From Thermoanaerobaculia bacterium (GTDB taxonomy: Bacteria; Acidobacteriota; Thermoanaerobaculia; Multivoradales; JAGPDF01): a stretch of DNA of 64,000 bases. Under the pieces are notes generated by a model. That model saw only the letters and a program-made list of their open reading frames with translations, did not search any database and was not told where the DNA came from. A program made the translations under genes and the position numbers. Below, piece by piece: positions 1-64,000 of this stretch (the first letter of the stretch is position 1; every line of letters begins with the position of its first letter). The stretch spans positions 1 through 64,000 of the forward strand of contig JAGPDF010000020.1 in the NCBI GenBank assembly GCA_018057705.1. The letters are read 5' to 3'.

Positions 1-792
1 CGCAAGGACCGGACAAGGGAAAGAAGCAATCTGGTGCTGGACCTGATCGCGGCCCGGGTGCCGGTTCTGGATCAGTTCTCCGTTCTGGACGCAGATAGCG
101 AGGCGCCCGGTGCGACCGTGGTCGCCGACCTGCTCAGCGCTCTCCTGGAGGGGAATCCAGCGCTCATCGACGAGTTGCCCGAGCAGGCCTGGATCGTCGT
201 GCCGCTCCTGCCCGCGCTTTCGAGCACGCCCGAGAGCTGGGCCGCACTGCTCCAGCGTGCGGCGGCACGCCGACCTTCGGCGGTCCTGGGAGTCGCCCCC
301 GAGCTCACGCCGCTCGACCGCCGGAGACTCGTGGAACGCCTCGGCGAAGAGCAGTTCGAAGCGATTCACCATACGCAGGTGGAGGAGGGCGCCGGACGGC
401 GGCTGGAGCGCGCCTTCGCCGGCGCGGTCGCGCGTGCGGGCCTGCCGGCGTTCGTGCAGCGCCCCCCGGCGGAGCTTCCACCCCGGCTGGCGCGCAACCG
501 GGTGCTGGCGACGGTGCTCGCAGAATGCGGCGAGCTCTGGCTGCGCGTCGGCAGGAGCGAAGCCGAAGGGTCGGCTCTCCTTGCCGCCGCGCGGCATTTC
601 GAGAGCGCGGCGGTGGCCGGACTCGATCTCGCTGCACTCTCCCGCGAGGGCAATCTCGCGCACCTCGGCTTCCTCTCGCCGCTGGCGCTCCAGGTCATCG
701 CCAGCGTCGCCGGGCAGTCGGGGCTCCTCGCCTCGCCGCCGCTCCTCGCCGAGTTGCGGGGGGAGTACACTGCCGGCGAGGTCCCGGGCTGA
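1..792 (+). CDS. Hypothetical protein, 5' end outside window
   Basis: The reading frame is open from the first base, so the gene probably starts upstream; a GTG at 34 is the first canonical start inside the window. About 263 residues are visible, rich in Leu, Ala, Arg and Glu and mostly amphipathic-helical, with no membrane segment, metal motif or nucleotide-binding loop that I recognise. Its TGA stop (790-792) overlaps the apparent CTG start of hemW at 789, so the two are probably co-transcribed and translationally coupled. I do not recognise the family and assign no function. Confidence 0.6.
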   Translation, partial: RKDRTRERSNLVLDLIAARVPVLDQFSVLDADSEAPGATVVADLLSALLEGNPALIDELPEQAWIVVPLLPALSSTPESWAALLQRAAARRPSAVLGVAPELTPLDRRRLVERLGEEQFEAIHHTQVEEGAGRRLERAFAGAVARAGLPAFVQRPPAELPPRLARNRVLATVLAECGELWLRVGRSEAEGSALLAAARHFESAAVAGLDLAALSREGNLAHLGFLSPLALQVIASVAGQSGLLASPPLLAELRGEYTAGEVPG

Positions 793-1919
793 GCGCGGGA
801 AGCGGCCCTGCCGCCGATACCGCCGGCCTGGGGATCTACCTTCACGTTCCCTTCTGCCGCACGAAGTGCCGCTACTGCGACTTCTACCGCGTCGGCGAGA
901 ATCGCCTCAAGATCGACCTCTTCCTCGCCGCCCTGCACCGGGAGATCGACGGTTGGACGGCGCTGCACGGACGGAGGGTCGAGACGATCTTCCTCGGTGG
1001 CGGCACACCGTCGCTGCTCTCGGGGCCGGAGATCGGGGCCGTCCTGCGGCATCTCGACGGCGTCTTCGCGGTCGAAGCCGGCGCCGAGGTGACGGCCGAA
1101 GCGAACCCCTCCGACCTCGACCCGCCGGCGCTCGCGGCGCTGCGCGCCGCCGGAGTCAATCGCCTGTCGATCGGGGTGCAGTCATTCTCGGATCGCGAGC
1201 TCGCTCTCGTCGGACGCCGGCACGACGCGGCGCGCGCCGAACAGGTGGTGCGGGAGGCGCGCCAGGCCGGCTTCGAGAACCTGTCGATCGACCTGATGCT
1301 GGCGATTCCTGGGCAAACCGAGGCCGGCTTCCGGCGCTCTCTCGACAAGGCGATCGCGCTCGAGACCGATCACCTGAGCCTCTATCTGCTCGAGGTGCAC
1401 GAGAGCTCGGAGATGGACTTCCTGCGCCGCGAGCGGCCGCGCCTCTTTCCCGGCGAAGAGGCCGAGCGCCGGCGTTATCTGGCGATGCACGACCGCCTGG
1501 TCGCCGCCGGCTACGAGCACTACGAGATCTCCAATTTCGCTCGCCCCGGCAGGCAAGGGCGTCACAACCTGCGCTATTGGCACCTCGAGCCGTGGCTCGG
1601 CCTGGGGCCCGCGGCCCACTCCTTCGTCGACGGCCGGCGCTTCCAGCATCCGGCCGACCTCGGAGCCTGGCTCGCTGATCCGCTCGGCACCGCCCCCCTG
1701 GAGCACGATCTCGCGCAAGAGCGCGCGATGCTCGGTCTGCGCCTCGACGAGGGCATCGGCATCGATACGTTGCGTGCTGCGTCGGGTGCGACCGACGCCG
1801 AGCTCGCTGCGCGTCTGCGGCGCCTGGACCGTTTCGTCGTCGAGGCCGGCGGCAAAGTCCGGCTGACCACCGAAGGCCGCGTAGTCTCGAATCCTGTCCT
1901 TACCGAGCTTTTTTTCTAG
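789..1919 (+). CDS. hemW: HemW-like radical SAM heme chaperone (coproporphyrinogen oxidase-like)
   Basis: Radical SAM protein of the HemN/HemW family. The cluster motif CRTKCRYC (C23, C27, C30 with a 789 start) binds the 4Fe-4S cluster, and FLGGGTPS is the SAM-contact motif. It continues through the radical SAM barrel (SIGVQSF, LMLAIPGQT) to the HemN C-terminal region. With a 789 start it has 376 residues, close to E. coli HemW (378), and has the short N-terminus of HemW rather than that of true HemN; heme delivery to respiratory enzymes is therefore likelier than coproporphyrinogen oxidation. No ATG, GTG or TTG lies in frame between an ATG at 525, deep inside the upstream gene, and the conserved core. 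A CTG at 789 sits 7 nt after GAGG (778-781) and overlaps the upstream stop, so I place the start there. Confidence 0.85.
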   Translation: MSAGSGPAADTAGLGIYLHVPFCRTKCRYCDFYRVGENRLKIDLFLAALHREIDGWTALHGRRVETIFLGGGTPSLLSGPEIGAVLRHLDGVFAVEAGAEVTAEANPSDLDPPALAALRAAGVNRLSIGVQSFSDRELALVGRRHDAARAEQVVREARQAGFENLSIDLMLAIPGQTEAGFRRSLDKAIALETDHLSLYLLEVHESSEMDFLRRERPRLFPGEEAERRRYLAMHDRLVAAGYEHYEISNFARPGRQGRHNLRYWHLEPWLGLGPAAHSFVDGRRFQHPADLGAWLADPLGTAPLEHDLAQERAMLGLRLDEGIGIDTLRAASGATDAELAARLRRLDRFVVEAGGKVRLTTEGRVVSNPVLTELFF

Positions 1920-1929
1920 GGAGACTGAG

Positions 1930-2904
1930 ATGCCGCCGGAGCTCGAAGCCGTGCGCCCCATCGAGATGGCCGAGATCCTGGCGGCGCGCGAACGCATCGC
2001 CGGGACCGTCGTGCGCACGCCGCTGGTCCGGTTGGAGATGGGGCCGGGCTATCCCGACATCCGCCTGAAGCTCGAGAATCTGCAACCGATCAACGCCTAC
2101 AAGCTGCGCGGCGCCACCAACGCCGTGGCGCTGCTTTCGCCGGCTGAGCGCGACCGCGGCGTCTGGACGATCAGCGCCGGCAATGCCGGCCAGGGAGTCG
2201 CCTATTCCGCGCGGAAGGCCGGCGTACCTTGCACGGTGGTGGTGATCGAAACGGCGCCGGCTTCCAAGATAGAACGCATGCGCGCGCTCGGCGCGACGCT
2301 CATCCCGGTCCCCTACGAGGCCGCCTGGCAGGCTCTCGAGGATCGCGCCTTTCCCGGCATCGAGGCGACGTTCGTGCATCCGTTCGATGATCACGATTTC
2401 ATCGCCGGTCACGCCACGATCGGCCTCGAGATCCTCGAGGACGCCCCCGACACCGCGGCGGTCATCGCCAGCGTCGGCGGCGGCGGACTCCTTACAGGGG
2501 TCGGGAGCGCGATCAAGGAGCTCTCGCCCCGAGTCGCGATCTGGGCCGCCGAGCCCGAGACCGCCGCCCCGCTGGCGCTCTCTCTGGAGAAGGGCTCGCC
2601 GCAGCGCTTCGAGAACTGGAAGGCGTCGTTCGTGGACGGCGCCGGCGGCCAGAGTGTCTTTCCGCGCATGTGGGAGCGGATGCGGCCGGTGGTCGACGGC
2701 TCGATCGTCGTGACGCTCGAGGAGACGCGCCGCGCCATGCGTCTCCTGGCCGAGAAGTCCCGGGTCATCGCCGAAGGAGCGGGCGCGCTCGCCGTCGCGG
2801 CCGCTCTGACCGGCAAGGCCGGTCCGGGCCCGATCGTCGCCATCGTCTCCGGCGGCAATATCGACCTCGCGAAGTTCTGCGAGCTCATCTCGCCCTCGGC
2901 GTAG
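1930..2904 (+). CDS. PLP-dependent threonine dehydratase / serine racemase-like enzyme
   Basis: Fold-type II PLP enzyme of 324 residues. The PLP lysine is K58 in NAYKLRG, and the phosphate-binding glycine loop is SVGGGGLL near residues 181-188. There is no C-terminal ACT regulatory domain, so it resembles catabolic threonine/serine ammonia-lyases (TdcB type), serine racemase or EutB-type dehydratases rather than feedback-regulated biosynthetic IlvA. It probably deaminates threonine to 2-oxobutyrate or serine to pyruvate in the cytoplasm; exact substrate is not decidable. A GGGAG ribosome site lies just before the ATG, and the gene follows hemW by 10 nt, probably in the same transcript. Confidence 0.85.
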   Translation: MPPELEAVRPIEMAEILAARERIAGTVVRTPLVRLEMGPGYPDIRLKLENLQPINAYKLRGATNAVALLSPAERDRGVWTISAGNAGQGVAYSARKAGVPCTVVVIETAPASKIERMRALGATLIPVPYEAAWQALEDRAFPGIEATFVHPFDDHDFIAGHATIGLEILEDAPDTAAVIASVGGGGLLTGVGSAIKELSPRVAIWAAEPETAAPLALSLEKGSPQRFENWKASFVDGAGGQSVFPRMWERMRPVVDGSIVVTLEETRRAMRLLAEKSRVIAEGAGALAVAAALTGKAGPGPIVAIVSGGNIDLAKFCELISPSA

Positions 2905-2962
2905 CCGTTGCGTCGTAGAGCTCCCAGAAAATGAAAAAGCTCCAGTAAAGGTAAGGTGCCCG

Positions 2963-3703
2963 ATGGAACTTCCAGAGCGAGTGCGCGGCTTTGGGCTGAC
3001 CCTGGGACGAGAGGGCGGCAATCGCCTCTCATGGCTTCCCGTTCTGACTTCGCTGGCCGGTCTGGCCATGCCTTTCGCGCTGGTGGCCGAAAGCGCGCTG
3101 AGTCCTGCGACAGCGTCGCCGGAGTCGCGGACGATGACCCCTTTCCTGGAAGCTTCTTCTTCCGGCTCGCCGATCGCGGGAGCCGAAGGGACTCCACCCG
3201 CGCCTGCGCCCTCGCAGGCACCGGGGCAGCTCTTGGCGCGGCCATCGGCGGCGGAGCTCAAGGTGCGGGAGCTCTTGCGGCTCACCGGCTCGGTCAACGT
3301 CGGCTTTCAGATGGTGGACAAGATCCTCGAGACCTTCAAGCGGGCGATGCCGCAGGTGCCGGCGGAGGTCTGGAACGGGTTTCGCGAGGAGTGCGATCCA
3401 CGCGAGCTCGAGGCTGCGATCGTGCCGCTCTATCTGGCGAGCTTCACCGCCGAAGAGCTCGACCTGATGCTCGCCTTCTACCGCTCGCCGGTCGGCGAGA
3501 AGCTGCTGCGCAAACAGCCCGAGATCTTTCGCGCCAGCAGCGAAGCGGGCCGGCAGTGGGCGGCGGAGGTCACCTATCGCCTGCGCGACCGGCTGACCGA
3601 GAAGGGCTATCCACCGCCTGGAGCTCCTGCAGCAGGAGCTCCAGCGCCTGGAACTCCGGCGGGGCCCGTGACTCCACCTGCGCCGGGCGCACCGCCCCGG
3701 TAG
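2963..3703 (+). CDS. Secreted or membrane-anchored DUF2059-type protein
   Basis: 246 residues. A hydrophobic stretch near residues 23-42 after a basic start looks like a signal peptide or anchor. A linker rich in Ser, Pro and Ala follows. The conserved core (about 95-210) matches the DUF2059 pattern: a helical segment ending in SFTAEELDLMLAFYRSPVG. The last ~30 residues are a Pro/Ala/Gly tail. DUF2059 proteins are periplasmic with no settled role. The ATG is preceded by TAAGGT at 2952-2957 (5 nt spacer), a possible -10 box. The gene converges on ridA with only 12 nt between stops. Confidence 0.75.
   Translation: MELPERVRGFGLTLGREGGNRLSWLPVLTSLAGLAMPFALVAESALSPATASPESRTMTPFLEASSSGSPIAGAEGTPPAPAPSQAPGQLLARPSAAELKVRELLRLTGSVNVGFQMVDKILETFKRAMPQVPAEVWNGFREECDPRELEAAIVPLYLASFTAEELDLMLAFYRSPVGEKLLRKQPEIFRASSEAGRQWAAEVTYRLRDRLTEKGYPPPGAPAAGAPAPGTPAGPVTPPAPGAPPR
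3618..3644. repeat. 27-nt palindrome in the Pro/Ala tail of the DUF2059 gene
   Basis: Two perfect 13-nt inverted arms flank a single central A (arms 3618-3630 and 3632-3644). It lies in low-complexity codons for Gly-Ala-Pro near the 3' end of the gene, about 60 nt before the stop. It may be a by-product of repeated GCT/CCT codons or act as an RNA hairpin; there is no T-tract. Confidence 0.5.
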
Positions 3704-3715
3704 GGGCCCGCAGGG

Positions 3716-4111
3716 TCAGCCGGGGAGGCGGGCGATGAGGTCGATCTCGACCCGTCCCTGCATCGGCAGAGCGGCCGCCTGTACCGTCGAGCGCGCCGGC
3801 CGGTGATCACCGAAGACCCGGGCGTAGATCTTGTTCAGCGCCGGGAAGTCGGCCATGTCGGCGAGATAGACGGTCGCCTTGACCACCCCGGAGAAGCCTG
3901 TCCCGGCACTCTCCAGCACATGGCGGAGGTTCGAGAAGACCTGCTCCGCCTGAGCCTCGAACCCGCCCGAGGCGAGGGCGCCGGTCGCCGGATCGATGCC
4001 GGTCTGGCCCGAGGTGTAGAGGAAGCCTGCGACGGAGACCGCCTGGCTGTAGGGGCCGATCGCGGCCGGGGCGGCGTCGGTGTGGTAGCGCTGGATCTTC
4101 GAATCGCTCAT
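3716..4111 (-). CDS. ridA: RidA family reactive intermediate (enamine/imine) deaminase
   Basis: 131-residue Rid/YER057c/UK114 protein. RidA trimers hydrolyse reactive 2-aminoacrylate and related enamines released by PLP enzymes such as threonine/serine dehydratases. Diagnostic features are IGPYSQAV near the N-terminus, the substrate-binding arginine in PARSTV and the Glu in VEIDLIA near the C-terminus. A dehydratase of the type whose by-products RidA removes lies 1 kb away on the other strand. The ATG (4109-4111) overlaps the hpt stop by 4 nt, so ridA is the second gene of an hpt-ridA unit. Confidence 0.92.
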   Translation of the reverse strand: MSDSKIQRYHTDAAPAAIGPYSQAVSVAGFLYTSGQTGIDPATGALASGGFEAQAEQVFSNLRHVLESAGTGFSGVVKATVYLADMADFPALNKIYARVFGDHRPARSTVQAAALPMQGRVEIDLIARLPG

Positions 4112-4653
4112 TTCTCGGCCATCTCCACCACCCCGATATAGGGCAGATTGCGGTAGCGCTCATTGAAGTCGAGGCCGTAGCCGACCACGAACTCTTTTCC
4201 GATGCGGAATCCGGAGTAGTCGATCGGCACCTCGACCTCCCGCGACTCGTGTTTGTCGAGCAGGGCGCAGAGCTTGACGCTGCGCGCGCCGCGGAACCGG
4301 AAGAGGTCGAGGATCGTGCGCAGCGTCCAGCCGGTGTCGATGATGTCTTCGACCAGGATGACGTCCTTGCCCCGGATCGACAGGTCGATGTCGCGCTTGA
4401 TGCGGACCTCGCCGGCGGTCGTTCCGGTGCCGTAGCTCGTGGTCTGAAAGAAGTCGATCCGCAGCGGTGTCTGCAGGCGCTTCACGAGGTCGGTGAAGAA
4501 GAAGACCGACCCCTTGAGGACGCCGATCGCCACCAGGTCCTGGCTACCCTCGAAGTCGGCGTCGATCTGGCGCGCCAACTCGTGCACCCGGGTGGCGATG
4601 GTCTGCTCGTCGAGAAGCACCCGGATCTTGTGGCTATGCTTCTGGCTCTCCAT
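4108..4653 (-). CDS. hpt: Hypoxanthine phosphoribosyltransferase
   Basis: 181 residues, the usual size. It converts hypoxanthine or guanine plus PRPP to IMP or GMP in the cytoplasm. The PRPP-binding motif is VILVEDIIDTG, preceded by the flexible loop around FQTTSYGTGT, with DFNERYRNLPYIG at the C-terminus as in bacterial Hpt. It is the first gene of the hpt-ridA unit (ATGA overlap) and is divergent from the coiled-coil gene starting at 4687, leaving only 33 nt for two promoters. It supplies substrate to the purine pool handled by other genes in this window (guaA, apt, PNP). Confidence 0.95.
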   Translation of the reverse strand: MESQKHSHKIRVLLDEQTIATRVHELARQIDADFEGSQDLVAIGVLKGSVFFFTDLVKRLQTPLRIDFFQTTSYGTGTTAGEVRIKRDIDLSIRGKDVILVEDIIDTGWTLRTILDLFRFRGARSVKLCALLDKHESREVEVPIDYSGFRIGKEFVVGYGLDFNERYRNLPYIGVVEMAEK

Positions 4654-4686
4654 GCTTTAGAATCCTCGTTCAATCGCCGGACTACT

Positions 4687-6228
4687 GTGACGACCCACGA
4701 CATCGCTGTACTGCATCGACGCTATGTCGACCTGGCTAGCCGCTTCAAGTCGGCTTGGACGTTTCACCAATTCCTCCAGGGTATCCAGAAGTTCTTCGCC
4801 GAGGTCGAGATCGGGCGTTACCCGTCCGACTTCCAGGAGATCCACGGGATCCTCAAGTCGATCGCCGACAATCTGAACAGCGGCGAGAGCGACAAGCTCT
4901 CCCGCCAGCTCGACCAGGTCGAGCGCCAGCTCGGCCAGATGACCGGCATTCTCTCCGCCACCGATTCCCGGGTCTCCGCTTCGCTGCTGCGCCAGTTCTT
5001 CGATCGCGTCAAGAATTTCGACGAACAGATCCTAGCCCAGATGGTGCGCTTCTATCTCGCCACTTCTTCCGAAGGCAGCCTGGGCGGGGAACGTCAGGAC
5101 AAGCTGGATTTTCTGGTGTCCAAACTCTCGGAAGAGGTCGATCGCGTGACCGGGCTCTCCATCCTGCGCGACCGCACCCGGCTGCGCGAGCTGTTCGAGG
5201 GCTTCTGGGCGGCACTCCCGGAGGTGGAGATCGATCCGGCGATGCTCGCTTCGCGCCGCGCGCAAGTGGAAGAGTTCCGCCGTGAGCTGGCCGGGCTCGC
5301 CAGCTTCGAAGCACTCACCGGCAGCGGCTTCATCCAGCGCTACCGCGAGCTCAAGCACGAGATGGGTCGCTACCTCTTCCAGCCGGAGCTGATGATCGCC
5401 GTCGTCGAGACGAATCTGGCGGTCAAGAACAAGGTGCGCCAGTACTACCGCTCCGAAGAGCAGCGGGTCCTCGACGAGTCGAACCGGATTCTCGAGCTCG
5501 AGAACGAGGTCGGGAGCGACGCGCCGCTGGCGGCGGAGATCTCGGACCTCCGCCAGTCGATGGAGCAGCTCGAGCGCAGTCAGCAACGCGACAACGTCAA
5601 ACTGGGGGATCTCGACCTCCTGCGCCGCCAGGTCGGCGAGCTGGCGCCCCGTCTCGCGGCGCGCCGGGATCTGCGCACGAAAGGCGATTCCGGAGCTTCC
5701 GGGCAGTTCGCGCGGGAGATCCTCTCCGCGAGCCGGGAAGCGGGAACGGCGCCTGCCGGTGGCCCGGTTCCGAGCCATCTGCAGGAGATCGTCGACGCTC
5801 TCGAATCGACCGACGAGAAGGCCGACCCGAAGGCCGTGGCGCTGTCGCGCGACATTTACCATCTCCGCCTCGAGCCCCGGGAGGTCACCGCCTATCGCCA
5901 GGTCTACCTGACGCCGGGCGGCGACTCCGAAGTCGAACGCTTCCTGCTCGAGGCGGCGGCGCTGCGCCTGCGCATCAACCAGGAGGCCGCCGAGATCGCC
6001 GAGCTCCTCGACGAGACGGCGGTCACCAAAGACGCCCCGGTCTTCGAGCGCGCGCGTCTGACGACGCGGGTCGCCGACACCCTGGTGCAGCGCTTCAGCA
6101 GTGTCATCGACGCCGCCGTCCAGGATGGGAATTTCACCGAGGCGCAGCAGCTCCAGCTCCTGCGCATGCGGCTGATCCGCGACTACTCGGGTCTCTGGCT
6201 ACTGGTCAACCGGCCGTCCTCGACCTGA
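4687..6228 (+). CDS. Large alpha-helical/coiled-coil protein of unknown function
   Basis: 513 residues from a GTG start. The open frame extends upstream to 4249 but that part is antisense to hpt, and a TAGAAT -10-like box at 4658-4663 precedes this start. The protein is charged and helical throughout, with heptad-rich stretches near residues 55-100 and 255-320 (repeated E/R/L/Q). There is no signal peptide, transmembrane segment, Walker motif or metal site. The N-terminus (HRRYVDLASRFKSAWTFHQF) and C-terminus look globular, with a low-complexity linker near 340-365. It is divergent from hpt and convergent with the nucleoside phosphorylase. I do not recognise the family; a cytoplasmic scaffold or regulator is possible but unproven. 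Confidence 0.8.
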   Translation: MTTHDIAVLHRRYVDLASRFKSAWTFHQFLQGIQKFFAEVEIGRYPSDFQEIHGILKSIADNLNSGESDKLSRQLDQVERQLGQMTGILSATDSRVSASLLRQFFDRVKNFDEQILAQMVRFYLATSSEGSLGGERQDKLDFLVSKLSEEVDRVTGLSILRDRTRLRELFEGFWAALPEVEIDPAMLASRRAQVEEFRRELAGLASFEALTGSGFIQRYRELKHEMGRYLFQPELMIAVVETNLAVKNKVRQYYRSEEQRVLDESNRILELENEVGSDAPLAAEISDLRQSMEQLERSQQRDNVKLGDLDLLRRQVGELAPRLAARRDLRTKGDSGASGQFAREILSASREAGTAPAGGPVPSHLQEIVDALESTDEKADPKAVALSRDIYHLRLEPREVTAYRQVYLTPGGDSEVERFLLEAAALRLRINQEAAEIAELLDETAVTKDAPVFERARLTTRVADTLVQRFSSVIDAAVQDGNFTEAQQLQLLRMRLIRDYSGLWLLVNRPSST

Positions 6229-6299
6229 GACCGCCCCCCGCGGCCGGACGAGGCGGAGGGGCGCGGGTCGGCTTTGGGCCGGCACTCGAGACTCCGGGC

Positions 6300-7130
6300 T
6301 CAGTCGAGCGCGGGATCGCCGAGCAGCGCCGCGAGCAGGCTCTTGACCCGTGAAGCGGCCGCTCGACCGGCTTCGAGCACCTCCTCGTGGTGGAGCGGCG
6401 CGTCGGTGACTCCCGCGCCGGGGTTGGCCACCAGCGACAGGACGAGGCACTTCATCCCGAGGTGCCGGGCGGCGACGATCTCGTGGACGGTCGACATCCC
6501 GACGAGATCGGCGCCCAGGATGCGCAGCATTCGAACCTCCGCCGGGGTCTCGTAGCTCGGTCCGTTGAGGCCGGCGTAGACCCCCTCCTGGAGCTCGAAG
6601 CCGAGGTCCCTTGCCCGCCTCCCGGCGAGCTCGCGCAGCCCTGGGTCGAAGGCGTCGAGCATGTCGGGAAAGCGCGCCCCCCAGGCCGCGGGTGGGTCCC
6701 CCGACAGCGGGTTGCCGCCGGTGAGATTCAGCTGGTCGGAAACCGCTGCGAGTGTCCCTGCGGGCCATTCCGGGCGGACGCCCCCGGCGGCGTTGGTCAT
6801 GACGAGCGTCTTCGTGCCGAGGAGCGCCGCGAAGCGGATCGGGAAGACGACGTCGGCCGGCGTATAGCCCTGGTAGCCGTGGATGCGCCCGCGGAAGTAG
6901 AGGACACGGCGGCCGCCCGGCAACTCGAGAAGCTCCACCTCGTGCCGGTGCCCGGGGACCGAAAGTACCGGGAACGGCAGCCAATCGGCGAGCGGTTCGG
7001 GGCCGGCGATCGGCACTCCAAGGTCGACGGAAAGCCCGGAGCCGGCGACCAGGGCGACGTCGGGCACCGGGCGTCCGAGCTCCCGCCAGCGGGCGACGGC
7101 CTGCACGAGTTCCTCCTGCCAGTGGCGCAT
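6300..7130 (-). CDS. Purine nucleoside phosphorylase (trimeric, 6-oxopurine type)
   Basis: 276 residues. It phosphorolyses inosine/guanosine to base plus ribose-1-phosphate in salvage. The phosphate site is formed by GSGL near residue 32 and by [20 protein letters not shown] and [13 protein letters not shown] are the classic trimeric PNP signatures, and VGMSTVHE carries the sugar-site Met. An Asn in SLVANPGAG at the base-recognition site favours 6-oxopurines over adenine. The frame continues far upstream, but that part is antisense to lysS. The ATG at 7130 is preceded by TAGGAT on the minus strand with an 8-nt spacer. Divergent from lysS. Confidence 0.93.
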
Positions 7131-7138
7131 GGCGGAGA

Positions 7139-7144
7139 ATCCTA
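7139..7144 (-). promoter_or_regulatory. -10-like box for the nucleoside phosphorylase
   Basis: Minus-strand TAGGAT, 8 nt before the ATG. A start site about 7 nt downstream would fall at or beside the start codon, so the transcript would be leaderless or nearly so. No clear -35 is visible. Confidence 0.4.
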
Positions 7145-7172
7145 GCAGCAGGATTCGGCTGTGGCTTTCGGG

Positions 7173-7178
7173 TATTCT
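7173..7178 (+). promoter_or_regulatory. -10-like box for lysS
   Basis: TATTCT ends 9 nt before the ATG at 7188. It lies downstream of the alternative GTG at 7161, so if it is the promoter, the 7188 start is the correct one. No convincing -35. Confidence 0.4.
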
Positions 7179-7187
7179 TCGCCTCCG

Positions 7188-8789
7188 ATGTCGGAGCTCG
7201 ACGAACAGATCGCCAATCGCAGAAGGAAGCGCGCCGAACTGGCAGCGCGGGGAGTCGACGCCTTCCCGGCGCGGTGCGACTTCGACCTCGAACCCGCCGC
7301 CGTGCAGGCGCAGTTCGGTGCCACCAGCGCCGAAGATCTCGCGTCGGGCAAGCAACGGTTGCGTGTCCCGGGCCGCGTCCGGGCCATCCGCGAGCAGGGC
7401 AAGCTCGTTTTCGTCGACCTTCACGACGGCACCGCGAAGCTCCAGCTCTTCATCCGCAGGAACCTGCTCGACGCGGCCTCGGTCGAGCTGCTGGATGCCC
7501 TCGACCTCGGGGACTATCTGCTCGCCGAGGGCGAGCTGCTGCGGACCCGGGTGGGGGAGCTGTCCATCGCCCCCGAACGCCTGACCCTGCTCGCGAAGGC
7601 CCTGCGCCCGCTGCCGGAGAAGTGGCACGGTCTGGCCGACACCGAGATCCGCTACCGCCAGCGCTACCTCGACCTGGTGGCGAATCCCGAGTCGCGGCGC
7701 GTGTTCGAGATCCGGGCCGGCATCGTCAGCGGTTTGAGGGCCTACTTCGACCGCCACGGCTTCCTCGAGGTCGAGACGCCGATGATGCAGGCAGTACCGG
7801 GGGGTGCCTCGGCGCGCCCCTTCGTGACCCATCACAACGCGCTCGACATCGACCTCTACCTGCGCATCGCGCCCGAGCTCTACCTCAAGCGCCTCCTGGT
7901 CGGCGGTATGCACCGGGTTTACGAGATCAATCGCAACTTCCGCAACGAGGGGCTGTCGACCCAGCACAATCCCGAGTTCACGATGCTCGAGTTCTACTGG
8001 GCCTACAGCAATTACGAGCACCTCATGGACGTCACCGAGGAGCTGCTGGTCGAGCTTGCTGAGCGAATTCTGGGAACGAAGAAGCTTCTCTACAAAGGAA
8101 AAGAGCTGGATTTGACGCCGCCTTGGCCCAGGCTGAGCATGGGGGCCGCTCTGCAGCGCTTCGCGGGTGTGTCCGCAGAGCAGACTTCGACTGCCGCCGG
8201 TTTGATCGCGGCATTTCGCGAGCGCGGGATCGAAGTGCCGAAGACGGCGCTCGGTGCCGGCGGGGCCAACTATGGCCTTCTCCTGAGTGCGCTGTTCGAG
8301 GAGCTCTGCGAGGAGCACCTCGAGCAGCCGGTCTTCATCATCGACCATCCGGTCGAGATCTCGCCGTTGTCGAAGCAGAAGCCGTCGGACCCGCGTTTCA
8401 CCGAGCGCTTCGAGCTCTACCTCGGTGGCATGGAGATCGCGAACGCCTTCTCGGAGTTGAACGATCCGGACGTTCAGGCGGAGCGCTTCCGCCAGCAGCT
8501 CACGGCGCGCGAGGCCGGCGATGGCGAGGCCCACCGCTTCGACGCCGATTATGTGCGGGCGCTCGAGCACGCCATGCCACCGGCCGGCGGCGAAGGCATC
8601 GGCATCGACCGCCTGACCATGATCTTCGCCGACCGCGCCTCGATCCGCGACGTCATTCTTTTTCCGCTGCTGCGCCCGGAGCGCGCCGACACCGCGACCG
8701 AAGCGACCACCGACGAGGCCTCGGGCAAGGCTGCAGGCGGAGTCGCGGCACCAGCCGCCGCGGCCGGAGACGCGGTCGAAACGAAGTGA
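7188..8789 (+). CDS. lysS: Lysyl-tRNA synthetase, class II
   Basis: 533 residues. It charges tRNA-Lys in the cytoplasm. An OB-fold anticodon-binding domain (about 50-160) is followed by the class II catalytic core: motif 2 around [19 protein letters not shown] and motif 3 in GIGIDRL near the C-terminus. About 30 extra C-terminal residues rich in Ala, Thr and Gly follow motif 3, beyond the usual end of the protein. I prefer ATG 7188 to GTG 7161 because the encoded N-terminus ([12 protein letters not shown]) is typical and a TATTCT box lies between the two. The stop overlaps the lolC/E start (GTGA). Confidence 0.95.
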
Positions 8790-9976
8790 GCGCCGGCAAT
8801 CTGCCGTTCTCTCTCGCGCTCGCCCTGCGCTATCTCCGCAGCACCCGCAAGGACGCCTTCGTCAGCTTTCTGTCGCTCGTGGCGGCGGCAGGCATCGGCC
8901 TCGGCGTCGCCGCGCTCGTGCTGGCGCTCGCGGCGCTCACCGGCATGCAGGAGGCGCTGACGAGCGAGATCCTGGCGCGCACGCCGGCGCTCGAGGTCCA
9001 GCTCCCGGCTCGCCTGGGACCGGCGGCGGTGGCCCTCCTGGCTGAGAGCCTCCGGAGCGACTCCGAGGTGACGGCGGTGCAGCAGGCGCTCTCCGGCAAG
9101 GGCTGGATCGTCGTTTCCGGCCGGGCCATGCCGGTCGAGGTGACCGGCTTCGAGGGCGAGGTACCGGCGCAGTTTCCAGGCGCCTCCGGCGAACCGCCGG
9201 GTCTCTACCTCGGCGACCGGGAGGCGGCGCGGCTGGGTATCGCCCCGGCGACCATCGTCACGATCGCCTCGCCGCGCCCGACCCTGACGCCTTTCGGGCC
9301 GCAACCGCGAGCCGTGAATCTGCGCCTCGCGGGACTCTTCCACTCCGGGAAGTCCGAGCAGCGGGCGCGGGCGGCGCTGCCGATCGAACGCGCCGTGCAG
9401 CTGTTCGGGGCGGACCGGCCGCGGCGCCTGCTCGTGACGCTCACCAGTCTCGATGCGGCGGCAGGAGTCGCCACGCGGCTCTCGTCCCGGGTTCCCGAGG
9501 GCTCACGCATTTCGACCTGGCAGGAGCTCAACCGCCCGCTCTTCTTCGCTCTGCGCCTGGAGAAGAGCGTGATGTTCGTCGCCGTCTCGTTGATCGTGGT
9601 CGTCGCCGCGCTCGCCCTGATCGCGGATCTCTCCCTGATCGCCGCCAACAAGCGGCGCGAGATCGGCCTGCTCATCGCCATGGGAGGGAGCGCCGGCACA
9701 CTGCGCGCCGCGTTCTGCTGGCTGGGGGCGATGCTCGGCGGCATCGGCACCCTCGCCGGCGCGGCGGTCGGCTCGGCGGCGGCGGTGATCCTCGACCGGG
9801 CGCGGCTCATTCGCATGCCGGGAGACGTCTACTTCCTCGACTATCTGCCGTTCGCGGTGCCGGTCCGGGACCTCGCGGTCATCGTCGCCGTGACCCTGCT
9901 CTGGGCCCTCGCCTGCTCCTGGTACGGCGCTTCGCGCGTCGCGCAGCTCGATCCGATGGCGGCGTTGCGGTCATGA
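8786..9976 (+). CDS. LolC/LolE-type lipoprotein-releasing ABC transporter permease
   Basis: 396-residue inner-membrane permease of the Lol complex, which extracts lipoproteins from the inner membrane for transfer to the outer membrane. The N-terminal segment (LRYLRSTRKDAFVSFLS plus one TM helix, about 25-50), a large periplasmic MacB-like domain (50-260) and three C-terminal TM helices are arranged as in LolC/E. IAANKRREIGLLIAMGGS after TM2 is the usual coupling region. The GTG start overlaps the lysS stop by 4 nt, and lolD follows 10 nt later. Only one permease gene is present, so it may act as a homodimer like LolF. Confidence 0.9.
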   Translation: MSAGNLPFSLALALRYLRSTRKDAFVSFLSLVAAAGIGLGVAALVLALAALTGMQEALTSEILARTPALEVQLPARLGPAAVALLAESLRSDSEVTAVQQALSGKGWIVVSGRAMPVEVTGFEGEVPAQFPGASGEPPGLYLGDREAARLGIAPATIVTIASPRPTLTPFGPQPRAVNLRLAGLFHSGKSEQRARAALPIERAVQLFGADRPRRLLVTLTSLDAAAGVATRLSSRVPEGSRISTWQELNRPLFFALRLEKSVMFVAVSLIVVVAALALIADLSLIAANKRREIGLLIAMGGSAGTLRAAFCWLGAMLGGIGTLAGAAVGSAAAVILDRARLIRMPGDVYFLDYLPFAVPVRDLAVIVAVTLLWALACSWYGASRVAQLDPMAALRS

Positions 9977-9986
9977 AAGGCGGATC

Positions 9987-10670
9987 ATGACGATCGCGAT
10001 ATCGATGCGTGGTGTCGACAAGAGCTATCGCGACGCGGCCCGGACGGTGGAGGTGCTGCGCGCCATCGACCTCGCGGTGGAGGGCGGGGACCGGCTGGCC
10101 ATCGTCGGGCCGTCGGGCTCCGGCAAGTCGACGCTCCTCCACCTCCTGGGCGGGCTCGACCGGCCGGACGCCGGAGAGATCGTGGTCGGAGAGCGATCCC
10201 TCGCCAACCTCGGCGCAGCCGAGCTCGCGGCCTTCCGCAACCGCACGATCGGCTTCGTCTTCCAGTTCCAGCAACTGCTGGCGGATTTCACGGCGCTCGA
10301 GAACGTCATGATTCCGGGACGGATCGCCGGCATCCCCGCGGCCGAGCTCGCCGTGCGCGCCCGCCGCCTCCTCGCGCAGGTGGGGATGGTGGAACGCGAG
10401 GAGCATTTTCCGTCGCAGCTCTCGGGTGGTGAGCAGCAGCGGGTGGCGCTGTGTCGCGCCCTGCTTCTCGACCCGCCGCTGCTGCTCGCCGACGAGCCCA
10501 CGGGGAGCCTCGACCCGGAATCCGGCGCGGCGGTGGTCGAGCTCCTGGAGACTCTCCAGAGCGGCCGGGGGATGACCGCGATCGTGGTCACCCACAATCC
10601 GGTGCTGGCTCGGCGATGTGATAGAATTTTGCGGCTGGAAGGGGGAGCGCTGCACTCCGAAAGTGTTTGA
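9987..10670 (+). CDS. lolD: LolD-type lipoprotein-releasing ABC transporter ATPase
   Basis: 227 residues, a single nucleotide-binding domain. Walker A GPSGSGKST (about 41-49), Q-loop in FVFQFQQLL, signature LSGGEQQR and Walker B LLLADEPTGSLD are all intact. It follows the permease gene and energises lipoprotein release at the cytoplasmic face. The gene is in the MacB/LolD/FtsE class; its position after a LolC/E permease decides the call. Its last codons contain a TAGAAT box (10622-10627) that could serve clpC. Confidence 0.92.
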   Translation: MTIAISMRGVDKSYRDAARTVEVLRAIDLAVEGGDRLAIVGPSGSGKSTLLHLLGGLDRPDAGEIVVGERSLANLGAAELAAFRNRTIGFVFQFQQLLADFTALENVMIPGRIAGIPAAELAVRARRLLAQVGMVEREEHFPSQLSGGEQQRVALCRALLLDPPLLLADEPTGSLDPESGAAVVELLETLQSGRGMTAIVVTHNPVLARRCDRILRLEGGALHSESV

Positions 10671-10709
10671 TTTGCAAGCACTTCGGGGATTTTCCTCAAG
10701 GAGTCGAGA

Positions 10710-13136
10710 GTGTTCGAGAAGTTCAACGAGAAGGCGCGTCGGGCGCTGTTTTTCGCCCGCTACGAGGCTTCCAAGCTCGGCAGCCGGGTCATCGAGTCCG
10801 AGCATGTGCTGCTCGGAATTCTGCGCGAGGGCGAAGAGACGGTCACCGAGCTCTTCCGCCGGTTCCATGCCCGTCCGGAAGACGTCCGGCGCGAGATCGA
10901 AGGAGAGCGCGTTTTCGTCGAGCGCATCTCGTCCACGGCGGAGCTGCCGCTTTCCGAGGAGTCCAAGAAGATCCTCGCCTACGCCGCCCACGAAGCCGAG
11001 TCGATGCTGCACGCGGCGGTGGGTTCGGAGCATCTTCTGGTCGGCATCCTGCGCGTCGAGGGCTCCGTCGCGGCGCGCATCCTGACGCAGCAGAGTTTCG
11101 ACGTCTACACCCTGCGGGAAGAGGTTCTGGCGATCGCCAAGGAGCGCGAGGCGTCGCTCCAGAAGAAAGAGCTGCCGTTCCTCTCGGAGTACAGCCGCGA
11201 TCTCACCGCGCTCGCCACCCAGGGCAGCTTCGACCCGCTGATCGGCCGCGAACGCGAAGTCGAGCGCATCGTGCAGATCCTGTCGCGGCGCACCAAGAAC
11301 AATCCGATTCTGCTGGGCGAGCCCGGAGTCGGGAAGACCGCGATCGTCGAAGGGCTGGCGCTGCGCATCGTCGAAGGGCGCGTGCCGATCTTCCTGGCGC
11401 AGAAGCGCGTGCTGGCGCTCGACCTGTCGCTGATCGTCGCCGGCACCAAGTATCGCGGGCAGTTCGAGGAGCGCCTCAAGGGCATCCTCAAGGAGCTCAA
11501 GGAGTCGAAGGACATCATCGTCTTCGTCGACGAGATCCACTCCCTGATCGGCGCCGGCTCGGCCGAAGGCTCGCTCGACGCCGCCAACATCCTCAAGCCG
11601 GCGCTGTCGCGCGGCGAGGTGAGCTGCATCGGCGCCACGACGATCAAGGAGTACCGGAAGTTCATCGAGAAGGACCGCTCGCTCCTGCGGCGGTTCCAGT
11701 CGGTGCAGGTCTCGCCGCCGAACCAGGAGGAGACGCTGCAGATCCTCGATGGCGTGAAGGATCGCTACGAGTCGTTCCACAAGGTGCGGTACTCGAGCGA
11801 CGCGCTGCGCCGGGCGATCTACCAGACCTCGCGCTACATCACCGACCGCTTCCAGCCCGACAAGGCGATCGACGTCATCGACGAAGCCGGGGCGAAGGTC
11901 AAGCTGCGCAAGGTCAAGGACACCCAGAACCTCCGGCGTCTGGAGCAGGAGATCCGGCAGGTGGTCCGCGACATGAAGAGCGCGATCTCGGAGAAGAACT
12001 TCGAATCGGCGGTGTTCCTGCGCGAGCGTGAGATCGAGCTGCGCGAGGACCTCGAGCGGATGGGGGCGGCCTCCGACGAGGACGCCGAGCTCGAAGTGAC
12101 CACCCGGGATATCGAGGAGGTCATCGCCGCCTGGACCGGGATCCCCGTCTCGAGCCTTCAGGAGGACGAGGCGGAGCGGCTCCTGCACATGGAGGAGACG
12201 CTGCGCAAGCACGTCGTGGGGCAGGAGATGGCGATCTCGGGCATCTCCCGCGCCATCCGCCGCTCGCGCCTCGGCGTTGCCAACCCGCAGCGGCCCATGG
12301 GGTCGTTCATCTTTCTCGGACCTTCGGGAGTGGGCAAGACCGAGGTCGCGCGCCGGCTCGCCGAGTTCCTCTTCGGCTCGCAGCACGCCCTGGTGCGTTT
12401 CGACATGAGCGAGTACATGGAGAAGCATGCCGTCTCCAAGCTCATCGGATCCCCCCCGGGCTATATCGGCCACGAGGAGGGCGGGCAGCTCACGGAACGA
12501 GTCCGCCGGCAGCCGTACTCCCTCGTCCTGTTCGACGAGATCGAGAAGGCCCACCCGGATGTCGCCAACCTCCTGCTGCAGATCCTCGACGATGGCACCC
12601 TGACCGACGCCTACGGCAACCAGGTGGACTTCAAGAACACTCTCCTGCTCATGACCTCGAACATCGGGTCGAAGCTGGTTCTGCGGGGCGGCCGGATGGG
12701 CTTCGGCAGCCAGGACGCGGAAGAGGCCTTTCGCCGGGTGGAGGACGAGATCCTCTCCGAGCTCCGCCGGTCTTTCAGCCCGGAGTTCATCAACCGGGTG
12801 GACGAGGTGATCGTCTTCCACCCGCTGGGGGAGAGCGAGCTCCGGGCCATCGTCGACCTGCTCCTCGACGACGTCAACGTGACGCTGGCGCAGCGCAATC
12901 TCCGTGTCGAAGTGTCGCCGGCGGGGAAGGAATGGCTGCTGCGCAGGGCCGGAATTGACGCCTCGACGGGGGCGCGACCCCTAAGGCGGACGATTCAGCG
13001 TCATGTGCAGGATACAATCTCCGAGTTGCTGATCCGTTCGAGCAAGCAGGACTTCGAAGTGATCGAGGCCGATGTGGAGGGTTCCGGGCTCACGGTGCGG
13101 GCGCGACCGCGAGAGCTGGAACCCAGCAGGACCTGA
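10710..13136 (+). CDS. clpC: ClpC-type AAA+ unfoldase of the Clp protease
   Basis: 808 residues. It unfolds substrates for ClpP. Order: double Clp-N repeat (about 1-145), AAA module 1 with Walker A GEPGVGKTA (about 203-211), a UVR-like helical segment (about 405-450, NFESAVFLREREIELREDLE), AAA module 2 with GPSGVGKTE (about 537-545), and the C-terminal D2-small domain. The UVR segment and the absence of a long ClpB-type middle domain favour ClpC. GTG start with AAGGAG about 6 nt upstream. The C-terminus DFEVIEADVEGSGLTVRARPRE is typical. No clpP is present nearby. Confidence 0.93.
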   Translation: MFEKFNEKARRALFFARYEASKLGSRVIESEHVLLGILREGEETVTELFRRFHARPEDVRREIEGERVFVERISSTAELPLSEESKKILAYAAHEAESMLHAAVGSEHLLVGILRVEGSVAARILTQQSFDVYTLREEVLAIAKEREASLQKKELPFLSEYSRDLTALATQGSFDPLIGREREVERIVQILSRRTKNNPILLGEPGVGKTAIVEGLALRIVEGRVPIFLAQKRVLALDLSLIVAGTKYRGQFEERLKGILKELKESKDIIVFVDEIHSLIGAGSAEGSLDAANILKPALSRGEVSCIGATTIKEYRKFIEKDRSLLRRFQSVQVSPPNQEETLQILDGVKDRYESFHKVRYSSDALRRAIYQTSRYITDRFQPDKAIDVIDEAGAKVKLRKVKDTQNLRRLEQEIRQVVRDMKSAISEKNFESAVFLREREIELREDLERMGAASDEDAELEVTTRDIEEVIAAWTGIPVSSLQEDEAERLLHMEETLRKHVVGQEMAISGISRAIRRSRLGVANPQRPMGSFIFLGPSGVGKTEVARRLAEFLFGSQHALVRFDMSEYMEKHAVSKLIGSPPGYIGHEEGGQLTERVRRQPYSLVLFDEIEKAHPDVANLLLQILDDGTLTDAYGNQVDFKNTLLLMTSNIGSKLVLRGGRMGFGSQDAEEAFRRVEDEILSELRRSFSPEFINRVDEVIVFHPLGESELRAIVDLLLDDVNVTLAQRNLRVEVSPAGKEWLLRRAGIDASTGARPLRRTIQRHVQDTISELLIRSSKQDFEVIEADVEGSGLTVRARPRELEPSRT

Positions 13137-13212
13137 AAAAACTCCCGGTTCCTGGCTGGCCGCGACCGCGGCCGCCGAGCATGGTACCCGTCTTGCAGCG
13201 CGCGGAGATTCT

Positions 13213-15540
13213 ATGAGGCATGTTCAGCGTTGGCTGCTGGTCGTAATCTTCCTGCTCGCTGCAGGTGCGCGCGCAGAGACCATCCGCGAAGTCGAGTTCC
13301 GGGGGCTGCACCTGCTCGCGGAGGAGACCGTCAAGTACTACCTCGGCCTGACCGACGGGCAGGAGCTCGACGAGGGCGCCCTGAATCGCGCCATCGAGGA
13401 GCTGTGGCGGCGCAACCTGATCGACGACCTGAAGATCGAGAAGGTCGAGGCGGCGGGCGGCGTCAAGCTGATCGTCACCGTGACCGAGCGCCCGATCCTC
13501 CGGTCGCTGGACTTCAAGGGCCTGAAGCGCCTCTCCCGGACCGACATCACCGAACGCATCACGAAGGAGTCGATCTCGGTCCGCGAGGGCTCGCCGATCT
13601 CGCTCGGCGAGATCAAGCGGCTTCAGACGACGATCGAGGAGATGTACCGGGAGAAGGGCTTCCGCTTCGCCCAGGCCGACTTTCTCCTCGAGGAGGTCGC
13701 CCCGACCGAGCGCCGGGTGGTGTTCACGATCGACGAAGCCGAGAAGGTCCGGATCGGCGACATCAAGTTCGCCGACAACACGGTCTACGGTGACTGGCGT
13801 CTGAAGTGGGCGATGAGCAAGACGAAGGAGTCGAATCTCCTTTGGCGGATGCTCAAGAAGGACATCTACAACCCGGCCACCATCGCCGAGGACCTCGTGA
13901 AGGTCAAAGATCTCTACCGCGGCGCCGGCTACAAGAACGCCCGGCTCGACGAGCCGATCCTCAGCGTGCGGGAGAAGGGGAGCGGCAAGCGCAGCCTCGG
14001 AATCGGGATCCCGGTCGTCGAGGGCGCGCGCTTCAAGCTCGGCGAGGTCAAGATCGAAGGCAACCAGGTTTTCAACCAGCAGTTTCTGGCGGCGCAGTTC
14101 TCGCGCCCGCGCGGCGGCTGGCTGCGGTCGTCGATGATCGACAAGGGTCTCGAATCGGTCGAGGATGCCTACAAGAACTACGGACACATCTTCGCCAACT
14201 TCGACACCCAGCTGGTCGAGCGCGGAGACGACGTCGCCGACATCGAGATCAAGATCACCGAAGGCGACCAGTATCGCGTCGGGCGGATGGAGTTCGAAGG
14301 CAATACCCGCACGCGCGACAAGGTCCTGCGTCGGGAGTTCCGGATCCAGGAGGGCACCCTGCTGAACATGGGCGCCATCAAGGGGAGCCTGTTCAAGGTC
14401 AACCAGCTCGGCTATTTCAAGCTCAACGAGGACGATCCGATCGTCTTCGAGAACTTCGACACCGAGAAGAAGACGGTGGACGTGAAGGTGAAGGGCGTCG
14501 AGAGCGATCGCACCGAGCTCCAGGTAGGCGCAGGCTGGAGTGAAACCTACGGCTTCTTCGGACAGCTCTCCGTGCGGACCCAGAACTTCCTCGGCCGAGG
14601 CGAGACGGTGGGCCTCTCCTTCCAGTCCGGCCGCTACCAGGACGAGTACGGCCTCTCGTACTACATTCCATGGTGGCTCGACCGCCCCCAGAGCATCGGC
14701 CTGCAGTTGTTCAAGAGCGACCTCAACTACTCGCAGTACGCCAGTCAGCAGTCGGAGCGCCGCAGTGAAGGCGCGGTCCTCACCTACGGGCGCAACTTCG
14801 GTCTGTTCGGCAGTGGCAGCGTCAGCTACACGATCTCGCAATCCCAGGACAGGCTGTTCTACACCGGGCCGCTGGATGCCATCGTCGAGCTGAGCTACGA
14901 CATCGCGAATTCGTCGATTCAGCCGGTCTACACCTTCGACAGCCGCGACAGCCGGCTCGAGACGACGCGCGGTTGGAACCTCGTCGGCTCGCTCGAATAC
15001 GCCGGCGGCTTCCTCGGCGGCGACAACTACTTCTGGCGTCCCGAAGTCCACCTCTCCCGCTTCCAGCCGCTCACGTTCTCGCCGGTCAAGACCCTGCTGG
15101 CGCTCAACCTGGAGGCCGGACAGGTCATCCCGTTCGACGGCCGCGAGGTCGTCCCGCTCGAGCGCTATTTCATCGGCGGCGAGAACAGTGTCCGCGGGTT
15201 CCAGTTCCGGTCGATCTACGTGCGTGACGAGAACACGAACCTGCCGGTGCTCCAGGATGGGTACTTCAAGGGCGGCGACAAGTTCCTGCAGATGAACCTC
15301 GAGCTCCAGGTTCTGGTCGGCGGGCCGTTCCGGGTCATCGCCTTCGTCGACGGCGGCAACGTCTACGACGACGACCAGAGCCTCGACCCCTCCAATATCC
15401 GTACCTCGGCAGGTGGCGAGCTGCGCATCTTCGTGCCGATCTTCGGCGCTCCCCTGCGATTCATTTATGCTTCGAACCTGGACCCTCTGCCCGATGACCG
15501 GTTCGAGAGCTTCCAATTCAGCATCGGCGCAACTTTCTGA
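13213..15540 (+). CDS. bamA: BamA outer membrane protein assembly factor
   Basis: 775 residues with a signal peptide (about 1-21, ending ARA-ET). It is the core of the BAM complex that folds beta-barrel proteins into the outer membrane. Five POTRA domains span about 22-415 and a 16-strand barrel fills the rest, with the conserved VRGF loop at about 660-663 and a C-terminal aromatic residue (GATF) as in Omp85 proteins. The open frame begins at 13072, but GGAG then ATG at 13213 fits the signal peptide. It heads bamA-skp-lpxD-fabZ-lpxA, a very widespread gene order. Confidence 0.96.
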   Translation: MRHVQRWLLVVIFLLAAGARAETIREVEFRGLHLLAEETVKYYLGLTDGQELDEGALNRAIEELWRRNLIDDLKIEKVEAAGGVKLIVTVTERPILRSLDFKGLKRLSRTDITERITKESISVREGSPISLGEIKRLQTTIEEMYREKGFRFAQADFLLEEVAPTERRVVFTIDEAEKVRIGDIKFADNTVYGDWRLKWAMSKTKESNLLWRMLKKDIYNPATIAEDLVKVKDLYRGAGYKNARLDEPILSVREKGSGKRSLGIGIPVVEGARFKLGEVKIEGNQVFNQQFLAAQFSRPRGGWLRSSMIDKGLESVEDAYKNYGHIFANFDTQLVERGDDVADIEIKITEGDQYRVGRMEFEGNTRTRDKVLRREFRIQEGTLLNMGAIKGSLFKVNQLGYFKLNEDDPIVFENFDTEKKTVDVKVKGVESDRTELQVGAGWSETYGFFGQLSVRTQNFLGRGETVGLSFQSGRYQDEYGLSYYIPWWLDRPQSIGLQLFKSDLNYSQYASQQSERRSEGAVLTYGRNFGLFGSGSVSYTISQSQDRLFYTGPLDAIVELSYDIANSSIQPVYTFDSRDSRLETTRGWNLVGSLEYAGGFLGGDNYFWRPEVHLSRFQPLTFSPVKTLLALNLEAGQVIPFDGREVVPLERYFIGGENSVRGFQFRSIYVRDENTNLPVLQDGYFKGGDKFLQMNLELQVLVGGPFRVIAFVDGGNVYDDDQSLDPSNIRTSAGGELRIFVPIFGAPLRFIYASNLDPLPDDRFESFQFSIGATF

Positions 15541-15558
15541 TTCATAAGGAGTGAGTTC

Positions 15559-16122
15559 ATGTCTGCGAGTCTCTGGAGGGAAGCGAAGGCAGTGTCCGGG
15601 CGGATCGCGGTGGCGTTGTCCGTCCTCGCCCTGGTGCCGGCGTCGGCGGCGCTCGCCCAGGCCGGCAAGGTGGCGGTCATCGACGTGCAGCGCCTGGTGA
15701 CCGATTCGGTCGCCGGCAAGGAGGCGCTCGCGCGCCTGAAGAAGCTGCAGGACGACAAGATCGCCGAGGGCAAAGCGAAGAACGAAGAGGTCGACAATCT
15801 CCGCAAGCGTCTCAATGAGGGACGCCTCTCGCTCGCCGACGACAAGATCTCGGAGCTCGAGAAGCAGCTCGAGGAGAAGGTCACGGGCCTCCGCCGGTTC
15901 CAGGAGGATGCCGAGCGCGACTTCAACAAGAGCCGCGAGACCACCTTCGGCGAGATCGAGCGCCGCGTGTTCCCGGTCATCGAACAGATCGGCAAGGAGG
16001 GCGGCTACGCTTTCATCTTCAACAAGTTCCAGAGTGGCCTGCTGTACGCCGACGAGGCTGCGGACATCACCAACCAGGTCATCCAGCGCTTCGACGGTGC
16101 AGCGACGCCGAAGGGGAACTAG
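15559..16122 (+). CDS. skp: Skp/OmpH family periplasmic chaperone
   Basis: 187 residues. Signal peptide (about 1-33, ending ALAQA) followed by a short beta segment (KVAVIDVQRLV) and long charged coiled-coil arms (about 55-135), the jellyfish architecture of Skp trimers that hold unfolded outer-membrane proteins for BAM. AAGGAG lies 7 nt before the ATG. Placement directly after bamA and before lpxD supports the call. Confidence 0.92.
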   Translation: MSASLWREAKAVSGRIAVALSVLALVPASAALAQAGKVAVIDVQRLVTDSVAGKEALARLKKLQDDKIAEGKAKNEEVDNLRKRLNEGRLSLADDKISELEKQLEEKVTGLRRFQEDAERDFNKSRETTFGEIERRVFPVIEQIGKEGGYAFIFNKFQSGLLYADEAADITNQVIQRFDGAATPKGN

Positions 16123-16125
16123 AGC

Positions 16126-17199
16126 TTGAATTTTTCGCTCGGAGAACTGGCCGAGCGGGTGGGCGGAGAGGTGCAGGGCTCGCCGGCCCGGCAGCTGGAC
16201 GGAGTGCGGACGCTCTCCGAGGCGGGCCCGACGCACCTTTCCTTTCTGACCAGTCCGAGCTACCTCGAACAGGCGGTCGCGAGCGCGGCCGGGGCGGTGC
16301 TGGTGGGGCGCAAGACCCTGCTCCCGGGCCGCGACCTCCTGCGATGCGCGGAGCCGCAGCTCGCCCTGGCGGCGATCCTGCGGCTCTTTCACCCCGTCGC
16401 CGCCGTCACTCCCGGTGTCCATTCGACCGCTGTCGTGGGGGCGGAGTGCCAGGTCGCGGCCTCCGCTGCCATCGCGCCCTATGTCGTGCTGGGCCGCGGG
16501 GTGACGGTGGGTGAGGGCTCCGTGCTCCATCCCCACGTGGTGGTGGGGGAGGGGTGCCGGATCGGTGCCCGAGTCGTTCTGCATCCCCACGTCGTGCTCT
16601 ATCCCGGCGTCCACCTGGCGGACGGCGTCGAGATTCACGCCGGGACGGTTCTGGGTAGCGACGGCTTCGGCTATGCGAGCGTGCGCGGGGTGCATCACAA
16701 GATTCCGCAGGTCGGACGGGTCGAGATCGGCGCCGACGTCGAGATCGGCGCCCTGACCGCGATCGACCGTGCCTTGCTCGGCGCGACCTCGATCGGCGCT
16801 GGAACCAAGATCGACAACCTCGTTCAGGTCGGACACAATGTGGTGGTGGGGGACCGATCGATCCTCTGCGGCCAGGTGGGAATCGCCGGCAGTGCCCGGA
16901 TCGGCTCCGGGGTGGTCATGGGCGGCCGGGCCGGATCGGCCGGCCATCTCACGATCGGCGACGGCGCCCAGCTGGCGGCGGCGGCGGTCGTGCTGCAGTC
17001 GGTGGACGCCGGTACCGCGGTCGCCGGCGCGCCGGCGATTCCGATCGCCGTCTGGCGGCGCCAGCAGGCGATCTTCCGCCGGCTGCCGGAGATCTGGAAA
17101 AGGTTGCGGGCACTCGAACAGAAGACGGGGACCAAGGATGGCGGAGACGACAGGGACACCGGGAATGCCGGCAGCGCCGCAGATGCCCGAGAAGCCTAA
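16126..17199 (+). CDS. lpxD: UDP-3-O-(3-hydroxyacyl)glucosamine N-acyltransferase
   Basis: 357 residues, starting at TTG 3 nt after the skp stop. Third step of lipid A synthesis: transfers a 3-hydroxyacyl chain from ACP to the 2-amino group. N-terminal LpxD domain (about 1-100), then left-handed beta-helix hexapeptide repeats (about 100-300), with the catalytic-His region VQVGHNVVVGD, and a C-terminal helical tail that binds ACP. The acyl donor is hydroxyacyl-ACP, whose dehydration competitor FabZ is the next gene. Confidence 0.95.
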   Translation: MNFSLGELAERVGGEVQGSPARQLDGVRTLSEAGPTHLSFLTSPSYLEQAVASAAGAVLVGRKTLLPGRDLLRCAEPQLALAAILRLFHPVAAVTPGVHSTAVVGAECQVAASAAIAPYVVLGRGVTVGEGSVLHPHVVVGEGCRIGARVVLHPHVVLYPGVHLADGVEIHAGTVLGSDGFGYASVRGVHHKIPQVGRVEIGADVEIGALTAIDRALLGATSIGAGTKIDNLVQVGHNVVVGDRSILCGQVGIAGSARIGSGVVMGGRAGSAGHLTIGDGAQLAAAAVVLQSVDAGTAVAGAPAIPIAVWRRQQAIFRRLPEIWKRLRALEQKTGTKDGGDDRDTGNAGSAADAREA

Positions 17200-17641
17200 C
17201 TGGGACGTACGCTGGATCATGTCGGTCCTGCCGCATCGTTATCCGATGCTGCTGATCGATCGCGTGCTCGAGATGGAGCCGCGTCAGCGCATCGTCGCGA
17301 TCAAGAACTTCACCATCAACGAGGAGTTCTTCGCGGGTCATTTCCCGCAGCATCCAGTGGTGCCGGGCGTGCTCCTGGTCGAGGCCATGGCGCAGGCGGG
17401 GGGCATCCTGCTCATGCACGACGATCCGGAGCGCGAGAAGAAGCTCCTGCTGTTCATGTCGATCGAGCGCGCCCGTTTCCGGCGCCCGGTCGTCCCCGGT
17501 GACCGGGTGCACTTCGAGGCCACGGTGCTGCGGCTCAAGGCGAACCACTGCAAGCTCCAGGCTCGCGCGCTGGTCGACGGCGTCGTACATGCCGAGGCGG
17601 AACTGCTCTCGACCACGGTCGACCGGGATTCGATCCGATGA
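17138..17641 (+). CDS. fabZ: 3-hydroxyacyl-ACP dehydratase FabZ
   Basis: 167 residues from ATG 17138; alternatives at 17165 and 17183 (152 residues, closer to the family norm) are equally in frame. Hot-dog fold dehydratase of fatty acid synthesis. LPHRYPMLLIDRV opens the core, and the active-site helix carries AGHFPQHPVVPGVLLVEAMAQ's catalytic His and Glu (first and fifth-from-last of that stretch). It overlaps the end of lpxD and its stop overlaps the lpxA start (ATGA), so expression of the three lipid genes is coupled. Confidence 0.93.
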   Translation: MAETTGTPGMPAAPQMPEKPNWDVRWIMSVLPHRYPMLLIDRVLEMEPRQRIVAIKNFTINEEFFAGHFPQHPVVPGVLLVEAMAQAGGILLMHDDPEREKKLLLFMSIERARFRRPVVPGDRVHFEATVLRLKANHCKLQARALVDGVVHAEAELLSTTVDRDSIR

Positions 17642-18456
17642 GCGGCCTGCATCCGCTGGCGGTCATCGACGGCAGCGCCCGGATCGGCGACGGGGTCACC
17701 GTCGGTCCGTTCGCGGTGATCGGTCCCGACGTCACGATCGGCGATCGCACCGAGATCGGCGCGCACGTCCAGATCCACGGTCCGACGGTCATCGGCGTGG
17801 AGAATCGCGTCTATCCCAGCGTCTGCCTGGGTATGGATCCGCAGGACCTCAAGTTCTCCGGCGAGACGGTGCGGCTGCAGGTGGGCGATCGCAACACCAT
17901 CCGCGAATTCACCACTTTTCACCGTGGCACCGGCAAGGGCGGCGGCCTCACGACCGTCGGTAACGACAATCTGTTCATGGTCTACAGCCACGTCGCCCAC
18001 GACTGCCATGTCGGCAGCCGGACGATCTTCGCCAATTGCGCGACTCTCGCCGGGCACGTCGAAGTCGGCGACGACTCGGTCGTCGGCGCCTTCTCGGCGG
18101 TGCAGCAGTTCGGCCGCGTGGGGCATCACGCCTACGTCGGCGGCTATACGCGGCTGCTGGTCGACGCGCTGCCCTACGTCAAGACGGTGGGGCTGCGCCC
18201 GGCGGTCTTCGGCGTCAACCGCATCGGTCTGCGTCGTAAGGGGCTCGACGACGAGCGCATCCGCACGATCGAGAAGGCGATGCGCATCTTTCTGCGCTCC
18301 GGACTCAACACGACGCAGGCCCTCGAGCGCCTGGAGGCGGAGTTCCCTGGCGCGCCGGACGTCGAGTACCTGATCCGGTTCGTGCGCAGCGCCAAACGGG
18401 GCGTGGTCAAGGCACTGCCGACCCACCGGGGCGCGGGAGATGCCGGTGGCGACTGA
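17638..18456 (+). CDS. lpxA: Acyl-ACP:UDP-N-acetylglucosamine O-acyltransferase
   Basis: 272 residues. First step of lipid A synthesis. Left-handed beta-helix hexapeptide repeats start at once (HPLAVIDGSARIGDGV) and run to about 190; the catalytic His region is MVYSHVAHDCHVG, followed by the conserved NCATLAGHVEVGD. The C-terminal helical domain (190-265) carries the usual GLNRIGLRRKG-like segment, here GVNRIGLRRKG. ATGA overlap with fabZ and a 17-nt overlap with the following oxidoreductase gene. Whether it O- or N-acylates is tied to that neighbour. Confidence 0.95.
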   Translation: MSGLHPLAVIDGSARIGDGVTVGPFAVIGPDVTIGDRTEIGAHVQIHGPTVIGVENRVYPSVCLGMDPQDLKFSGETVRLQVGDRNTIREFTTFHRGTGKGGGLTTVGNDNLFMVYSHVAHDCHVGSRTIFANCATLAGHVEVGDDSVVGAFSAVQQFGRVGHHAYVGGYTRLLVDALPYVKTVGLRPAVFGVNRIGLRRKGLDDERIRTIEKAMRIFLRSGLNTTQALERLEAEFPGAPDVEYLIRFVRSAKRGVVKALPTHRGAGDAGGD

Positions 18457-19453
18457 GCCGCAGGCCGCCCCGGCGCAGGGGAATCTCCGGCATCTCCGGC
18501 ATCTCCGGATGGGCGTCTTCGGGATCGGCTCTCTCGGCCGGCATCACACCCGGATCCTCTCGGCCTTCGAGGGGGTAACCCTCGAAGGGATCTTCGATAC
18601 CCGGCCTGATGTGGCAGCGGCGGTCGCCGCCGAGCACGGCGCCAGGGTCGCCTCGAGCTTCGACGATCTGGCCGGCAGGATCGACGCCGCCGTGCTCGCG
18701 GCTCCGACGACGCTGCACGGCGAGCTCGGGCTGGCGCTCCTCGAGCGCGGTGTTCACCTCCTGGTCGAGAAGCCGATCGCTTCGAGCCTCGCGGAGGCCG
18801 ACGCCCTGATCGCCGCGGCGGAGGCCCGGGACCTCGTCCTCGCCGTGGGCCACGTGGAGTTCCACAATCCGGCCGTGCAGGCGCTGCTCGATGCCGGCTC
18901 CGGCCCTCGTTTCATCGAGATCGAGCGCCTCGGCACCTTCTCGCCACGCAGCCTCGACGTCGACGTCATCCTCGACTTGATGATCCACGACCTGCAGATA
19001 CTTCAGGCCATGGACTCTTCGCCGGTCGTCGAAGTCCGTGCCACCGGCATTCCCGTGCTCTCCGAGCGCATCGACATCGCCAATGCCCGACTCGCCTTCG
19101 CGTCCGGCCTGGTGGCGAACGTCACCGCTTCGCGGGTCTCCGGCGAGCGCGTCCGCAAGCTCCGCGCCTTCTTCCCCGACCGCTACCTTTCGCTCGACTA
19201 CCAGGCCCAGGAGATCAAGGGCTATCGCCTCGACCTCTCCGCGGGCGGGCGCGCCATCCTGCCGGCGAATCCGCCGGTCGAGAAGGCGGAGCCGCTGCTT
19301 TGCGAGCTGGCGGCGTTCGTCGCCTCCTGCAAGGGGCACCGCGTCCGCCAGGTGGACGGCCGCGCCGGCCGGCGCGCGCTCGCCACCGCCCTCGAAGTCG
19401 TGGCCGCCGCCGTGCCGGCGGCCGCTACCGCCGTCGGGGCCGGGGCGGCGTGA
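18440..19453 (+). CDS. Gfo/Idh/MocA family oxidoreductase in the lpxA operon
   Basis: 337 residues from ATG 18440; an ATG at 18509 just before the Rossmann strand is a possible alternative. N-terminal NAD(P)-binding fold with GIGSLGRHH, then VEKPIAS (the EKP motif of the family) and a C-terminal alpha/beta substrate domain. In several bacteria a homologue beside lpxA is GnnA, a UDP-GlcNAc 3-dehydrogenase that with the aminotransferase GnnB makes UDP-GlcNAc3N for amide-linked lipid A. No gnnB is in this window, so that role is inference. It overlaps lpxA by 17 nt. A 9-bp tandem repeat and a strong hairpin lie in its first 150 nt. Confidence 0.85.
   Translation: MPVATEPQAAPAQGNLRHLRHLRMGVFGIGSLGRHHTRILSAFEGVTLEGIFDTRPDVAAAVAAEHGARVASSFDDLAGRIDAAVLAAPTTLHGELGLALLERGVHLLVEKPIASSLAEADALIAAAEARDLVLAVGHVEFHNPAVQALLDAGSGPRFIEIERLGTFSPRSLDVDVILDLMIHDLQILQAMDSSPVVEVRATGIPVLSERIDIANARLAFASGLVANVTASRVSGERVRKLRAFFPDRYLSLDYQAQEIKGYRLDLSAGGRAILPANPPVEKAEPLLCELAAFVASCKGHRVRQVDGRAGRRALATALEVVAAAVPAAATAVGAGAA
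18483..18508 (+). repeat. 9-bp tandem repeat in the oxidoreductase N-terminus
   Basis: Nearly three copies of atctccggc, encoding a His-Leu-Arg triplet repeat between the two candidate start codons. Copy-number change would keep the reading frame. Confidence 0.7.
18564..18588 (+). repeat. 10-bp inverted repeat (RNA hairpin) inside the oxidoreductase gene
   Basis: Arms CCTTCGAGGG (18564-18573) and CCCTCGAAGG (18579-18588) are perfectly complementary with a 5-nt GGTAA loop. No T-tract follows, so it is not a standard terminator. Confidence 0.6.
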
Positions 19454-19541
19454 GGGCTGTGCTAGTCTCGCGGCTCCGTAATTCCGGCTGACGGCCGACC
19501 GTATTCCCAAGCTCCAGACAGGCAGATTTCGGAGGAAGCAG

Positions 19542-20435
19542 ATGAGTGATGTTCGGATCGGTGTGATCGGCGGCAGCGGCCTCTACGAGATGGCGGGCCT
19601 CGAGGTGGAGGAGGAGCGCAGGATCGAGACCCCCTGGGGGGCGCCCTCGGACGCCTTCATCCTGGGCAATCTCGATGGCCGCAAGGTCGTCTTCCTGGCC
19701 CGGCACGGCCGCGGTCATCGCCTGCTCCCGACAGAGCTCAACTTCCGCGCCAACGTCTACGGCTTCAAGACCCTCGGAGTCGAGTTCCTGATCTCGGTCT
19801 CGGCGGTCGGCTCGCTCAAGGAGGAATACGTTCCGGGACACATCGTCGTTCCGGACCAGTTCTACGATCGCACCCGGCACCGCCCCGATACCTTTTTCGG
19901 CAACGGCATCGTCGCCCACGTCTCGATTGCCGATCCCGTCTCGAAAACGCTCGCGGCGGTTCTCGCCGACTCCGCCGAGGCCGAGGGTGCGACGATTCAT
20001 CGCGGCGGCTGCTACGTCAACATGGAAGGCCCCACGTTCTCGACCCGCGCCGAGTCGCACGCCTATCGCCAGATGGGCTTCGACATCATCGGCATGACCA
20101 ACCTCCAGGAGGCGAAGCTCTCGCGCGAAGCCGAGATCGCCTACGCCTCGCTGTCGATGGTCACGGACTACGACTGCTGGCGCGAGGAGGAAGAGCACGT
20201 GACCGGCGAGGGCGTGATGGAGGTCCTGCGCAAGAACGTCGCTTTGGCCCAGCGCGTCGTGCGGCGGGCGATCGGCGCGCTCGGTCCGGAAGTGGCGAAC
20301 GATTGCGCCGATGCCCTCGCGATGTCGCTCATCACCGACCCCGGCCTGGTGCCGGCCGACACGCTGCAGGCGCTCGAGCCGCTGCTCGGCAAGTACCTCG
20401 ACCGCACGGGCGGAAAGCTCGCCTGGCGGCGCTGA
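19542..20435 (+). CDS. mtnP: S-methyl-5'-thioadenosine phosphorylase
   Basis: 297 residues. It phosphorolyses MTA, the by-product of polyamine synthesis, to adenine and methylthioribose-1-phosphate. GVIGGSGLYEM, the phosphate-site RHGRGH, MEGPTFSTRAES and the adenine-specifying TDYD motif (Asp residues instead of the Asn of 6-oxopurine PNPs) separate it from the PNP at 6.3 kb. A strong GGAGGA site precedes the ATG. It leads mtnP-surE-pcm-acyP-apt; the adenine it releases is the substrate of apt at the end of that run. Confidence 0.93.
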   Translation: MSDVRIGVIGGSGLYEMAGLEVEEERRIETPWGAPSDAFILGNLDGRKVVFLARHGRGHRLLPTELNFRANVYGFKTLGVEFLISVSAVGSLKEEYVPGHIVVPDQFYDRTRHRPDTFFGNGIVAHVSIADPVSKTLAAVLADSAEAEGATIHRGGCYVNMEGPTFSTRAESHAYRQMGFDIIGMTNLQEAKLSREAEIAYASLSMVTDYDCWREEEEHVTGEGVMEVLRKNVALAQRVVRRAIGALGPEVANDCADALAMSLITDPGLVPADTLQALEPLLGKYLDRTGGKLAWRR

Positions 20436-20466
20436 GCTCCGTCCCGCGGGCAGGAACGAGCGTGCG

Positions 20467-21243
20467 ATGACCCGCATCCTGATCACCAACGACGACGGCG
20501 TCTACTCCGAGGGCCTGCGCCTGCTGGCGCGAGCTCTGGCGCCGCTCGGCGAGGTGACGGTGGTGGCGCCGGACCGCGAGCAGAGCGCGACCGGACACAG
20601 CCTGACGCTCACCCGGCCGCTGCGCCTGCAGAAGCTCGAGGAGAACTGGTATTCGGTCGACGGCACGCCCACCGACTGCGTCAACCTCGCGGTGCTCTGG
20701 CTGCTCAAGGAGCGGAGACCGGACATTCTCGTCTCGGGCATCAACTTCGGCCTCAATCTGGGCGACGACGTCACTTACTCGGGAACGGTGAGCGCGACCT
20801 TCGAGGGGACGCTCCTGGGCATTCCGTCGGTGGCGTTCAGCCAGGAGGTGGCCGAAGGCTACTCGTTCGAACGCGCCGCCGCATTCGCGGGACGCTTCAT
20901 CGCCGAGCTGCTCTCGGCGACGCTCCGGCCGGACCTGCTGCTGAACGTGAACCTCCCGGCGGGCGAGCTGCAGGGTCTCTCATTCACCCGCCTCGGACGG
21001 CGCGTTTACAAGCAGGTCGTGGTGGAGAAGGAGGATCCGCGGGGACGCAAATACTACTGGATCGCTGGAACTCCGGAGTGGCAGTCGGACAGCGGCACCG
21101 ACCACGAAGCGGTGGCCAGCGGACGGGTTTCGGTGACGCCGCTGCATCTCGACCTTACGGACTACCGCGGCCTCGAAGGCCACGCCGACCTGCGCGGCCG
21201 TCTCGGCCGCATCGTGAGCGCCGACGCCGGCAATGTTCGCTGA
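20467..21243 (+). CDS. surE: 5'/3'-nucleotidase SurE
   Basis: 258 residues. Metal-dependent phosphatase acting on nucleoside monophosphates. ILITNDDGV (metal Asp pair at residues 8-9), the Ser/Asn metal ligands in DREQSATGHS and in VSGINFGLNLGDDV are all present. Open frame begins at 20311 inside mtnP; ATG 20467 gives the standard N-terminus. Overlap of 11 nt with pcm recapitulates the classical surE-pcm gene pair, linked to stress and stationary-phase survival. Confidence 0.95.
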   Translation: MTRILITNDDGVYSEGLRLLARALAPLGEVTVVAPDREQSATGHSLTLTRPLRLQKLEENWYSVDGTPTDCVNLAVLWLLKERRPDILVSGINFGLNLGDDVTYSGTVSATFEGTLLGIPSVAFSQEVAEGYSFERAAAFAGRFIAELLSATLRPDLLLNVNLPAGELQGLSFTRLGRRVYKQVVVEKEDPRGRKYYWIAGTPEWQSDSGTDHEAVASGRVSVTPLHLDLTDYRGLEGHADLRGRLGRIVSADAGNVR

Positions 21244-21901
21244 TACCTTCTCCCGGGAGCAGATGGTGCGCGAGCTCATCGAGGCTCGGGGTGTGCGCGA
21301 TCCGAAGGTTCTCGCCGCGATGCGCGAAGTCCCCCGCCACCTGTTCGTGCGCACCCATCTGCGCAGCCAGGCCTACGGCGATCATGCCCTGCCGATCGGC
21401 GACGCGCAGACGATCTCGCAGCCCTACATCGTGGCACGGATGAGCGAGCTGCTCGAGGTGGAGCCGACCCACAAGGTGCTCGAGATCGGCACCGGGACGG
21501 GCTACCAGACGGCGATCCTCGCCCGCCTGGCGCGCTGGGTCTACAGTCTGGAGCGGATCCCCGAGCTCGCCCACCAGGCGATTCGCCGGATGCGCCAGCT
21601 CGAAATCCTGAACGTGAAGATCCAGGCGTTCGACGGCACCGTCGGCTGGAGCGAAGTCGCGCCCTTCGACCGCATTCTGGTGACCGCGGGCGCGCCGACC
21701 GTGCCCAAACCGCTGCTCGATCAGCTGGCTCCGAAAGGCAAGCTCCTGGTCCCCGAGGGCGCTCGCAGCGGCCAGCAGCTGGTGCTCTACGAACGCCTCG
21801 CCCGCGGCATGCGGCGCCGCGAGCTCGAGCCGGTGGCCTTCGTGCCCCTGGTCGGCCGCTTCGGTTGGCGGGACCCCGGCGCGGGCCCCGATTCCAGATG
21901 A
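21233..21901 (+). CDS. pcm: Protein-L-isoaspartate O-methyltransferase
   Basis: 222 residues. It methylates isoaspartyl residues in aged proteins using SAM. Pre-core DALPIGDAQTISQP (here HALPIGDAQTISQPYIVA), SAM motif I LEIGTGTGYQTAIL and post-I YSLERIPEL are intact, with ILVTAGAPTVPKPLLDQL downstream as in the family. It overlaps surE by 11 nt and shares an ATGA junction with acyP. Confidence 0.95.
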   Translation: MFADTFSREQMVRELIEARGVRDPKVLAAMREVPRHLFVRTHLRSQAYGDHALPIGDAQTISQPYIVARMSELLEVEPTHKVLEIGTGTGYQTAILARLARWVYSLERIPELAHQAIRRMRQLEILNVKIQAFDGTVGWSEVAPFDRILVTAGAPTVPKPLLDQLAPKGKLLVPEGARSGQQLVLYERLARGMRRRELEPVAFVPLVGRFGWRDPGAGPDSR

Positions 21902-22176
21902 AGACGATGAGCTATCGCGTTACCGGGCGGGTGCAGGGTGTCGGTTTCCGCGCCTATGTGGTCCGCCTGGCGCGCGAGTGCGGCGTCGTCGGCTGGGTGC
22001 GCAATGACCCCGACGGCACGCTCGCGGCCGAGGCGACGGGGACGGATGCGGCCCTGCTGTCGTTCGCGGCCGGCTTGCGGATGGGCCCGCCCGGCGCGTG
22101 GGTGGAAACGCTGGACGCTTTCGTGCTGAATGAAGTCGCCAGGTCCCCGAGAACTGATTTCGCAGTGGAGGATTGA
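21898..22176 (+). CDS. acyP: Acylphosphatase
   Basis: 92 residues. It hydrolyses acylphosphates such as carbamoyl- or acetyl-phosphate. Both catalytic residues are visible: Arg in GRVQGVGFR and Asn in [14 protein letters not shown] 21898 overlaps the pcm stop. The 3' end is followed within 4 nt by the apt GTG, whose ribosome site GGAGG lies at the acyP stop. Confidence 0.92.
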
Positions 22177-22180
22177 ACCG

Positions 22181-22699
22181 GTGGAAGATCTCAAGCGCTA
22201 CATCCGCGAAGTCCCGGATTTCCCCAAGCCGGGGATCAACTTCTTCGACATCACCACGTTGCTCAAGGACCCGCTCGCCCTGCGGATGACGACCGATCGG
22301 TTCACCTGGATCTTCGCCCGCCGGCCGCCGGTCGACAAGGTCATCGGCATCGAGGCGCGCGGCTACATGTTCGCGCCGTCGCTCGCCTACAATCTCAATG
22401 CCGGTTTCGTGCCGGTGAGGAAGCCCGGGAAGCTGCCGGCGAAGACCGTTTCGCAGACCTACGACCTCGAGTACGGCACGGACCGCCTCGAGATGCACGC
22501 CGACGCCATCTCGCCGGGCGAGCGCGTTCTGATCGTCGACGACGTGATTGCCACCGGCGGCACCGCGCGGGCGGCGGCGAAGCTGGTCGAGAGCCAGGGC
22601 GGCAAGGTCGTCGGCTTCGGCTTCGTCATCGAGCTCACCTTCCTTCCCGGCCGCGCCGGCCTGAAAGAATACGAAGTCGAGTCGCTGATCCAGTACTAG
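22181..22699 (+). CDS. apt: Adenine phosphoribosyltransferase
   Basis: 172 residues. It converts adenine plus PRPP to [15 protein letters not shown] at the N-terminus, [11 protein letters not shown] and the PRPP motif [14 protein letters not shown] are typical. The open frame begins at 22130 within acyP, but GTG 22181 with GGAGG about 9 nt upstream gives the normal length. It closes the adenine-salvage run begun by mtnP and is followed by a tRNA gene. Confidence 0.95.
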
Positions 22700-22710
22700 C
22701 GGCACGCATA

Positions 22711-22716
22711 TATAAT
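22711..22716 (+). promoter_or_regulatory. -10 box of the tRNA-Arg gene
   Basis: Perfect TATAAT, with the mature tRNA beginning 10 nt downstream; transcription would begin about 3 nt before it. No good -35 is seen 17 nt upstream, which lies in the apt 3' end. Confidence 0.55.
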
Positions 22717-22725
22717 GCGCGCTGC

Positions 22726-22802
22726 GCGGCTGTAGCTCAGATGGATAGAGCAGGAGCATCCTAAGCTCAAGGTCGGGGGTTCGACTCCTCCCAGCCGCAC
22801 CA
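22726..22802 (+). tRNA. tRNA-Arg (anticodon CCT)
   Basis: A 77-nt cloverleaf. Seven-pair acceptor GCGGCTG/CAGCCGC, D-stem GCTC/GAGC, anticodon loop ATCCTAA with CCT at 22760-22762 (reads AGG), T-stem with TTCGACT loop and an encoded CCA (22800-22802). The first anticodon-stem pair (27-43) is a G-A mismatch. AGG is a rare codon in such a GC-rich genome. Confidence 0.93.
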
Positions 22803-22861
22803 GGTTTCGCCTGCGGCGGACCTTGCAGCACTTCACTCGGACAGAGAAAGGCCTGCGGCTC

Positions 22862-23590
22862 ATGGACTCGGTGACTCGGGAAGACCTGAAGCGGAACGAA
22901 CTGGGCGAAGCGATCGGGGCGGGCATTCATTACGCCGAGGATCACAAACGGATGATCCTGATGGCCGTCGGCGGCGTCGCGGCGGCGATCGTCATCGCGG
23001 CTTCGGTCGTGCTCTGGATCTCTTCCCGCAAGAGCGGGTCGAACGAACTGCTGGCCGAGGCCCTGCGGGTGGACGGCGCCGCCGTCGTCGCGACCGGCGC
23101 GAACCCGGCGGACCCCGCGCGCCCGACGTTCGCCTCCGAGTCGGCTCGCCGCGCGCGGGCGAAGGAGCTCTTCACCGAGCTCGACAGCCGCTACGGCGGC
23201 AGCAAGACCGGTCGCGTCGCCAAGCTCTACCTGGCCCAGATCGCGGTCGCGGAGAACGACAAGGAGAAGGCGAAGCAGCTCTGGCAGGCATTCCTCGACG
23301 CCGAGCCGGCCGGGGCGCTTCAGGCGACGGCACGGGTCAATCTCTACAAGCTCGAGCGCGAGCAGGGACGCGGCGCGCAACTGGCCGAAGAGCTCAAGAA
23401 GATGCTCGAGCAGGCCGACAAGCCGCTGCCGACCGATGTCATCCTTTTCGAGCTGGGACTCACCTACGAGGCCCTCGGTCAGGGCGACGACGCCCGGGCT
23501 GCCTACCGCCGGATCGTCGACGAGTACCCGCAGTCCCCCTACATCGCCGACGCCCAGCGGGAGGCCGGAACGGCTCCCGCCGGGACTTAA
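22862..23590 (+). CDS. Membrane-anchored TPR protein (YfgM-like)
   Basis: 242 residues from ATG 22862; a start at 22823 is possible but falls close to the tRNA end. A short cytoplasmic N-terminus (TREDLKRNELGEAI) is followed by one TM helix (about 30-50, MILMAVGGVAAAIVIAASVVL) and a periplasmic domain with TPR-like helix pairs (about 95-235). This layout matches the YfgM/TPR_21-like ancillary proteins of the secretion and OMP-folding network. The C-terminal AYRRIVDEYPQSPY is a canonical TPR/tol-pal-type repeat. Role inferred from architecture only. Confidence 0.8.
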   Translation: MDSVTREDLKRNELGEAIGAGIHYAEDHKRMILMAVGGVAAAIVIAASVVLWISSRKSGSNELLAEALRVDGAAVVATGANPADPARPTFASESARRARAKELFTELDSRYGGSKTGRVAKLYLAQIAVAENDKEKAKQLWQAFLDAEPAGALQATARVNLYKLEREQGRGAQLAEELKKMLEQADKPLPTDVILFELGLTYEALGQGDDARAAYRRIVDEYPQSPYIADAQREAGTAPAGT

Positions 23591-23605
23591 AGGTCCGGGC
23601 CGCCG

Positions 23606-24928
23606 CTGAGCGCCTACGACGTCCTGTCGCGGCTGCGCGCCGGGGAATCGCTGCGAAGCGGCGACCTCGGCGAGGTCGCGCGGGCCGCGGCGGACGGCAG
23701 CTGGAGCGACGCGCAGCTCGCAGCGTTCCTGATGGGAGTGGCCATCCGTGGCCTCGATCTCGACCGCACCCGCGAGCTGACTGCCGGCATGCTCGACTCG
23801 GGCGAGCGCTGGCGACTCGCGGAGGAACGGCCGAATCTGCTCGACAAGCACTCGACCGGCGGTGTCGGCGACAAGGCGAGCCTGCTGCTCGCGCCGCTCC
23901 TCGCCGCGGCGGGTGCGCCCGTGATCATGCTCACCGGCCGCGGGCTCGGCCACACCGGGGGCACAGCGGACAAGCTCGAAGCGATCCCCGGCTTCCGCCA
24001 GGAGCTCTCCCGCGGGCGGGCGCTCGAGCTCCTCGATCGCTGCGGAATCGCCCTGGGCATCGCGACCGCCGGCATCGCCCCCGCAGATCGCAAGCTCTAC
24101 GCCCTGCGGGACCGCACGGCCACCGTCGACTCGCTCCCCTTGATCGTCGCCTCCATCCTGTCCAAGAAGCTCGCCACCGGAGCTGCGGCGATCGTCTTCG
24201 ATGTCAAGGTGGGCGACGCAGCATTCCTGCCGCGCGTCGAACAGGCGCGGGAGCTGGCGCGCCTCCTGGCCGGGATCTCCTCGGAGCTCGGCATGCAGGC
24301 CGAAGCGCTGCTCACCGACATGAACCAGCCGCTCGGAGACTGGGCGGGTCACGCCTGCGAGGTGCGCGAGGTGCTCGACTGCCTCGAAGGCCGGGGGCCG
24401 GCCGAGACCGTCGACCTCACCCTCGCGCTGGCGCTCGCCCTCGGCCGGCAGATTCGGGCCGACTGGAGCGAAGCGAGCCTGCGCGGTCTGATCGCCTCGG
24501 GTGCGGCGCGGGAACGTTTCGTGCGCTGGGCGGTAGCGCAGGGTGCGGCGGAGAGCTGGTTCGAGCACGCCAGGCTCCCGCTCGCGCCGGAAGAGGTCGT
24601 GATCCGGGCCCCGCGCAGCGGCTGCGTCGCCACGGTACGGACGCGGCAGCTCGGACTTCTGCTCGCCGAGGCCGGGGGGGCCCGGCGCTCGATCGGCGCG
24701 GAGATCGACCTCGGGATCGCGCTGCACTATCGCACCCGGCTGGGGCGGCAGGTGGAGGCTGGCGAAGAGCTGGCGCGCGTCTACCTGCGCCAGCCCGACC
24801 CGGTTCTGGCAGAACGCTTCGCCCGCTGCTTCGAGATCGGCGAAACCGTCCCGGCGCCACGGCTGATCGTCGAACGCGTCGACTCCGCCGGGAGTGCAGG
24901 CGAGCCGTTGCCGCCGCCCTCGCAGTAG
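23606..24928 (+). CDS. deoA: Thymidine/pyrimidine-nucleoside phosphorylase
   Basis: 440 residues if started at CTG 23606, the length of E. coli DeoA. It splits thymidine or uridine with phosphate. KHSTGGVGDK (phosphate/base site), GRGLGHTGGTADKLEAIPG and the C-terminal PYNP domain are intact. Between the in-frame TAA at 23588 and the conserved N-terminal helices (YDVLSRLRAGESL) there is no ATG, GTG or TTG; the next canonical start, ATG 23732, would delete about 42 residues of the helical domain. AAAGG at 23589-23593 could serve the CTG. The symbol is provisional, since pdp-type enzymes look similar. Confidence 0.88.
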   Translation: MSAYDVLSRLRAGESLRSGDLGEVARAAADGSWSDAQLAAFLMGVAIRGLDLDRTRELTAGMLDSGERWRLAEERPNLLDKHSTGGVGDKASLLLAPLLAAAGAPVIMLTGRGLGHTGGTADKLEAIPGFRQELSRGRALELLDRCGIALGIATAGIAPADRKLYALRDRTATVDSLPLIVASILSKKLATGAAAIVFDVKVGDAAFLPRVEQARELARLLAGISSELGMQAEALLTDMNQPLGDWAGHACEVREVLDCLEGRGPAETVDLTLALALALGRQIRADWSEASLRGLIASGAARERFVRWAVAQGAAESWFEHARLPLAPEEVVIRAPRSGCVATVRTRQLGLLLAEAGGARRSIGAEIDLGIALHYRTRLGRQVEAGEELARVYLRQPDPVLAERFARCFEIGETVPAPRLIVERVDSAGSAGEPLPPPSQ

Positions 24929-25012
24929 CCCGGCCGCATCCTGCTGGCTTCTGCCCGAGCGGAGGCGCCTCTCGCGGCTCCCCGAGGGGCCGCCCGTTCC
25001 GATCCGATCCGG

Positions 25013-26137
25013 TCAGTGGAGCTCGACGTCGCTCGCGCCCGCCGCCCAAAGCAGCCGGACCCCGCCCGACGGCAGGGTCTCGAGGGCAGGGCGGGCGCGA
25101 GGGACGTTCGTGACACTGCCGCGACGCAGGACACGCCCCGAAGCATCGAGCTCGAGGACGCTCCAGGCGGGCGGCTGGGCGCCCGAGAAGGTGAGCCAGC
25201 TCGTCGCTCCAGCGACCGCCCGGGCGGCTGCCGGCGTCAGGAAGGGCTCCGTCGAACCGGCCGGTCCGGCCCAGCTGGGCGGGCTCCAATCCCGGCCGTC
25301 GAAGCGCGAAATCACCACCCGGTAGTCGTGGCCGTCGTAACGGCTCCAGGTCGCCAGGGCGCCGCCCGGGACAGCGATGACCGAGGGCGTGATGTCCGGC
25401 ACCGTATTGTCGTCGGCGAGTGGCCGTGCCGCGCTCCACCGGCCCTCCACGAAATGCGCCGCGACGATCTCGTCGTCGCTCCCGTCGAAGCGGCTCCAGA
25501 CGAGCAGCTTGGAGCCGTCGCCGAGCGTGGCAGCGGCCAGCGCGAGCTGGCTGCCGGGGGCCTCCCGGGCGACGACCATCGGCTCGCCCCAGCGCAGGGT
25601 CTCCCAGGCGGCATACTGCACGACGTAGCTCTGCCGGTCGGGCCCCTCGAGCCAGACGAGCCCCTCGAGGTCGCCGTTCGGCGAGGCGAGCGGCACGGCG
25701 TTCTCGCGCAGATGATTCGGGGAGGGAGCCGGCACCGGCAGAGGGTGCAGCCCCTGGCTGTCGATCTGCGCCAGGAAGAGGTCGCTCTGCTTCGAAGCGC
25801 CTCGGATACCCGGGCGCATGGGCCCTCGGGCGCTGACGAATGCGCCCTGGCGCAGGGCGAAGAGCTCCTCGATCTCGACGCCGGCAGGCAACTCGATCGC
25901 GCGTTCGCTGGTCCCGACAGCGACCCGGTACGTGCGGCCTCCGCCCTCGCTGCCCCCCGCAGTCGCAGGCCCGGCCACCGCCCGGAGCGCGACGCCGCCG
26001 GCGCCCCAGAATCCGATTTCGTGGTTGTCGCCACCGGCGACCGCAGCGACCAGGGCCAGCGCAGCGACCGGAGCCAGCGCGGCCGTTGCGACGACGGCAG
26101 AGAGGAGGGGGCTGCGGGGGCAGGTTCGGGTGGGCAT
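25013..26137 (-). CDS. Secreted protein of unknown function, possible beta-propeller
   Basis: 374 residues from ATG 26137; a start at 26164 is excluded by a promoter (TTGACT-17-TACGAT) that overlaps it. Signal peptide about 1-36 (LLSAVVATAALAPVAALALVAAVA). The mature part is beta-rich with repeated short blocks such as LVWSRFDGSDDEIVAAHF and ATWSRYDGHDYRVVISRF, spaced about 45-50 residues apart, as in BNR/sialidase-like propellers. No catalytic motif is recognised. Convergent with deoA, divergent from cinA. Confidence 0.75.
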   Translation of the reverse strand: MPTRTCPRSPLLSAVVATAALAPVAALALVAAVAGGDNHEIGFWGAGGVALRAVAGPATAGGSEGGGRTYRVAVGTSERAIELPAGVEIEELFALRQGAFVSARGPMRPGIRGASKQSDLFLAQIDSQGLHPLPVPAPSPNHLRENAVPLASPNGDLEGLVWLEGPDRQSYVVQYAAWETLRWGEPMVVAREAPGSQLALAAATLGDGSKLLVWSRFDGSDDEIVAAHFVEGRWSAARPLADDNTVPDITPSVIAVPGGALATWSRYDGHDYRVVISRFDGRDWSPPSWAGPAGSTEPFLTPAAARAVAGATSWLTFSGAQPPAWSVLELDASGRVLRRGSVTNVPRARPALETLPSGGVRLLWAAGASDVELH

Positions 26138-26148
26138 GGCGAATCGGG

Positions 26149-26177
26149 ATCGTAGGTGCCGCATCGGAAAGAGTCAA
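26149..26177 (-). promoter_or_regulatory. Promoter of the secreted beta-propeller-like gene
   Basis: Minus-strand TTGACT (26172-26177) and TACGAT (26149-26154) with a 17-nt spacer, 11 nt before the ATG at 26137. One of the few places with both elements, so the 5' leader would be only a few bases. Confidence 0.6.
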
Positions 26178-26216
26178 ATCGTGCTGGAACCGGGCGCCCC
26201 CGGTGCGACCGGTTGC

Positions 26217-26222
26217 TATCAT
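26217..26222 (+). promoter_or_regulatory. -10-like box for cinA
   Basis: TATCAT ends 7 nt before ATG 26230, which favours that start over the overlapping ATG at 26221 and predicts a leaderless message. Confidence 0.4.
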
Positions 26223-26229
26223 GACGGGA

Positions 26230-27513
26230 ATGCGCGCGACAGTACTCGCTGTGGGCTCCGAGCTGCTCTCGACCGAGCGGCTAGACACCAACTCGCTCCG
26301 CCTGGCCGCGTTGCTCGAGCGCCAGGGCGTCGAGCTGATGAAGAAGTCCGTGGTCGGCGACCTCGAGTCCGAGATCGTGCGCGAGCTCTGCGCCCTGTGG
26401 GAAACGAGCGACCTCGTGCTGGTGAGCGGTGGCCTGGGTCCGACCGCAGACGACCTGACCCGCGAAGCGGCCGCCGCCGCGCTCGGCGTCGCCCTCGCGC
26501 CGGATGCCGGCGTGCTCGCCCAGATCGAAGCGCGTTTCGCGGCAATGGGGCGCCGGCTGTCGCCGAACAATCACAAACAGGCGGAGGTCCTCGTCGGAGC
26601 GGCCGTGCTCGAGAATCCGAACGGAACCGCTCCCGGGCAGCTCTTCGAGCGCGATGGCAAGGCGCTCTTCCTCTTTCCGGGTGTGCCCTACGAGCTCGAC
26701 CGGATGGCCGCGGAGTTTCTGGTGCCCTGGCTCGAGCGGCACTCTCCGGGCGTCGCACGCGAGACCTGGACGATCAAGGTCGCCATGCGGCCGGAGTCCG
26801 AGGTCGATCAGGCCCTCGGTCCGGCCTACGAGGCGTTCGGTCGCGAGTGGATCACCGTCCTCGCCGGCGCGGGAGAGGTGCGCGTGCTGCTCTCGGCCGC
26901 CGGCGCCGAGGGCCCGCGCCACGAACGGCTGGCGGAAATGCGCCAGCGCACCCTCGCCCTGCTCGGCGACTCCGTCTTCGGCGAAGGGGCCGAAACCACC
27001 CTCGAGTCGGTCGTCGCGCGACTCCTCGCCGAGAGCGGACTGACCCTCGCCACGGCAGAGTCGTGCACCGGCGGTCTGGTGGCCGAGCGCCTGACTCGGG
27101 TCGCGGGCGTGAGCGCGGTGTTCGCCGGTGGCGTCGTGGTCTATTCGAACGCGTCGAAGAGCGCCCTGCTCGGTGTCGCGCCCGAGCTTCTGCAGCGCGC
27201 CGGCGCCGTTTCGGAAGCGGTCGCCCGGGCGATGGCCACGGGTGTCTCTGCGCGCCTGGGGAGCGACCTCGGTGTCGCCATCACCGGCATCGCCGGCCCC
27301 GGGGGGGGCTCGGCCGAGAAGCCCGTGGGCACCGTTCATCTCGCGGTGGCGGGCCCGGGGGAGCTCCCGGTCGAGCACCGGCTGGCGCGATTTCCCGGCA
27401 ACCGCGAGCGCATCCGCCTTTTCGCCTCCCAGATGGCGCTCGAGATGCTGCGCCGCCGACTGATCTCGAACCTCGCCGGAGCCTCGGCAGGGGGGGCCAG
27501 GGTGAGCGTTTGA
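26230..27513 (+). CDS. cinA: CinA family protein with nicotinamide-nucleotide amidase domain
   Basis: 427 residues. N-terminal MoCF/COG1058 domain (about 1-170, AVGSELLS and SGGLGPTADD as markers), a middle segment, and the C-terminal amidase domain (about 265-420, LATAESCTGGLVAERLTRVAGVS with the catalytic Ser/Cys region). The amidase converts NMN to NaMN plus ammonia; the N-terminal domain is linked to ADP-ribose pyrophosphatase activity. The stop overlaps the plsY TTG start (TTGA). Confidence 0.92.
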   Translation: MRATVLAVGSELLSTERLDTNSLRLAALLERQGVELMKKSVVGDLESEIVRELCALWETSDLVLVSGGLGPTADDLTREAAAAALGVALAPDAGVLAQIEARFAAMGRRLSPNNHKQAEVLVGAAVLENPNGTAPGQLFERDGKALFLFPGVPYELDRMAAEFLVPWLERHSPGVARETWTIKVAMRPESEVDQALGPAYEAFGREWITVLAGAGEVRVLLSAAGAEGPRHERLAEMRQRTLALLGDSVFGEGAETTLESVVARLLAESGLTLATAESCTGGLVAERLTRVAGVSAVFAGGVVVYSNASKSALLGVAPELLQRAGAVSEAVARAMATGVSARLGSDLGVAITGIAGPGGGSAEKPVGTVHLAVAGPGELPVEHRLARFPGNRERIRLFASQMALEMLRRRLISNLAGASAGGARVSV

Positions 27514-28130
27514 CCCTGCACTGGATCGGCCTGGTCGCCGCTTCCTACCTGCTGGGATCGCTCTCCTTCAGCCTGGCTGTCGTGTGGCTCCTGCAGCGCA
27601 CCGATGTGCGCAAGATGGGGAGCGGGAACGCCGGTGCCACGAACGTGCTGCGCACCGCCGGACGCTGGCCGGCGCTCCTCGTCCTGCTGCTCGACATCGC
27701 GAAGGGGATCGTGCCGGTGCGGGTGGCACGCGCCCTGGGGGCGCCGGCCGAGGTGGTCGCTGCGGCCGCGTTGGCGGTGGTCGTCGGCCACGTCTTTCCG
27801 CTTTTTTTCGGCTTCCGTGGCGGCAAGGGGGTGGCCACAGGTTTCGGCGCCCTGGTGGCGCTGTTGCCGCTCGCCGCCGGAACAGCGATGGCCATCTTCG
27901 CGCTCACCGTGGTCGCGACGCGCTATGTCTCTCTCGGGTCGGTGGTCGCCGCCGCGGCGCTGCCGTTGCTGGCCGCGCTCTATGCGCGCCTGGGCTGGTC
28001 GCCCGGACTGTCGGGCAGCGCTCTGGTGCTCACCTGCGCCTGCACGGGCCTCGTCGTCCTGCGGCATTCGGAGAACCTGAAGAGGCTCCTCGCCGGCAGC
28101 GAACACCGTCTCGGGGAAGGTCGAGGGTAG
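27510..28130 (+). CDS. plsY: Glycerol-3-phosphate acyltransferase PlsY
   Basis: 206 residues, integral membrane, about five or six TM helices. It acylates glycerol-3-phosphate from acyl-phosphate, the first step of phospholipid synthesis. Motifs are SGNAGATNVLR, FPLFFGFRGGKGVATGFG and the HSENLKRLLAGSEHR C-terminus. The frame is open far upstream, but TTG 27510 overlaps the cinA stop and gives the normal length. gpsA, which makes its substrate, begins 6 nt after its stop. Confidence 0.94.
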   Translation: MTLHWIGLVAASYLLGSLSFSLAVVWLLQRTDVRKMGSGNAGATNVLRTAGRWPALLVLLLDIAKGIVPVRVARALGAPAEVVAAAALAVVVGHVFPLFFGFRGGKGVATGFGALVALLPLAAGTAMAIFALTVVATRYVSLGSVVAAAALPLLAALYARLGWSPGLSGSALVLTCACTGLVVLRHSENLKRLLAGSEHRLGEGRG

Positions 28131-28136
28131 AGGGAG

Positions 28137-29150
28137 ATGACGCAGATCGGAGTCCTCGGGGCGGGTTCCTTCGGCACCGCCGTCGCCGTGCATGCCGCGC
28201 GTGCCGGACATCGCACGACGCTCTGGGTTCGGCGCGAGGAGGCTGCGACCGAGATGCAGGCCGCGCGCGAGAATCTGCGCTACCTTCCGGGCGTGATCTT
28301 CCCCGACGGCCTGACGATCACCCACGACCTCGGGGCCCTCGCCGGGGCCGATCCGCTGGTGCTGGCGGCACCCTCGCACGGCTACCGTTCGGTGCTGCGC
28401 GACTTCCTCGAGGTCCGCGGCTCGCGGCAGCCGCTGACGGTCGTCTCGGCGACCAAGGGGATCGAAGCCGAATCGCTCGCCCGCATGAGCCGGGTCTCGG
28501 CGGAGGAGTGCGGGCGTGCCGGGACTCCGCTGCGCTTCGCCGCATTCTCCGGGCCGACTTTCGCCGCCGAGCTGGCGCGAGCCGCACCCTCGGCGGCCGT
28601 GGTCGCCAGCGAAGACATGGCGCTCGCGGCGGAGCTGCGCGAGACGCTCGCCAGCCCGACGCTTCGCCTGTACTCCTCCTCCGACGTCGTCGGAGTCGAG
28701 CTCGCGGGCGCCGCGAAGAACGTGATCGCCATCGGCGCCGGCGTCGTCTCCGGACTCGGGCTCGGGCACAACACGCTCGCCGCCCTGATCACGCGCGGGC
28801 TGCACGAGATCACCCGCCTCGGTCTCGCCTATTCCGGCGACCAGAAGACCTTTTCGGGGCTGGCCGGACTGGGGGACCTCGTGCTCACCTGCACGGGTGG
28901 CCTGTCGCGCAACCGGCGCACGGGGATGGAGCTCGCCCAGGGCAAGACCCTGCAGCAGATCCTGGAGGAGACGACCGAAGTGGCGGAGGGCGTCAAGAAC
29001 TCGCGCGTCATTCTGCAACTGGCGCGGGCCGTCGGGGTCGAGATGCCGATCAGCGAGCAGATGGTCGCCGTGATGTACGAGGGCAAACCGGCCAAGCTGG
29101 CCGTCCACGAGCTCATGACCCGCGACCTCAAACACGAGGCCGCGCACTAG
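28137..29150 (+). CDS. gpsA: NAD(P)-dependent glycerol-3-phosphate dehydrogenase
   Basis: 337 residues. Reduces dihydroxyacetone phosphate to sn-glycerol-3-phosphate, the PlsY substrate. Rossmann GAGSFGTA near the N-terminus, KGIE, the catalytic Lys in GAAKNVIAI, and the substrate loop TCTGGLSRNRRTG are intact. GGGAG precedes the ATG. The plsY-gpsA pairing makes lysophosphatidic acid in two consecutive steps. Confidence 0.95.
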   Translation: MTQIGVLGAGSFGTAVAVHAARAGHRTTLWVRREEAATEMQAARENLRYLPGVIFPDGLTITHDLGALAGADPLVLAAPSHGYRSVLRDFLEVRGSRQPLTVVSATKGIEAESLARMSRVSAEECGRAGTPLRFAAFSGPTFAAELARAAPSAAVVASEDMALAAELRETLASPTLRLYSSSDVVGVELAGAAKNVIAIGAGVVSGLGLGHNTLAALITRGLHEITRLGLAYSGDQKTFSGLAGLGDLVLTCTGGLSRNRRTGMELAQGKTLQQILEETTEVAEGVKNSRVILQLARAVGVEMPISEQMVAVMYEGKPAKLAVHELMTRDLKHEAAH

Positions 29151-29222
29151 GGCCTTTCCGAAAAGGAGGAGCGATCGCCCCAGTCCTTGAGCCCCACGAT
29201 TCCGGGCTGCACGGCGATCCGA

Positions 29223-29228
29223 TAGACT
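29223..29228 (+). promoter_or_regulatory. -10-like box for guaA
   Basis: TAGACT ends 5 nt before the ATG at 29234; no ribosome site or -35 is evident, which fits leaderless initiation. Confidence 0.35.
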
Positions 29229-29233
29229 TGCCC

Positions 29234-30775
29234 ATGGCAACCCACCAGACCGTTCTCATCCTCGATTTCGGGAGTCAATTCACCCAGCTGATCGCGCGCC
29301 GGCTGCGCGAGCATCGGGTCTACTGCGAAGTGCACCCGTACTCTCTGCCAGCCGAAGAGATCCGCCGCCGCGCGCCGATCGGCATCGTCCTCTCGGGCGG
29401 GCCGCAGAGTGTCTACGACACCGGGGCGCCGCACGCCGAGACGACGCTTCTCGAGCTCGGCATTCCGGTGCTCGGCATCTGTTACGGCATGCAGCTGGTC
29501 GCGCACCTGCTCGACGGCAAGGTCGAACGCGCGGAGCGCCGCGAGTACGGGCGGGCGGAGGTCGAAATGCAGGAGCGCGGCCTGCTCTTCGCCGGACTCG
29601 ACGCGGCCGAAACGGTCTGGATGAGCCATGGCGATCATGTGACCCGGCTGCCTTCCGGCTTCGTGCAGACCGCGCGGACTTCGAACGCGGCGGTCGTCGG
29701 CATGGAGGATCGGGCGCGGGGGATCTACTGTATCCAGTTTCACCCCGAGGTTTCGCACACCGTCCACGGCTCGACCGTGCTGCACAACTTCCTCTACAAG
29801 GCCTGCGGCGCCACCGGCGACTGGACGATGGCCTCGTATCTCGACGAGGCCGCGACGACGATCCGGGAGCGCACGCGGGGCGAGAAGGTGCTCTGCGGGA
29901 TTTCCGGCGGAGTCGACTCGGCGGTGACGGCGGCTCTCCTCAAGCGCGCCATCGGCGACGACCTGGTCTCGGTCTTCGTCGACACCGGCCTGCTGCGCAA
30001 GGGGGAGCGCTCCCAGGTCGAGGCGAGCCTGACCGACGGCCTGGGGATTCCGATCGTGACCGCCGACGCCGGTGCGGACTTTCTCGGCGCGCTCGCCGGG
30101 GTGACCGACCCGGAGGCCAAGCGCAAGGCGATCGGCCGCGTTTTCATCGACGTCTTCCAGCGTGAGGCGCGCAAGTTCTCCGGCGTGAAGTTCCTCGCCC
30201 AGGGAACGCTCTACCCGGACGTCATCGAGTCGACCTCGGTGCGGGGACCCTCGGCGGTGATCAAGTCGCACCACAACGTCGGCGGGCTCCCGGAGCGGCT
30301 CGGTTTCGAGCTCGTCGAGCCCCTGCGCTGGTTGTTCAAGGACGAGGTCCGCCAGCTCGGACGCGAGCTCGGACTGCCGGAGGAGTTCATCGGTCGCCAT
30401 CCGTTCCCCGGCCCGGGCCTCGCGGTGCGGATCCTCGGCGAGGTCACCGCCGACAAGGTCGCCCTGCTGCAGGAGGCCGACGCGATCTTTCTCGCGGAGC
30501 TCCGCGAAAGCGGCTGGTACGAGAAGGTCTCACAGGCGTTCGCGGTCCTCCTGCCGGTGAAGACCGTCGGTGTCATGGGCGACTTCCGCACCTACGAGAA
30601 CGTCCTCGCCCTGCGCTCCGTCGAGACCCACGACTTCATGACCGCCGACTGGAGCCACCTGCCGCACGAGCTCCTCGGAAGAGTCGCAAACCGCATCGTC
30701 AACGAAGTCCGCGGCATCAATCGCGTCGTCTACGACGTCACCTCGAAGCCGCCAGGCACGATCGAGTGGGAGTGA
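29234..30775 (+). CDS. guaA: GMP synthase (glutamine-hydrolysing)
   Basis: 513 residues. Converts XMP to GMP. Class I amidotransferase domain (about 1-195: nucleophile Cys in GICYGMQL, His and Glu in QFHPEVSHT), ATP pyrophosphatase domain (SGGVDSAV P-loop near residues 224-231) and C-terminal dimerisation domain ending KPPGTIEWE. All catalytic residues are in place. The frame is open upstream but antisense and shadow to gpsA/plsY. No guaB adjacent. Confidence 0.96.
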   Translation: MATHQTVLILDFGSQFTQLIARRLREHRVYCEVHPYSLPAEEIRRRAPIGIVLSGGPQSVYDTGAPHAETTLLELGIPVLGICYGMQLVAHLLDGKVERAERREYGRAEVEMQERGLLFAGLDAAETVWMSHGDHVTRLPSGFVQTARTSNAAVVGMEDRARGIYCIQFHPEVSHTVHGSTVLHNFLYKACGATGDWTMASYLDEAATTIRERTRGEKVLCGISGGVDSAVTAALLKRAIGDDLVSVFVDTGLLRKGERSQVEASLTDGLGIPIVTADAGADFLGALAGVTDPEAKRKAIGRVFIDVFQREARKFSGVKFLAQGTLYPDVIESTSVRGPSAVIKSHHNVGGLPERLGFELVEPLRWLFKDEVRQLGRELGLPEEFIGRHPFPGPGLAVRILGEVTADKVALLQEADAIFLAELRESGWYEKVSQAFAVLLPVKTVGVMGDFRTYENVLALRSVETHDFMTADWSHLPHELLGRVANRIVNEVRGINRVVYDVTSKPPGTIEWE

Positions 30776-30904
30776 CTCGAGGCCTCGAGGCGGGATTCGG
30801 CGAGGGCGTCGAGGGGAACCCGCAGGGCCATGTCGATTTCCACCCGGCTCGTTCGTCGTCCATATGAGACGCCAATGGAGCCGGCTCAAACCAGGAGACT
30901 TGCG

Positions 30905-31342
30905 ATGCGTGTGATGGTGATTGCGAAAGCCAACGAGGAGATGGGAAAGAGCATGGCCGCCCCGACGCCGGAGATGCTCGAGGCGTTCGCGGCGATGGAC
31001 AGGTTCACCGAGGAGCTGGTCCAGGCCGGGGTCTTCATCGCCGCAGCCGGGCTCCAGAACAGCGCCCAGGCCAAACGGATCGTCTGCGAAGGTCCCAAGC
31101 GCACGGTGGTCGACGGGCCGTTCGCCGAAACCCGCGAGCTCATCGCCGGCTTCTCGATCTGGGAGGTCAAGGACATGGACGAGGCCCTGGCCTGGGCGAA
31201 GCGCGCTCCCAATTGCATGCCGGGCAAGAGTGAGATGGAGATCCGGCCGTTCTACGAGGCGGAGGATCTCGCCGGGTTCGTGACGCCCGAGGAGCTCGCG
31301 AAATCTCGCGAAGGGACGCGCGGCAAGCTCGGCGTCGCCTGA
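30905..31342 (+). CDS. YCII-related DGPF-domain protein
   Basis: 145 residues. Ferredoxin-like YCII fold with the DGPF signature in VVDGPFAETRELIAGF. AGGAG lies 7 nt before ATG 30905. DGPF proteins are the standard genomic partners of ECF42-type sigma factors, and one follows 118 nt downstream on the same strand. Biochemical role is unsettled; a small-molecule-binding or enzymatic role is usually supposed. Confidence 0.88.
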   Translation: MRVMVIAKANEEMGKSMAAPTPEMLEAFAAMDRFTEELVQAGVFIAAAGLQNSAQAKRIVCEGPKRTVVDGPFAETRELIAGFSIWEVKDMDEALAWAKRAPNCMPGKSEMEIRPFYEAEDLAGFVTPEELAKSREGTRGKLGVA

Positions 31343-31460
31343 TCCCGCGAGCAGGTTCGACGGTGTGCGCCGGGAATTCGACGCTCCCGCCGCCGCCTTC
31401 CTCCACGAATGGGGAAGCCCGCCATCTTGTCTCTTCGGCGGCCCTGGCCGAGAATGCAGT

Positions 31461-32759
31461 GTGACCTCGGGCGAGACCCACCGCACGATCGAAGCGACCT
31501 TTCGCATCGAGCGGGCCAGGCTCATTGCGGGTCTGGCTCGCCTGGTGCGTAACGTCGACCTGGCCGAGGATCTGGCGCAGGACGCTCTGGTCGTCGCTCT
31601 CTCCGAATGGCCGAAATCCGGCGTTCCGGCCAACCCGGGCGCCTGGCTGATGGCCGCCGCGAAACGGCGCGGAATCGACGCCTTCCGGCGCGACAGGATG
31701 CTCGACCGCAAGCATGCCGAGATCGCGCAGACCCTGGATGCGGCGCGTCCCCAGGAGGCCGAGGCCATGGTAGCGGCCATGGACGACGATCTCGGCGACG
31801 AGCTGCTGGGCCTCATCTTCACGGCCTGCCACCCGATCCTGTCGCCCGACGCGCGTGCGGCGCTCACCCTGCGGGTGGTCGGCGGCCTCTCGACCGACGA
31901 GATCGCCCGCGCTTTTCTGTCGAGCGAGGCGACGATTGCCCAGCGCATCGTCCGCGCCAAGAAGACCATCGCCAAGGCCGGGCTCGGTTTCGAGGTGCCG
32001 CGGGGCGCCGACCGGGCGGCGCGGCTGCCCTCGGTGCTGGAGGTCATCTATCTCATTTTCAACGAGGGCTATGCCGCGACGGCGGGCGACGACCTTGTCC
32101 GGCCGGACCTCTGCCTGGAGGCGCTACGACTCGGCCGCATGCTGGCGGGGCTGATGCCCCGCGAGGCTCCAGAGACGGCAGAGGTGCTGGGCCTCCTGGC
32201 CCTGATGGAGATCCAGGCGTCGCGCCTGCGTGCGCGCGCCGGGCCGGACGGCGCTTTCATCCCGCTCACCGAGCAGGATCGCGGACGATGGGACCAGCTC
32301 CTGATCCGCCGAGGCCTCGAGGCGCTGGCCCGCGCTGAAGCGCTGGGCGGTGCCGGAATGCGGGTCGAGGGCGCCGGCCCCTATGTGCTCCAGGCCGCGC
32401 TCGCCGCCTGCCACGCCCGCGCGCGCCGGGCCGCCGATACCGACTGGCCGCGCATCGCCGCGCTGTATGACCGGCTGCGCGTCGTGATGCCTTCGCCGGT
32501 GGTCGATCTCAATCGCGCAATCGCCTACAGCATGGCCTTCGGGCCCGAAGCGGGCCTCAAGCTGGTCGAAGAGATCGCCGATGCCGGAGCTCTCCGCGAC
32601 TATGCGCCCATGCCGGCTGCGAGGGGTGACTTTCTGTTCCGGGCCGGCCGCCTGGCCGAGGCGCGTTCGGAATTCGAGGTGGCGGCGGCGCTGACCCGTA
32701 ACGTGCGGGAAAGGACCTTTCTCCTCGCGCGGGCGGTCGCCTGCGACCGCGAGCCCTGA
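31461..32759 (+). CDS. ECF42-like RNA polymerase sigma factor with C-terminal TPR-type domain
   Basis: 432 residues from GTG 31461; GTG 31365 would add 32 residues with no homology that I recognise. Sigma region 2 (about 20-85, RLVRNVDLAEDLAQDALVVAL), region 4 HTH (about 130-185, LSTDEIARAFLSSEATIAQRIVRAKK), then a long helical C-terminal domain (about 200-430, IYLIFNEGY, VDLNRAIAYSM, RAGRLAEARSEFEVAA with TPR character). This extension and the DGPF gene next door define the ECF42 type, which lacks an anti-sigma factor; activity is thought to be controlled by the C-terminal domain. Confidence 0.9.
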   Translation: MTSGETHRTIEATFRIERARLIAGLARLVRNVDLAEDLAQDALVVALSEWPKSGVPANPGAWLMAAAKRRGIDAFRRDRMLDRKHAEIAQTLDAARPQEAEAMVAAMDDDLGDELLGLIFTACHPILSPDARAALTLRVVGGLSTDEIARAFLSSEATIAQRIVRAKKTIAKAGLGFEVPRGADRAARLPSVLEVIYLIFNEGYAATAGDDLVRPDLCLEALRLGRMLAGLMPREAPETAEVLGLLALMEIQASRLRARAGPDGAFIPLTEQDRGRWDQLLIRRGLEALARAEALGGAGMRVEGAGPYVLQAALAACHARARRAADTDWPRIAALYDRLRVVMPSPVVDLNRAIAYSMAFGPEAGLKLVEEIADAGALRDYAPMPAARGDFLFRAGRLAEARSEFEVAAALTRNVRERTFLLARAVACDREP

Positions 32760-32885
32760 CTCTCGTTCCTGGGGCGCTGCTCTGAGAGGCAGGAGCCGCC
32801 GGTCCGTTCCCTGCCAAGAGTTCTTAACGGACTGCCACACGCTACTCGGTTGGCTCGAAAGAACCGTATTCAAGTCAACGGTTGG

Positions 32886-32901
32886 ATGCCTTGTGAGGCA
32901 T
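32886..32901. repeat. Inverted repeat, possible operator
   Basis: Perfect 6-bp arms ATGCCT and AGGCAT with a TGTG spacer, about 200 nt upstream of the hipB-like start. Confidence 0.4.
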
Positions 32902-32945
32902 GAAGTGGAAGGCAAGGACGAGCGCAAGTGGGTGGCGAGGGGGTA

Positions 32946-32957
32946 CCCTAGCTAGGG
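32946..32957. repeat. 12-bp perfect palindrome, possible operator
   Basis: CCCTAGCTAGGG with no spacer, overlapping a GGGTACCC palindrome at 32941-32948. Confidence 0.4.
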
Positions 32958-33059
32958 CATCGATGTAAATATTATGGCGGGCATGGAGGTAGAACTGCGA
33001 AATATTTGCAGTGCGTTTCGTAGCCCGAGAACCCTTGAGACAGAAAACAGATAATAAAC

Positions 33060-33092
33060 TTGCAGTTGGATCTCCGCAATGCTATAATATTG
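33060..33092 (+). promoter_or_regulatory. Strong sigma-70-type promoter of hipB-hipA with overlapping near-palindrome
   Basis: TTGCAG (33060-33065) and a perfect TATAAT (33083-33088) with a 17-nt spacer. A 16-nt near-palindrome CAATGCTATAATATTG (33077-33092) covers the -10, a natural place for autorepression by the HTH product. The predicted start lies within a few bases of ATG 33098, so the message is practically leaderless. Confidence 0.7.
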
Positions 33093-33097
33093 ACATT

Positions 33098-34084
33098 ATG
33101 GCCAGGAGAACGGCGCCAGTCCTACCGTCAACGCTTGAACGCCTCCGCCAGCTGGGGAGTCGATTGATGCTCGCGCGAAAGAGACGGCGATTGACGGCGA
33201 AGCTGGTCGCAGCCCGCGCCGGAATGTCTCCAATGACTCTCCGTAGCCTAGAAATGGGTGGCGCCGGCGTAACCATGGGAGCCTATCTTGCAGTCATGCA
33301 GGCGCTTGGTGTGGAGAAAGACCTAGATCTTCTCGTACAAGCTGATCCTCTGGGTCGAGAACTTCAAGACTCAGTATCGAAGACTGGTCGCCGTCTCTCG
33401 AGAAGATCTCTTGCACACTCGAGCGAGACTCTTGAAGGGGTTCAAGGGCGAGCGTCCGACCGAGTCTCACCTAGTCCTCTCGTTGAAGACTTGACAGTGC
33501 AGGAGCCGCTCCGCTCTGTGGCTCCGCGAGTAGCGGGGCTGCATGAGACGGCGATTGAGAAACCTCCGAAGGAAGGCCATGCCCCGAACATAACGGCCAC
33601 GAGCAGGTCGACGATCAATTCGCCAGCTAGCCGGCTGCGCCAAACCACCGGAAGCTCCGCTGTCGAGCAGATCCGCCAGGCACTGGAGAACTCTCCGATC
33701 GAGCAGCTCAAGAGAGCGATCGAGAATTCGCCAGTTGAGCAAATGCGAAGGGCAATCGAGGACTCTCCGCTCAATCAGCTCCAGGAGGCGCTGAGAAACA
33801 GCTCCGTCGAACAACTTCGGAGGGCCATCGAAGCAATTCCTTCCGAGCAAATCTCGAGAGAGGTTAGCACTCTCGTGGAAACGCTTCGGGAGGCCTCGTT
33901 GCCAGCTCAACACCTTAGAGAAGCACTTGATGAGATGAACTCCAAGACGCAGGCGCTCAGCCATTTCGCACTCGACACGGTGAACGCACAAAGGGCTATT
34001 TCAGAGACGGAATTTACCAGCTCCAAGGACCTCGCGGCGCTGATCAGCGCTGACTTGAAAATCTCTGACGGCGAGGACCGATAG
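33098..34084 (+). CDS. HipB-like XRE-family HTH protein with long repeat-bearing C-terminus
   Basis: 328 residues, about three to four times longer than classical HipB (~90). Helix-turn-helix domain about 13-75 (LMLARKRRRLTAKLVAARAGMSPMTLRSLEMG). A Ser/Arg/Pro-rich, probably disordered stretch (85-185) follows, then five 12-residue repeats at 189-248 with consensus VEQLRRAIENSP, then a helical tail. An upstream in-frame ATG at 33011 is not used if the promoter at 33060-33088 is real. hipA-like gene starts 4 nt after the stop. GC content and codon use (AGA, TTA, ATA present) differ from neighbours, which suggests transfer. The HTH probably represses the pair; the repeats are unexplained. Confidence 0.8.
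   Translation: MARRTAPVLPSTLERLRQLGSRLMLARKRRRLTAKLVAARAGMSPMTLRSLEMGGAGVTMGAYLAVMQALGVEKDLDLLVQADPLGRELQDSVSKTGRRLSRRSLAHSSETLEGVQGRASDRVSPSPLVEDLTVQEPLRSVAPRVAGLHETAIEKPPKEGHAPNITATSRSTINSPASRLRQTTGSSAVEQIRQALENSPIEQLKRAIENSPVEQMRRAIEDSPLNQLQEALRNSSVEQLRRAIEAIPSEQISREVSTLVETLREASLPAQHLREALDEMNSKTQALSHFALDTVNAQRAISETEFTSSKDLAALISADLKISDGEDR
33662..33841 (+). repeat. Five 36-nt repeats encoding a 12-residue helical motif
   Basis: Units read VEQIRQALENSP, IEQLKRAIENSP, VEQMRRAIEDSP, LNQLQEALRNSS and VEQLRRAIEAIP. Protein conservation exceeds DNA conservation, indicating old, selected repeats rather than recent slippage. Each would form a short amphipathic helix capped by Asn/Ser-Pro. Confidence 0.85.
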
Positions 34085-34088
34085 AGAG

Positions 34089-35360
34089 ATGGCAGCGAGT
34101 ATCGCGGTCTATGAGAGTTGGGATGGCAACTCGTCGCCGACTCGGCTTGGCATCCTTCATGCTAGGCGCGGATCGGGGAGAGAGGTGTTCGAATTCGCTT
34201 TTGATTTGCAAGCTCTTGCCACCGAGAACCTGACAAGAGTGCAGCTTGATCCACGGCTTGGCTTCTTTGAAGGGCCTCAGTTTCCCCCTCAAGGTCGAGA
34301 GAACTTCGGGCTATTCTGCGATTCGAGCCCTGATCGATGGGGTCGCCTGCTAATGCGGCGCAGACTCGAACGCGAGAAGCGTGCAGGACGTGTGCGTGAT
34401 TCGGTGCAGCTGCACGAGTCAGATTACCTCCTAGGCGTTCACGATGCCTTTCGGGTAGGAGCGCTGCGATTTCGCTTAGATGAAGAGGGCGATTTTCTTG
34501 ACAATCGCCACGGGACGGCAGCGCCACCTCTCGTGCAGCTCCGGCGGCTTGAAGAGGCTAGCCGGGCAATCGAGAGCGACGAAGAGAACACCACCGAGGA
34601 GAACGATGAGTGGCTGCGCTTGCTTATCGCCCCCGGGGGCTCCTTGGGAGGGGCTAGGCCAAAAGCGAGCGTTGTCGATGAGAAAAATCAGCTTTGGATA
34701 GCAAAGTTTCCAAGCGTTCGTGATGAGCACGATGTAGGCGCTTGGGAGTTAGTGGTCCACTCGCTGGCTGCGAGTTGTGGTTTGCGAGTCGCTGAGGGAA
34801 AGGCGAGGCGTTTCGCCAGCTCCCATCACACATTTCTCGTTAAGCGTTTCGATCGAAGGGCGTCGGGAGAGCGAATTCATTTTGCTTCGGCCATGACGTT
34901 AACTGATCATACGGACGGAGACGATGCCTCGACGGGCGCAAGCTACTTAGAGATTGCTCGCTGCATCATTGAGTCAGGTGCTCAACCCGATCAGGATCTT
35001 CGTGAACTCTGGTCACGCTTGGTGTTCAATATCCTCGTGTCCAATACGGACGATCATCTTCGGAATCATGGATTCCTGCTCGAGCCAGGCATCGGTTGGC
35101 GACTTTCCGAGGCATTCGACATGAATCCGGATCCCCGTTCGCATGGACTCAAGATCAACATAAGTGAGTCTGACAACGCATTGGATCTCGAGCTTGCGCG
35201 ATCCGTAGCGAAGTACTTTCGACTGTCTGCGGCGGAGGCAAGTGAAATCGTCGAGCAGTCGCGGCGGGTTGTACGCCTATGGAAACCTACTGCTGCGAGA
35301 CTGGGAATTGGATCTAGAGAGATCGATCGAATGGCGCCAGCCTTTCGCTTGGCGGACTAA
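34089..35360 (+). CDS. HipA-like serine/threonine kinase (toxin-type)
   Basis: 423 residues. HipA N-terminal subdomain (about 1-115; FGLFCDSSPDRWGRLLMRRR) and kinase core: Gly-rich loop GGSLGGARPKASV (about 182-194), nucleotide lysine in IAKFPS, VKRFDR, catalytic loop SNTDDHLRNHGF (about 317-328) and the metal motif in AFDMNPDP (about 341-348). All residues needed for a kinase are present, so the enzyme is probably active. Known HipA kinases phosphorylate glutamyl-tRNA synthetase or related targets and cause dormancy; the target here is unknown. Stop overlaps the convergent nitrilase-family stop by 4 nt. Confidence 0.88.
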   Translation: MAASIAVYESWDGNSSPTRLGILHARRGSGREVFEFAFDLQALATENLTRVQLDPRLGFFEGPQFPPQGRENFGLFCDSSPDRWGRLLMRRRLEREKRAGRVRDSVQLHESDYLLGVHDAFRVGALRFRLDEEGDFLDNRHGTAAPPLVQLRRLEEASRAIESDEENTTEENDEWLRLLIAPGGSLGGARPKASVVDEKNQLWIAKFPSVRDEHDVGAWELVVHSLAASCGLRVAEGKARRFASSHHTFLVKRFDRRASGERIHFASAMTLTDHTDGDDASTGASYLEIARCIIESGAQPDQDLRELWSRLVFNILVSNTDDHLRNHGFLLEPGIGWRLSEAFDMNPDPRSHGLKINISESDNALDLELARSVAKYFRLSAAEASEIVEQSRRVVRLWKPTAARLGIGSREIDRMAPAFRLAD

Positions 35361-36142
35361 CAGGTCCCGCTCCCGCTCTCGGCGAACACCGTCCGCGGGT
35401 AGGTCGTGCGCGCGCTGGTCGGGGAGGCGAGGTCGAGGTCGATCGTGGCGAAAGGCTCTTCGGCGAGGGTGAGGGCGAGGAGGCGGCCGTCGGGGTCGAG
35501 GATCCAGCCGCCGCCGCCGCAGGTTCCCGTCGGATCGACCCGATTGGACGACAGGCTGTAAGCGCCGGAGCGGATGGCGGCGACGCGACCGACCGCCAGC
35601 CATTTGTCGATCGTCGCGGTGGCGGTGGCGCGCGGGGAGAGGATCGCCTGTGCGCCCTGAACGGCGTAGCCGGCGTAGGTCTCGAGCGCCCAGAGCTCGG
35701 TGCAGATGTTGACCCCAAAGGTCAGGTCGCGGGCGCGGAAGACGGGGAACAGCGGATCGCCGCGGGAGAACCAGCGCGCCTCCCAGGCGCCCGGCTCGTC
35801 GGGCAGGAAGTGTTTGCGGCGGAGGGGTGCCGGTTCTTCGCTGCCCTCTGTCCAGAGAAAGGCCTCGATGGAGGGACGGCCTGCGTGGCGGACGGGGCGG
35901 GCGCCGACGACAGCAGGAACCCCGAGCTCGGGCAGGCGCTTCAGCCAGAGGTCGCTCAGCTCCTCAACCTGTTGCAGGCGGTCGGCGTCGGGGTACTCGC
36001 TCTCCCACACCGGTTCGACGAAAGCGAGCTCCGGCAGGAGCACGAGCTCGGATGACGCGCCCACTGTGTGGCGGCAAAGCTCGGCCCATGCCGCTTCCAG
36101 ATCCCAGGGCTCGTGCGGCAGCTCGGCTACGGTGACGCGCAT
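35357..36142 (-). CDS. Carbon-nitrogen hydrolase (nitrilase superfamily)
   Basis: 261 residues. The Glu-Lys-Cys triad is visible: Glu in LLPELAFVE (about 40-45), Lys in RRKHFLP, and Cys in GVNICTELWA. It hydrolyses a non-peptide C-N bond; substrate unknown. The ATG at 36142 follows the M13 peptidase stop by 10 nt with GAGAGG as ribosome site, so it is the second gene of an M13-nitrilase unit. Longer open frame upstream is a shadow of the peptidase gene. Confidence 0.88.
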   Translation of the reverse strand: MRVTVAELPHEPWDLEAAWAELCRHTVGASSELVLLPELAFVEPVWESEYPDADRLQQVEELSDLWLKRLPELGVPAVVGARPVRHAGRPSIEAFLWTEGSEEPAPLRRKHFLPDEPGAWEARWFSRGDPLFPVFRARDLTFGVNICTELWALETYAGYAVQGAQAILSPRATATATIDKWLAVGRVAAIRSGAYSLSSNRVDPTGTCGGGGWILDPDGRLLALTLAEEPFATIDLDLASPTSARTTYPRTVFAESGSGTC

Positions 36143-36152
36143 ACCCGGCCTC

Positions 36153-38201
36153 TCACCAGACCTGCACTCGCTTCCCGGGTGGGAGGTAGAGACGGTGGCC
36201 GGGCTGCACGTCGAAAGCCGCGTACCAGGCGTCAAGGTTGCGCACCGTGGCGATGCGATAGCCCTCGGGCGCATGAGTATCGTTGCTGGCGACTTGCTTG
36301 CGGATCGCCTCGGGAGCGATCCTGCTGCGCCAGCTGCGGGCGAAGCCGATGAAGAACTCGCGGTCGAGACGACGCACCAGTGTCGAATCGCTGGCGCGGG
36401 CGCCGAGGGATTGGCGATAGGCGTCGAAGGCGGCGGCGAGACCTCCCAGGTCGGCGAGATTCTCGGAGAGCGTCTTCCTGCCGTCGATGGCAAGGTCAGA
36501 GAACGGGCGATAGGCCGAGAACTGTTCGACCAGCGGCGCGGTCGCCGCGTCGTAACCGGTGCGGTCGGCAGCGGTCCACCAGGTGCGCCGGGCGCCGGAC
36601 GCGTCGTAGTCGGCACCCAGCGTGTCGACGAAATGGCTGACCTCGTGGCCGACGATGGCGCCGATGGCACCGTAGTTGGAGGCGTCGGAGGCGTTCGGAT
36701 CGAACTTGGGAGTCTGCAGCAGCGCGGCCGGGAAGTTGTAGGCGTTCTGCTGGAAGAGCAGGACCGCGCCGACGGTCTGTGGCGCGATCCACCATCTCGT
36801 TCGGTCGATCGGCTGGCCGAGGCGCGCCAGCGCCCGGGAGTAGGCGCGCTCGGCGAGGCGCTCGAAATTGCCCAGGGCGTCCTCGGGATCGACCACGAGG
36901 TCGCGGCTATCCGGGCGGCGATCGGGGTAGCCGACGCCGAACACGAGGCGGTCGAGTTTCGCCAGTGCGATCGTCCGACTCGCAGGCGACATCCAGGTCG
37001 CTGCCTCGAGGCGATGCCGGAAGGTGGCGACGACGTTGGCGACAATGCGCTCGACGCGAGCTTTCCACTCGGGCGAGAAGTAGCGATCGGTGTAGAGGCG
37101 GCCTACCTCCTCGCTCAGCGCACTGAGCGTCGCCGCCTGCGCGCGTTCGGAGGCCGGGACTTGCGCCGGCGCCGGACGCATCGCACGGGCCGCCTCGGCG
37201 AAGGCGCGCGGCAGGCGATCGGCATGACGGTCGAGCTCGCGGAACCGAAGATAGTCCTGCCATGCCGCGAGTGGCCGCGATGCGACGAGCGCCGCTGCGC
37301 CGGTGACGGCGCCGGGCTGCCAGACGACGAAGCGCTCCTGGCTCGCGAGGCCGCTGGCGGCGAAGAATGCCGGCCATTCGATACCCGGCGCGCGGCGAGA
37401 GAAGTCGTCGCGGGTCCACAGATTGTCGGAGTTGCTCTCCCTGGCTGATTCGCCGGCGGGCGAATGGCTGCTTGCGATTGCCGTCTCGAGGGCCAGCACC
37501 GATTCGGCTCTCGCCCGGGCGGCAGGCTCGCGGTCGAATCCGGCGAGCGCCAGAAGGCGGGCGATGTAGTCGAGGTAGCGCCCGCGCAGCGCCTGCGCCG
37601 GAGGCTCATTGGCGAGGTAGGCGTCACGGTCCTCCAGGCCGAGCCCGCCTTGGAGGAGGAACGCGACGTAGTCGGATTCGCCGTGGTTGCCCATCTCGAC
37701 CGCCAGGCCGAGGAGGTGGGAGGAGTCGTAGATCCCCCAGTTGAGCGGGTCGACATCGGCGCGCATCCAGGCGCCCAACAGGCGGACGAGCGCGGCCCGG
37801 TCTTCGACCGCCGCGATCTGCGTCAATCGGGGCGCAAGGGTCGCGAGGCCGCGCCTCTCGATGGCGGCCTCGTTCAGGCAGGCCGACCGGAAGTCGGCCA
37901 CCTGACGCGCGATCGAGCTCGCCGGGGACGTTCCGGTGACATCGAGAAGCGCAGCGACCTGCCGGCGGGTCCGCTCGGCGATCTCGGTGCGGGCGCTGAC
38001 GCGCTCGGCGCCGGCAGGAATCGCTGTCGCCGCGAGCCAGGCGCCGTTGGCCCAGGCGAAGAAGTCGTCGCCGGGGTGGAGACTGGGGTCGACACCCGCC
38101 TCTGGAGCGTCCGCCCGAAGGGGGGCGGCGACCGAGGCGCCGATGACAACGAGACTGCCGACGAGAGCGGTGACGCGGAGAAGGGGAGCGAACTTGACCA
38201 T
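36153..38201 (-). CDS. M13 family (neprilysin-like) zinc metallopeptidase
   Basis: 682 residues. Signal peptide about 1-30 (LLRVTALVGSLVVIGASVAAPLRA). The peptidase has HPGDDFFAWANGAWL at the start of the mature part, the zinc motif HEVSH (about 519-523), the third-ligand Glu in ENLADLGG (about 576-583), NAYNFPAALLQ and the C-terminal HRLYLPPGKRVQVW, all typical of M13. It should act on oligopeptides in the periplasm or outside. Start chosen at ATG 38201, with a TACCAT box 6 nt upstream. Confidence 0.94.
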   Translation of the reverse strand: MVKFAPLLRVTALVGSLVVIGASVAAPLRADAPEAGVDPSLHPGDDFFAWANGAWLAATAIPAGAERVSARTEIAERTRRQVAALLDVTGTSPASSIARQVADFRSACLNEAAIERRGLATLAPRLTQIAAVEDRAALVRLLGAWMRADVDPLNWGIYDSSHLLGLAVEMGNHGESDYVAFLLQGGLGLEDRDAYLANEPPAQALRGRYLDYIARLLALAGFDREPAARARAESVLALETAIASSHSPAGESARESNSDNLWTRDDFSRRAPGIEWPAFFAASGLASQERFVVWQPGAVTGAAALVASRPLAAWQDYLRFRELDRHADRLPRAFAEAARAMRPAPAQVPASERAQAATLSALSEEVGRLYTDRYFSPEWKARVERIVANVVATFRHRLEAATWMSPASRTIALAKLDRLVFGVGYPDRRPDSRDLVVDPEDALGNFERLAERAYSRALARLGQPIDRTRWWIAPQTVGAVLLFQQNAYNFPAALLQTPKFDPNASDASNYGAIGAIVGHEVSHFVDTLGADYDASGARRTWWTAADRTGYDAATAPLVEQFSAYRPFSDLAIDGRKTLSENLADLGGLAAAFDAYRQSLGARASDSTLVRRLDREFFIGFARSWRSRIAPEAIRKQVASNDTHAPEGYRIATVRNLDAWYAAFDVQPGHRLYLPPGKRVQVW

Positions 38202-38207
38202 CTCGAG

Positions 38208-38213
38208 ATGGTA
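38208..38213 (-). promoter_or_regulatory. -10-like box for the M13 peptidase
   Basis: Minus-strand TACCAT, 6 nt before the ATG; no -35 found. Confidence 0.35.
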
Positions 38214-38321
38214 GGGGCAGAGACCTTCGCCGGTCGCGTCCGGTCGCGACAGGATTGGAGCAGTTTCGGACATTCGTGCGTCGCCGTCATCCGGCGGGTC
38301 CGTCGCAGGCGATAATGGGGC

Positions 38322-39425
38322 ATGCCACGGCCGACCGAACCGACTCGGCAGTTGACCGCGCCGCCGCCGCTGCTCGACCTGCTGTTCGTCATCTCGCCGC
38401 ACTCCCTGCTGCTCGACATCGCCGGGCCCGCCGAGGCCTTTCGCCTGGCGAACCTGCACCGCGAGCTGCGTGGCCTGCCGCCGCGATTTCGGCTGCGCTT
38501 CGCGGGACCGCTCACGACCGCGCCGACTTCCGTGGGACTCGGGCTCGCCGACCTCGAGCCGCTGCCCGAGCGCCTGGAGGCGCCGACCTGGGTCGTGCTC
38601 GTCGGGCAGCCGAGCGCCGAGCTTGGCCGGGTCACGCCGGCGATCGCCGCCACCGCGAAGTGGCTGCAGGGAGTTTTCGGCGGCGCGCTCGCTGCCGCGG
38701 GGACGCCGCATCGCCTGATCACGATCTGCTCCGGCGCGCTGCTCGCCGCGCGGGCCGGGCTCCTGGGGACGCGCCGCTGTACCACGCACCACGAGCTTCT
38801 GCCGGCGCTGCGCGCCCTTGCGCCGCGGGCACAGGTGGTGGACAACCGTGTGTTCCTGCTCGACGGACCGCTCGCCTCGAGCGCCGGGATCACCGCCGGC
38901 ATCGATCTCGCCCTGCATCTCGTCGCGGAAGAGTGTGGCGAGGCGCTGGCGGCGAGCGTTGCCGAAGACATGGTCGTCTACCTCCGGCGCTCGCCCCGCG
39001 ATCCGGAGCTTTCGCCCTTCCTGATCCACCGCCGCCACTTGCACGCCGCCGTCCATCGGGTGCAGGACGCCATCCTCGCCGCACCGGAGCGCGATTGGGA
39101 CATGGCGGCGCTCGCCGCCGTCGGCTTCGTCACCGAGCGCCATCTCTTGCGACTCTTCCTCGATCACGCCGACGTCTCGCCGCTCGGCTACCTGCAGTCG
39201 ATCCGGCTGGAGCGCGCGCGCCAGTCGCTCGAACGCGGCGCGAGTGTCACCCGTGCCGCGGAATCCGCCGGCTTCCGGTCGGACCTTCAACTGCGCCGCG
39301 CCTGGAGCCGACAGTGGGGCGGCTCGCCGCGCGATTCGGCGCGAGCGGCGAACCCCGCCACTGGGCCCGCACGCGCCGCGCGTCCCGGGCGACGCCGTTC
39401 CGGCGGGCCCCATCCGGCCGAGTGA
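38322..39425 (+). CDS. GlxA-type AraC-family transcriptional regulator
   Basis: 367 residues. N-terminal DJ-1/PfpI-like domain (about 15-190; LLFVISPHSLLLDIAGPAEAF, ITICSGALLAARAGLL with the nucleophile-elbow Cys) and C-terminal double HTH AraC domain (about 235-335; RHLLRLFLDHADVSPLGYLQSIRLERAR). Divergent from the M13 gene and 79 nt upstream of hutH on the same strand, so it may control either. A GATAAT box ends 5 nt before the ATG. Confidence 0.88.
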   Translation: MPRPTEPTRQLTAPPPLLDLLFVISPHSLLLDIAGPAEAFRLANLHRELRGLPPRFRLRFAGPLTTAPTSVGLGLADLEPLPERLEAPTWVVLVGQPSAELGRVTPAIAATAKWLQGVFGGALAAAGTPHRLITICSGALLAARAGLLGTRRCTTHHELLPALRALAPRAQVVDNRVFLLDGPLASSAGITAGIDLALHLVAEECGEALAASVAEDMVVYLRRSPRDPELSPFLIHRRHLHAAVHRVQDAILAAPERDWDMAALAAVGFVTERHLLRLFLDHADVSPLGYLQSIRLERARQSLERGASVTRAAESAGFRSDLQLRRAWSRQWGGSPRDSARAANPATGPARAARPGRRRSGGPHPAE

Positions 39426-39504
39426 GGTCCCACGAAACGCCCACAGCTAGTAGGCTAGAAGCTCGAAGCGGGCGCAGGAGGCCGGCGGGAGTTCGGAGGA
39501 GAGG

Positions 39505-41016
39505 TTGATCGAGCTGACCGGTGGGTCGCTGACGTTGGAGGAGTTCGCCGCGGTCGCTGCCGGCGGGGAGCATGTCGTCCTGACGGCTGCGGCGCGGGAG
39601 CGCGTCGCGGCGGCGCGGGCGGTGATCGAGCGTTCGGTGGCTTCGGGAGAGGCCGTCTACGGGGTCAACACCGGCTTCGGAAACCTCGCCAACGTCCGCA
39701 TCGCCGACGCCGACCTCGAGACGCTGCAGGAGCGCCTGGTCCTGTCGCACGCCGCCGGTGTGGGGGAGCCCCTCCCGGACGCCGCCGTGCGCGGCATGCT
39801 GCTGCTGCGGGCGAATACGCTGGCCAAGGGGCACTCGGGGGTGCGCCCGCTGCTCATCGACAAGCTGCTGGCGCTCCTCAACCACGACCTCCTGCCCGAG
39901 GTGCCGAGCCGTGGCTCGGTGGGGGCGAGCGGTGATCTCGCACCTCTCGCCCATCTCGCGCTGCCGCTCCTCGGCCGCGGCCGGGTGCGCCGCGCCGGCC
40001 GTTTCGTTCCCGCCGCCGAGGCGCTGTTGGACGCAGGTCTCGCGCCGGTCCGCCTTGCGCCGCGCGAAGGGCTCGGGCTGGTGAACGGCACCCAGGCGAT
40101 GACCTCGCTCCTGGCGCTCGCGGTGCTCGAAGCGCGGCGGCTGGTGCGCGTGGCCGATCTGGTGGGCGCGCTTGCGACCGACGCGCTGCGCGGCACCGAC
40201 GCCGCCTTCGACGCCCGGATCCACGCCGTGCGGCCGCATCCCGGGCAGCTCGCCAGCGCGCGCAATCTTTGGGGACTCCTGCAGGGATCCGGCATCCGCG
40301 ACTCGCACCGCACGAACGACGTGCGCGTCCAGGACCCCTATTCGCTGCGCTGCATGCCGCAGGTTCACGGCGCGGTTCGCGACACCCTGGCCGACGTCGA
40401 GCGCCGGCTGGACATCGAGATGAACTCAGCGACCGACAATCCGCTGGTCTTCGCGGCGGCAGGCGATGCGGTTTCGGGGGGCAATTTCCACGGCGAACCG
40501 ATGGCGCTCGCCGCGGACTTCCTCGCCATCGCCCTCGCGGAGCTGGGCTCGATCTCGGAGCGGCGCATCGAGAAGCTCACCAACGACGCCTTTTCGGGGC
40601 TGCCGCCCTTTCTGGTTGCGAACGCCGGCCTCAACTCCGGCTTCATGATGGCGCAGGTGACCGCGGCCGCGCTGGTCTCGGAGAACAAGGTCCTCGCCCA
40701 CCCGGCGAGCGTCGATTCGATCCCGACCTCGGCGGACAAGGAGGACCACGTCTCGATGGGAATGTGGGCGGCGATCAAGTGCCGGCAGATCGCCGCCAAC
40801 GTGCGCCAGATCCTCGCCATCGAGTTGCTGGGCGCGGCGCAGGGGCTCGACCTGCTGCGGCCGCTGCGGTCGAGCGCGCGGCTCGAGGCCGTGCATGCCT
40901 GGGTGCGGGGCGCCGTCGCGGCCTGGGACGAAGATCGCGAAATGGCGCCCGATCTGGCGACTGCGGACCGCCTGCTCGCCAGTGACCGGATTCCTGGCCT
41001 CGAAGGGCTCGAGTAG
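39505..41016 (+). CDS. hutH: Histidine ammonia-lyase
   Basis: 503 residues, starting at TTG after a strong GGAGGAGAGG. Converts L-histidine to urocanate. The MIO cofactor forms from Ala-Ser-Gly at about 141-143 in GSVGASGDLAPL; SHAAGVG holds the HAL-type active-site His, with NGTQAMTSL and NSATDNP downstream. The next enzyme, hutU, lies 3.3 kb away rather than adjacent. A sensor kinase gene begins 14 nt after the stop, probably on the same transcript. Confidence 0.95.
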   Translation: MIELTGGSLTLEEFAAVAAGGEHVVLTAAARERVAAARAVIERSVASGEAVYGVNTGFGNLANVRIADADLETLQERLVLSHAAGVGEPLPDAAVRGMLLLRANTLAKGHSGVRPLLIDKLLALLNHDLLPEVPSRGSVGASGDLAPLAHLALPLLGRGRVRRAGRFVPAAEALLDAGLAPVRLAPREGLGLVNGTQAMTSLLALAVLEARRLVRVADLVGALATDALRGTDAAFDARIHAVRPHPGQLASARNLWGLLQGSGIRDSHRTNDVRVQDPYSLRCMPQVHGAVRDTLADVERRLDIEMNSATDNPLVFAAAGDAVSGGNFHGEPMALAADFLAIALAELGSISERRIEKLTNDAFSGLPPFLVANAGLNSGFMMAQVTAAALVSENKVLAHPASVDSIPTSADKEDHVSMGMWAAIKCRQIAANVRQILAIELLGAAQGLDLLRPLRSSARLEAVHAWVRGAVAAWDEDREMAPDLATADRLLASDRIPGLEGLE

Positions 41017-41030
41017 AGTCGGAGACCGCC

Positions 41031-42581
41031 GTGGTACATCCACCCTGGGATTTCGTCTTCGTCGCCGCACTCGCGGCGGTGGCGACGCTCGCGGGTGTCG
41101 AGCGGGCCGGACTGCGGCGCAGCCGGACCCTGGCGTGGCTGCTCCTCCTGGCCGGGCTGGGCGTCGGATGGATCTACGTCGAAGCCGCCGGGAGGCGTGC
41201 GGCGGACGATCTCGAGCGCCTCATCTCCGCGATGGCTCCGACCTATGCGCGAGAGCTCGAGCGCATGGGCCACGCGAATCTCGACCTCGCGACGCCGCCG
41301 GACGATCCGAGCTACCTGGCGATGATCGAGGCCGAGAAGCGCTGGCTCGCGAGCAATCGGAACGTCAGCGATATCTATACCTTTCGCAGATCGGGCGACG
41401 GCACCACGGTCCTGATGGTCGACTCCGAGACCGACTACGACCACGACGGAATCTTTTCCGGTCCGCGAGAGAGCCGCACCGCGCTGGGCGAGGCCTATCC
41501 GAATCAGATACCGGCCCTGGAGCGGGCGCTCGCGGGCGAGGTCGCCTTCGAGCGCCGGCCGTTCACCGACCGCTGGGGCACCTGGATCTCGAGCTTCACC
41601 CCGATGCGCGACGAGGCCGGACGCGTCGAGGCCGTGCTCGGCGTCGACTACGACGCCTTCCTCTGGATCCGGACGATCGCGCGCCGAAGGCTGGATGCGC
41701 TGGCCGTGCTCGGGGCCGTACTGGCGGTCATTCTGATCGGGCTGATCTCGGTGGCCCGGCTCCGGCGCGCCGCCTCCGAGGCCGAGCTGCGCAGCGCCGA
41801 GCTCGCGGCGGTGAGCGACGCGGCGCTCGCCGCGAGTCGGACGAAGTCGCAGTTCCTGGCCAGCGTGAGCCACGAGCTGCGCACCCCCTTGCACGTTTTC
41901 CTGGGCATGAACGAGCTTCTGCTGAGCTCCGCGCTCGACGAGCGCCAGCGGCGCCACGCCGAGACCGCGCAGCGCTCAGCGGAGGGGCTGCTCGGCATGG
42001 TCGACGATCTGCTCGAATTCGCCCAGCTCGAGGCCGGCAAGGCGCCGATGGAGAGCTCGACCTTTCCGCTCGCCGCGCTTCTGGTCGCCGCCGTCGAGCG
42101 GCATCGCATCGCCGCCGAGCAGAAGCACCTCCGGCTCGAGCTCGAGTCGGCGCTCGACGAAGAGCTGCAGGTTACCGGTGACGACCGCCGCCTGCGGCAG
42201 ATCCTCCGCCATCTGCTGGGCAATGCGGTCAAGTTCACCGACGCGGGCCAAGTGCGGGTTCGGGCCGGACTGAAGCGGACTGCCTACGGGCGCGTCGAGC
42301 TCCTGGTGGAGGTCGAAGACACCGGCATCGGCATCGCGCCCGAGCAGCGCGGCGCGATCTTCCAGCGCTTCAGCCAGCTCGACCCCTCGAACACCCGTCG
42401 CCACGGGGGCACAGGAATCGGCCTCGCCCTCTCGCGCAGCCTCGCCGAGCAGATGGGCGGCGCGATCGACTTCGAATCCGAGCCCCATCGCGGCAGCATT
42501 TTCCGCCTCCGGCTGCCTTTCCGCACGGCCCCGACCTCTTCGGGCGACAGGCCGCATACGCCGGCCCTCATGGCGCAGTGA
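41031..42581 (+). CDS. Membrane sensor histidine kinase
   Basis: 516 residues from GTG. Two TM helices (about 7-45 and 222-245) enclose an extracytoplasmic sensor domain (about 46-220) that contains the motif DSETDYDHDGIF. HisKA domain with H280 in SVSHELRTPLH, then N-box (GNAVKFTD), G1 (EDTGIGI) and G2 (GGTGIGLALS). No receiver domain and no adjacent response regulator gene. Co-transcription with hutH suggests a link to amino-acid availability, but the ligand is unknown. Confidence 0.9.
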   Translation: MVHPPWDFVFVAALAAVATLAGVERAGLRRSRTLAWLLLLAGLGVGWIYVEAAGRRAADDLERLISAMAPTYARELERMGHANLDLATPPDDPSYLAMIEAEKRWLASNRNVSDIYTFRRSGDGTTVLMVDSETDYDHDGIFSGPRESRTALGEAYPNQIPALERALAGEVAFERRPFTDRWGTWISSFTPMRDEAGRVEAVLGVDYDAFLWIRTIARRRLDALAVLGAVLAVILIGLISVARLRRAASEAELRSAELAAVSDAALAASRTKSQFLASVSHELRTPLHVFLGMNELLLSSALDERQRRHAETAQRSAEGLLGMVDDLLEFAQLEAGKAPMESSTFPLAALLVAAVERHRIAAEQKHLRLELESALDEELQVTGDDRRLRQILRHLLGNAVKFTDAGQVRVRAGLKRTAYGRVELLVEVEDTGIGIAPEQRGAIFQRFSQLDPSNTRRHGGTGIGLALSRSLAEQMGGAIDFESEPHRGSIFRLRLPFRTAPTSSGDRPHTPALMAQ

Positions 42582-43770
42582 CGGCGGACCAGACGCTCGC
42601 ATCGCCGGTCTCGAAGTCGTCCTCGAAGATCCAGGTCGCGTCCGGCACGTGCATCACGATGCAGTGGAAGACGCCGGCGAGGCCGACGATGTCGCTGGCA
42701 TCGATGCCGAGGATCGTCTTGCCGGGAAAAGCCTGCTGGTAAATGGAGATGGCCTGCGCATTCTCGGTGAGGAATGGCGGATCGAGGTATTGCGGGACCA
42801 GTACCATCCGGTTGAAGACCACGGCATTCGTGTAGGTGAAGTGGGTACCGGAGGAGTTCCATCCCGGGGTGCGAAAGACGGTGTAACCGCGACCCTCGAG
42901 CTCGGTGACCGCATCCTCGGTGATCTGGTGCGGAGTTGTCGCCGAGGGCGGGTATTCGCCGATGATGACGACCCTGTCGCGCACCGGCAGCATCCACATG
43001 TCGATGTGCTGGGTGGAATCGAAGCTGGTGGGGAAGCCGGGGAAGATCGTCACGTCGAGGTTCTGGTACTGCGCGTAGTAGGTCTGGACATCGAGCTCAC
43101 TCAGGGCGGGGTTCTCGTCGAGGATGAGATCGGTCATGAAGGCGTCGCCGTCCTGGAAGAGGTGGAAGTTGCCGCCGCCGTGAACCAGCGGTATGTCGTA
43201 CTTCGGTAGCGACCAGGCGGTCGCGAAGACTCCTGGCACGGCGTTGTCGAGAGGCCGCGCGGGCCGGTTGTAGGTGTGGTCGACGATGGCGAGCTCGTTG
43301 TTCTCGAGGATGAAGCGCGGCCCGTAGTCGCGGATCCAGACCGAGTTCGAAGCGGCGGTGAGGAACTGCACCTGGGAAAGATCGGCGCCGGCGGAGGTCA
43401 GGGTCGTCGTCGCGCTCGTCTGCTGCGAGCCGTTCGCGACGACGATGGTGACGATTGCCGAGGGATCCAGGGTCGTGATCGCCACGGTTATGTCCGCGAG
43501 CGCGGACTCGAAGCCGCTGGTCCACCGCAAGAGCAGACCTTCATTGTGGGCATACTCTGCAGGGGTAAGGACCGAGCCTTTCGGCGGCGCGAACGGCGCA
43601 GTGGCGATCGGCAGCGGCAGGCCGACCTCCCAGGGGGCGAGGCCCGCAGGCAGGGGAGTCGATGGCGCCGCTGCGGAGGAGTGCTCCAACTCCTGCGCTG
43701 CGGCCGCAGCCGAAAGCCACGATAGACCCAAGGCTGCCGCACAAACCAACCCCTTGTTCGAGCTTTTCAT
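42568..43770 (-). CDS. Secreted peptidyl-arginine/agmatine deiminase-like protein
   Basis: 400 residues with a signal peptide (about 1-24, ending AAAAAQ). Guanidine-modifying fold: RDYGP (substrate Asp), HGGGNF, HIDMWM (His and Asp) and a C-terminal Cys in GVFHCIVMHVP complete the catalytic set of the agmatine deiminase/bacterial PAD family. A signal peptide sets it apart from cytoplasmic AguA and makes it resemble the secreted PPAD of Porphyromonas. The last residues DDFETGDASVWS form a short C-terminal tag after the catalytic domain. It overlaps the sensor kinase 3' end by 14 nt, convergently. Confidence 0.85.
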   Translation of the reverse strand: MKSSNKGLVCAAALGLSWLSAAAAAQELEHSSAAAPSTPLPAGLAPWEVGLPLPIATAPFAPPKGSVLTPAEYAHNEGLLLRWTSGFESALADITVAITTLDPSAIVTIVVANGSQQTSATTTLTSAGADLSQVQFLTAASNSVWIRDYGPRFILENNELAIVDHTYNRPARPLDNAVPGVFATAWSLPKYDIPLVHGGGNFHLFQDGDAFMTDLILDENPALSELDVQTYYAQYQNLDVTIFPGFPTSFDSTQHIDMWMLPVRDRVVIIGEYPPSATTPHQITEDAVTELEGRGYTVFRTPGWNSSGTHFTYTNAVVFNRMVLVPQYLDPPFLTENAQAISIYQQAFPGKTILGIDASDIVGLAGVFHCIVMHVPDATWIFEDDFETGDASVWSAVTAP

Positions 43771-43780
43771 GATGCGCGGG

Positions 43781-43786
43781 AGGCTA
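43781..43786 (-). promoter_or_regulatory. -10-like box for the deiminase-like gene
   Basis: Minus-strand TAGCCT, 10 nt before the ATG at 43770. No -35 recognised. Confidence 0.3.
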
Positions 43787-43861
43787 ACACGACGGTCCGG
43801 CATCGAGCTGCGGCCCGGGCGCTGTGGCGCGGGCGCGGATGCCCATGGAAGAATCCCTGGC

Positions 43862-44263
43862 GTGGAGATTCCCGAGCAGGAGCTGACGTTCGAGTTCATC
43901 CGGTCCTCCGGACCGGGCGGGCAGAACGTCAACAAGGTCTCGACCGCGGTGCGGCTCCGGTTCGACGTGCGCAACTCCACCGTGCTTCCCGACGAGGTCA
44001 AGGTGCGTCTGATCGCGCTCGCCGGCCGGCGGGTCACCAAGGAGGGCGAGCTCGTCCTCCTCGGCCAACGACATCGTACGCAGGAGAAGAACCGGCAGGA
44101 CGTTCTCGCCCGGCTCGCCGAGCTCGTGGAGCGGGCGCTCGTCGCGCCCCGCAAGCGGCGCGCGACCAAGCCCACCCGCGCCGCCGGAGTGAGGCGGCTG
44201 CGGGCGAAGAAGCTGCAGGCCGACCGCAAGCGTGGACGCAGTGACGCGGCGGCCGAAGACTGA
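43862..44263 (+). CDS. arfB: ArfB-type peptidyl-tRNA hydrolase (ribosome rescue)
   Basis: 133 residues from GTG 43862. RF-1 domain with the catalytic GGQ in SSGPGGQNVNKVST (about 19-32), followed by a basic, probably disordered C-terminal tail (KRRATKPTRAAGVRRLRAKK) that enters the mRNA channel of stalled ribosomes. The long frame upstream is antisense to the deiminase gene. Lack of release-factor codon-recognition domains separates it from PrfA/PrfB. Confidence 0.92.
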   Translation: MEIPEQELTFEFIRSSGPGGQNVNKVSTAVRLRFDVRNSTVLPDEVKVRLIALAGRRVTKEGELVLLGQRHRTQEKNRQDVLARLAELVERALVAPRKRRATKPTRAAGVRRLRAKKLQADRKRGRSDAAAED

Positions 44264-44291
44264 GCCCCTGCGCTCGCCTCACCTCTGCGAT

Positions 44292-44297
44292 TAGAAT
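44292..44297 (+). promoter_or_regulatory. -10-like box for hutU
   Basis: TAGAAT ends 6 nt before the ATG at 44304, an ideal position for a leaderless start. No ribosome site is seen in the intergenic 40 nt. Confidence 0.45.
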
Positions 44298-44303
44298 CCG
44301 GGC

Positions 44304-46007
<1,704 letters not shown>

Positions 46008-46046
46008 AAAGCGCCGGGTCGAGCGGGCGCCCTTCGACCTTCCACT

Positions 46047-49000
46047 ATGCCCAGTCACTCCGCTGCACGCGCCCGGGCCGCCGCGGTCCGCACCGCCGGC
46101 CGGCCCGATCTCGCGGAGCTCGCCCTGCTCCTCGTGCCAGCGGTCGCGCTCGTCACCGGACGGCCGCTGCTCGCACTGGCTGCGCTCTCGGCCTGGGGGA
46201 TCTGGGCCTGGCGCTGGTCGCCGCCACGTCGCGAGCGCTGGCTCCTGGCCTTCGCCGGCGGCACCGCGGCGCTTCTCCTTTCGGTCGCCGCCGGACAGGA
46301 GCTCCTGCTGGCGAGAGCGGCCCGGCCCTCCGACGCCGTGCTCGAAGGCGAGTACCGGGCCTACTGGGACGAGCTGCGGATCGCGGCGGAACGCGCGGTC
46401 GAGGCGTTGCCCTCTCCACCCTACGACGCCGCCTCCCAACTCGAGGCCTTCGACCGCCTGGGCGTGAGGGCGAAGGCGTCGCGACTGGCGGGACTGACGC
46501 TGCTGCTCCTCGACGCGGACGGGCAACCAGTGGCCTGGGGAGGCGCCGGCCTCCTCCACGATGCCGGTCCGTTCGTCTTCGGCAATCGCTCCGCCGGGAT
46601 CTCGAGCGGGTCCGGGCGCCGGGATGGGCAGTTCCTCCAGAGCGCGGCATCGGCGACGGCAGTGGTCGTCCGCGAGCTTCCGGGTCGTGACGGCAACCCG
46701 TACTTGCTGATCTGCGGCGAGAGCCGCTCCCGCCGCGCTGCGCCGCCGTTGCTCGGCGCCGAGAACGCGAGCCGCCGCCTGGCGCCCTCGCTCGCGGCCG
46801 GTTCCCGGTGGGTCTGGGGTCTCGGCGCTGCACCCTCTCCGGCATCGGCGAGCCCGGAAGAGGCGCTTCCGGACGGCCGGGCCGTGCGCTCGCCCGGCTT
46901 GCCGCCGCTGCTGCTGGCCGCCGAGCCGGAAGACGTCGACCCTGGTCCGGCGAGCCTCGGGGAAGGCGGCAGCGCCTCCGGAAACGCTCGCGCGGCGATG
47001 CTCGAGGGCCTGGGCCTGTTCGGTCTCGCTGCCCTCCGGGGGTTCGCGCTCGCGGTGCTGGCCGGCACGGTGCTGAAGCGGCCGCTGCGGACCTTCGAGG
47101 TCGTGGCGCTGGCGCTCTCCGGTGTCGCCCTGCTGGGCGGGGGACTCGCCGTTCCGGCCGGAGCTCTCCTGCTGCTCGTCGGCGGGCTGGCGCTCGCGAG
47201 TCTGGGGTGGTTCCTGGTCTGGAGTCGAGGTGGCGGATGGGGAGGGGCGGCGCTCCCGACGCTCGCGGCACCGCTCGTCGCCCTGGGGATCACGGCGCTG
47301 GCTCGCTACTGGCCGGGAGAGGCGCTCGATCTCGGCGCCGATTTCGCCCTGGCAGGCGCCTCCGGCGCGGCCCGCCTCGGGCTCGCGGCCGCACTGTTCG
47401 GCATTCTCATCCTGGCGGCGCGCCGGCCGGAGGCGAGCGAGGAGGCGGGCCGGCTCCGCCCGGTCCTGGCCTGGGCGCTCATCGTCTTCGCGGCCGCCGG
47501 GCACGATTACGGGATCTGGGCCCTCTTGCCGCTCCTGGCCGGCACCGCATTCGCGGCGCGTTCCCTGGGTCGGGGGGCGGGGCACACGCCCGCCGGCCTG
47601 ACGGCGCTCCTGCTCCTGGCCGTCGCGATCTCGGCGACCGCCTGGGAGACCGGTCACCGGTTGCGCTCCTTCGCCGCCCTCGCGGGGGAGCTCGAGTCGC
47701 TGACGCCGCCCGAACCGGACCGCAAGGCCGCGTTCGCCGCCGAGCTCGAGGCTTTCTTCGCCGACCTGAACGTCGCCGAAGTCCTGCCGGAGGGGCTCCC
47801 GCGGACGGAGGAGGACGACCTCGCCTACGTGCTTTGGCGAGGATCGCCGCTGGCGCGACTCGATGCGTTCTCGGCGCTGGTCGTCGACCGCCCGGGCACG
47901 CGGCCGTCGAGCTTCGCCTATGGCCTGCCGCTGACCGACGGTCTCGACCTCGACCTGGCGCCGGCCCGCTGGAGCGGTCTCGCGCCGCCGGCCTGGCGGG
48001 ACGAGCGCCTCGAAGGGCGCTATCCGTTGCTTGCGGGCGGCCGTCCCGCCGGGGAGATCCGATTCTGGATGGTGGCGCGCCCGGGCTTCGGGGCGGGCCG
48101 GGCGGCCCCCGGCGACCTGGCCGCGGCTCTCTTGCGCGGCGGTCCGGCGCGGTCCCGGTTCGGCGCTTCTGCGCATCCGGGAAACGACCCGGCGGCGGTG
48201 CTCTATTCGCCCGGCGGCGAGATCCTGGCCTCGCCCTGGCGCGAGGCGACCCCCGCGCTCGAACGGGTGCGTGCCGCGAGCGTCGCCGCGAATCCGCTCG
48301 CTGCCGGCGGCTCCCGCGGTGCCAAGGCCAGGGGCGCAGGGTCGATCGTCACCCCCGAGGGTCGCGCGCGCGTCCTGCTGCGCGAGAGTGGCGGTGCGGC
48401 GGTGGCCCTCTTCGCTCGCGAGCTCGCGCCGCTCGCGGCGCTCGAGCGCGTCGGCGTGCACGCCGCCGGTGCACTCTTCGCGGCGGCCGCGCTCTTCGTC
48501 GCCGGTTTCCTTCTCGCCCTGCCGCGAGCCACGGCACGCGACCTTCTCGCCCGCCTGACGCGCTCGTATGCGAACCGGCTCATCCTGCTCTTCTCGGTTC
48601 TCCTCGTCGTGCCGCTCGTGCTGCTCTACGCCCTTCTGTCGGGCACGCTCGAGAGTCGCGTCGCCCGTGAGCAGCGATCGGCCGCCGAGGCCGCGCTCTC
48701 TTCGGCGCAGCGCGTGCTCGGGGAGTACGTGCTCACCCTGGAGCCGGGCTTCGGCCTCGAGACCGCGATCGACGACGAGATCCTCGTGTGGCTGTCGCGG
48801 GTCATCGGACACGACGTCAGCCTCTATTGGGGGAGCGAAGTCTACGCGTCGAGCAAGCGCGAGCTGTTCGCCGCGGGGTTGCTGCCGCGCCGGATTCCGG
48901 GTGAGGTCTGGCCGCGCATGGCGCTCAGCGGCGAGAACGAGGCCTCGCGCACCGCACGTACCGGCAGCGCCGAGTACGTCGAGCTCTACGCTCCGCTCGC

Positions 49001-50348
49001 CGTGCCCGGCTTCGACTCCCGGCAGACTCGACTGTTCCTGTCCATGCCTCTGCTGGCTCAGCAGGAGGAGGCCACGGCGGAGACCGCCCTCATCCGGCGC
49101 CGGACACTGCTCGCGACGCTCGCGGTCTTCCTGCTGCTCGCGGCGCTCGGTACGCGCCTCGCGCGCGCCTTCACGCGGCCGATCATGGAGCTCGTCGGCG
49201 GTACCCATCGTATCGCCGGTGGCGCCGCCTCGCTCGGCGTGAAGTCCTCCGTGCTCGAGCTCGCGGCGCTCGCCGAGGCGATCGACCGCATGGCGCGCCG
49301 GATCGCCGAAGGGCGCGAGCAGCTGCTGCGGGAGAAGCGGCTGGTCGAAGGCATCATCGAGAATGTCACCTCCGGCGTGGTCTATCTCGACCATACGGGA
49401 CGCGTGCTGCTCGCCAACCGCGTCGCGCGGCAGCTCCTCGAGGTGGCGCCGGGCGATCGCATCGCGGACCGGCTCGGCAGCCGGCCCGAGCTCGCCGAAG
49501 CGCGGCGTTTCGTCAGCGCGCGGCGCGGGGAGCTGGCGCAGTCGACCATCCGGCTCGGCGGCCCGAAAGGCGCCGAGGGCCACGAGCGTGACTGGTCGCT
49601 GGTCTGGGTGCCGCTCGCCGGCGAGAGCGAGCCGGCGGCGCTCTTCGTGGTCGAGGACATTTCGGAGGTGCTGCGGGCGCAGCGTCTCGAAGCCTGGGCG
49701 GCGATGGCGCAGATCATCGCCCACGAGATCAAGAATCCTCTGACTCCGATCCGGCTCTCGACCGAGCATCTGCGGGAAGTCTGGAAGCGGGATCGCGAGC
49801 ACTTCGAGGTCGTCTTCGACCGTTGCACGGAGAACATCCTGCGGCAGGTCGAGGAGTTGCGGGAGATCGCCAGCGAGTTCTCCACCTTCAGTCACATTCC
49901 GGAGTCGGTGCGCGTGCCCGGTGACCTCGCGGCGACCGTGCTGGAGGTCGTCGAATCCTACCGGGCGGCGCCGCCGGCCGGTGTCGAGGTCGAGCTCGCG
50001 GGGGAGCGAGAGAGTCTTCCGGCGCGTTTCGATTCCCGGCTCCTGGGTCGAGCCTTGCGCAACCTCCTGGAGAACGCCGTCCGCGTCTCGGCGGGCGGCG
50101 GCAAGGTCACGATCCTCGCCGCCCGGGTGGGCGACACGGCGGAGATCCGGGTCGCCGACCGCGGCCCCGGCGTACCGCCGGAGATGCTGGCGCGTATCTT
50201 CGAGCCCTACTTTTCGACCCAGGTGGGAGGTACCGGCCTGGGACTGTCGATCGCCCAGCGGGTGGCCGAGGAGCACGGCGGCTCGATCCGGGCGCGCAAC
50301 CTCACTGCGGGCGGGCTCGAAGTCACGATTACAATTCCCCTGCTATGA
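46047..50348 (+). CDS. Very large NtrY-like sensor histidine kinase
   Basis: 1433 residues, about twice the length of NtrY. Two TM helices at about 25-90, an extracytoplasmic stretch (about 95-310), a multi-helix membrane block (about 320-545), a second extracytoplasmic region (about 550-800), two TM helices (about 805-868), a third short sensor (870-1010) and a TM helix before HAMP (about 1020-1090). PAS about 1105-1200, HisKA with H1226 in IIAHEIKNPLTPIR (NtrY-type H-box), HATPase with NLLENAVRVS and GTGLGLSIAQRV. No response regulator adjacent. ATGA overlap with the next lipoprotein gene makes it the head of a five-gene unit. Confidence 0.9.
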   Translation: MPSHSAARARAAAVRTAGRPDLAELALLLVPAVALVTGRPLLALAALSAWGIWAWRWSPPRRERWLLAFAGGTAALLLSVAAGQELLLARAARPSDAVLEGEYRAYWDELRIAAERAVEALPSPPYDAASQLEAFDRLGVRAKASRLAGLTLLLLDADGQPVAWGGAGLLHDAGPFVFGNRSAGISSGSGRRDGQFLQSAASATAVVVRELPGRDGNPYLLICGESRSRRAAPPLLGAENASRRLAPSLAAGSRWVWGLGAAPSPASASPEEALPDGRAVRSPGLPPLLLAAEPEDVDPGPASLGEGGSASGNARAAMLEGLGLFGLAALRGFALAVLAGTVLKRPLRTFEVVALALSGVALLGGGLAVPAGALLLLVGGLALASLGWFLVWSRGGGWGGAALPTLAAPLVALGITALARYWPGEALDLGADFALAGASGAARLGLAAALFGILILAARRPEASEEAGRLRPVLAWALIVFAAAGHDYGIWALLPLLAGTAFAARSLGRGAGHTPAGLTALLLLAVAISATAWETGHRLRSFAALAGELESLTPPEPDRKAAFAAELEAFFADLNVAEVLPEGLPRTEEDDLAYVLWRGSPLARLDAFSALVVDRPGTRPSSFAYGLPLTDGLDLDLAPARWSGLAPPAWRDERLEGRYPLLAGGRPAGEIRFWMVARPGFGAGRAAPGDLAAALLRGGPARSRFGASAHPGNDPAAVLYSPGGEILASPWREATPALERVRAASVAANPLAAGGSRGAKARGAGSIVTPEGRARVLLRESGGAAVALFARELAPLAALERVGVHAAGALFAAAALFVAGFLLALPRATARDLLARLTRSYANRLILLFSVLLVVPLVLLYALLSGTLESRVAREQRSAAEAALSSAQRVLGEYVLTLEPGFGLETAIDDEILVWLSRVIGHDVSLYWGSEVYASSKRELFAAGLLPRRIPGEVWPRMALSGENEASRTARTGSAEYVELYAPLAVPGFDSRQTRLFLSMPLLAQQEEATAETALIRRRTLLATLAVFLLLAALGTRLARAFTRPIMELVGGTHRIAGGAASLGVKSSVLELAALAEAIDRMARRIAEGREQLLREKRLVEGIIENVTSGVVYLDHTGRVLLANRVARQLLEVAPGDRIADRLGSRPELAEARRFVSARRGELAQSTIRLGGPKGAEGHERDWSLVWVPLAGESEPAALFVVEDISEVLRAQRLEAWAAMAQIIAHEIKNPLTPIRLSTEHLREVWKRDREHFEVVFDRCTENILRQVEELREIASEFSTFSHIPESVRVPGDLAATVLEVVESYRAAPPAGVEVELAGERESLPARFDSRLLGRALRNLLENAVRVSAGGGKVTILAARVGDTAEIRVADRGPGVPPEMLARIFEPYFSTQVGGTGLGLSIAQRVAEEHGGSIRARNLTAGGLEVTITIPLL

Positions 50349-51829
50349 CTCCTTCGCGATTCGTCTCGCCACCGTTGCCCGTCCTGCTGTTGCTGGTCGC
50401 CGGTCTTTCCACCGGCTGCTTCGGCGGATCGCGGCCGGAGAAGGCGCGGGGCGCCGCGCTCTGGCTGGCCCGCGACTCCGGCGCGCTCGACGCCATCGCG
50501 CAGAACCGATTGGCCGCCGCCGGGCTGGGCGAGTTCTATCTCGATGCCGCCGAGCTCGAATGGAACGGCAGTCTGAAGCTGCGGCGTTTCGAGCGCCCGG
50601 CGATTCCGCGCCGCACCCCGACGACCCTGGTCGTCTCGGGCCCGTGGCTTCCCGGCGACCGGCCACCGGACGCGCTGGCGACGGCGTTGCTCGCCGAGTT
50701 GAGCGCGCTGCGAATCGAATCCGAGCAGGACGGTCTGCTGGTCGTCGGCTTCCACTTCGAGGTCGATCCCGGCGACTCCGCCGAGAGGCTCGGGAAGACG
50801 CTCGGGCGTCTGCGTTCGATCCTCCCGGACAATCTGTTCCTCTCCGCCGGTCTCGACCGGCACTCCCTGGCGGGCCCGGCCGCCCAGACCCTTGCGGACG
50901 CGGTCGACTACGTGACCTGCATGATCTACGGCCAGCGTCCCGGTGAAGCCGAAGATCCCGCAGCCTGGGATCTCGAGGCAGTCGAAGAGAACTTCCGTCG
51001 TCTCGAGGCGCTGAAACGCCCCTACTTCACCGGGGCCGTGACGCTGGGGACGGCGACCTGGCGGGGCCGGGGCGGCGAGGCCAAGGGCTCTTCGACCGAG
51101 CTTTCTCTAGGCGAGCTGATCCGCGCCCGCAATCTCGAGCTCGCGCCGGGATTCAGCCTGCTGGGAATCGATCGCCAGGTCTGGGAGTTCGTGGCCCGCG
51201 GGCCGGTGCGGGTGGGGCCGTGGAGCCTGGCTGCCGGCGACCGGATCCGGGTGGTGCGCACGGCGACCCCGTTCATCGAGGAGTTCCGCCGCCGGGTCGT
51301 CGCCTGGGAATCACCCCACCGGCTGGGGGATGTCTTCTATCGGCTGCGTCGCGAGAGCGAGGGTCTTTCGCTCTCGGTGGACAATTTCGTCGCCGTACTG
51401 GCGCCGGATGCGGCCGCTCCGGAGCTCGAGCTCGCGATCGAACGCGTCGCGACCGGCGACCGGCGTTGGGTCGTCCGGGTGGGTCTCACGAACCGGAGCT
51501 CGGAGAGCAGCGACCTCGCTTTCTTCGACAGCAACTTCGTGCAGCTGCAGGTTTCGGGAGCGACGATCGGCGATGCCAATCCCGGGGACTTCGAGCGCCT
51601 CGAGCTGCTGGTGGATGGAGAGAAGGGGACGATGCGAGCCTTCCGCGAGGCGAACACCGTGCGCTTCTTCCTGCCGCTGGTGGAAGAGAATCAGACGGCA
51701 GCGAGCGGCGAGATCGAGCTGCGATTGACGCAGCGGGAGCCGACGCTCGCGATCTCCGCGACGTTCCTGCTCGCCGACGGGAGGACGCTCACTCTCGATC
51801 CGCGGGACTGGCAGTTCGAGGAGCGTTGA
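50345..51829 (+). CDS. Lipoprotein with possible DUF3142-like domain
   Basis: 494 residues. Lipobox LSTGC (Cys about 26) after a hydrophobic signal. The first part (about 30-300) alternates beta strands and helices like a TIM barrel with VVGFHFEVDPGDS and VDYVTCMIYGQ, reminiscent of DUF3142; the second part (about 330-494) is beta-rich (IELRLTQREPTLAIS). No sure catalytic residues. It overlaps the kinase by ATGA and the next gene by TTGA, so all three should be made together. The function is not known; the DUF3142 match is tentative. Confidence 0.75.
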   Translation: MTPSRFVSPPLPVLLLLVAGLSTGCFGGSRPEKARGAALWLARDSGALDAIAQNRLAAAGLGEFYLDAAELEWNGSLKLRRFERPAIPRRTPTTLVVSGPWLPGDRPPDALATALLAELSALRIESEQDGLLVVGFHFEVDPGDSAERLGKTLGRLRSILPDNLFLSAGLDRHSLAGPAAQTLADAVDYVTCMIYGQRPGEAEDPAAWDLEAVEENFRRLEALKRPYFTGAVTLGTATWRGRGGEAKGSSTELSLGELIRARNLELAPGFSLLGIDRQVWEFVARGPVRVGPWSLAAGDRIRVVRTATPFIEEFRRRVVAWESPHRLGDVFYRLRRESEGLSLSVDNFVAVLAPDAAAPELELAIERVATGDRRWVVRVGLTNRSSESSDLAFFDSNFVQLQVSGATIGDANPGDFERLELLVDGEKGTMRAFREANTVRFFLPLVEENQTAASGEIELRLTQREPTLAISATFLLADGRTLTLDPRDWQFEER

Positions 51830-52569
51830 GCGCCCGTCGAAGCTCTCTGGGAGCAGTCGCGACGGAGCCCTTCCGGGAGCTGCTCGACGGATTGGACGCC
51901 GTGCTGGTCGCGGGGGTGCGCTCGTTGCTGCTCGTCGGAGCCGGCCTTCTCGCAGGCTGGTGGGTCTACGTTCCGCTGCACGAGCTCCTGCACGCTCTTG
52001 GCTGTTGGCTCGCGGGGGGAGAGGTCACGCGGCTCGAGATCGCGCCGCTCTACGGCGCGCGGTGGCTCGCCCGGATCTTTCCGTTCGTCACCTCCGGTGG
52101 CGAGTACGCCGGGCGCCTCTCCGGCTTCGACACCCACGGCAGCGATTGGGTCTACGCGCTGACCGATCTCGCGCCGTTCGGCCTGACTCTCTTCCCGGGT
52201 TTCTGGTGGCTGCGCCGAGCCGCCAGGGCCGGCCGGCCGATCGCCTTCGGGGCGGCGCTGCCGGCGGCTTTCGGACCCGTCCTGTCGCTGACCGGCGACG
52301 CCTACGAGCTGGGCTCCCTGGCCGTCGTGCACCTTCCTTTCTGGCACGGCCGGCGGGTTCTGGTCGGCGACGACCTGGCTGCGAAGCTCTCGGAGGTGGT
52401 CGGGCGCGGCGAATCCGGCCTGCTCCCGGGACTGATCGCGGCCGCGCTCCTCGGCCTCGTCTGGGCGTTCGCCTGGATGCTCCTCGCGGGGGCCGTCGCG
52501 ACGCGGCTGGGGGAACCGCCGCTGGCGCGGCCGCCTTCGCGCGCCGTCCCCGGGGCGGGATCAGGCTAG
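51826..52569 (+). CDS. Integral membrane protein with HELLH zinc-binding motif
   Basis: 247 residues from TTG 51826 (TTGA overlap). About four TM helices; HELLH at residues 52-56 sits in the first one (VPLHELLHALGCWLAGGEV), a placement reminiscent of M50-type intramembrane proteases and of DUF3267 proteins. A later NPDG-type second motif was not found, so enzymatic activity is uncertain. The following metallopeptidase gene begins one base after its stop. Confidence 0.75.
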   Translation: MSARRSSLGAVATEPFRELLDGLDAVLVAGVRSLLLVGAGLLAGWWVYVPLHELLHALGCWLAGGEVTRLEIAPLYGARWLARIFPFVTSGGEYAGRLSGFDTHGSDWVYALTDLAPFGLTLFPGFWWLRRAARAGRPIAFGAALPAAFGPVLSLTGDAYELGSLAVVHLPFWHGRRVLVGDDLAAKLSEVVGRGESGLLPGLIAAALLGLVWAFAWMLLAGAVATRLGEPPLARPPSRAVPGAGSG

Positions 52570-52570
52570 G

Positions 52571-55321
52571 ATGAAGGGGAGCGGTACGGACACTGGAGTG
52601 GCAAGGATGATGAGTTGCAAGCGGCCGTTAGCGCCCAAGCGCCCTGCGGGCTCCGGGGGAACGACAAGTTCGAGTGTACGCCGGCCGCGAAGGCGGCCGG
52701 ACGCAGCGCGCCGGGCCGCCGGTCTGCTTCTGCCCGTCCTGCCGCTTCTGTCCCTGCTGGGAGCAGGGCTCGCACTGCTCTCCGGCTGCTCCTCCGCGAA
52801 GCCGAATTCGGCGAACATCGGACCCGACCCGCGCCGAGCCCCGGCCTCATCGCACATCGCCACGAAGACCTCCGGGCTCACACCGCGCCCGGGCCTGCTC
52901 GATCTCTACGTCGACGCCGAGCTCGGCAAAGTGATGGTCCGGCTCCCGCCGTCGCAGGGGGAGCGACAGACGATCGGGGAGTACATCTACTACGAAGGCA
53001 TCGTTTCGGGTCTGGGCTCGAATCCGGTCGGGCTCGATCGCGGGCAGGTCGGGGAGCCCCGCATCCTGCGCCTTCGCGAGCTTGGCGGCAAGGTCCTCTT
53101 CGAGCTCGTCAACCTGCGTTTCCGGGCGTTGAGCGACTCGCCCGCGGAGGCGCGGGCCGTCGAGGAGTCGTTCGCGAACTCCGTGATCTGGAGCGCCGAG
53201 GTCGCCGCACGCGATGCCGACGGCAGTCTGCTGATCGACCTCGGACCATTTCTCCTGCGCGACGCGCACGGGGTCGCGGAGCGTCTGGCGGAAAGCGGGC
53301 AGGGCGGATTCGCACTCGACCGCGACAAGAGCGCCATCGACGTCAACCGGTGCCTCGCTTTTCCCGACAATCTCGAGTTCGAGTCGCTGCTCACCTTCAC
53401 GGGTGCGAAACCGGGCGACGAGGTGCGCGGCGTCGCCGTCGAGCCGCGCGCCCTCTCCTTCGTGCAGCACCAGTCGTTCGTGCGCCTGCCCGATGCGGGC
53501 TATTCGCCGCGCGAGTTCGATCCGCGAATGGGCTCTTTCGCGATCTCGTTCCATGACTACGCCGCACCTCTCGCGCGCCCGATCGAGCGGCGGTGGATCG
53601 TCCGTCACCGCCTGCAGGGCGTCGAAGCATCCGCCGACGCCGACCGGCCCTCACCGGTGCGCAAACCGATCGTCTACTACGTGGATCGCGCGGCGCCCGA
53701 GCCGATCCGCAGCGCGCTGCTCGAAGGGGCCGGCTGGTGGGCCCGGGCCTTCGCCGCGGCCGGATTCGAGAACGCCTTCCGGGTCGAGCTGCTGCCGGAG
53801 GGGGCCGATCCTCTCGACCTGCGCTTCAACGTGATCCAGTGGGTGCATCGCGCGACACGCGGCTGGTCGTATGGCGGGGGGGTGGTCGATCCGCGCACCG
53901 GAGAACAGCTCAAGGGGCATGTCACCCTGGGCTCGTTGCGGGTGCGCCAGGACAGGCTGCTCTTCGAGGGGCTCGCGGGCGCCGCGAAGAGCGGCAGCGG
54001 CCTGCCCGACGATCCCGTGGTGCTCGCCCTGGCGCGCATCCGACAGCTCGCTGCGCACGAGGTCGGACACGCGCTCGGCTTTTCCCACAACTTCGCCGCC
54101 AGCAGCTACGGACGAGCCTCGGTGATGGACTATCCCGCGCCGCTGGTGCGCATCGACGGCCAGGGCGAGCTCGACTTCTCGGAGGCCTACGGAGTCGGCG
54201 TCGGTGAGTGGGATCTGCACGCGGTGAACTGGGCCTATCGCGAATTCCCGCCGGGGACTGCGGAGCCGGCCGCCCTCGAAGCGATCGTGCAGTCCGGACT
54301 GCGACGAAACCTCTACTTCCTGACCGACGGCGATGCCCGCCCCGCGGCGGCGGCCAATCCCAGGGCGAGCCTGTGGGACAACGGCGAGGATCCGGTCGCG
54401 GCGCTCGAGCAGACGATGCGGGTGCGGCGCATCGCGCTGGCGCGGTTCGGCGAGGCGAATCTGCGCGTCGGCGAACCGCTGTCGGCGCTCGAAGAGGTGC
54501 TGGTCCCGGTCTATTTTCATCATCGGTTCCAGCTGCAGGCGGCGGCCAAGGTCGTAGGCGGTCTCGACTATCGCTACGCCCTGAACGGCGACTCCACCCC
54601 CAGTGCCCTGGCCCGGGCGGTCTCGCCGGAGCGTCAGCGGCGGGCGATCGCCGTCCTGCTCGAGACCCTCGATCCTGCGGTCCTGGATCTGCCGGACGAG
54701 ACGCTGCGAAGGCTCCTGCCGCGGCCGCACGGCTACGAGGCGAACCGCGAGATGTTCGCCTCGAGGACGGCGCCGGCGTTCGATTCCCTGGGGGCCGCCG
54801 CGACCGCCGCCGACATGACGATCCGCCTCCTGCTGCAGCCGGCACGGGCGGCACGGATGGTCGACTTCCATCGTCGGAACGCGGCGCATCCCGACTTCGA
54901 CGAGCTGCTGACCGCCCTGGTGGACAAGGTCTTTCTCGACAGTGCCCTGTTCGAGCCCCGCCAGGCGGAGATTGCGCGCGCCGCGCAGCGAGTGCTGACC
55001 GACCGCCTGATCGAGCTCTCGGGCAACGGCGCGGCGCCAGCCTGGGTGCGGTCGCGCACCGACGGCGCGCTGGCCGACCTGCTGCAGAGAATGGACCTGC
55101 TCGTGGCCCTCGATCCGGCCGAGAAGGCGCATTTCTCGGCCGTGACCGCCGAGATCGGCAGACATCTGGCGCGCCCGGCCGCTCCCACCGTCGTGACGCG
55201 GCAAGCGGCGCCCGAGCCGCCCGGGGAGCCGATCGGCAGCCTGCAGGAGGATCTCGACTTCGGCGGCGGAGGCCTCGTCTTCGACCAGGCGGGCGATTGC
55301 GACTTCCCGCTGCCGCGCTGA
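52571..55321 (+). CDS. Lipoprotein zinc metallopeptidase (DUF5117/DUF4953 type)
   Basis: 916 residues; ATGs at 52607/52610 would trim 12-13 residues. Arg-rich N-terminus, hydrophobic helix and lipobox LLSGC (Cys about 73). DUF5117-like N-terminal part (about 110-350), then metzincin-like HEVGHALGFSHN (496-507) with a Met-turn candidate SVMDY downstream and a large helical C-terminal domain. All three His plus Glu are present, so it should be active, in the periplasm or at the outer membrane. Fourth gene of the kinase unit, 1 nt after the HELLH gene. Confidence 0.88.
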   Translation: MKGSGTDTGVARMMSCKRPLAPKRPAGSGGTTSSSVRRPRRRPDAARRAAGLLLPVLPLLSLLGAGLALLSGCSSAKPNSANIGPDPRRAPASSHIATKTSGLTPRPGLLDLYVDAELGKVMVRLPPSQGERQTIGEYIYYEGIVSGLGSNPVGLDRGQVGEPRILRLRELGGKVLFELVNLRFRALSDSPAEARAVEESFANSVIWSAEVAARDADGSLLIDLGPFLLRDAHGVAERLAESGQGGFALDRDKSAIDVNRCLAFPDNLEFESLLTFTGAKPGDEVRGVAVEPRALSFVQHQSFVRLPDAGYSPREFDPRMGSFAISFHDYAAPLARPIERRWIVRHRLQGVEASADADRPSPVRKPIVYYVDRAAPEPIRSALLEGAGWWARAFAAAGFENAFRVELLPEGADPLDLRFNVIQWVHRATRGWSYGGGVVDPRTGEQLKGHVTLGSLRVRQDRLLFEGLAGAAKSGSGLPDDPVVLALARIRQLAAHEVGHALGFSHNFAASSYGRASVMDYPAPLVRIDGQGELDFSEAYGVGVGEWDLHAVNWAYREFPPGTAEPAALEAIVQSGLRRNLYFLTDGDARPAAAANPRASLWDNGEDPVAALEQTMRVRRIALARFGEANLRVGEPLSALEEVLVPVYFHHRFQLQAAAKVVGGLDYRYALNGDSTPSALARAVSPERQRRAIAVLLETLDPAVLDLPDETLRRLLPRPHGYEANREMFASRTAPAFDSLGAAATAADMTIRLLLQPARAARMVDFHRRNAAHPDFDELLTALVDKVFLDSALFEPRQAEIARAAQRVLTDRLIELSGNGAAPAWVRSRTDGALADLLQRMDLLVALDPAEKAHFSAVTAEIGRHLARPAAPTVVTRQAAPEPPGEPIGSLQEDLDFGGGGLVFDQAGDCDFPLPR

Positions 55322-55332
55322 CCCTGCCCGGG

Positions 55333-55359
55333 ATGGCTTCGATGGCTTCGATGGCTTCG
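55333..55359 (+). repeat. Three 9-bp repeats at the cyclotransferase start
   Basis: ATGGCTTCG repeated three times without a mismatch, each beginning with an in-frame ATG, so the first nine codons are a Met-Ala-Ser triplet repeat. Confidence 0.9.
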
Positions 55360-56184
55360 ATCGCCGCGCTGGCTGCCGTCCTGGCCTGCGGCTCTCCGGG
55401 CGCCTCCGCGCCCGGCGCCGGCGCCGTGGCCGAAGAGCGCAACGCATCGGGCGCCGCGCCCGACATGGCGACACCCGAAACACGGCTGGAGCTCGAGGTG
55501 ATCGCCACGTACCCGCACGACCCGCGAGCCTTCACCCAGGGTCTCCTCTGGCATCGTGGCCGGCTCTACGAAAGCACCGGCCTGCACGGGCGCTCGTCGC
55601 TGCGCGAGGTCGAACCGTCGACCGGGCGCGTCCTGCGCCGCCTCGAGCTCGACCCGCAACGGTTCGCTGAAGGCCTGGCGCTGGTGGGCGATCGGCTGTT
55701 CCAGCTCACCTATCAGAGCGAATCCGGATGGGTCTGGGACCTCGAGACCTTCACCCTGGCTCGCGAGTTCAAGTATCAGGGAGAGGGTTGGGGTCTGACC
55801 TTCGACGGCACTTCGCTCATCCAGAGCGACGGCAGCGAACGCCTCACCTTCCGTTCTCCGGTCGATTTCTCACCGCAGCGCGAGCTCCTCGTCCTGCGCG
55901 CCGGCAGGCCCCAGTTCTACCTGAACGAGCTCGAGTGGGTGAACGGGGAGATCTGGGCCAACGTCTGGCAGAGCGACGAGATCCTGCGCATCGACCCACA
56001 GACCGGCCGGGTCACCGGCGTGCTCGACGCCTCGCAACTGCTCTCTCCGACGGAGCGCCGCGGAACCGACGTGCTGAACGGCATCGCCTGGGACGCGGAG
56101 CGCGGTCTCTTTCTGCTCACCGGAAAACTCTGGCCACGGCTGTTCGCGGTGAAGATCCGCCCGGCCGGAGTCGCGGCGCACTGA
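55333..56184 (+). CDS. Glutaminyl-peptide cyclotransferase (beta-propeller, plant/bacterial type)
   Basis: 283 residues from ATG 55333 (in-frame ATGs also at 55342 and 55351). Five-bladed propeller of the glutamine cyclotransferase family, which turns N-terminal Gln into pyroglutamate: ATYPHDPRAFTQGLLW, ESTGLHGRSSLREV, FAEGLAL, FYLNELEWVNGEIWANVWQ and LNGIAWD are signature segments. N-terminal signal with a possible weak lipobox (VLAC). Gap of 11 nt after the metallopeptidase gene; last gene of the unit. Extracytoplasmic pyroglutamylation protects exported proteins from aminopeptidases. Confidence 0.9.
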   Translation: MASMASMASIAALAAVLACGSPGASAPGAGAVAEERNASGAAPDMATPETRLELEVIATYPHDPRAFTQGLLWHRGRLYESTGLHGRSSLREVEPSTGRVLRRLELDPQRFAEGLALVGDRLFQLTYQSESGWVWDLETFTLAREFKYQGEGWGLTFDGTSLIQSDGSERLTFRSPVDFSPQRELLVLRAGRPQFYLNELEWVNGEIWANVWQSDEILRIDPQTGRVTGVLDASQLLSPTERRGTDVLNGIAWDAERGLFLLTGKLWPRLFAVKIRPAGVAAH

Positions 56185-56188
56185 GCGA

Positions 56189-57511
56189 TCAGCCTGCGGC
56201 CGTCAGCTCACCTTCGGTCTGCAGCAGGTCGGCCAGGAGACGGATGCGGCGCGACAGCGACGCGAGCTCGACGTGCTCCTCGCGCGTGTGCATGCCCCCG
56301 CCGGCCGGACCGAGTCCGTCGAGGACGGGAATTCGCCCGGGTTGTTCGAGGAAGTTCGGAAACGAGATGCCTCCCCGGTCCTCCTCGCGGAGGAGCTCCC
56401 ATCCGGCTTCGGCAGCCAGGCGCACGGCGAGGTCGGCCTGTGCTCTCGGCAGCCCCGCGGAATCGACCGGCGCAATCGCGGCGTCGCGGGTGAAGACGAG
56501 CTCGACCTGGTGCCGGGCTGCGACCGTGCCCGCCAACGCGGCGAGATCGCGCGCCAGAAGCGCCTCTTCTGCAGAACGGAGAAAACGCGCCTCCCCTTCG
56601 ACCAGGGCGCGATCCGGAACGACATTCAGCTGGTGAGCGGTGCCGAGCAGCGCGCTGCCACCGCTACCTCCTCCCGCTTCGGGCGGCACGCTGTTGCGAA
56701 GCGCTTCGACGAAGCCGCTTTCGCCGCCGACGAAGCGCGCGACGTTGACCGTCGGCCCGCCGTTCGGTCGGGAGAGCGCGGTCGCGAGTTGAATCCACTC
56801 CGCGGCCGCGACGACCGCCGAGCGGCCCTGCCAGTAGGCGAGGCCGGAGTGTGCTGTCCGGCCCTGCGCCCCGAGCTGCCAGTGAAACATCCCTCTCCTG
56901 CCGGTGACCAGGGTCTCTCCGGCGGCCGTAAGCTCGCCCGGTTCGAGCACCCAGAGTGCCCGCGCGGTGGCGCCCGCCGTCGCGACGGCGCGCCGCGAGA
57001 TCGCGCCTCCGACCTCCTCATCGGGAACCAGCACCAGATGCAGGGCCGGGAGGCCTCCGCCACGTCGCGCGACGAGGTCGAGCGCACCCAGGAAGGCGAC
57101 GATGCCGCCCTTCATGTCGATGGCCCCGGTCGCCACCAAGCGACCACCCTCGAGCCGGGGCGTCGAAGCCGGGAGCACGGTGTCGAAATGCCCGATCAGG
57201 AGGATGGGGAGAAGCTCCGACGCGGCCGTCGTCGAGCTGCGTGGCGGGCGCACCGGGGCCGTTGCCGGGCGGAAGGCATCGACGACCGGCAAGGGCCTGC
57301 CTTGCTCGTCGGGCTCGAGCCGGATCGTGACCTCGAGGCCGCGGACACGGAGCTCGACGGCGAGGATCGCCGCCATCCGATGGAGCGCCGGCGGGTCGTC
57401 GCTGGGGGAGCTCGTGGCCGTGAGTCGGACGAGCAGCGCTACAGCCTCCTGGAAGAGCTCCTCCGGCAGACCAGCGGGGACCCGCTCCCGGGACTCCTGC
57501 GACGTGGACAT
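56189..57511 (-). CDS. M20 family peptidase/deacylase (ArgE/DapE/carboxypeptidase G2-like)
   Basis: 440 residues. Metal site: His-Asp in LIGHFDTV, Asp in ATGAIDMKGG, the Glu pair in VPDEEVGG and a C-terminal His in GGMHTREEHVE. The lid domain (about 200-320) contains GRTAHSG and the dimerisation strand. No signal peptide, so cytoplasmic. Substrate may be an N-acylated amino acid or dipeptide; not decidable. A TACACT box lies 6 nt before the ATG. Convergent with the cyclotransferase (4-nt gap), divergent from htrA. Confidence 0.9.
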   Translation of the reverse strand: MSTSQESRERVPAGLPEELFQEAVALLVRLTATSSPSDDPPALHRMAAILAVELRVRGLEVTIRLEPDEQGRPLPVVDAFRPATAPVRPPRSSTTAASELLPILLIGHFDTVLPASTPRLEGGRLVATGAIDMKGGIVAFLGALDLVARRGGGLPALHLVLVPDEEVGGAISRRAVATAGATARALWVLEPGELTAAGETLVTGRRGMFHWQLGAQGRTAHSGLAYWQGRSAVVAAAEWIQLATALSRPNGGPTVNVARFVGGESGFVEALRNSVPPEAGGGSGGSALLGTAHQLNVVPDRALVEGEARFLRSAEEALLARDLAALAGTVAARHQVELVFTRDAAIAPVDSAGLPRAQADLAVRLAAEAGWELLREEDRGGISFPNFLEQPGRIPVLDGLGPAGGGMHTREEHVELASLSRRIRLLADLLQTEGELTAAG

Positions 57512-57517
57512 GGGTCG

Positions 57518-57523
57518 AGTGTA
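57518..57523 (-). promoter_or_regulatory. -10-like box for the M20 peptidase
   Basis: Minus-strand TACACT, 6 nt before the ATG at 57511, consistent with a leaderless message. Confidence 0.4.
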
Positions 57524-57597
57524 TCGCTGCACGAAGGGCTCCCCGGGATAGAGGGGCCGTTTCGCGGTCTCGCCTTGTCTCGCTCCGGGCCGGCCGA

Positions 57598-57603
57598 TAC
57601 ACT
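57598..57603 (+). promoter_or_regulatory. -10-like box for the htrA-type gene
   Basis: TACACT 37 nt before ATG 57641; the leader would be about 30 nt and includes the GGGAG ribosome site. Confidence 0.3.
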
Positions 57604-57640
57604 GACCCGCCGCCCGGACTCGGCGGCAATCGGGAGAGCG

Positions 57641-59875
57641 ATGACGAGACTGCGGATGGACATGGCTTCGAAGGACGCGCGCCCGGGTTCCCGCTTCGTG
57701 CGGGCAGGGCGCAGCCTGGCGCGTCGCCTTGCCGGCGGCGCCGGCATGTGGACCGTCGCGACTCTCGCGATCACCGCTGCCACAAGCGCCGCCATGGCCT
57801 CCGCAGCGGCCGCGACGGTGGCCGGAGAGCCGGCGGTGCCGACGGCGCGCGAAGTGGAGAAGGCAGTGGCGGCGGTCTATCCAGCGCTGGTGAACATCTC
57901 GGCAGTGTCGCGCGATTTCGCCGAAGGCCGTGCGATCCGATTTCCGAGCGCCGGCAGTGGCGTCCTGGTGTCGGAGGCCGGGCACGTGCTGACGAACTTC
58001 CATGTCGCCGGCAACAGCACGCGCATTCGCTGCACCCTCACCGACGGCCGCATCTTCGACGCCGACGTCGTCGCGCACGATCCGTTGACCGATCTGTCGG
58101 TGCTCCAGTTGCGTGCCGCGGGTAGAGGTGGCCCGGCGGCCTCCGGGGGTTCCGGTACCAGCCTGTCGGGACTCCGGCCCGCGCGGCTCGCGGTCGACGC
58201 CGCGGTCGCGATCGGCGACCCGGTGCTCGCTCTCGGCAACCCCTTCGCCCTTTCGTCTTCGGTAACGCTCGGCATCGTCTCGAATGCCCACCGCGTGTTC
58301 ACCGATTTCACCGGCTCGGAGCTCTCGGACGTCGAGCTCGAGGGCGGGGAGTCGACCGGGTGGCTGACGCAGTGGATCCAGCACGACGCACTGATCCTGC
58401 CCGGCAACTCGGGCGGGCCGCTGGTGAATCTGGCGGGCGAGGTGATCGGCATCAACGAGCTCGGCGGCGGCGGCATCGGTTTCGCCATTCCGGCGCGGGT
58501 CGCCGCCGATGTCCTGCGACATGCGCTCGCCGACGGCAACGTGCGGCGGTCGTTCCTCGGTTTCGCGGCACTGCCGGTCGCCAAGCTCGGCCGGGAGACC
58601 GGGGCGCTGGTCTCTTCGGTCACCGCCGGCGGACCCGCCGAGGCCGCGGGGCTCGCCGCGGGGGACATCCTTCTCGCCCTCGGCGGCGAAGCGGTCGAGG
58701 CACGGTTCTTCGAGCAGGTTCCGGAGCTCTACCGTCGCGTGGCCAGTCTCCCGATCGGAGCGCCGGTGACGCTGCGTATCGAGCGCCGGGGCAAGGTCCT
58801 CGACCTCCTCGCTACGACGCAAGAGATGGAGCGTCTGCGCGGAGAGCGCGGCGAGGTCCGGGCACTCGGCATCTCGGCAGAGGAGCTCACGGGTCCGCTG
58901 GCCCTGGCGCGAAACCTGCGCGTCCGCGAGGGTGTCATCGTGACCGGTCTGCGGCCGGGGCAGGCGGCCGCGACGGCGCGGCCGCAGGTTCAGGTCGGAG
59001 ACGTGCTCCTGGCCGTGAACGGCCAGCCCGTGGCGACGATCGCTGCTCTCGCGCAGCGGCTCGCCGCCGCCGCCCCGGCCGGCGCCAATGGAGGCAGCGG
59101 CCCGAGCGGCGCCAGCGATTCGAGTGCGAGCCTGGTGCTCAAGCTCCTGCGCTCCGACCAGGAGATCCTCACCCTGGTCCGTCTGCCCGAGTCGCGCAAT
59201 GGGCGGTGGGGAGGCGAGCTGCCGCGCGCCTGGCTGGGCGTCCTCACCCAGGTGCTGAGCCCCGAGCTCGCGACGGCGCTCGGTCGGCCGGGAACCCGTG
59301 GCTATCGTGTCAGCGAGGTCTACTCGTGGACGAACGCCGAGCAGGCCGGACTCGCTGTCGGAGATCTGCTGATCGCGCTCGACGGCGAAGCGTTCAGCGC
59401 TTCGCGCCCCCAGGACGCCGACGACCTGCGGCGCGCCGTCGAAGCCCGGCGTATCGGCGATACGTTGCGGCTCACGGTCGTGCGCGACGGGCGGGAACGC
59501 GAGATCGCTGTCGAGCTCGAGTCGCGCCCGGCGGCCTCCGAGGAGACCCGAAGATCGAAGCAGGAGGAGTTCGAATTTTCGGTGCGCGAGCTGACCCTGC
59601 TGGATCGCAGCGACAAGCATTGGCCGCGCGATCAGGCCGGCGTCCTGGTCACCGACGTCACGAGCGGCGGTTGGGCTCACATGGCGGGCCTGCGCATCGA
59701 CGATCTCATCCTGTCCCTGAATAGCGCCGAAGTCGCCGGCGTCGCCGATTTCGAGCGCCGGGTCGCGGAGTTGAAGGCGGCGCGCGCCCCGTCGGTCGAG
59801 GTTTTCGTTCGCCGTGGCGCCGGCACCCATTTCGTCTTCATCGAGCCCGAGTGGCCGGAAGGAAAGCACAAGTGA
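57641..59875 (+). CDS. HtrA/Deg-type serine protease with four PDZ-like modules
   Basis: 744 residues, longer than DegP (~450). Hydrophobic signal/anchor about 27-65. Chymotrypsin-fold protease (about 70-305) with catalytic H121 (TNFHV), D151 (LTDLSVL) and S257 (GNSGGP). PDZ-like modules follow at about 305-395 (FLGF...AGLAAGDILLALGG), 405-505 (LGISAEEL...VQVGDVLLAVNG), 530-630 (WLGVLTQV...GLAVGDLLIALDG) and 650-740 (VRELTLLD...GLRIDDLILSLNS). GGGAG precedes the ATG. The stop overlaps the next gene's GTG (GTGA). Periplasmic protein quality control. Confidence 0.92.
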   Translation: MTRLRMDMASKDARPGSRFVRAGRSLARRLAGGAGMWTVATLAITAATSAAMASAAAATVAGEPAVPTAREVEKAVAAVYPALVNISAVSRDFAEGRAIRFPSAGSGVLVSEAGHVLTNFHVAGNSTRIRCTLTDGRIFDADVVAHDPLTDLSVLQLRAAGRGGPAASGGSGTSLSGLRPARLAVDAAVAIGDPVLALGNPFALSSSVTLGIVSNAHRVFTDFTGSELSDVELEGGESTGWLTQWIQHDALILPGNSGGPLVNLAGEVIGINELGGGGIGFAIPARVAADVLRHALADGNVRRSFLGFAALPVAKLGRETGALVSSVTAGGPAEAAGLAAGDILLALGGEAVEARFFEQVPELYRRVASLPIGAPVTLRIERRGKVLDLLATTQEMERLRGERGEVRALGISAEELTGPLALARNLRVREGVIVTGLRPGQAAATARPQVQVGDVLLAVNGQPVATIAALAQRLAAAAPAGANGGSGPSGASDSSASLVLKLLRSDQEILTLVRLPESRNGRWGGELPRAWLGVLTQVLSPELATALGRPGTRGYRVSEVYSWTNAEQAGLAVGDLLIALDGEAFSASRPQDADDLRRAVEARRIGDTLRLTVVRDGREREIAVELESRPAASEETRRSKQEEFEFSVRELTLLDRSDKHWPRDQAGVLVTDVTSGGWAHMAGLRIDDLILSLNSAEVAGVADFERRVAELKAARAPSVEVFVRRGAGTHFVFIEPEWPEGKHK

Positions 59876-60807
59876 AACCACGCCTGAGCACCCGAGCCGT
59901 CGTCCGTGGCCCCGCAGCGATCCCTGCGATCCCTGCGATCGCCGCCCTCGCAATCTTTGCTGCGGTGGCCGCCTTGGCGCCCGCCCTGGCCGCCGCCGCG
60001 CCGCGCGAGCTCTCCCATGGCGAGCTGCTCGCCCGGATGGCGCCGGCGATCGTCAGCGTCAAGGTCGTTCTCAAGACCGAGTTCAACATGGGCGACTCGA
60101 TGCAGGAGCAGGAGTCCGTTCTCGATGCCCTCGGCGCCGTGGTGGACCCGGACGGCCTGATCCTGCTCTGGAACTCGCAGCTCTCGGCGAGCCGCTTGAT
60201 GGATGCCGTCCGCCAGATGGGGGAGGGAGAGGAGTTCCGGATCAAGATGACGCCGACCGATTTCCGGGTGACCTTCGCCGGCGATCCGCGGGAGCATCGC
60301 GCCTTCCTGGCGGCCTCCGACTCCGAGCTCGACCTGGCCTTCCTGCAGCTCGAAGAAAAGCCCGAGCGGCCCTTGCCCAGCGTGGAGTTCGGGCGCTCGC
60401 GGCCGACCGAGATCGGTGACACGGTCGTCGGAGTCTCGCGGCTGTCGCCGGCCTTCGATCGTGCTGCCTACTTCGAAACCGGGCGCATCGCCGGTCGCAT
60501 CGCCAAGCCGGCGGCTGCGTTCATCCTCGACGCCTCGCCTGCGCTCCTCGGTCTGCCGGTGTTCGATCTGCAGGGACGCGCCGTGGGAGCCGTCGCCACG
60601 GTGCTCTCCCGGGTCTCGGAACCGTCCACCCAGGGTGGCGACATGATGAGCTACTTCGCGCTGGGCCGCGGCCGGATGGAGAGTGGGCCCCTGGGAGTCT
60701 TCCTGCTGCCGGGCGAGCGCGTCCAGGAGCTCGTGTCGGCGGCCCGCCTGCGCGCCCGCGAGTTGCTGGCCGAGCGCCAACCCGCCAGCCCGTCCGCGGC
60801 CGAATAG
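59872..60807 (+). CDS. Trypsin-fold pseudo-protease coupled to htrA
   Basis: 311 residues from GTG 59872 (GTGA overlap). Signal peptide about 1-43 (AALAIFAAVAALAPALAAAA). The fold tracks the upstream HtrA protease domain: ALGAVVDPDGLILLWNS against its GSGVLVSEAGHVLTNFH, and SELDLAFLQL against LTDLSVLQL. The His position holds Ser and the GNSGG serine loop is replaced by SPALLGLP, while only the Asp is kept. No PDZ domain. It is therefore probably inactive and may regulate or present substrates to its neighbour. Confidence 0.82.
   Translation: MKPRLSTRAVVRGPAAIPAIPAIAALAIFAAVAALAPALAAAAPRELSHGELLARMAPAIVSVKVVLKTEFNMGDSMQEQESVLDALGAVVDPDGLILLWNSQLSASRLMDAVRQMGEGEEFRIKMTPTDFRVTFAGDPREHRAFLAASDSELDLAFLQLEEKPERPLPSVEFGRSRPTEIGDTVVGVSRLSPAFDRAAYFETGRIAGRIAKPAAAFILDASPALLGLPVFDLQGRAVGAVATVLSRVSEPSTQGGDMMSYFALGRGRMESGPLGVFLLPGERVQELVSAARLRARELLAERQPASPSAAE
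59917..59940 (+). repeat. 9-bp tandem repeat in the pseudo-protease signal peptide
   Basis: About 2.7 copies of gcgatccct, encoding an Ala-Ile-Pro repeat before the hydrophobic core. Confidence 0.7.
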
Positions 60808-60841
60808 CCAGCCCGGGCGCAGGATCGGCAGCGCGCGGCGA

Positions 60842-62893
60842 TCAGACCCTTCCCAGGAACTCCTTCGTCTTCTGGAGAAGGGTCTTCGCCGGAGCCGAGT
60901 CGGGGAATTGCGTGAGGTAGCGCTCGATCTCGACGATCGCGGCCTCTCCCGAGCCCTGCCGGATCATCTCGCCGACCGCCTGGAAGAACCGCTTGTGCGC
61001 CTCCTCGCTCGCGGGCTCAAGCTTCAGCCAATCCTGCACCACGGCCACCGCCTCCGCGGCCTTGCCTTCGGCAAGATAGACCTTGCCCAGATTCGAGTAG
61101 GTCACCCAGTAGGGACGGATCGCCAGGGAGCTGCGGAACGTGGCGATGGCCGTCTCCTTGTCACCCAGGAAATACTGGCTCATCGCCTTGTAGGTCATCG
61201 CCTGGTAGTGCCGCGGATCCAGCGCGAGCGCCGCGTCGAGCGCCGTGATGGCCTCGCGGTAGTTCTTCTGCTTGTACTGCGTCTTGCCGAGCTCGAACTG
61301 AATCTCCGGACTCTCCGGGAGGCTCGCGGCCGCTTCCGCTGCGACCGCGTTCACCCGCTCGAGGAGGGCTTCCCGGTCCTTCTGGGAGGTCTCGGCTGCG
61401 GGCTGCTTCGCCAGCTCGCCGGCGGCCTTGCGGCTCGACTGGAGGACGACCTGCGAGTAGATCGGGTCCTTTTGGGCGTAGGGATCGAGCTGCGCCAGCT
61501 CGAGCGCGCGCGCATACAGATCGGCGGCCTCTGTCCACTTCTCCTCCCTGAGTGAGAGGTTGCCGAGCATGTAGTAGGCCATATGGTGCGGCGCGAGCTC
61601 GTTGACGCGGTTCCAGATCCTGTGCTCGTCCTCCCACCGCCGGGTTTCGGCCGCCGCGGCCGACATGAGGAGCGCGGCGAGCCCCAGGACGCCGGCCACC
61701 AGGATCCCCGCGCCGGCGGAGCGCAGCCCGCGGGCCGCCGTCGTCAGCGCGGGAACGACCTCCCGGCGCAGCAGCGCGCCGAGCGCGGGAGCGAGCGCGG
61801 CTGCGAGCGCCGCGGCGAGGAAGAGGATCGGCAGATAGAGGTAGCGATCGGAAGCGATCGCGGACCGGAACCGGCCAGCGGCGACGTTCGGTGCCAGCAG
61901 AGCGAACCAGCCCACCACTCCGAGCAGCACTCCGCGGTGGCCTTTCCGCCAGGCCCAGAGGCCGCCTGCGAGCGCCGAAAGCAGAAAACCGAGCACCAGC
62001 AACCAGCGCCAGCCCAGCAGGGCTCCCATGGCGGCGGGAGGATAGAGGATCGCCAGATGGGCGGGCGCGAGGGCGTTGGCGGTCATCAGCGCCAGGGCCT
62101 CCGGCAGGTAGCTCAGGACCTCGGACCATGGGCGCTGCAGCGGGCTGGCCGCCGCATGCTCTGCTGTCGCCCGGTAGTTGACGTACGTGAGAAGTGCAGT
62201 GAGAGCGAAGAGGGGGACCTTCTCGAGGATCGCCCGGCGATCGATCCGCCGATGGCGCCAGAAATCGAGCAGGAACGGAACCACCACCATGGCGGGAGAG
62301 ACCTTGCCGAGCATGGACAGGCCGAGCGCGAGCTGGGAGCTCCAGAGCGCGGCCCGGCTGCTGCGGTCGAGATGGCGGAGATAGAGCAGGACACCGATCA
62401 GCAGCCAGAGGGCCGCGACCTGCGAGTTGCGGCAGATCGCCCAGCGGACCGTCTCGACGAGTGCCGGGTGCACGGCGACGAGGAGACTCGCCGCGAGCGC
62501 CGCCAGAAAGGACCCGGTAAGCCGATAGAGAACCCAGAGCAGCAACGAGACGATGACGACATGCAGCAGCACGGAGTGGGCATGAAACCCGGCCAGGTTC
62601 CAACCGAAGAGGGCGTGGTCGAGCCCCACCGACAGCGTGAAGAGCGGTTGATAGAGACTGTAGTGGGTGCTGGTGAAGAGGGTCGCCAGCGCGGCGAGCT
62701 TGTCGTCACCCGCGAGTGCGGCGACCTGTGGGCTGTTGCGAATCAGTGCTTCGTTGTCGTACCGGATCCAGTAGTTCCCCGGCGTCGGGAGGTAGACGGC
62801 GAGCGTGGCTGCCGCGACGAGCAGCAGTGCGAGCAGGGCCCGCAACCGCGGGCTGGACGTGACTCCGGCAGGGGAATCCGGGCTCGTAGGCAT
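60842..62893 (-). CDS. Polytopic membrane protein with C-terminal TPR repeats (TMTC-like)
   Basis: 683 residues. About ten to eleven TM helices (20-440) of the GT-C/O-mannosyltransferase-like kind: NYWIRYDNEALIRNSP after TM1 holds an Asp in the place of the usual catalytic-loop acid, and PLFTLSVGLDHALFGWN follows. Four or so TPR units occupy about 450-680 (ALYARALELAQLDP-like, YREAITALDAALALDPRHY). This matches bacterial TMTC-type proteins thought to be lipid-linked-sugar glycosyltransferases. Substrate unknown. Convergent with the pseudo-protease gene. Confidence 0.82.
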   Translation of the reverse strand: MPTSPDSPAGVTSSPRLRALLALLLVAAATLAVYLPTPGNYWIRYDNEALIRNSPQVAALAGDDKLAALATLFTSTHYSLYQPLFTLSVGLDHALFGWNLAGFHAHSVLLHVVIVSLLLWVLYRLTGSFLAALAASLLVAVHPALVETVRWAICRNSQVAALWLLIGVLLYLRHLDRSSRAALWSSQLALGLSMLGKVSPAMVVVPFLLDFWRHRRIDRRAILEKVPLFALTALLTYVNYRATAEHAAASPLQRPWSEVLSYLPEALALMTANALAPAHLAILYPPAAMGALLGWRWLLVLGFLLSALAGGLWAWRKGHRGVLLGVVGWFALLAPNVAAGRFRSAIASDRYLYLPILFLAAALAAALAPALGALLRREVVPALTTAARGLRSAGAGILVAGVLGLAALLMSAAAAETRRWEDEHRIWNRVNELAPHHMAYYMLGNLSLREEKWTEAADLYARALELAQLDPYAQKDPIYSQVVLQSSRKAAGELAKQPAAETSQKDREALLERVNAVAAEAAASLPESPEIQFELGKTQYKQKNYREAITALDAALALDPRHYQAMTYKAMSQYFLGDKETAIATFRSSLAIRPYWVTYSNLGKVYLAEGKAAEAVAVVQDWLKLEPASEEAHKRFFQAVGEMIRQGSGEAAIVEIERYLTQFPDSAPAKTLLQKTKEFLGRV

Positions 62894-63043
62894 GAGAATC
62901 GGCTCCCGAGTGCTGCGAAAGTTGGAGTCGGAGCAGCGCGCGAAGCGCCCGAGCGACGGATTCTGGCGTGGCGATCCGGGCGAGTCAAGGCGGCCCGGCG
63001 CGAAGATGCGCCCGTGACGACGGCACGCGCCGACTGCGGCGGA

Positions 63044-63343
63044 CTAGGGGTTTCCGGAGATCTCGACCGGCTGGATCTTGAGTATGCGGGCCCACGCTGC
63101 GAGCAGGCTCCCCGGCAGGTCGAGGTCCGCGAAATGCGCCAGCACCTGCTCGCGGTTGGTGAAACTCCAGATGTCTTCCCAATCGGCGTAGCGCAGGAGG
63201 TGGGAGATCGCCCAGGCGCGTCTCTCCGCCGAACCCTCGATCAGGAGAAGGCGCAGCTCCTCGGCCGTGACCGGTTGGTCGGGAAAGAAGTAGAGCTTCG
63301 AGCCACGCTCGGTCTCCTGGGAGTCGGTGCGCGATCCTGCCAT
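63044..63343 (-). CDS. Small conserved-looking protein of unknown function
   Basis: 99 residues from ATG 63343. KLYFFPDQPVTAEELRLLL followed by helices (ERRAWAISHLLRYADWEDIW, NREQVLAHFADLDL). Acidic/aromatic, no signal peptide. An upstream extension to 63556 is open only because it runs antisense through tRNA-Gly. A promoter TTGCAT-16-TATACT precedes the ATG by 10 nt, supporting this start. I do not recognise the family. Confidence 0.75.
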   Translation of the reverse strand: MAGSRTDSQETERGSKLYFFPDQPVTAEELRLLLIEGSAERRAWAISHLLRYADWEDIWSFTNREQVLAHFADLDLPGSLLAAWARILKIQPVEISGNP

Positions 63344-63353
63344 GTCGAAATCC

Positions 63354-63381
63354 AGTATAGCGGCAACAGTTCGCGATGCAA
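63354..63381 (-). promoter_or_regulatory. Promoter of the 99-residue protein gene
   Basis: Minus-strand TTGCAT (63376-63381), 16-nt spacer, TATACT (63354-63359), 10 nt before the ATG. Its -35 is 3 nt from that of the divergent tRNA-Gly promoter. Confidence 0.6.
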
Positions 63382-63384
63382 CGC

Positions 63385-63413
63385 TTGACGCGCCGGTGGA
63401 GCTTCTGTAAATT
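63385..63413 (+). promoter_or_regulatory. Promoter of tRNA-Gly
   Basis: TTGACG (63385-63390), 17-nt spacer, TAAATT (63408-63413); predicted start about 10 nt before the mature tRNA. Confidence 0.6.
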
Positions 63414-63429
63414 GGCTCCCGCTGTGCTG

Positions 63430-63505
63430 GCGGGCATAACTCAGTTGGTAGAGTGCAAGCTTCCCAAGCTTGATGTCGCGGGTTCGAATCCCGTTGCCCG
63501 CTCCA
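63430..63505 (+). tRNA. tRNA-Gly (anticodon CCC)
   Basis: A 76-nt cloverleaf: acceptor GCGGGCA/TGCCCGC, D-stem ACTC/GAGT, anticodon stem CAAGC/GCTTG with loop TTCCCAA (anticodon CCC at 63463-63465, reads GGG), T-loop TTCGAAT and an encoded CCA (63503-63505). The discriminator base is T, as usual for bacterial tRNA-Gly. Confidence 0.95.
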
Positions 63506-63545
63506 CGACTTTCGATGACTCCTGGCCTTCGAGAAAGGCCGCCCC

Positions 63546-63863
63546 TTGACCCGCACCTCCCTGATCCCCGCCGGAACCGAGCTCGCCGGCCGGTTGAAGT
63601 GCGCCTCGGACCTGCTCTGCGAAGGGAGCTTCGTCGGGGAGATCGAGGTTCAGGGTGATCTCACGATCGGCGCCGCAGGGTGTGTCGAAGGACCGCTCTC
63701 CGCGCGCACCGTGACCGTGATCGGCCAGGTGCGCGGCTGCGTTCATGGGGAGGAGCAGGTGGAACTGCGGCGCGGCGCGTCGGTCGAGGGCGACGTTTCG
63801 TCCGCCTGCGTGGTGCTCGCGGGCGGCTCCGACCTCGACGGACGCATCGACATCTCCGGCTGA
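63546..63863 (+). CDS. Bactofilin family cytoskeletal protein
   Basis: 105 residues from TTG. Short beta-helical repeats (SLIPAGTELAGRLKCASDLLCEGSFVGEIEVQGDLTIG, then TVTVIGQVRG and VEGDVSSACVVLAGGSDLDGRI) typical of polymer-forming bactofilins. The protein is almost all core domain with short tails. Bactofilins form filaments that organise envelope or cell-shape functions. Preceded by AAAGG and by tRNA-Gly. Confidence 0.85.
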   Translation: MTRTSLIPAGTELAGRLKCASDLLCEGSFVGEIEVQGDLTIGAAGCVEGPLSARTVTVIGQVRGCVHGEEQVELRRGASVEGDVSSACVVLAGGSDLDGRIDISG

Positions 63864-63867
63864 CCCG

Positions 63868-64000
63868 CTACTGGATCGTGCCGTCGATCGGCACGGTGAT
63901 GAACGGCACTTTGGTGCTGTCGGTGTGGATCTTGAGCGTTCCCTGGACGGCGCCCTTGGGCATCGTCGCCGGGTCGAGGTCGAGCTTGACCTTGTACTCA
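63868..64000 (-). CDS. Partial gene, C-terminus of a DUF1573-like protein
   Basis: Only the last 43 codons are visible, with TAG at 63868-63870. The strand pattern GTLKIHTDSTKVPFITVPIDG at the end is the C-terminal part of ASH/DUF1573 immunoglobulin-like domains found in secreted proteins. The start is beyond the window. Convergent with the bactofilin gene (4-nt gap). Confidence 0.6.
   Translation of the reverse strand, partial: EYKVKLDLDPATMPKGAVQGTLKIHTDSTKVPFITVPIDGTIQ

Follow-up and report, generated by a model that had tools for sequence, protein, structure and literature searches.

In Bacteroidetes, most signal-peptidase-I (SPI) substrates start with glutamine (PMC5837995, PMC10653852), and glutaminyl cyclase stabilises exported proteins (PMC10653852). 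The window analysed here, a stretch of 64,000 nucleotides from a bacterium of the Thermoanaerobaculia, encodes a plant-type glutaminyl cyclase (QC) that resembles this Q-rule pathway in being exported and probably lipid-anchored, with an intact active site, but the exported proteins of this bacterium mostly have no Gln at position +1, and genome-wide N-terminal capping is not supported. The QC gene is the last of five genes, KIN, LIP, HELLH, ZN and QC. KIN shares with sensor kinases of the NtrY/AtoS type a HEIKNPLTPIRLS phospho-acceptor box and the order HAMP-PAS-HisKA-HATPase (the HAMP and PAS matches being weak in Pfam), but it is about twice the size, has three long loops, falls far below the equivalog cut-off of AtoS, its best NCBIfam model (169.5 bits vs 646), and has no cognate regulator in its unit. 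LIP has the barrel fold of GH18 chitinases and chitinase-like lectins (YKL-39, CHI3L1, IDGF; Z ~20), together with a DUF3142 signal in nine of 19 members, but differs from them in being lipid-anchored, in having an extra C-terminal beta domain and in the lack of conservation of the catalytic-acid position. HELLH, like the site-2 protease (S2P), M50 and DUF3267 membrane zincins, is polytopic with an HExxH motif in a membrane helix; unlike S2P and M50 proteins, it has Pfam scores below the cut-offs, a structural match with a Z score of only 6.6 and a third zinc ligand, GDxxE, that is a proposed one. Finally, as in hut (histidine utilisation) operons, hutU, accompanied in relatives by a putative hutH, heads the block, and hutI is present in the genome. 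Unlike in hut operons, hutI lies elsewhere in the genome, as do three OPT oligopeptide transporter genes, and the block goes on to encode a giant sensor kinase and peptidases that are exported. We know of no classical hut operon with such a kinase and such peptidases. The genes concerned are listed below, with their positions in the window.

39505-41016, plus strand: aromatic amino acid lyase, taken as HutH (PF00221, 2.6e-198)
44304-46007, plus strand: HutU (urocanate hydratase; TIGR01228), 5' of KIN
46047-50348, plus strand: KIN, membrane histidine kinase of 1433 aa (HisKA, HATPase_c)
50345-51829, plus strand: LIP, lipoprotein, DUF3142-like, with a GH18-type barrel and a C-terminal beta domain
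51826-52569, plus strand: HELLH, polytopic membrane protein of 247 aa, putative intramembrane metalloprotease
52571-55321, plus strand: ZN, metzincin lipoprotein of 916 aa (DUF5117 and DUF4953)
55333-56184, plus strand: QC, plant-type (propeller) glutaminyl cyclase (Glu_cyclase_2)
56189-57511, minus strand: M20 peptidase flanking the unit (PF01546, 7.2e-18)
57662-59875, plus strand: DegP-type trypsin and PDZ protein (PF13365 and PDZ)

The five genes lie on the plus strand at the positions claimed in the original prediction, and the gaps that it had given for the order KIN-LIP-HELLH-ZN-QC (-4, -4, +1 and 11 nt) were found as described. KIN (end 50348) and LIP (start 50345) share an ATGA overlap, and LIP (end 51829) and HELLH, which has a TTG start at 51826, share a TTGA overlap. 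HELLH ends at 52569, with possible starts for ZN at 52571 or, alternatively, 52607; ZN ends at 55321, with a possible start for QC at 55333 and alternatives at 55342 and 55351. The starts of ZN and QC are, thus, uncertain, and the alternative starts would widen the HELLH-ZN and ZN-QC gaps. Successive ATGGCTTCG repeats at the 5' end of QC (55333-55356) generate the three in-frame start codons. A weak consensus scan, of little value in this phylum, revealed no promoters or terminators beyond those expected by chance. The five genes may be co-transcribed, and hutU possibly with them, given its 39-nt distance from KIN and their conserved adjacency. Long minus-strand ORFs across the unit (e.g. 45657-50276) were set aside as codon-bias artefacts.

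The conservation of this arrangement was assessed in 39 further genomes from the order of this bacterium (Thermoanaerobaculia), representing nine families, with block contents taken from gene calls on the relatives' regions and Pfam scans of representatives; all adjacency and linkage counts are lower bounds, because of contig breaks. The N-terminal 1010 aa of KIN was detected in 37 of the 39 relatives. The most strictly conserved neighbour of KIN was hutU, which lay directly upstream of it in all 21 cases in which the two genes shared a contig, in eight of the nine families. HutU, an equivalog by its TIGR01228 score (932.8 bits, cut-off 375) encoded 39 nt from the KIN start, is part of the unit by virtue of this conserved adjacency. 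LIP lay directly downstream of KIN in 19/19 same-contig cases. LIP and HELLH were adjacent in nine of 18 cases, only in families f1 and f7, and HELLH and ZN in five, only in f1. KIN and ZN shared a strand and lay no more than 13 kb apart in 16/35 genomes, and ZN and QC in 23/36. Three families (f3, f4 and f6) had KIN but no LIP; two of them (f3 and f4) also had no HELLH, with ZN directly after KIN in f3. The exact five-gene order was observed only in the window's own family. This adjacency pattern indicates that the full five-gene order is family-specific and that the wider block extends through the order. Beyond the order, both LIP and HELLH are rare, each being found in 6 of 149 genomes sampled phylum-wide, the window's genome included. 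In two f1 genomes (G006 and G007; L099 and L100), ZN directly follows LIP and HELLH was not detected; HELLH has apparently been lost from inside the unit in both. In f5 (L136, L141 and L144), HELLH lies beside three genes that, by eye, appear to encode pyridine-nucleotide transhydrogenase subunits.

Other genes recur in the block. An OPT oligopeptide transporter gene lies directly 5' of QC in 13 relatives (L109, L117, L119, L120, L122, L128-L131, L134, L149, L152 and L153), an S9 prolyl-oligopeptidase is encoded in the block of six relatives, the two f2 genomes have an M28 peptidase gene next to ZN, an M43 peptidase gene is found near ZN in one f8 genome, and alanine dehydrogenase is a frequent downstream neighbour. 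The arrangement is beyond chance, since it is seen again elsewhere in the family and, in pieces, across the other families of the order. The survey therefore bears out the claim that the genes form a conserved unit not unique to this genome. Nor is the unit the closed five-gene system originally envisaged: it is part of a larger block, with histidine-degradation genes at its head, in which the LIP-HELLH-ZN-QC make-up differs between families. The original prediction had left out hutU and had not recognised LIP as a GH18-like barrel protein.

The block might alternatively be a slowly rearranging region in which hutU, KIN, LIP, ZN and QC owe their proximity to descent and serve separate processes. 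In some families, the conserved neighbours include housekeeping genes too, so that order alone is no proof of shared function, and ZN, QC and HELLH are each found apart from KIN in several families, indicating that the block is not obligate. We nevertheless consider this explanation unlikely, given the four-base overlaps and very short gaps, the persistence of hutU-KIN adjacency across families despite a shuffled wider neighbourhood, and the presence, in different families, of different peptidases and a peptide carrier in the block.

Within the window, the putative hutH and hutU are separated by genes for a kinase, a deiminase and ArfB; in several relatives, the putative hutH lies directly 5' of hutU. 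The intervening kinase gene (41031-42581, plus strand; HisKA 2.8e-19), directly 3' of the putative hutH, encodes a second histidine kinase, of ordinary size, a fragment of which is present in a relative from the same genus (L095). Between this gene and hutU, positions 42568-43770 on the minus strand encode a protein resembling Porphyromonas-type peptidyl-arginine/agmatine deiminases (PF04371); its likely signal peptide ends in AAAAA and is followed by QELEH, which makes the protein a rare candidate for Gln at +1. An M13 (neprilysin-type) peptidase gene near the putative hutH (36153-37250, minus strand) makes this region still richer in peptidase genes. On the other side of the unit, the DegP-type gene comes after QC in the window's family, and its end overlaps by 4 nt a gene for a protein with a trypsin-like fold (59872-60807, plus strand); both genes come after QC in several of the family's genomes.

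ZN matched PF16313 (DUF4953, "Met-zincin"; 1.3e-63) and DUF5117 (3.1e-32) in Pfam. It has a lipobox (LLSGC), the zinc motif HEVGHALGFSH at residue 496 (HExxHxxGxxH) and the Met-turn SVMDYP, and the zinc motif and Met-turn were both intact in 23 of 24 alignment rows, the exception being a fragment. Outside the order, the neighbours of ZN displayed no shared theme across phyla. In the literature searched, DUF4953 was not mentioned at all and DUF3142 just once, in a single paper. QC matched PF05096 at 306.6 bits (cut-off 22.3; Glu_cyclase_2, 1.7e-91) and is related to the solved enzymes 3nol, 3mbr and papaya 2faw. Its residues Q69, E113, N198 and K265 correspond to the active-site residues Q24, E69, N155 and K225 of the papaya enzyme (PMC5837995) and are kept in 29-30 of 30 sequences across the order; QC also has a lipobox-like VLAC.

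Capping of exported proteins by QC would predict Gln at +1 in most SPI substrates. Gln was present at +1 in 2/55 predicted SPI substrates in 464 kb of this genome and in 4/58 in the relatives' regions, versus 11/14 in Bacteroidota control loci analysed by the same method, a contrast that is large even though the simple home-made signal-peptide rule is crude and the control small. The difference between 2/55 and 11/14 leaves general N-terminal protection unsupported, and the idea that QC protects exported proteins in general was rejected on this basis. The idea of an envelope proteolysis and protection system thus survives only in part. Its products are indeed exported or located in the membrane, and proteolysis outside the cytoplasm is a sound theme, but protection by N-terminal pyroglutamate is not supported, and the recurring OPT transporters and S9/M28 peptidases of the relatives point instead to nutrient peptide use. 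The same results make it distinctly improbable that the locus serves envelope quality control, with KIN sensing stress, ZN and HELLH clearing damaged proteins and QC capping exported proteins with pyroglutamate: the localisation of every product, the S2P-like signature of HELLH, the DegP-type protein encoded downstream in the window's family and the stabilising role of QC in Bacteroidetes (PMC10653852) are consistent with such a system, but the rarity of Gln at +1 and the identity of the conserved partners (hutU, OPT transporters and S9/M28 peptidases) argue against it.

The HisKA (33.0 bits) and HATPase_c (88.4 bits) matches of KIN both exceeded the Pfam cut-offs. Its hydropathy profile includes about 10 hydrophobic segments, between which the long loops extend over residues ~85-320, 535-800 and 871-1019. 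The phospho-acceptor, H1226, lies inside HEIKNPLTPIRLS, and the phospho-acceptor box AHEIKNPLTPIRLS is near-invariant across the order; we take this H-box to resemble those of NtrY-type kinases of nitrogen regulation, a likeness with no NtrY profile comparison behind it. Outside the genus, identity was 27-45% for the N-terminal part of KIN, versus 50-61%, and the combination of a more variable N-terminal part with a near-invariant H-box is the pattern expected of a sensor. The unit of the window encodes no response regulator. An activator with FHA and sigma54 domains was rejected as the partner of KIN, because its closest match in this genome lies on a different contig and has no receiver domain. 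An FHA-sigma54 activator without a receiver domain (L113:2410-4206) adjoins hutU or KIN in families f4, f5, f7 and f8, and such activators are also found in L108, L109, L114, L116, L117, L123, L126 and L132; this protein is possibly the missing regulator of the block.

LIP has the lipobox LSTGC. A Pfam search with the LIP of the window yielded no match, and the DUF3142 profile matched nine of the 19 members of the LIP alignment (best 6.2e-6), that of the window not among them. PDB sequence searches with LIP, ZN and HELLH gave nothing significant. In an AlphaFold2 model of LIP based on the 19-sequence alignment (pLDDT 89.5), residues 34-356 matched GH18 chitinases, SleL and chitinase-like lectins at the Z score given above (20.9 for SleL, with an rmsd of 3.4 over 280 residues). 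At the strand of the GH18 motif DxxDxDxE, the location of which was inferred from strand order (strand beta-4), LIP proteins mostly have G-x-H-[FL]-[DE]-x-x, with the first Asp replaced by His, and the catalytic-acid position (141) is occupied by D, E, A, P, S, T or V in the 19 members. The barrel fold would fit an active chitinase or cortex-lytic enzyme, but this possibility was rejected because the catalytic acid is not conserved; given the variability of this position, LIP is best seen, on the basis of its model, as a binding protein rather than a hydrolase. Co-evolution of LIP with the N-terminus of KIN was also discarded, the N-terminal identity of KIN being similar with and without LIP.

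In HELLH, the residues H52, E53, H56, G157, D158 and E161 (HExxH and GDxxE) are invariant over 23 sequences, and in the model (pLDDT 95.2) H52, E53 and H56 sit inside helix 31-62. The HELLH of the window scored below the Pfam cut-offs (17.3 bits for PF13398, cut-off 26; 15.6 bits for PF11667, cut-off 27.1). M50B was the commonest Pfam match in the family (17/23), with a best value among relatives of 8.4e-6 (PF13398). A Foldseek search with the model gave nothing significant, and the best re-aligned match was the site-2 protease of M. jannaschii (3b4r; rmsd 4.6 over 137 residues, at the low Z score already mentioned). From its motifs and model, HELLH is plausibly an S2P-like intramembrane metalloprotease. 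A dedicated signalling complex, in which LIP would be the extracytoplasmic ligand-binding subunit of KIN, HELLH would cleave a membrane regulator and ZN and QC would be the outputs, is the least probable of the explanations considered and very unlikely to be correct, since, although KIN-LIP coupling is strict wherever both share a contig and the LIP barrel resembles chitinase-like lectins devoid of catalysis, KIN occurs without LIP in f3, f4 and f6, its N-terminal identity in f3 and f6 is not markedly different, and in most families KIN and HELLH are not linked.

The explanation that we favour, with somewhat more confidence than doubt, is that of a lineage-specific chromosomal locus for the use of extracytoplasmic proteins and peptides, tied to histidine catabolism and to an NtrY/AtoS-like sensor. 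Starting from the observed gene order, families, motifs and conservation, we infer a pathway in which proteins outside the cytoplasm would be degraded by extracytoplasmic peptidases with a lipid anchor, namely ZN here and S9, M28 and other enzymes in relatives. QC would cyclise the N-terminal Gln of the resulting peptides, with the release of ammonia, and the peptides would enter through OPT-type carriers, encoded in the block in relatives and elsewhere in this genome. Amino acids, histidine first, would then be degraded by HutH and HutU. KIN would sense supply at the membrane, with LIP probably binding a ligand or presenting it to KIN, and HELLH, a lineage-specific addition, may clip a membrane substrate. 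The part played by QC in peptide use is the weakest step of this explanation. In line with this explanation, proteinaceous compounds are fermented by Thermoanaerobaculum aquaticum, a relative that has been cultured (PMC4056298).

The unit is real, conserved and underexplored, but consists of known enzyme classes in a plausible catabolic setting. We would give little credence to the bolder proposal of an undescribed membrane sensing system, in which a giant NtrY-like kinase and a catalytically dead GH18-like ligand-binding lipoprotein, with an S2P-like protease in two families, would couple extracytoplasmic peptide supply to proteolysis, Gln cyclisation and histidine catabolism. Three loose ends are of most interest: LIP is strictly paired with KIN, its GH18-like barrel is apparently dead, and QC occurs where there is no Q-rule. 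If the favoured explanation of extracytoplasmic peptide use is correct, a Q-rule is not a prerequisite for an exported glutaminyl cyclase, and the enzyme would need another substrate. The poorly characterised DUF4953/DUF5117 metzincins, DUF3142 barrels and HELLH membrane zincin would acquire a testable role, and this mostly uncultured class of Acidobacteriota would have a candidate peptide-utilisation locus together with its regulator.
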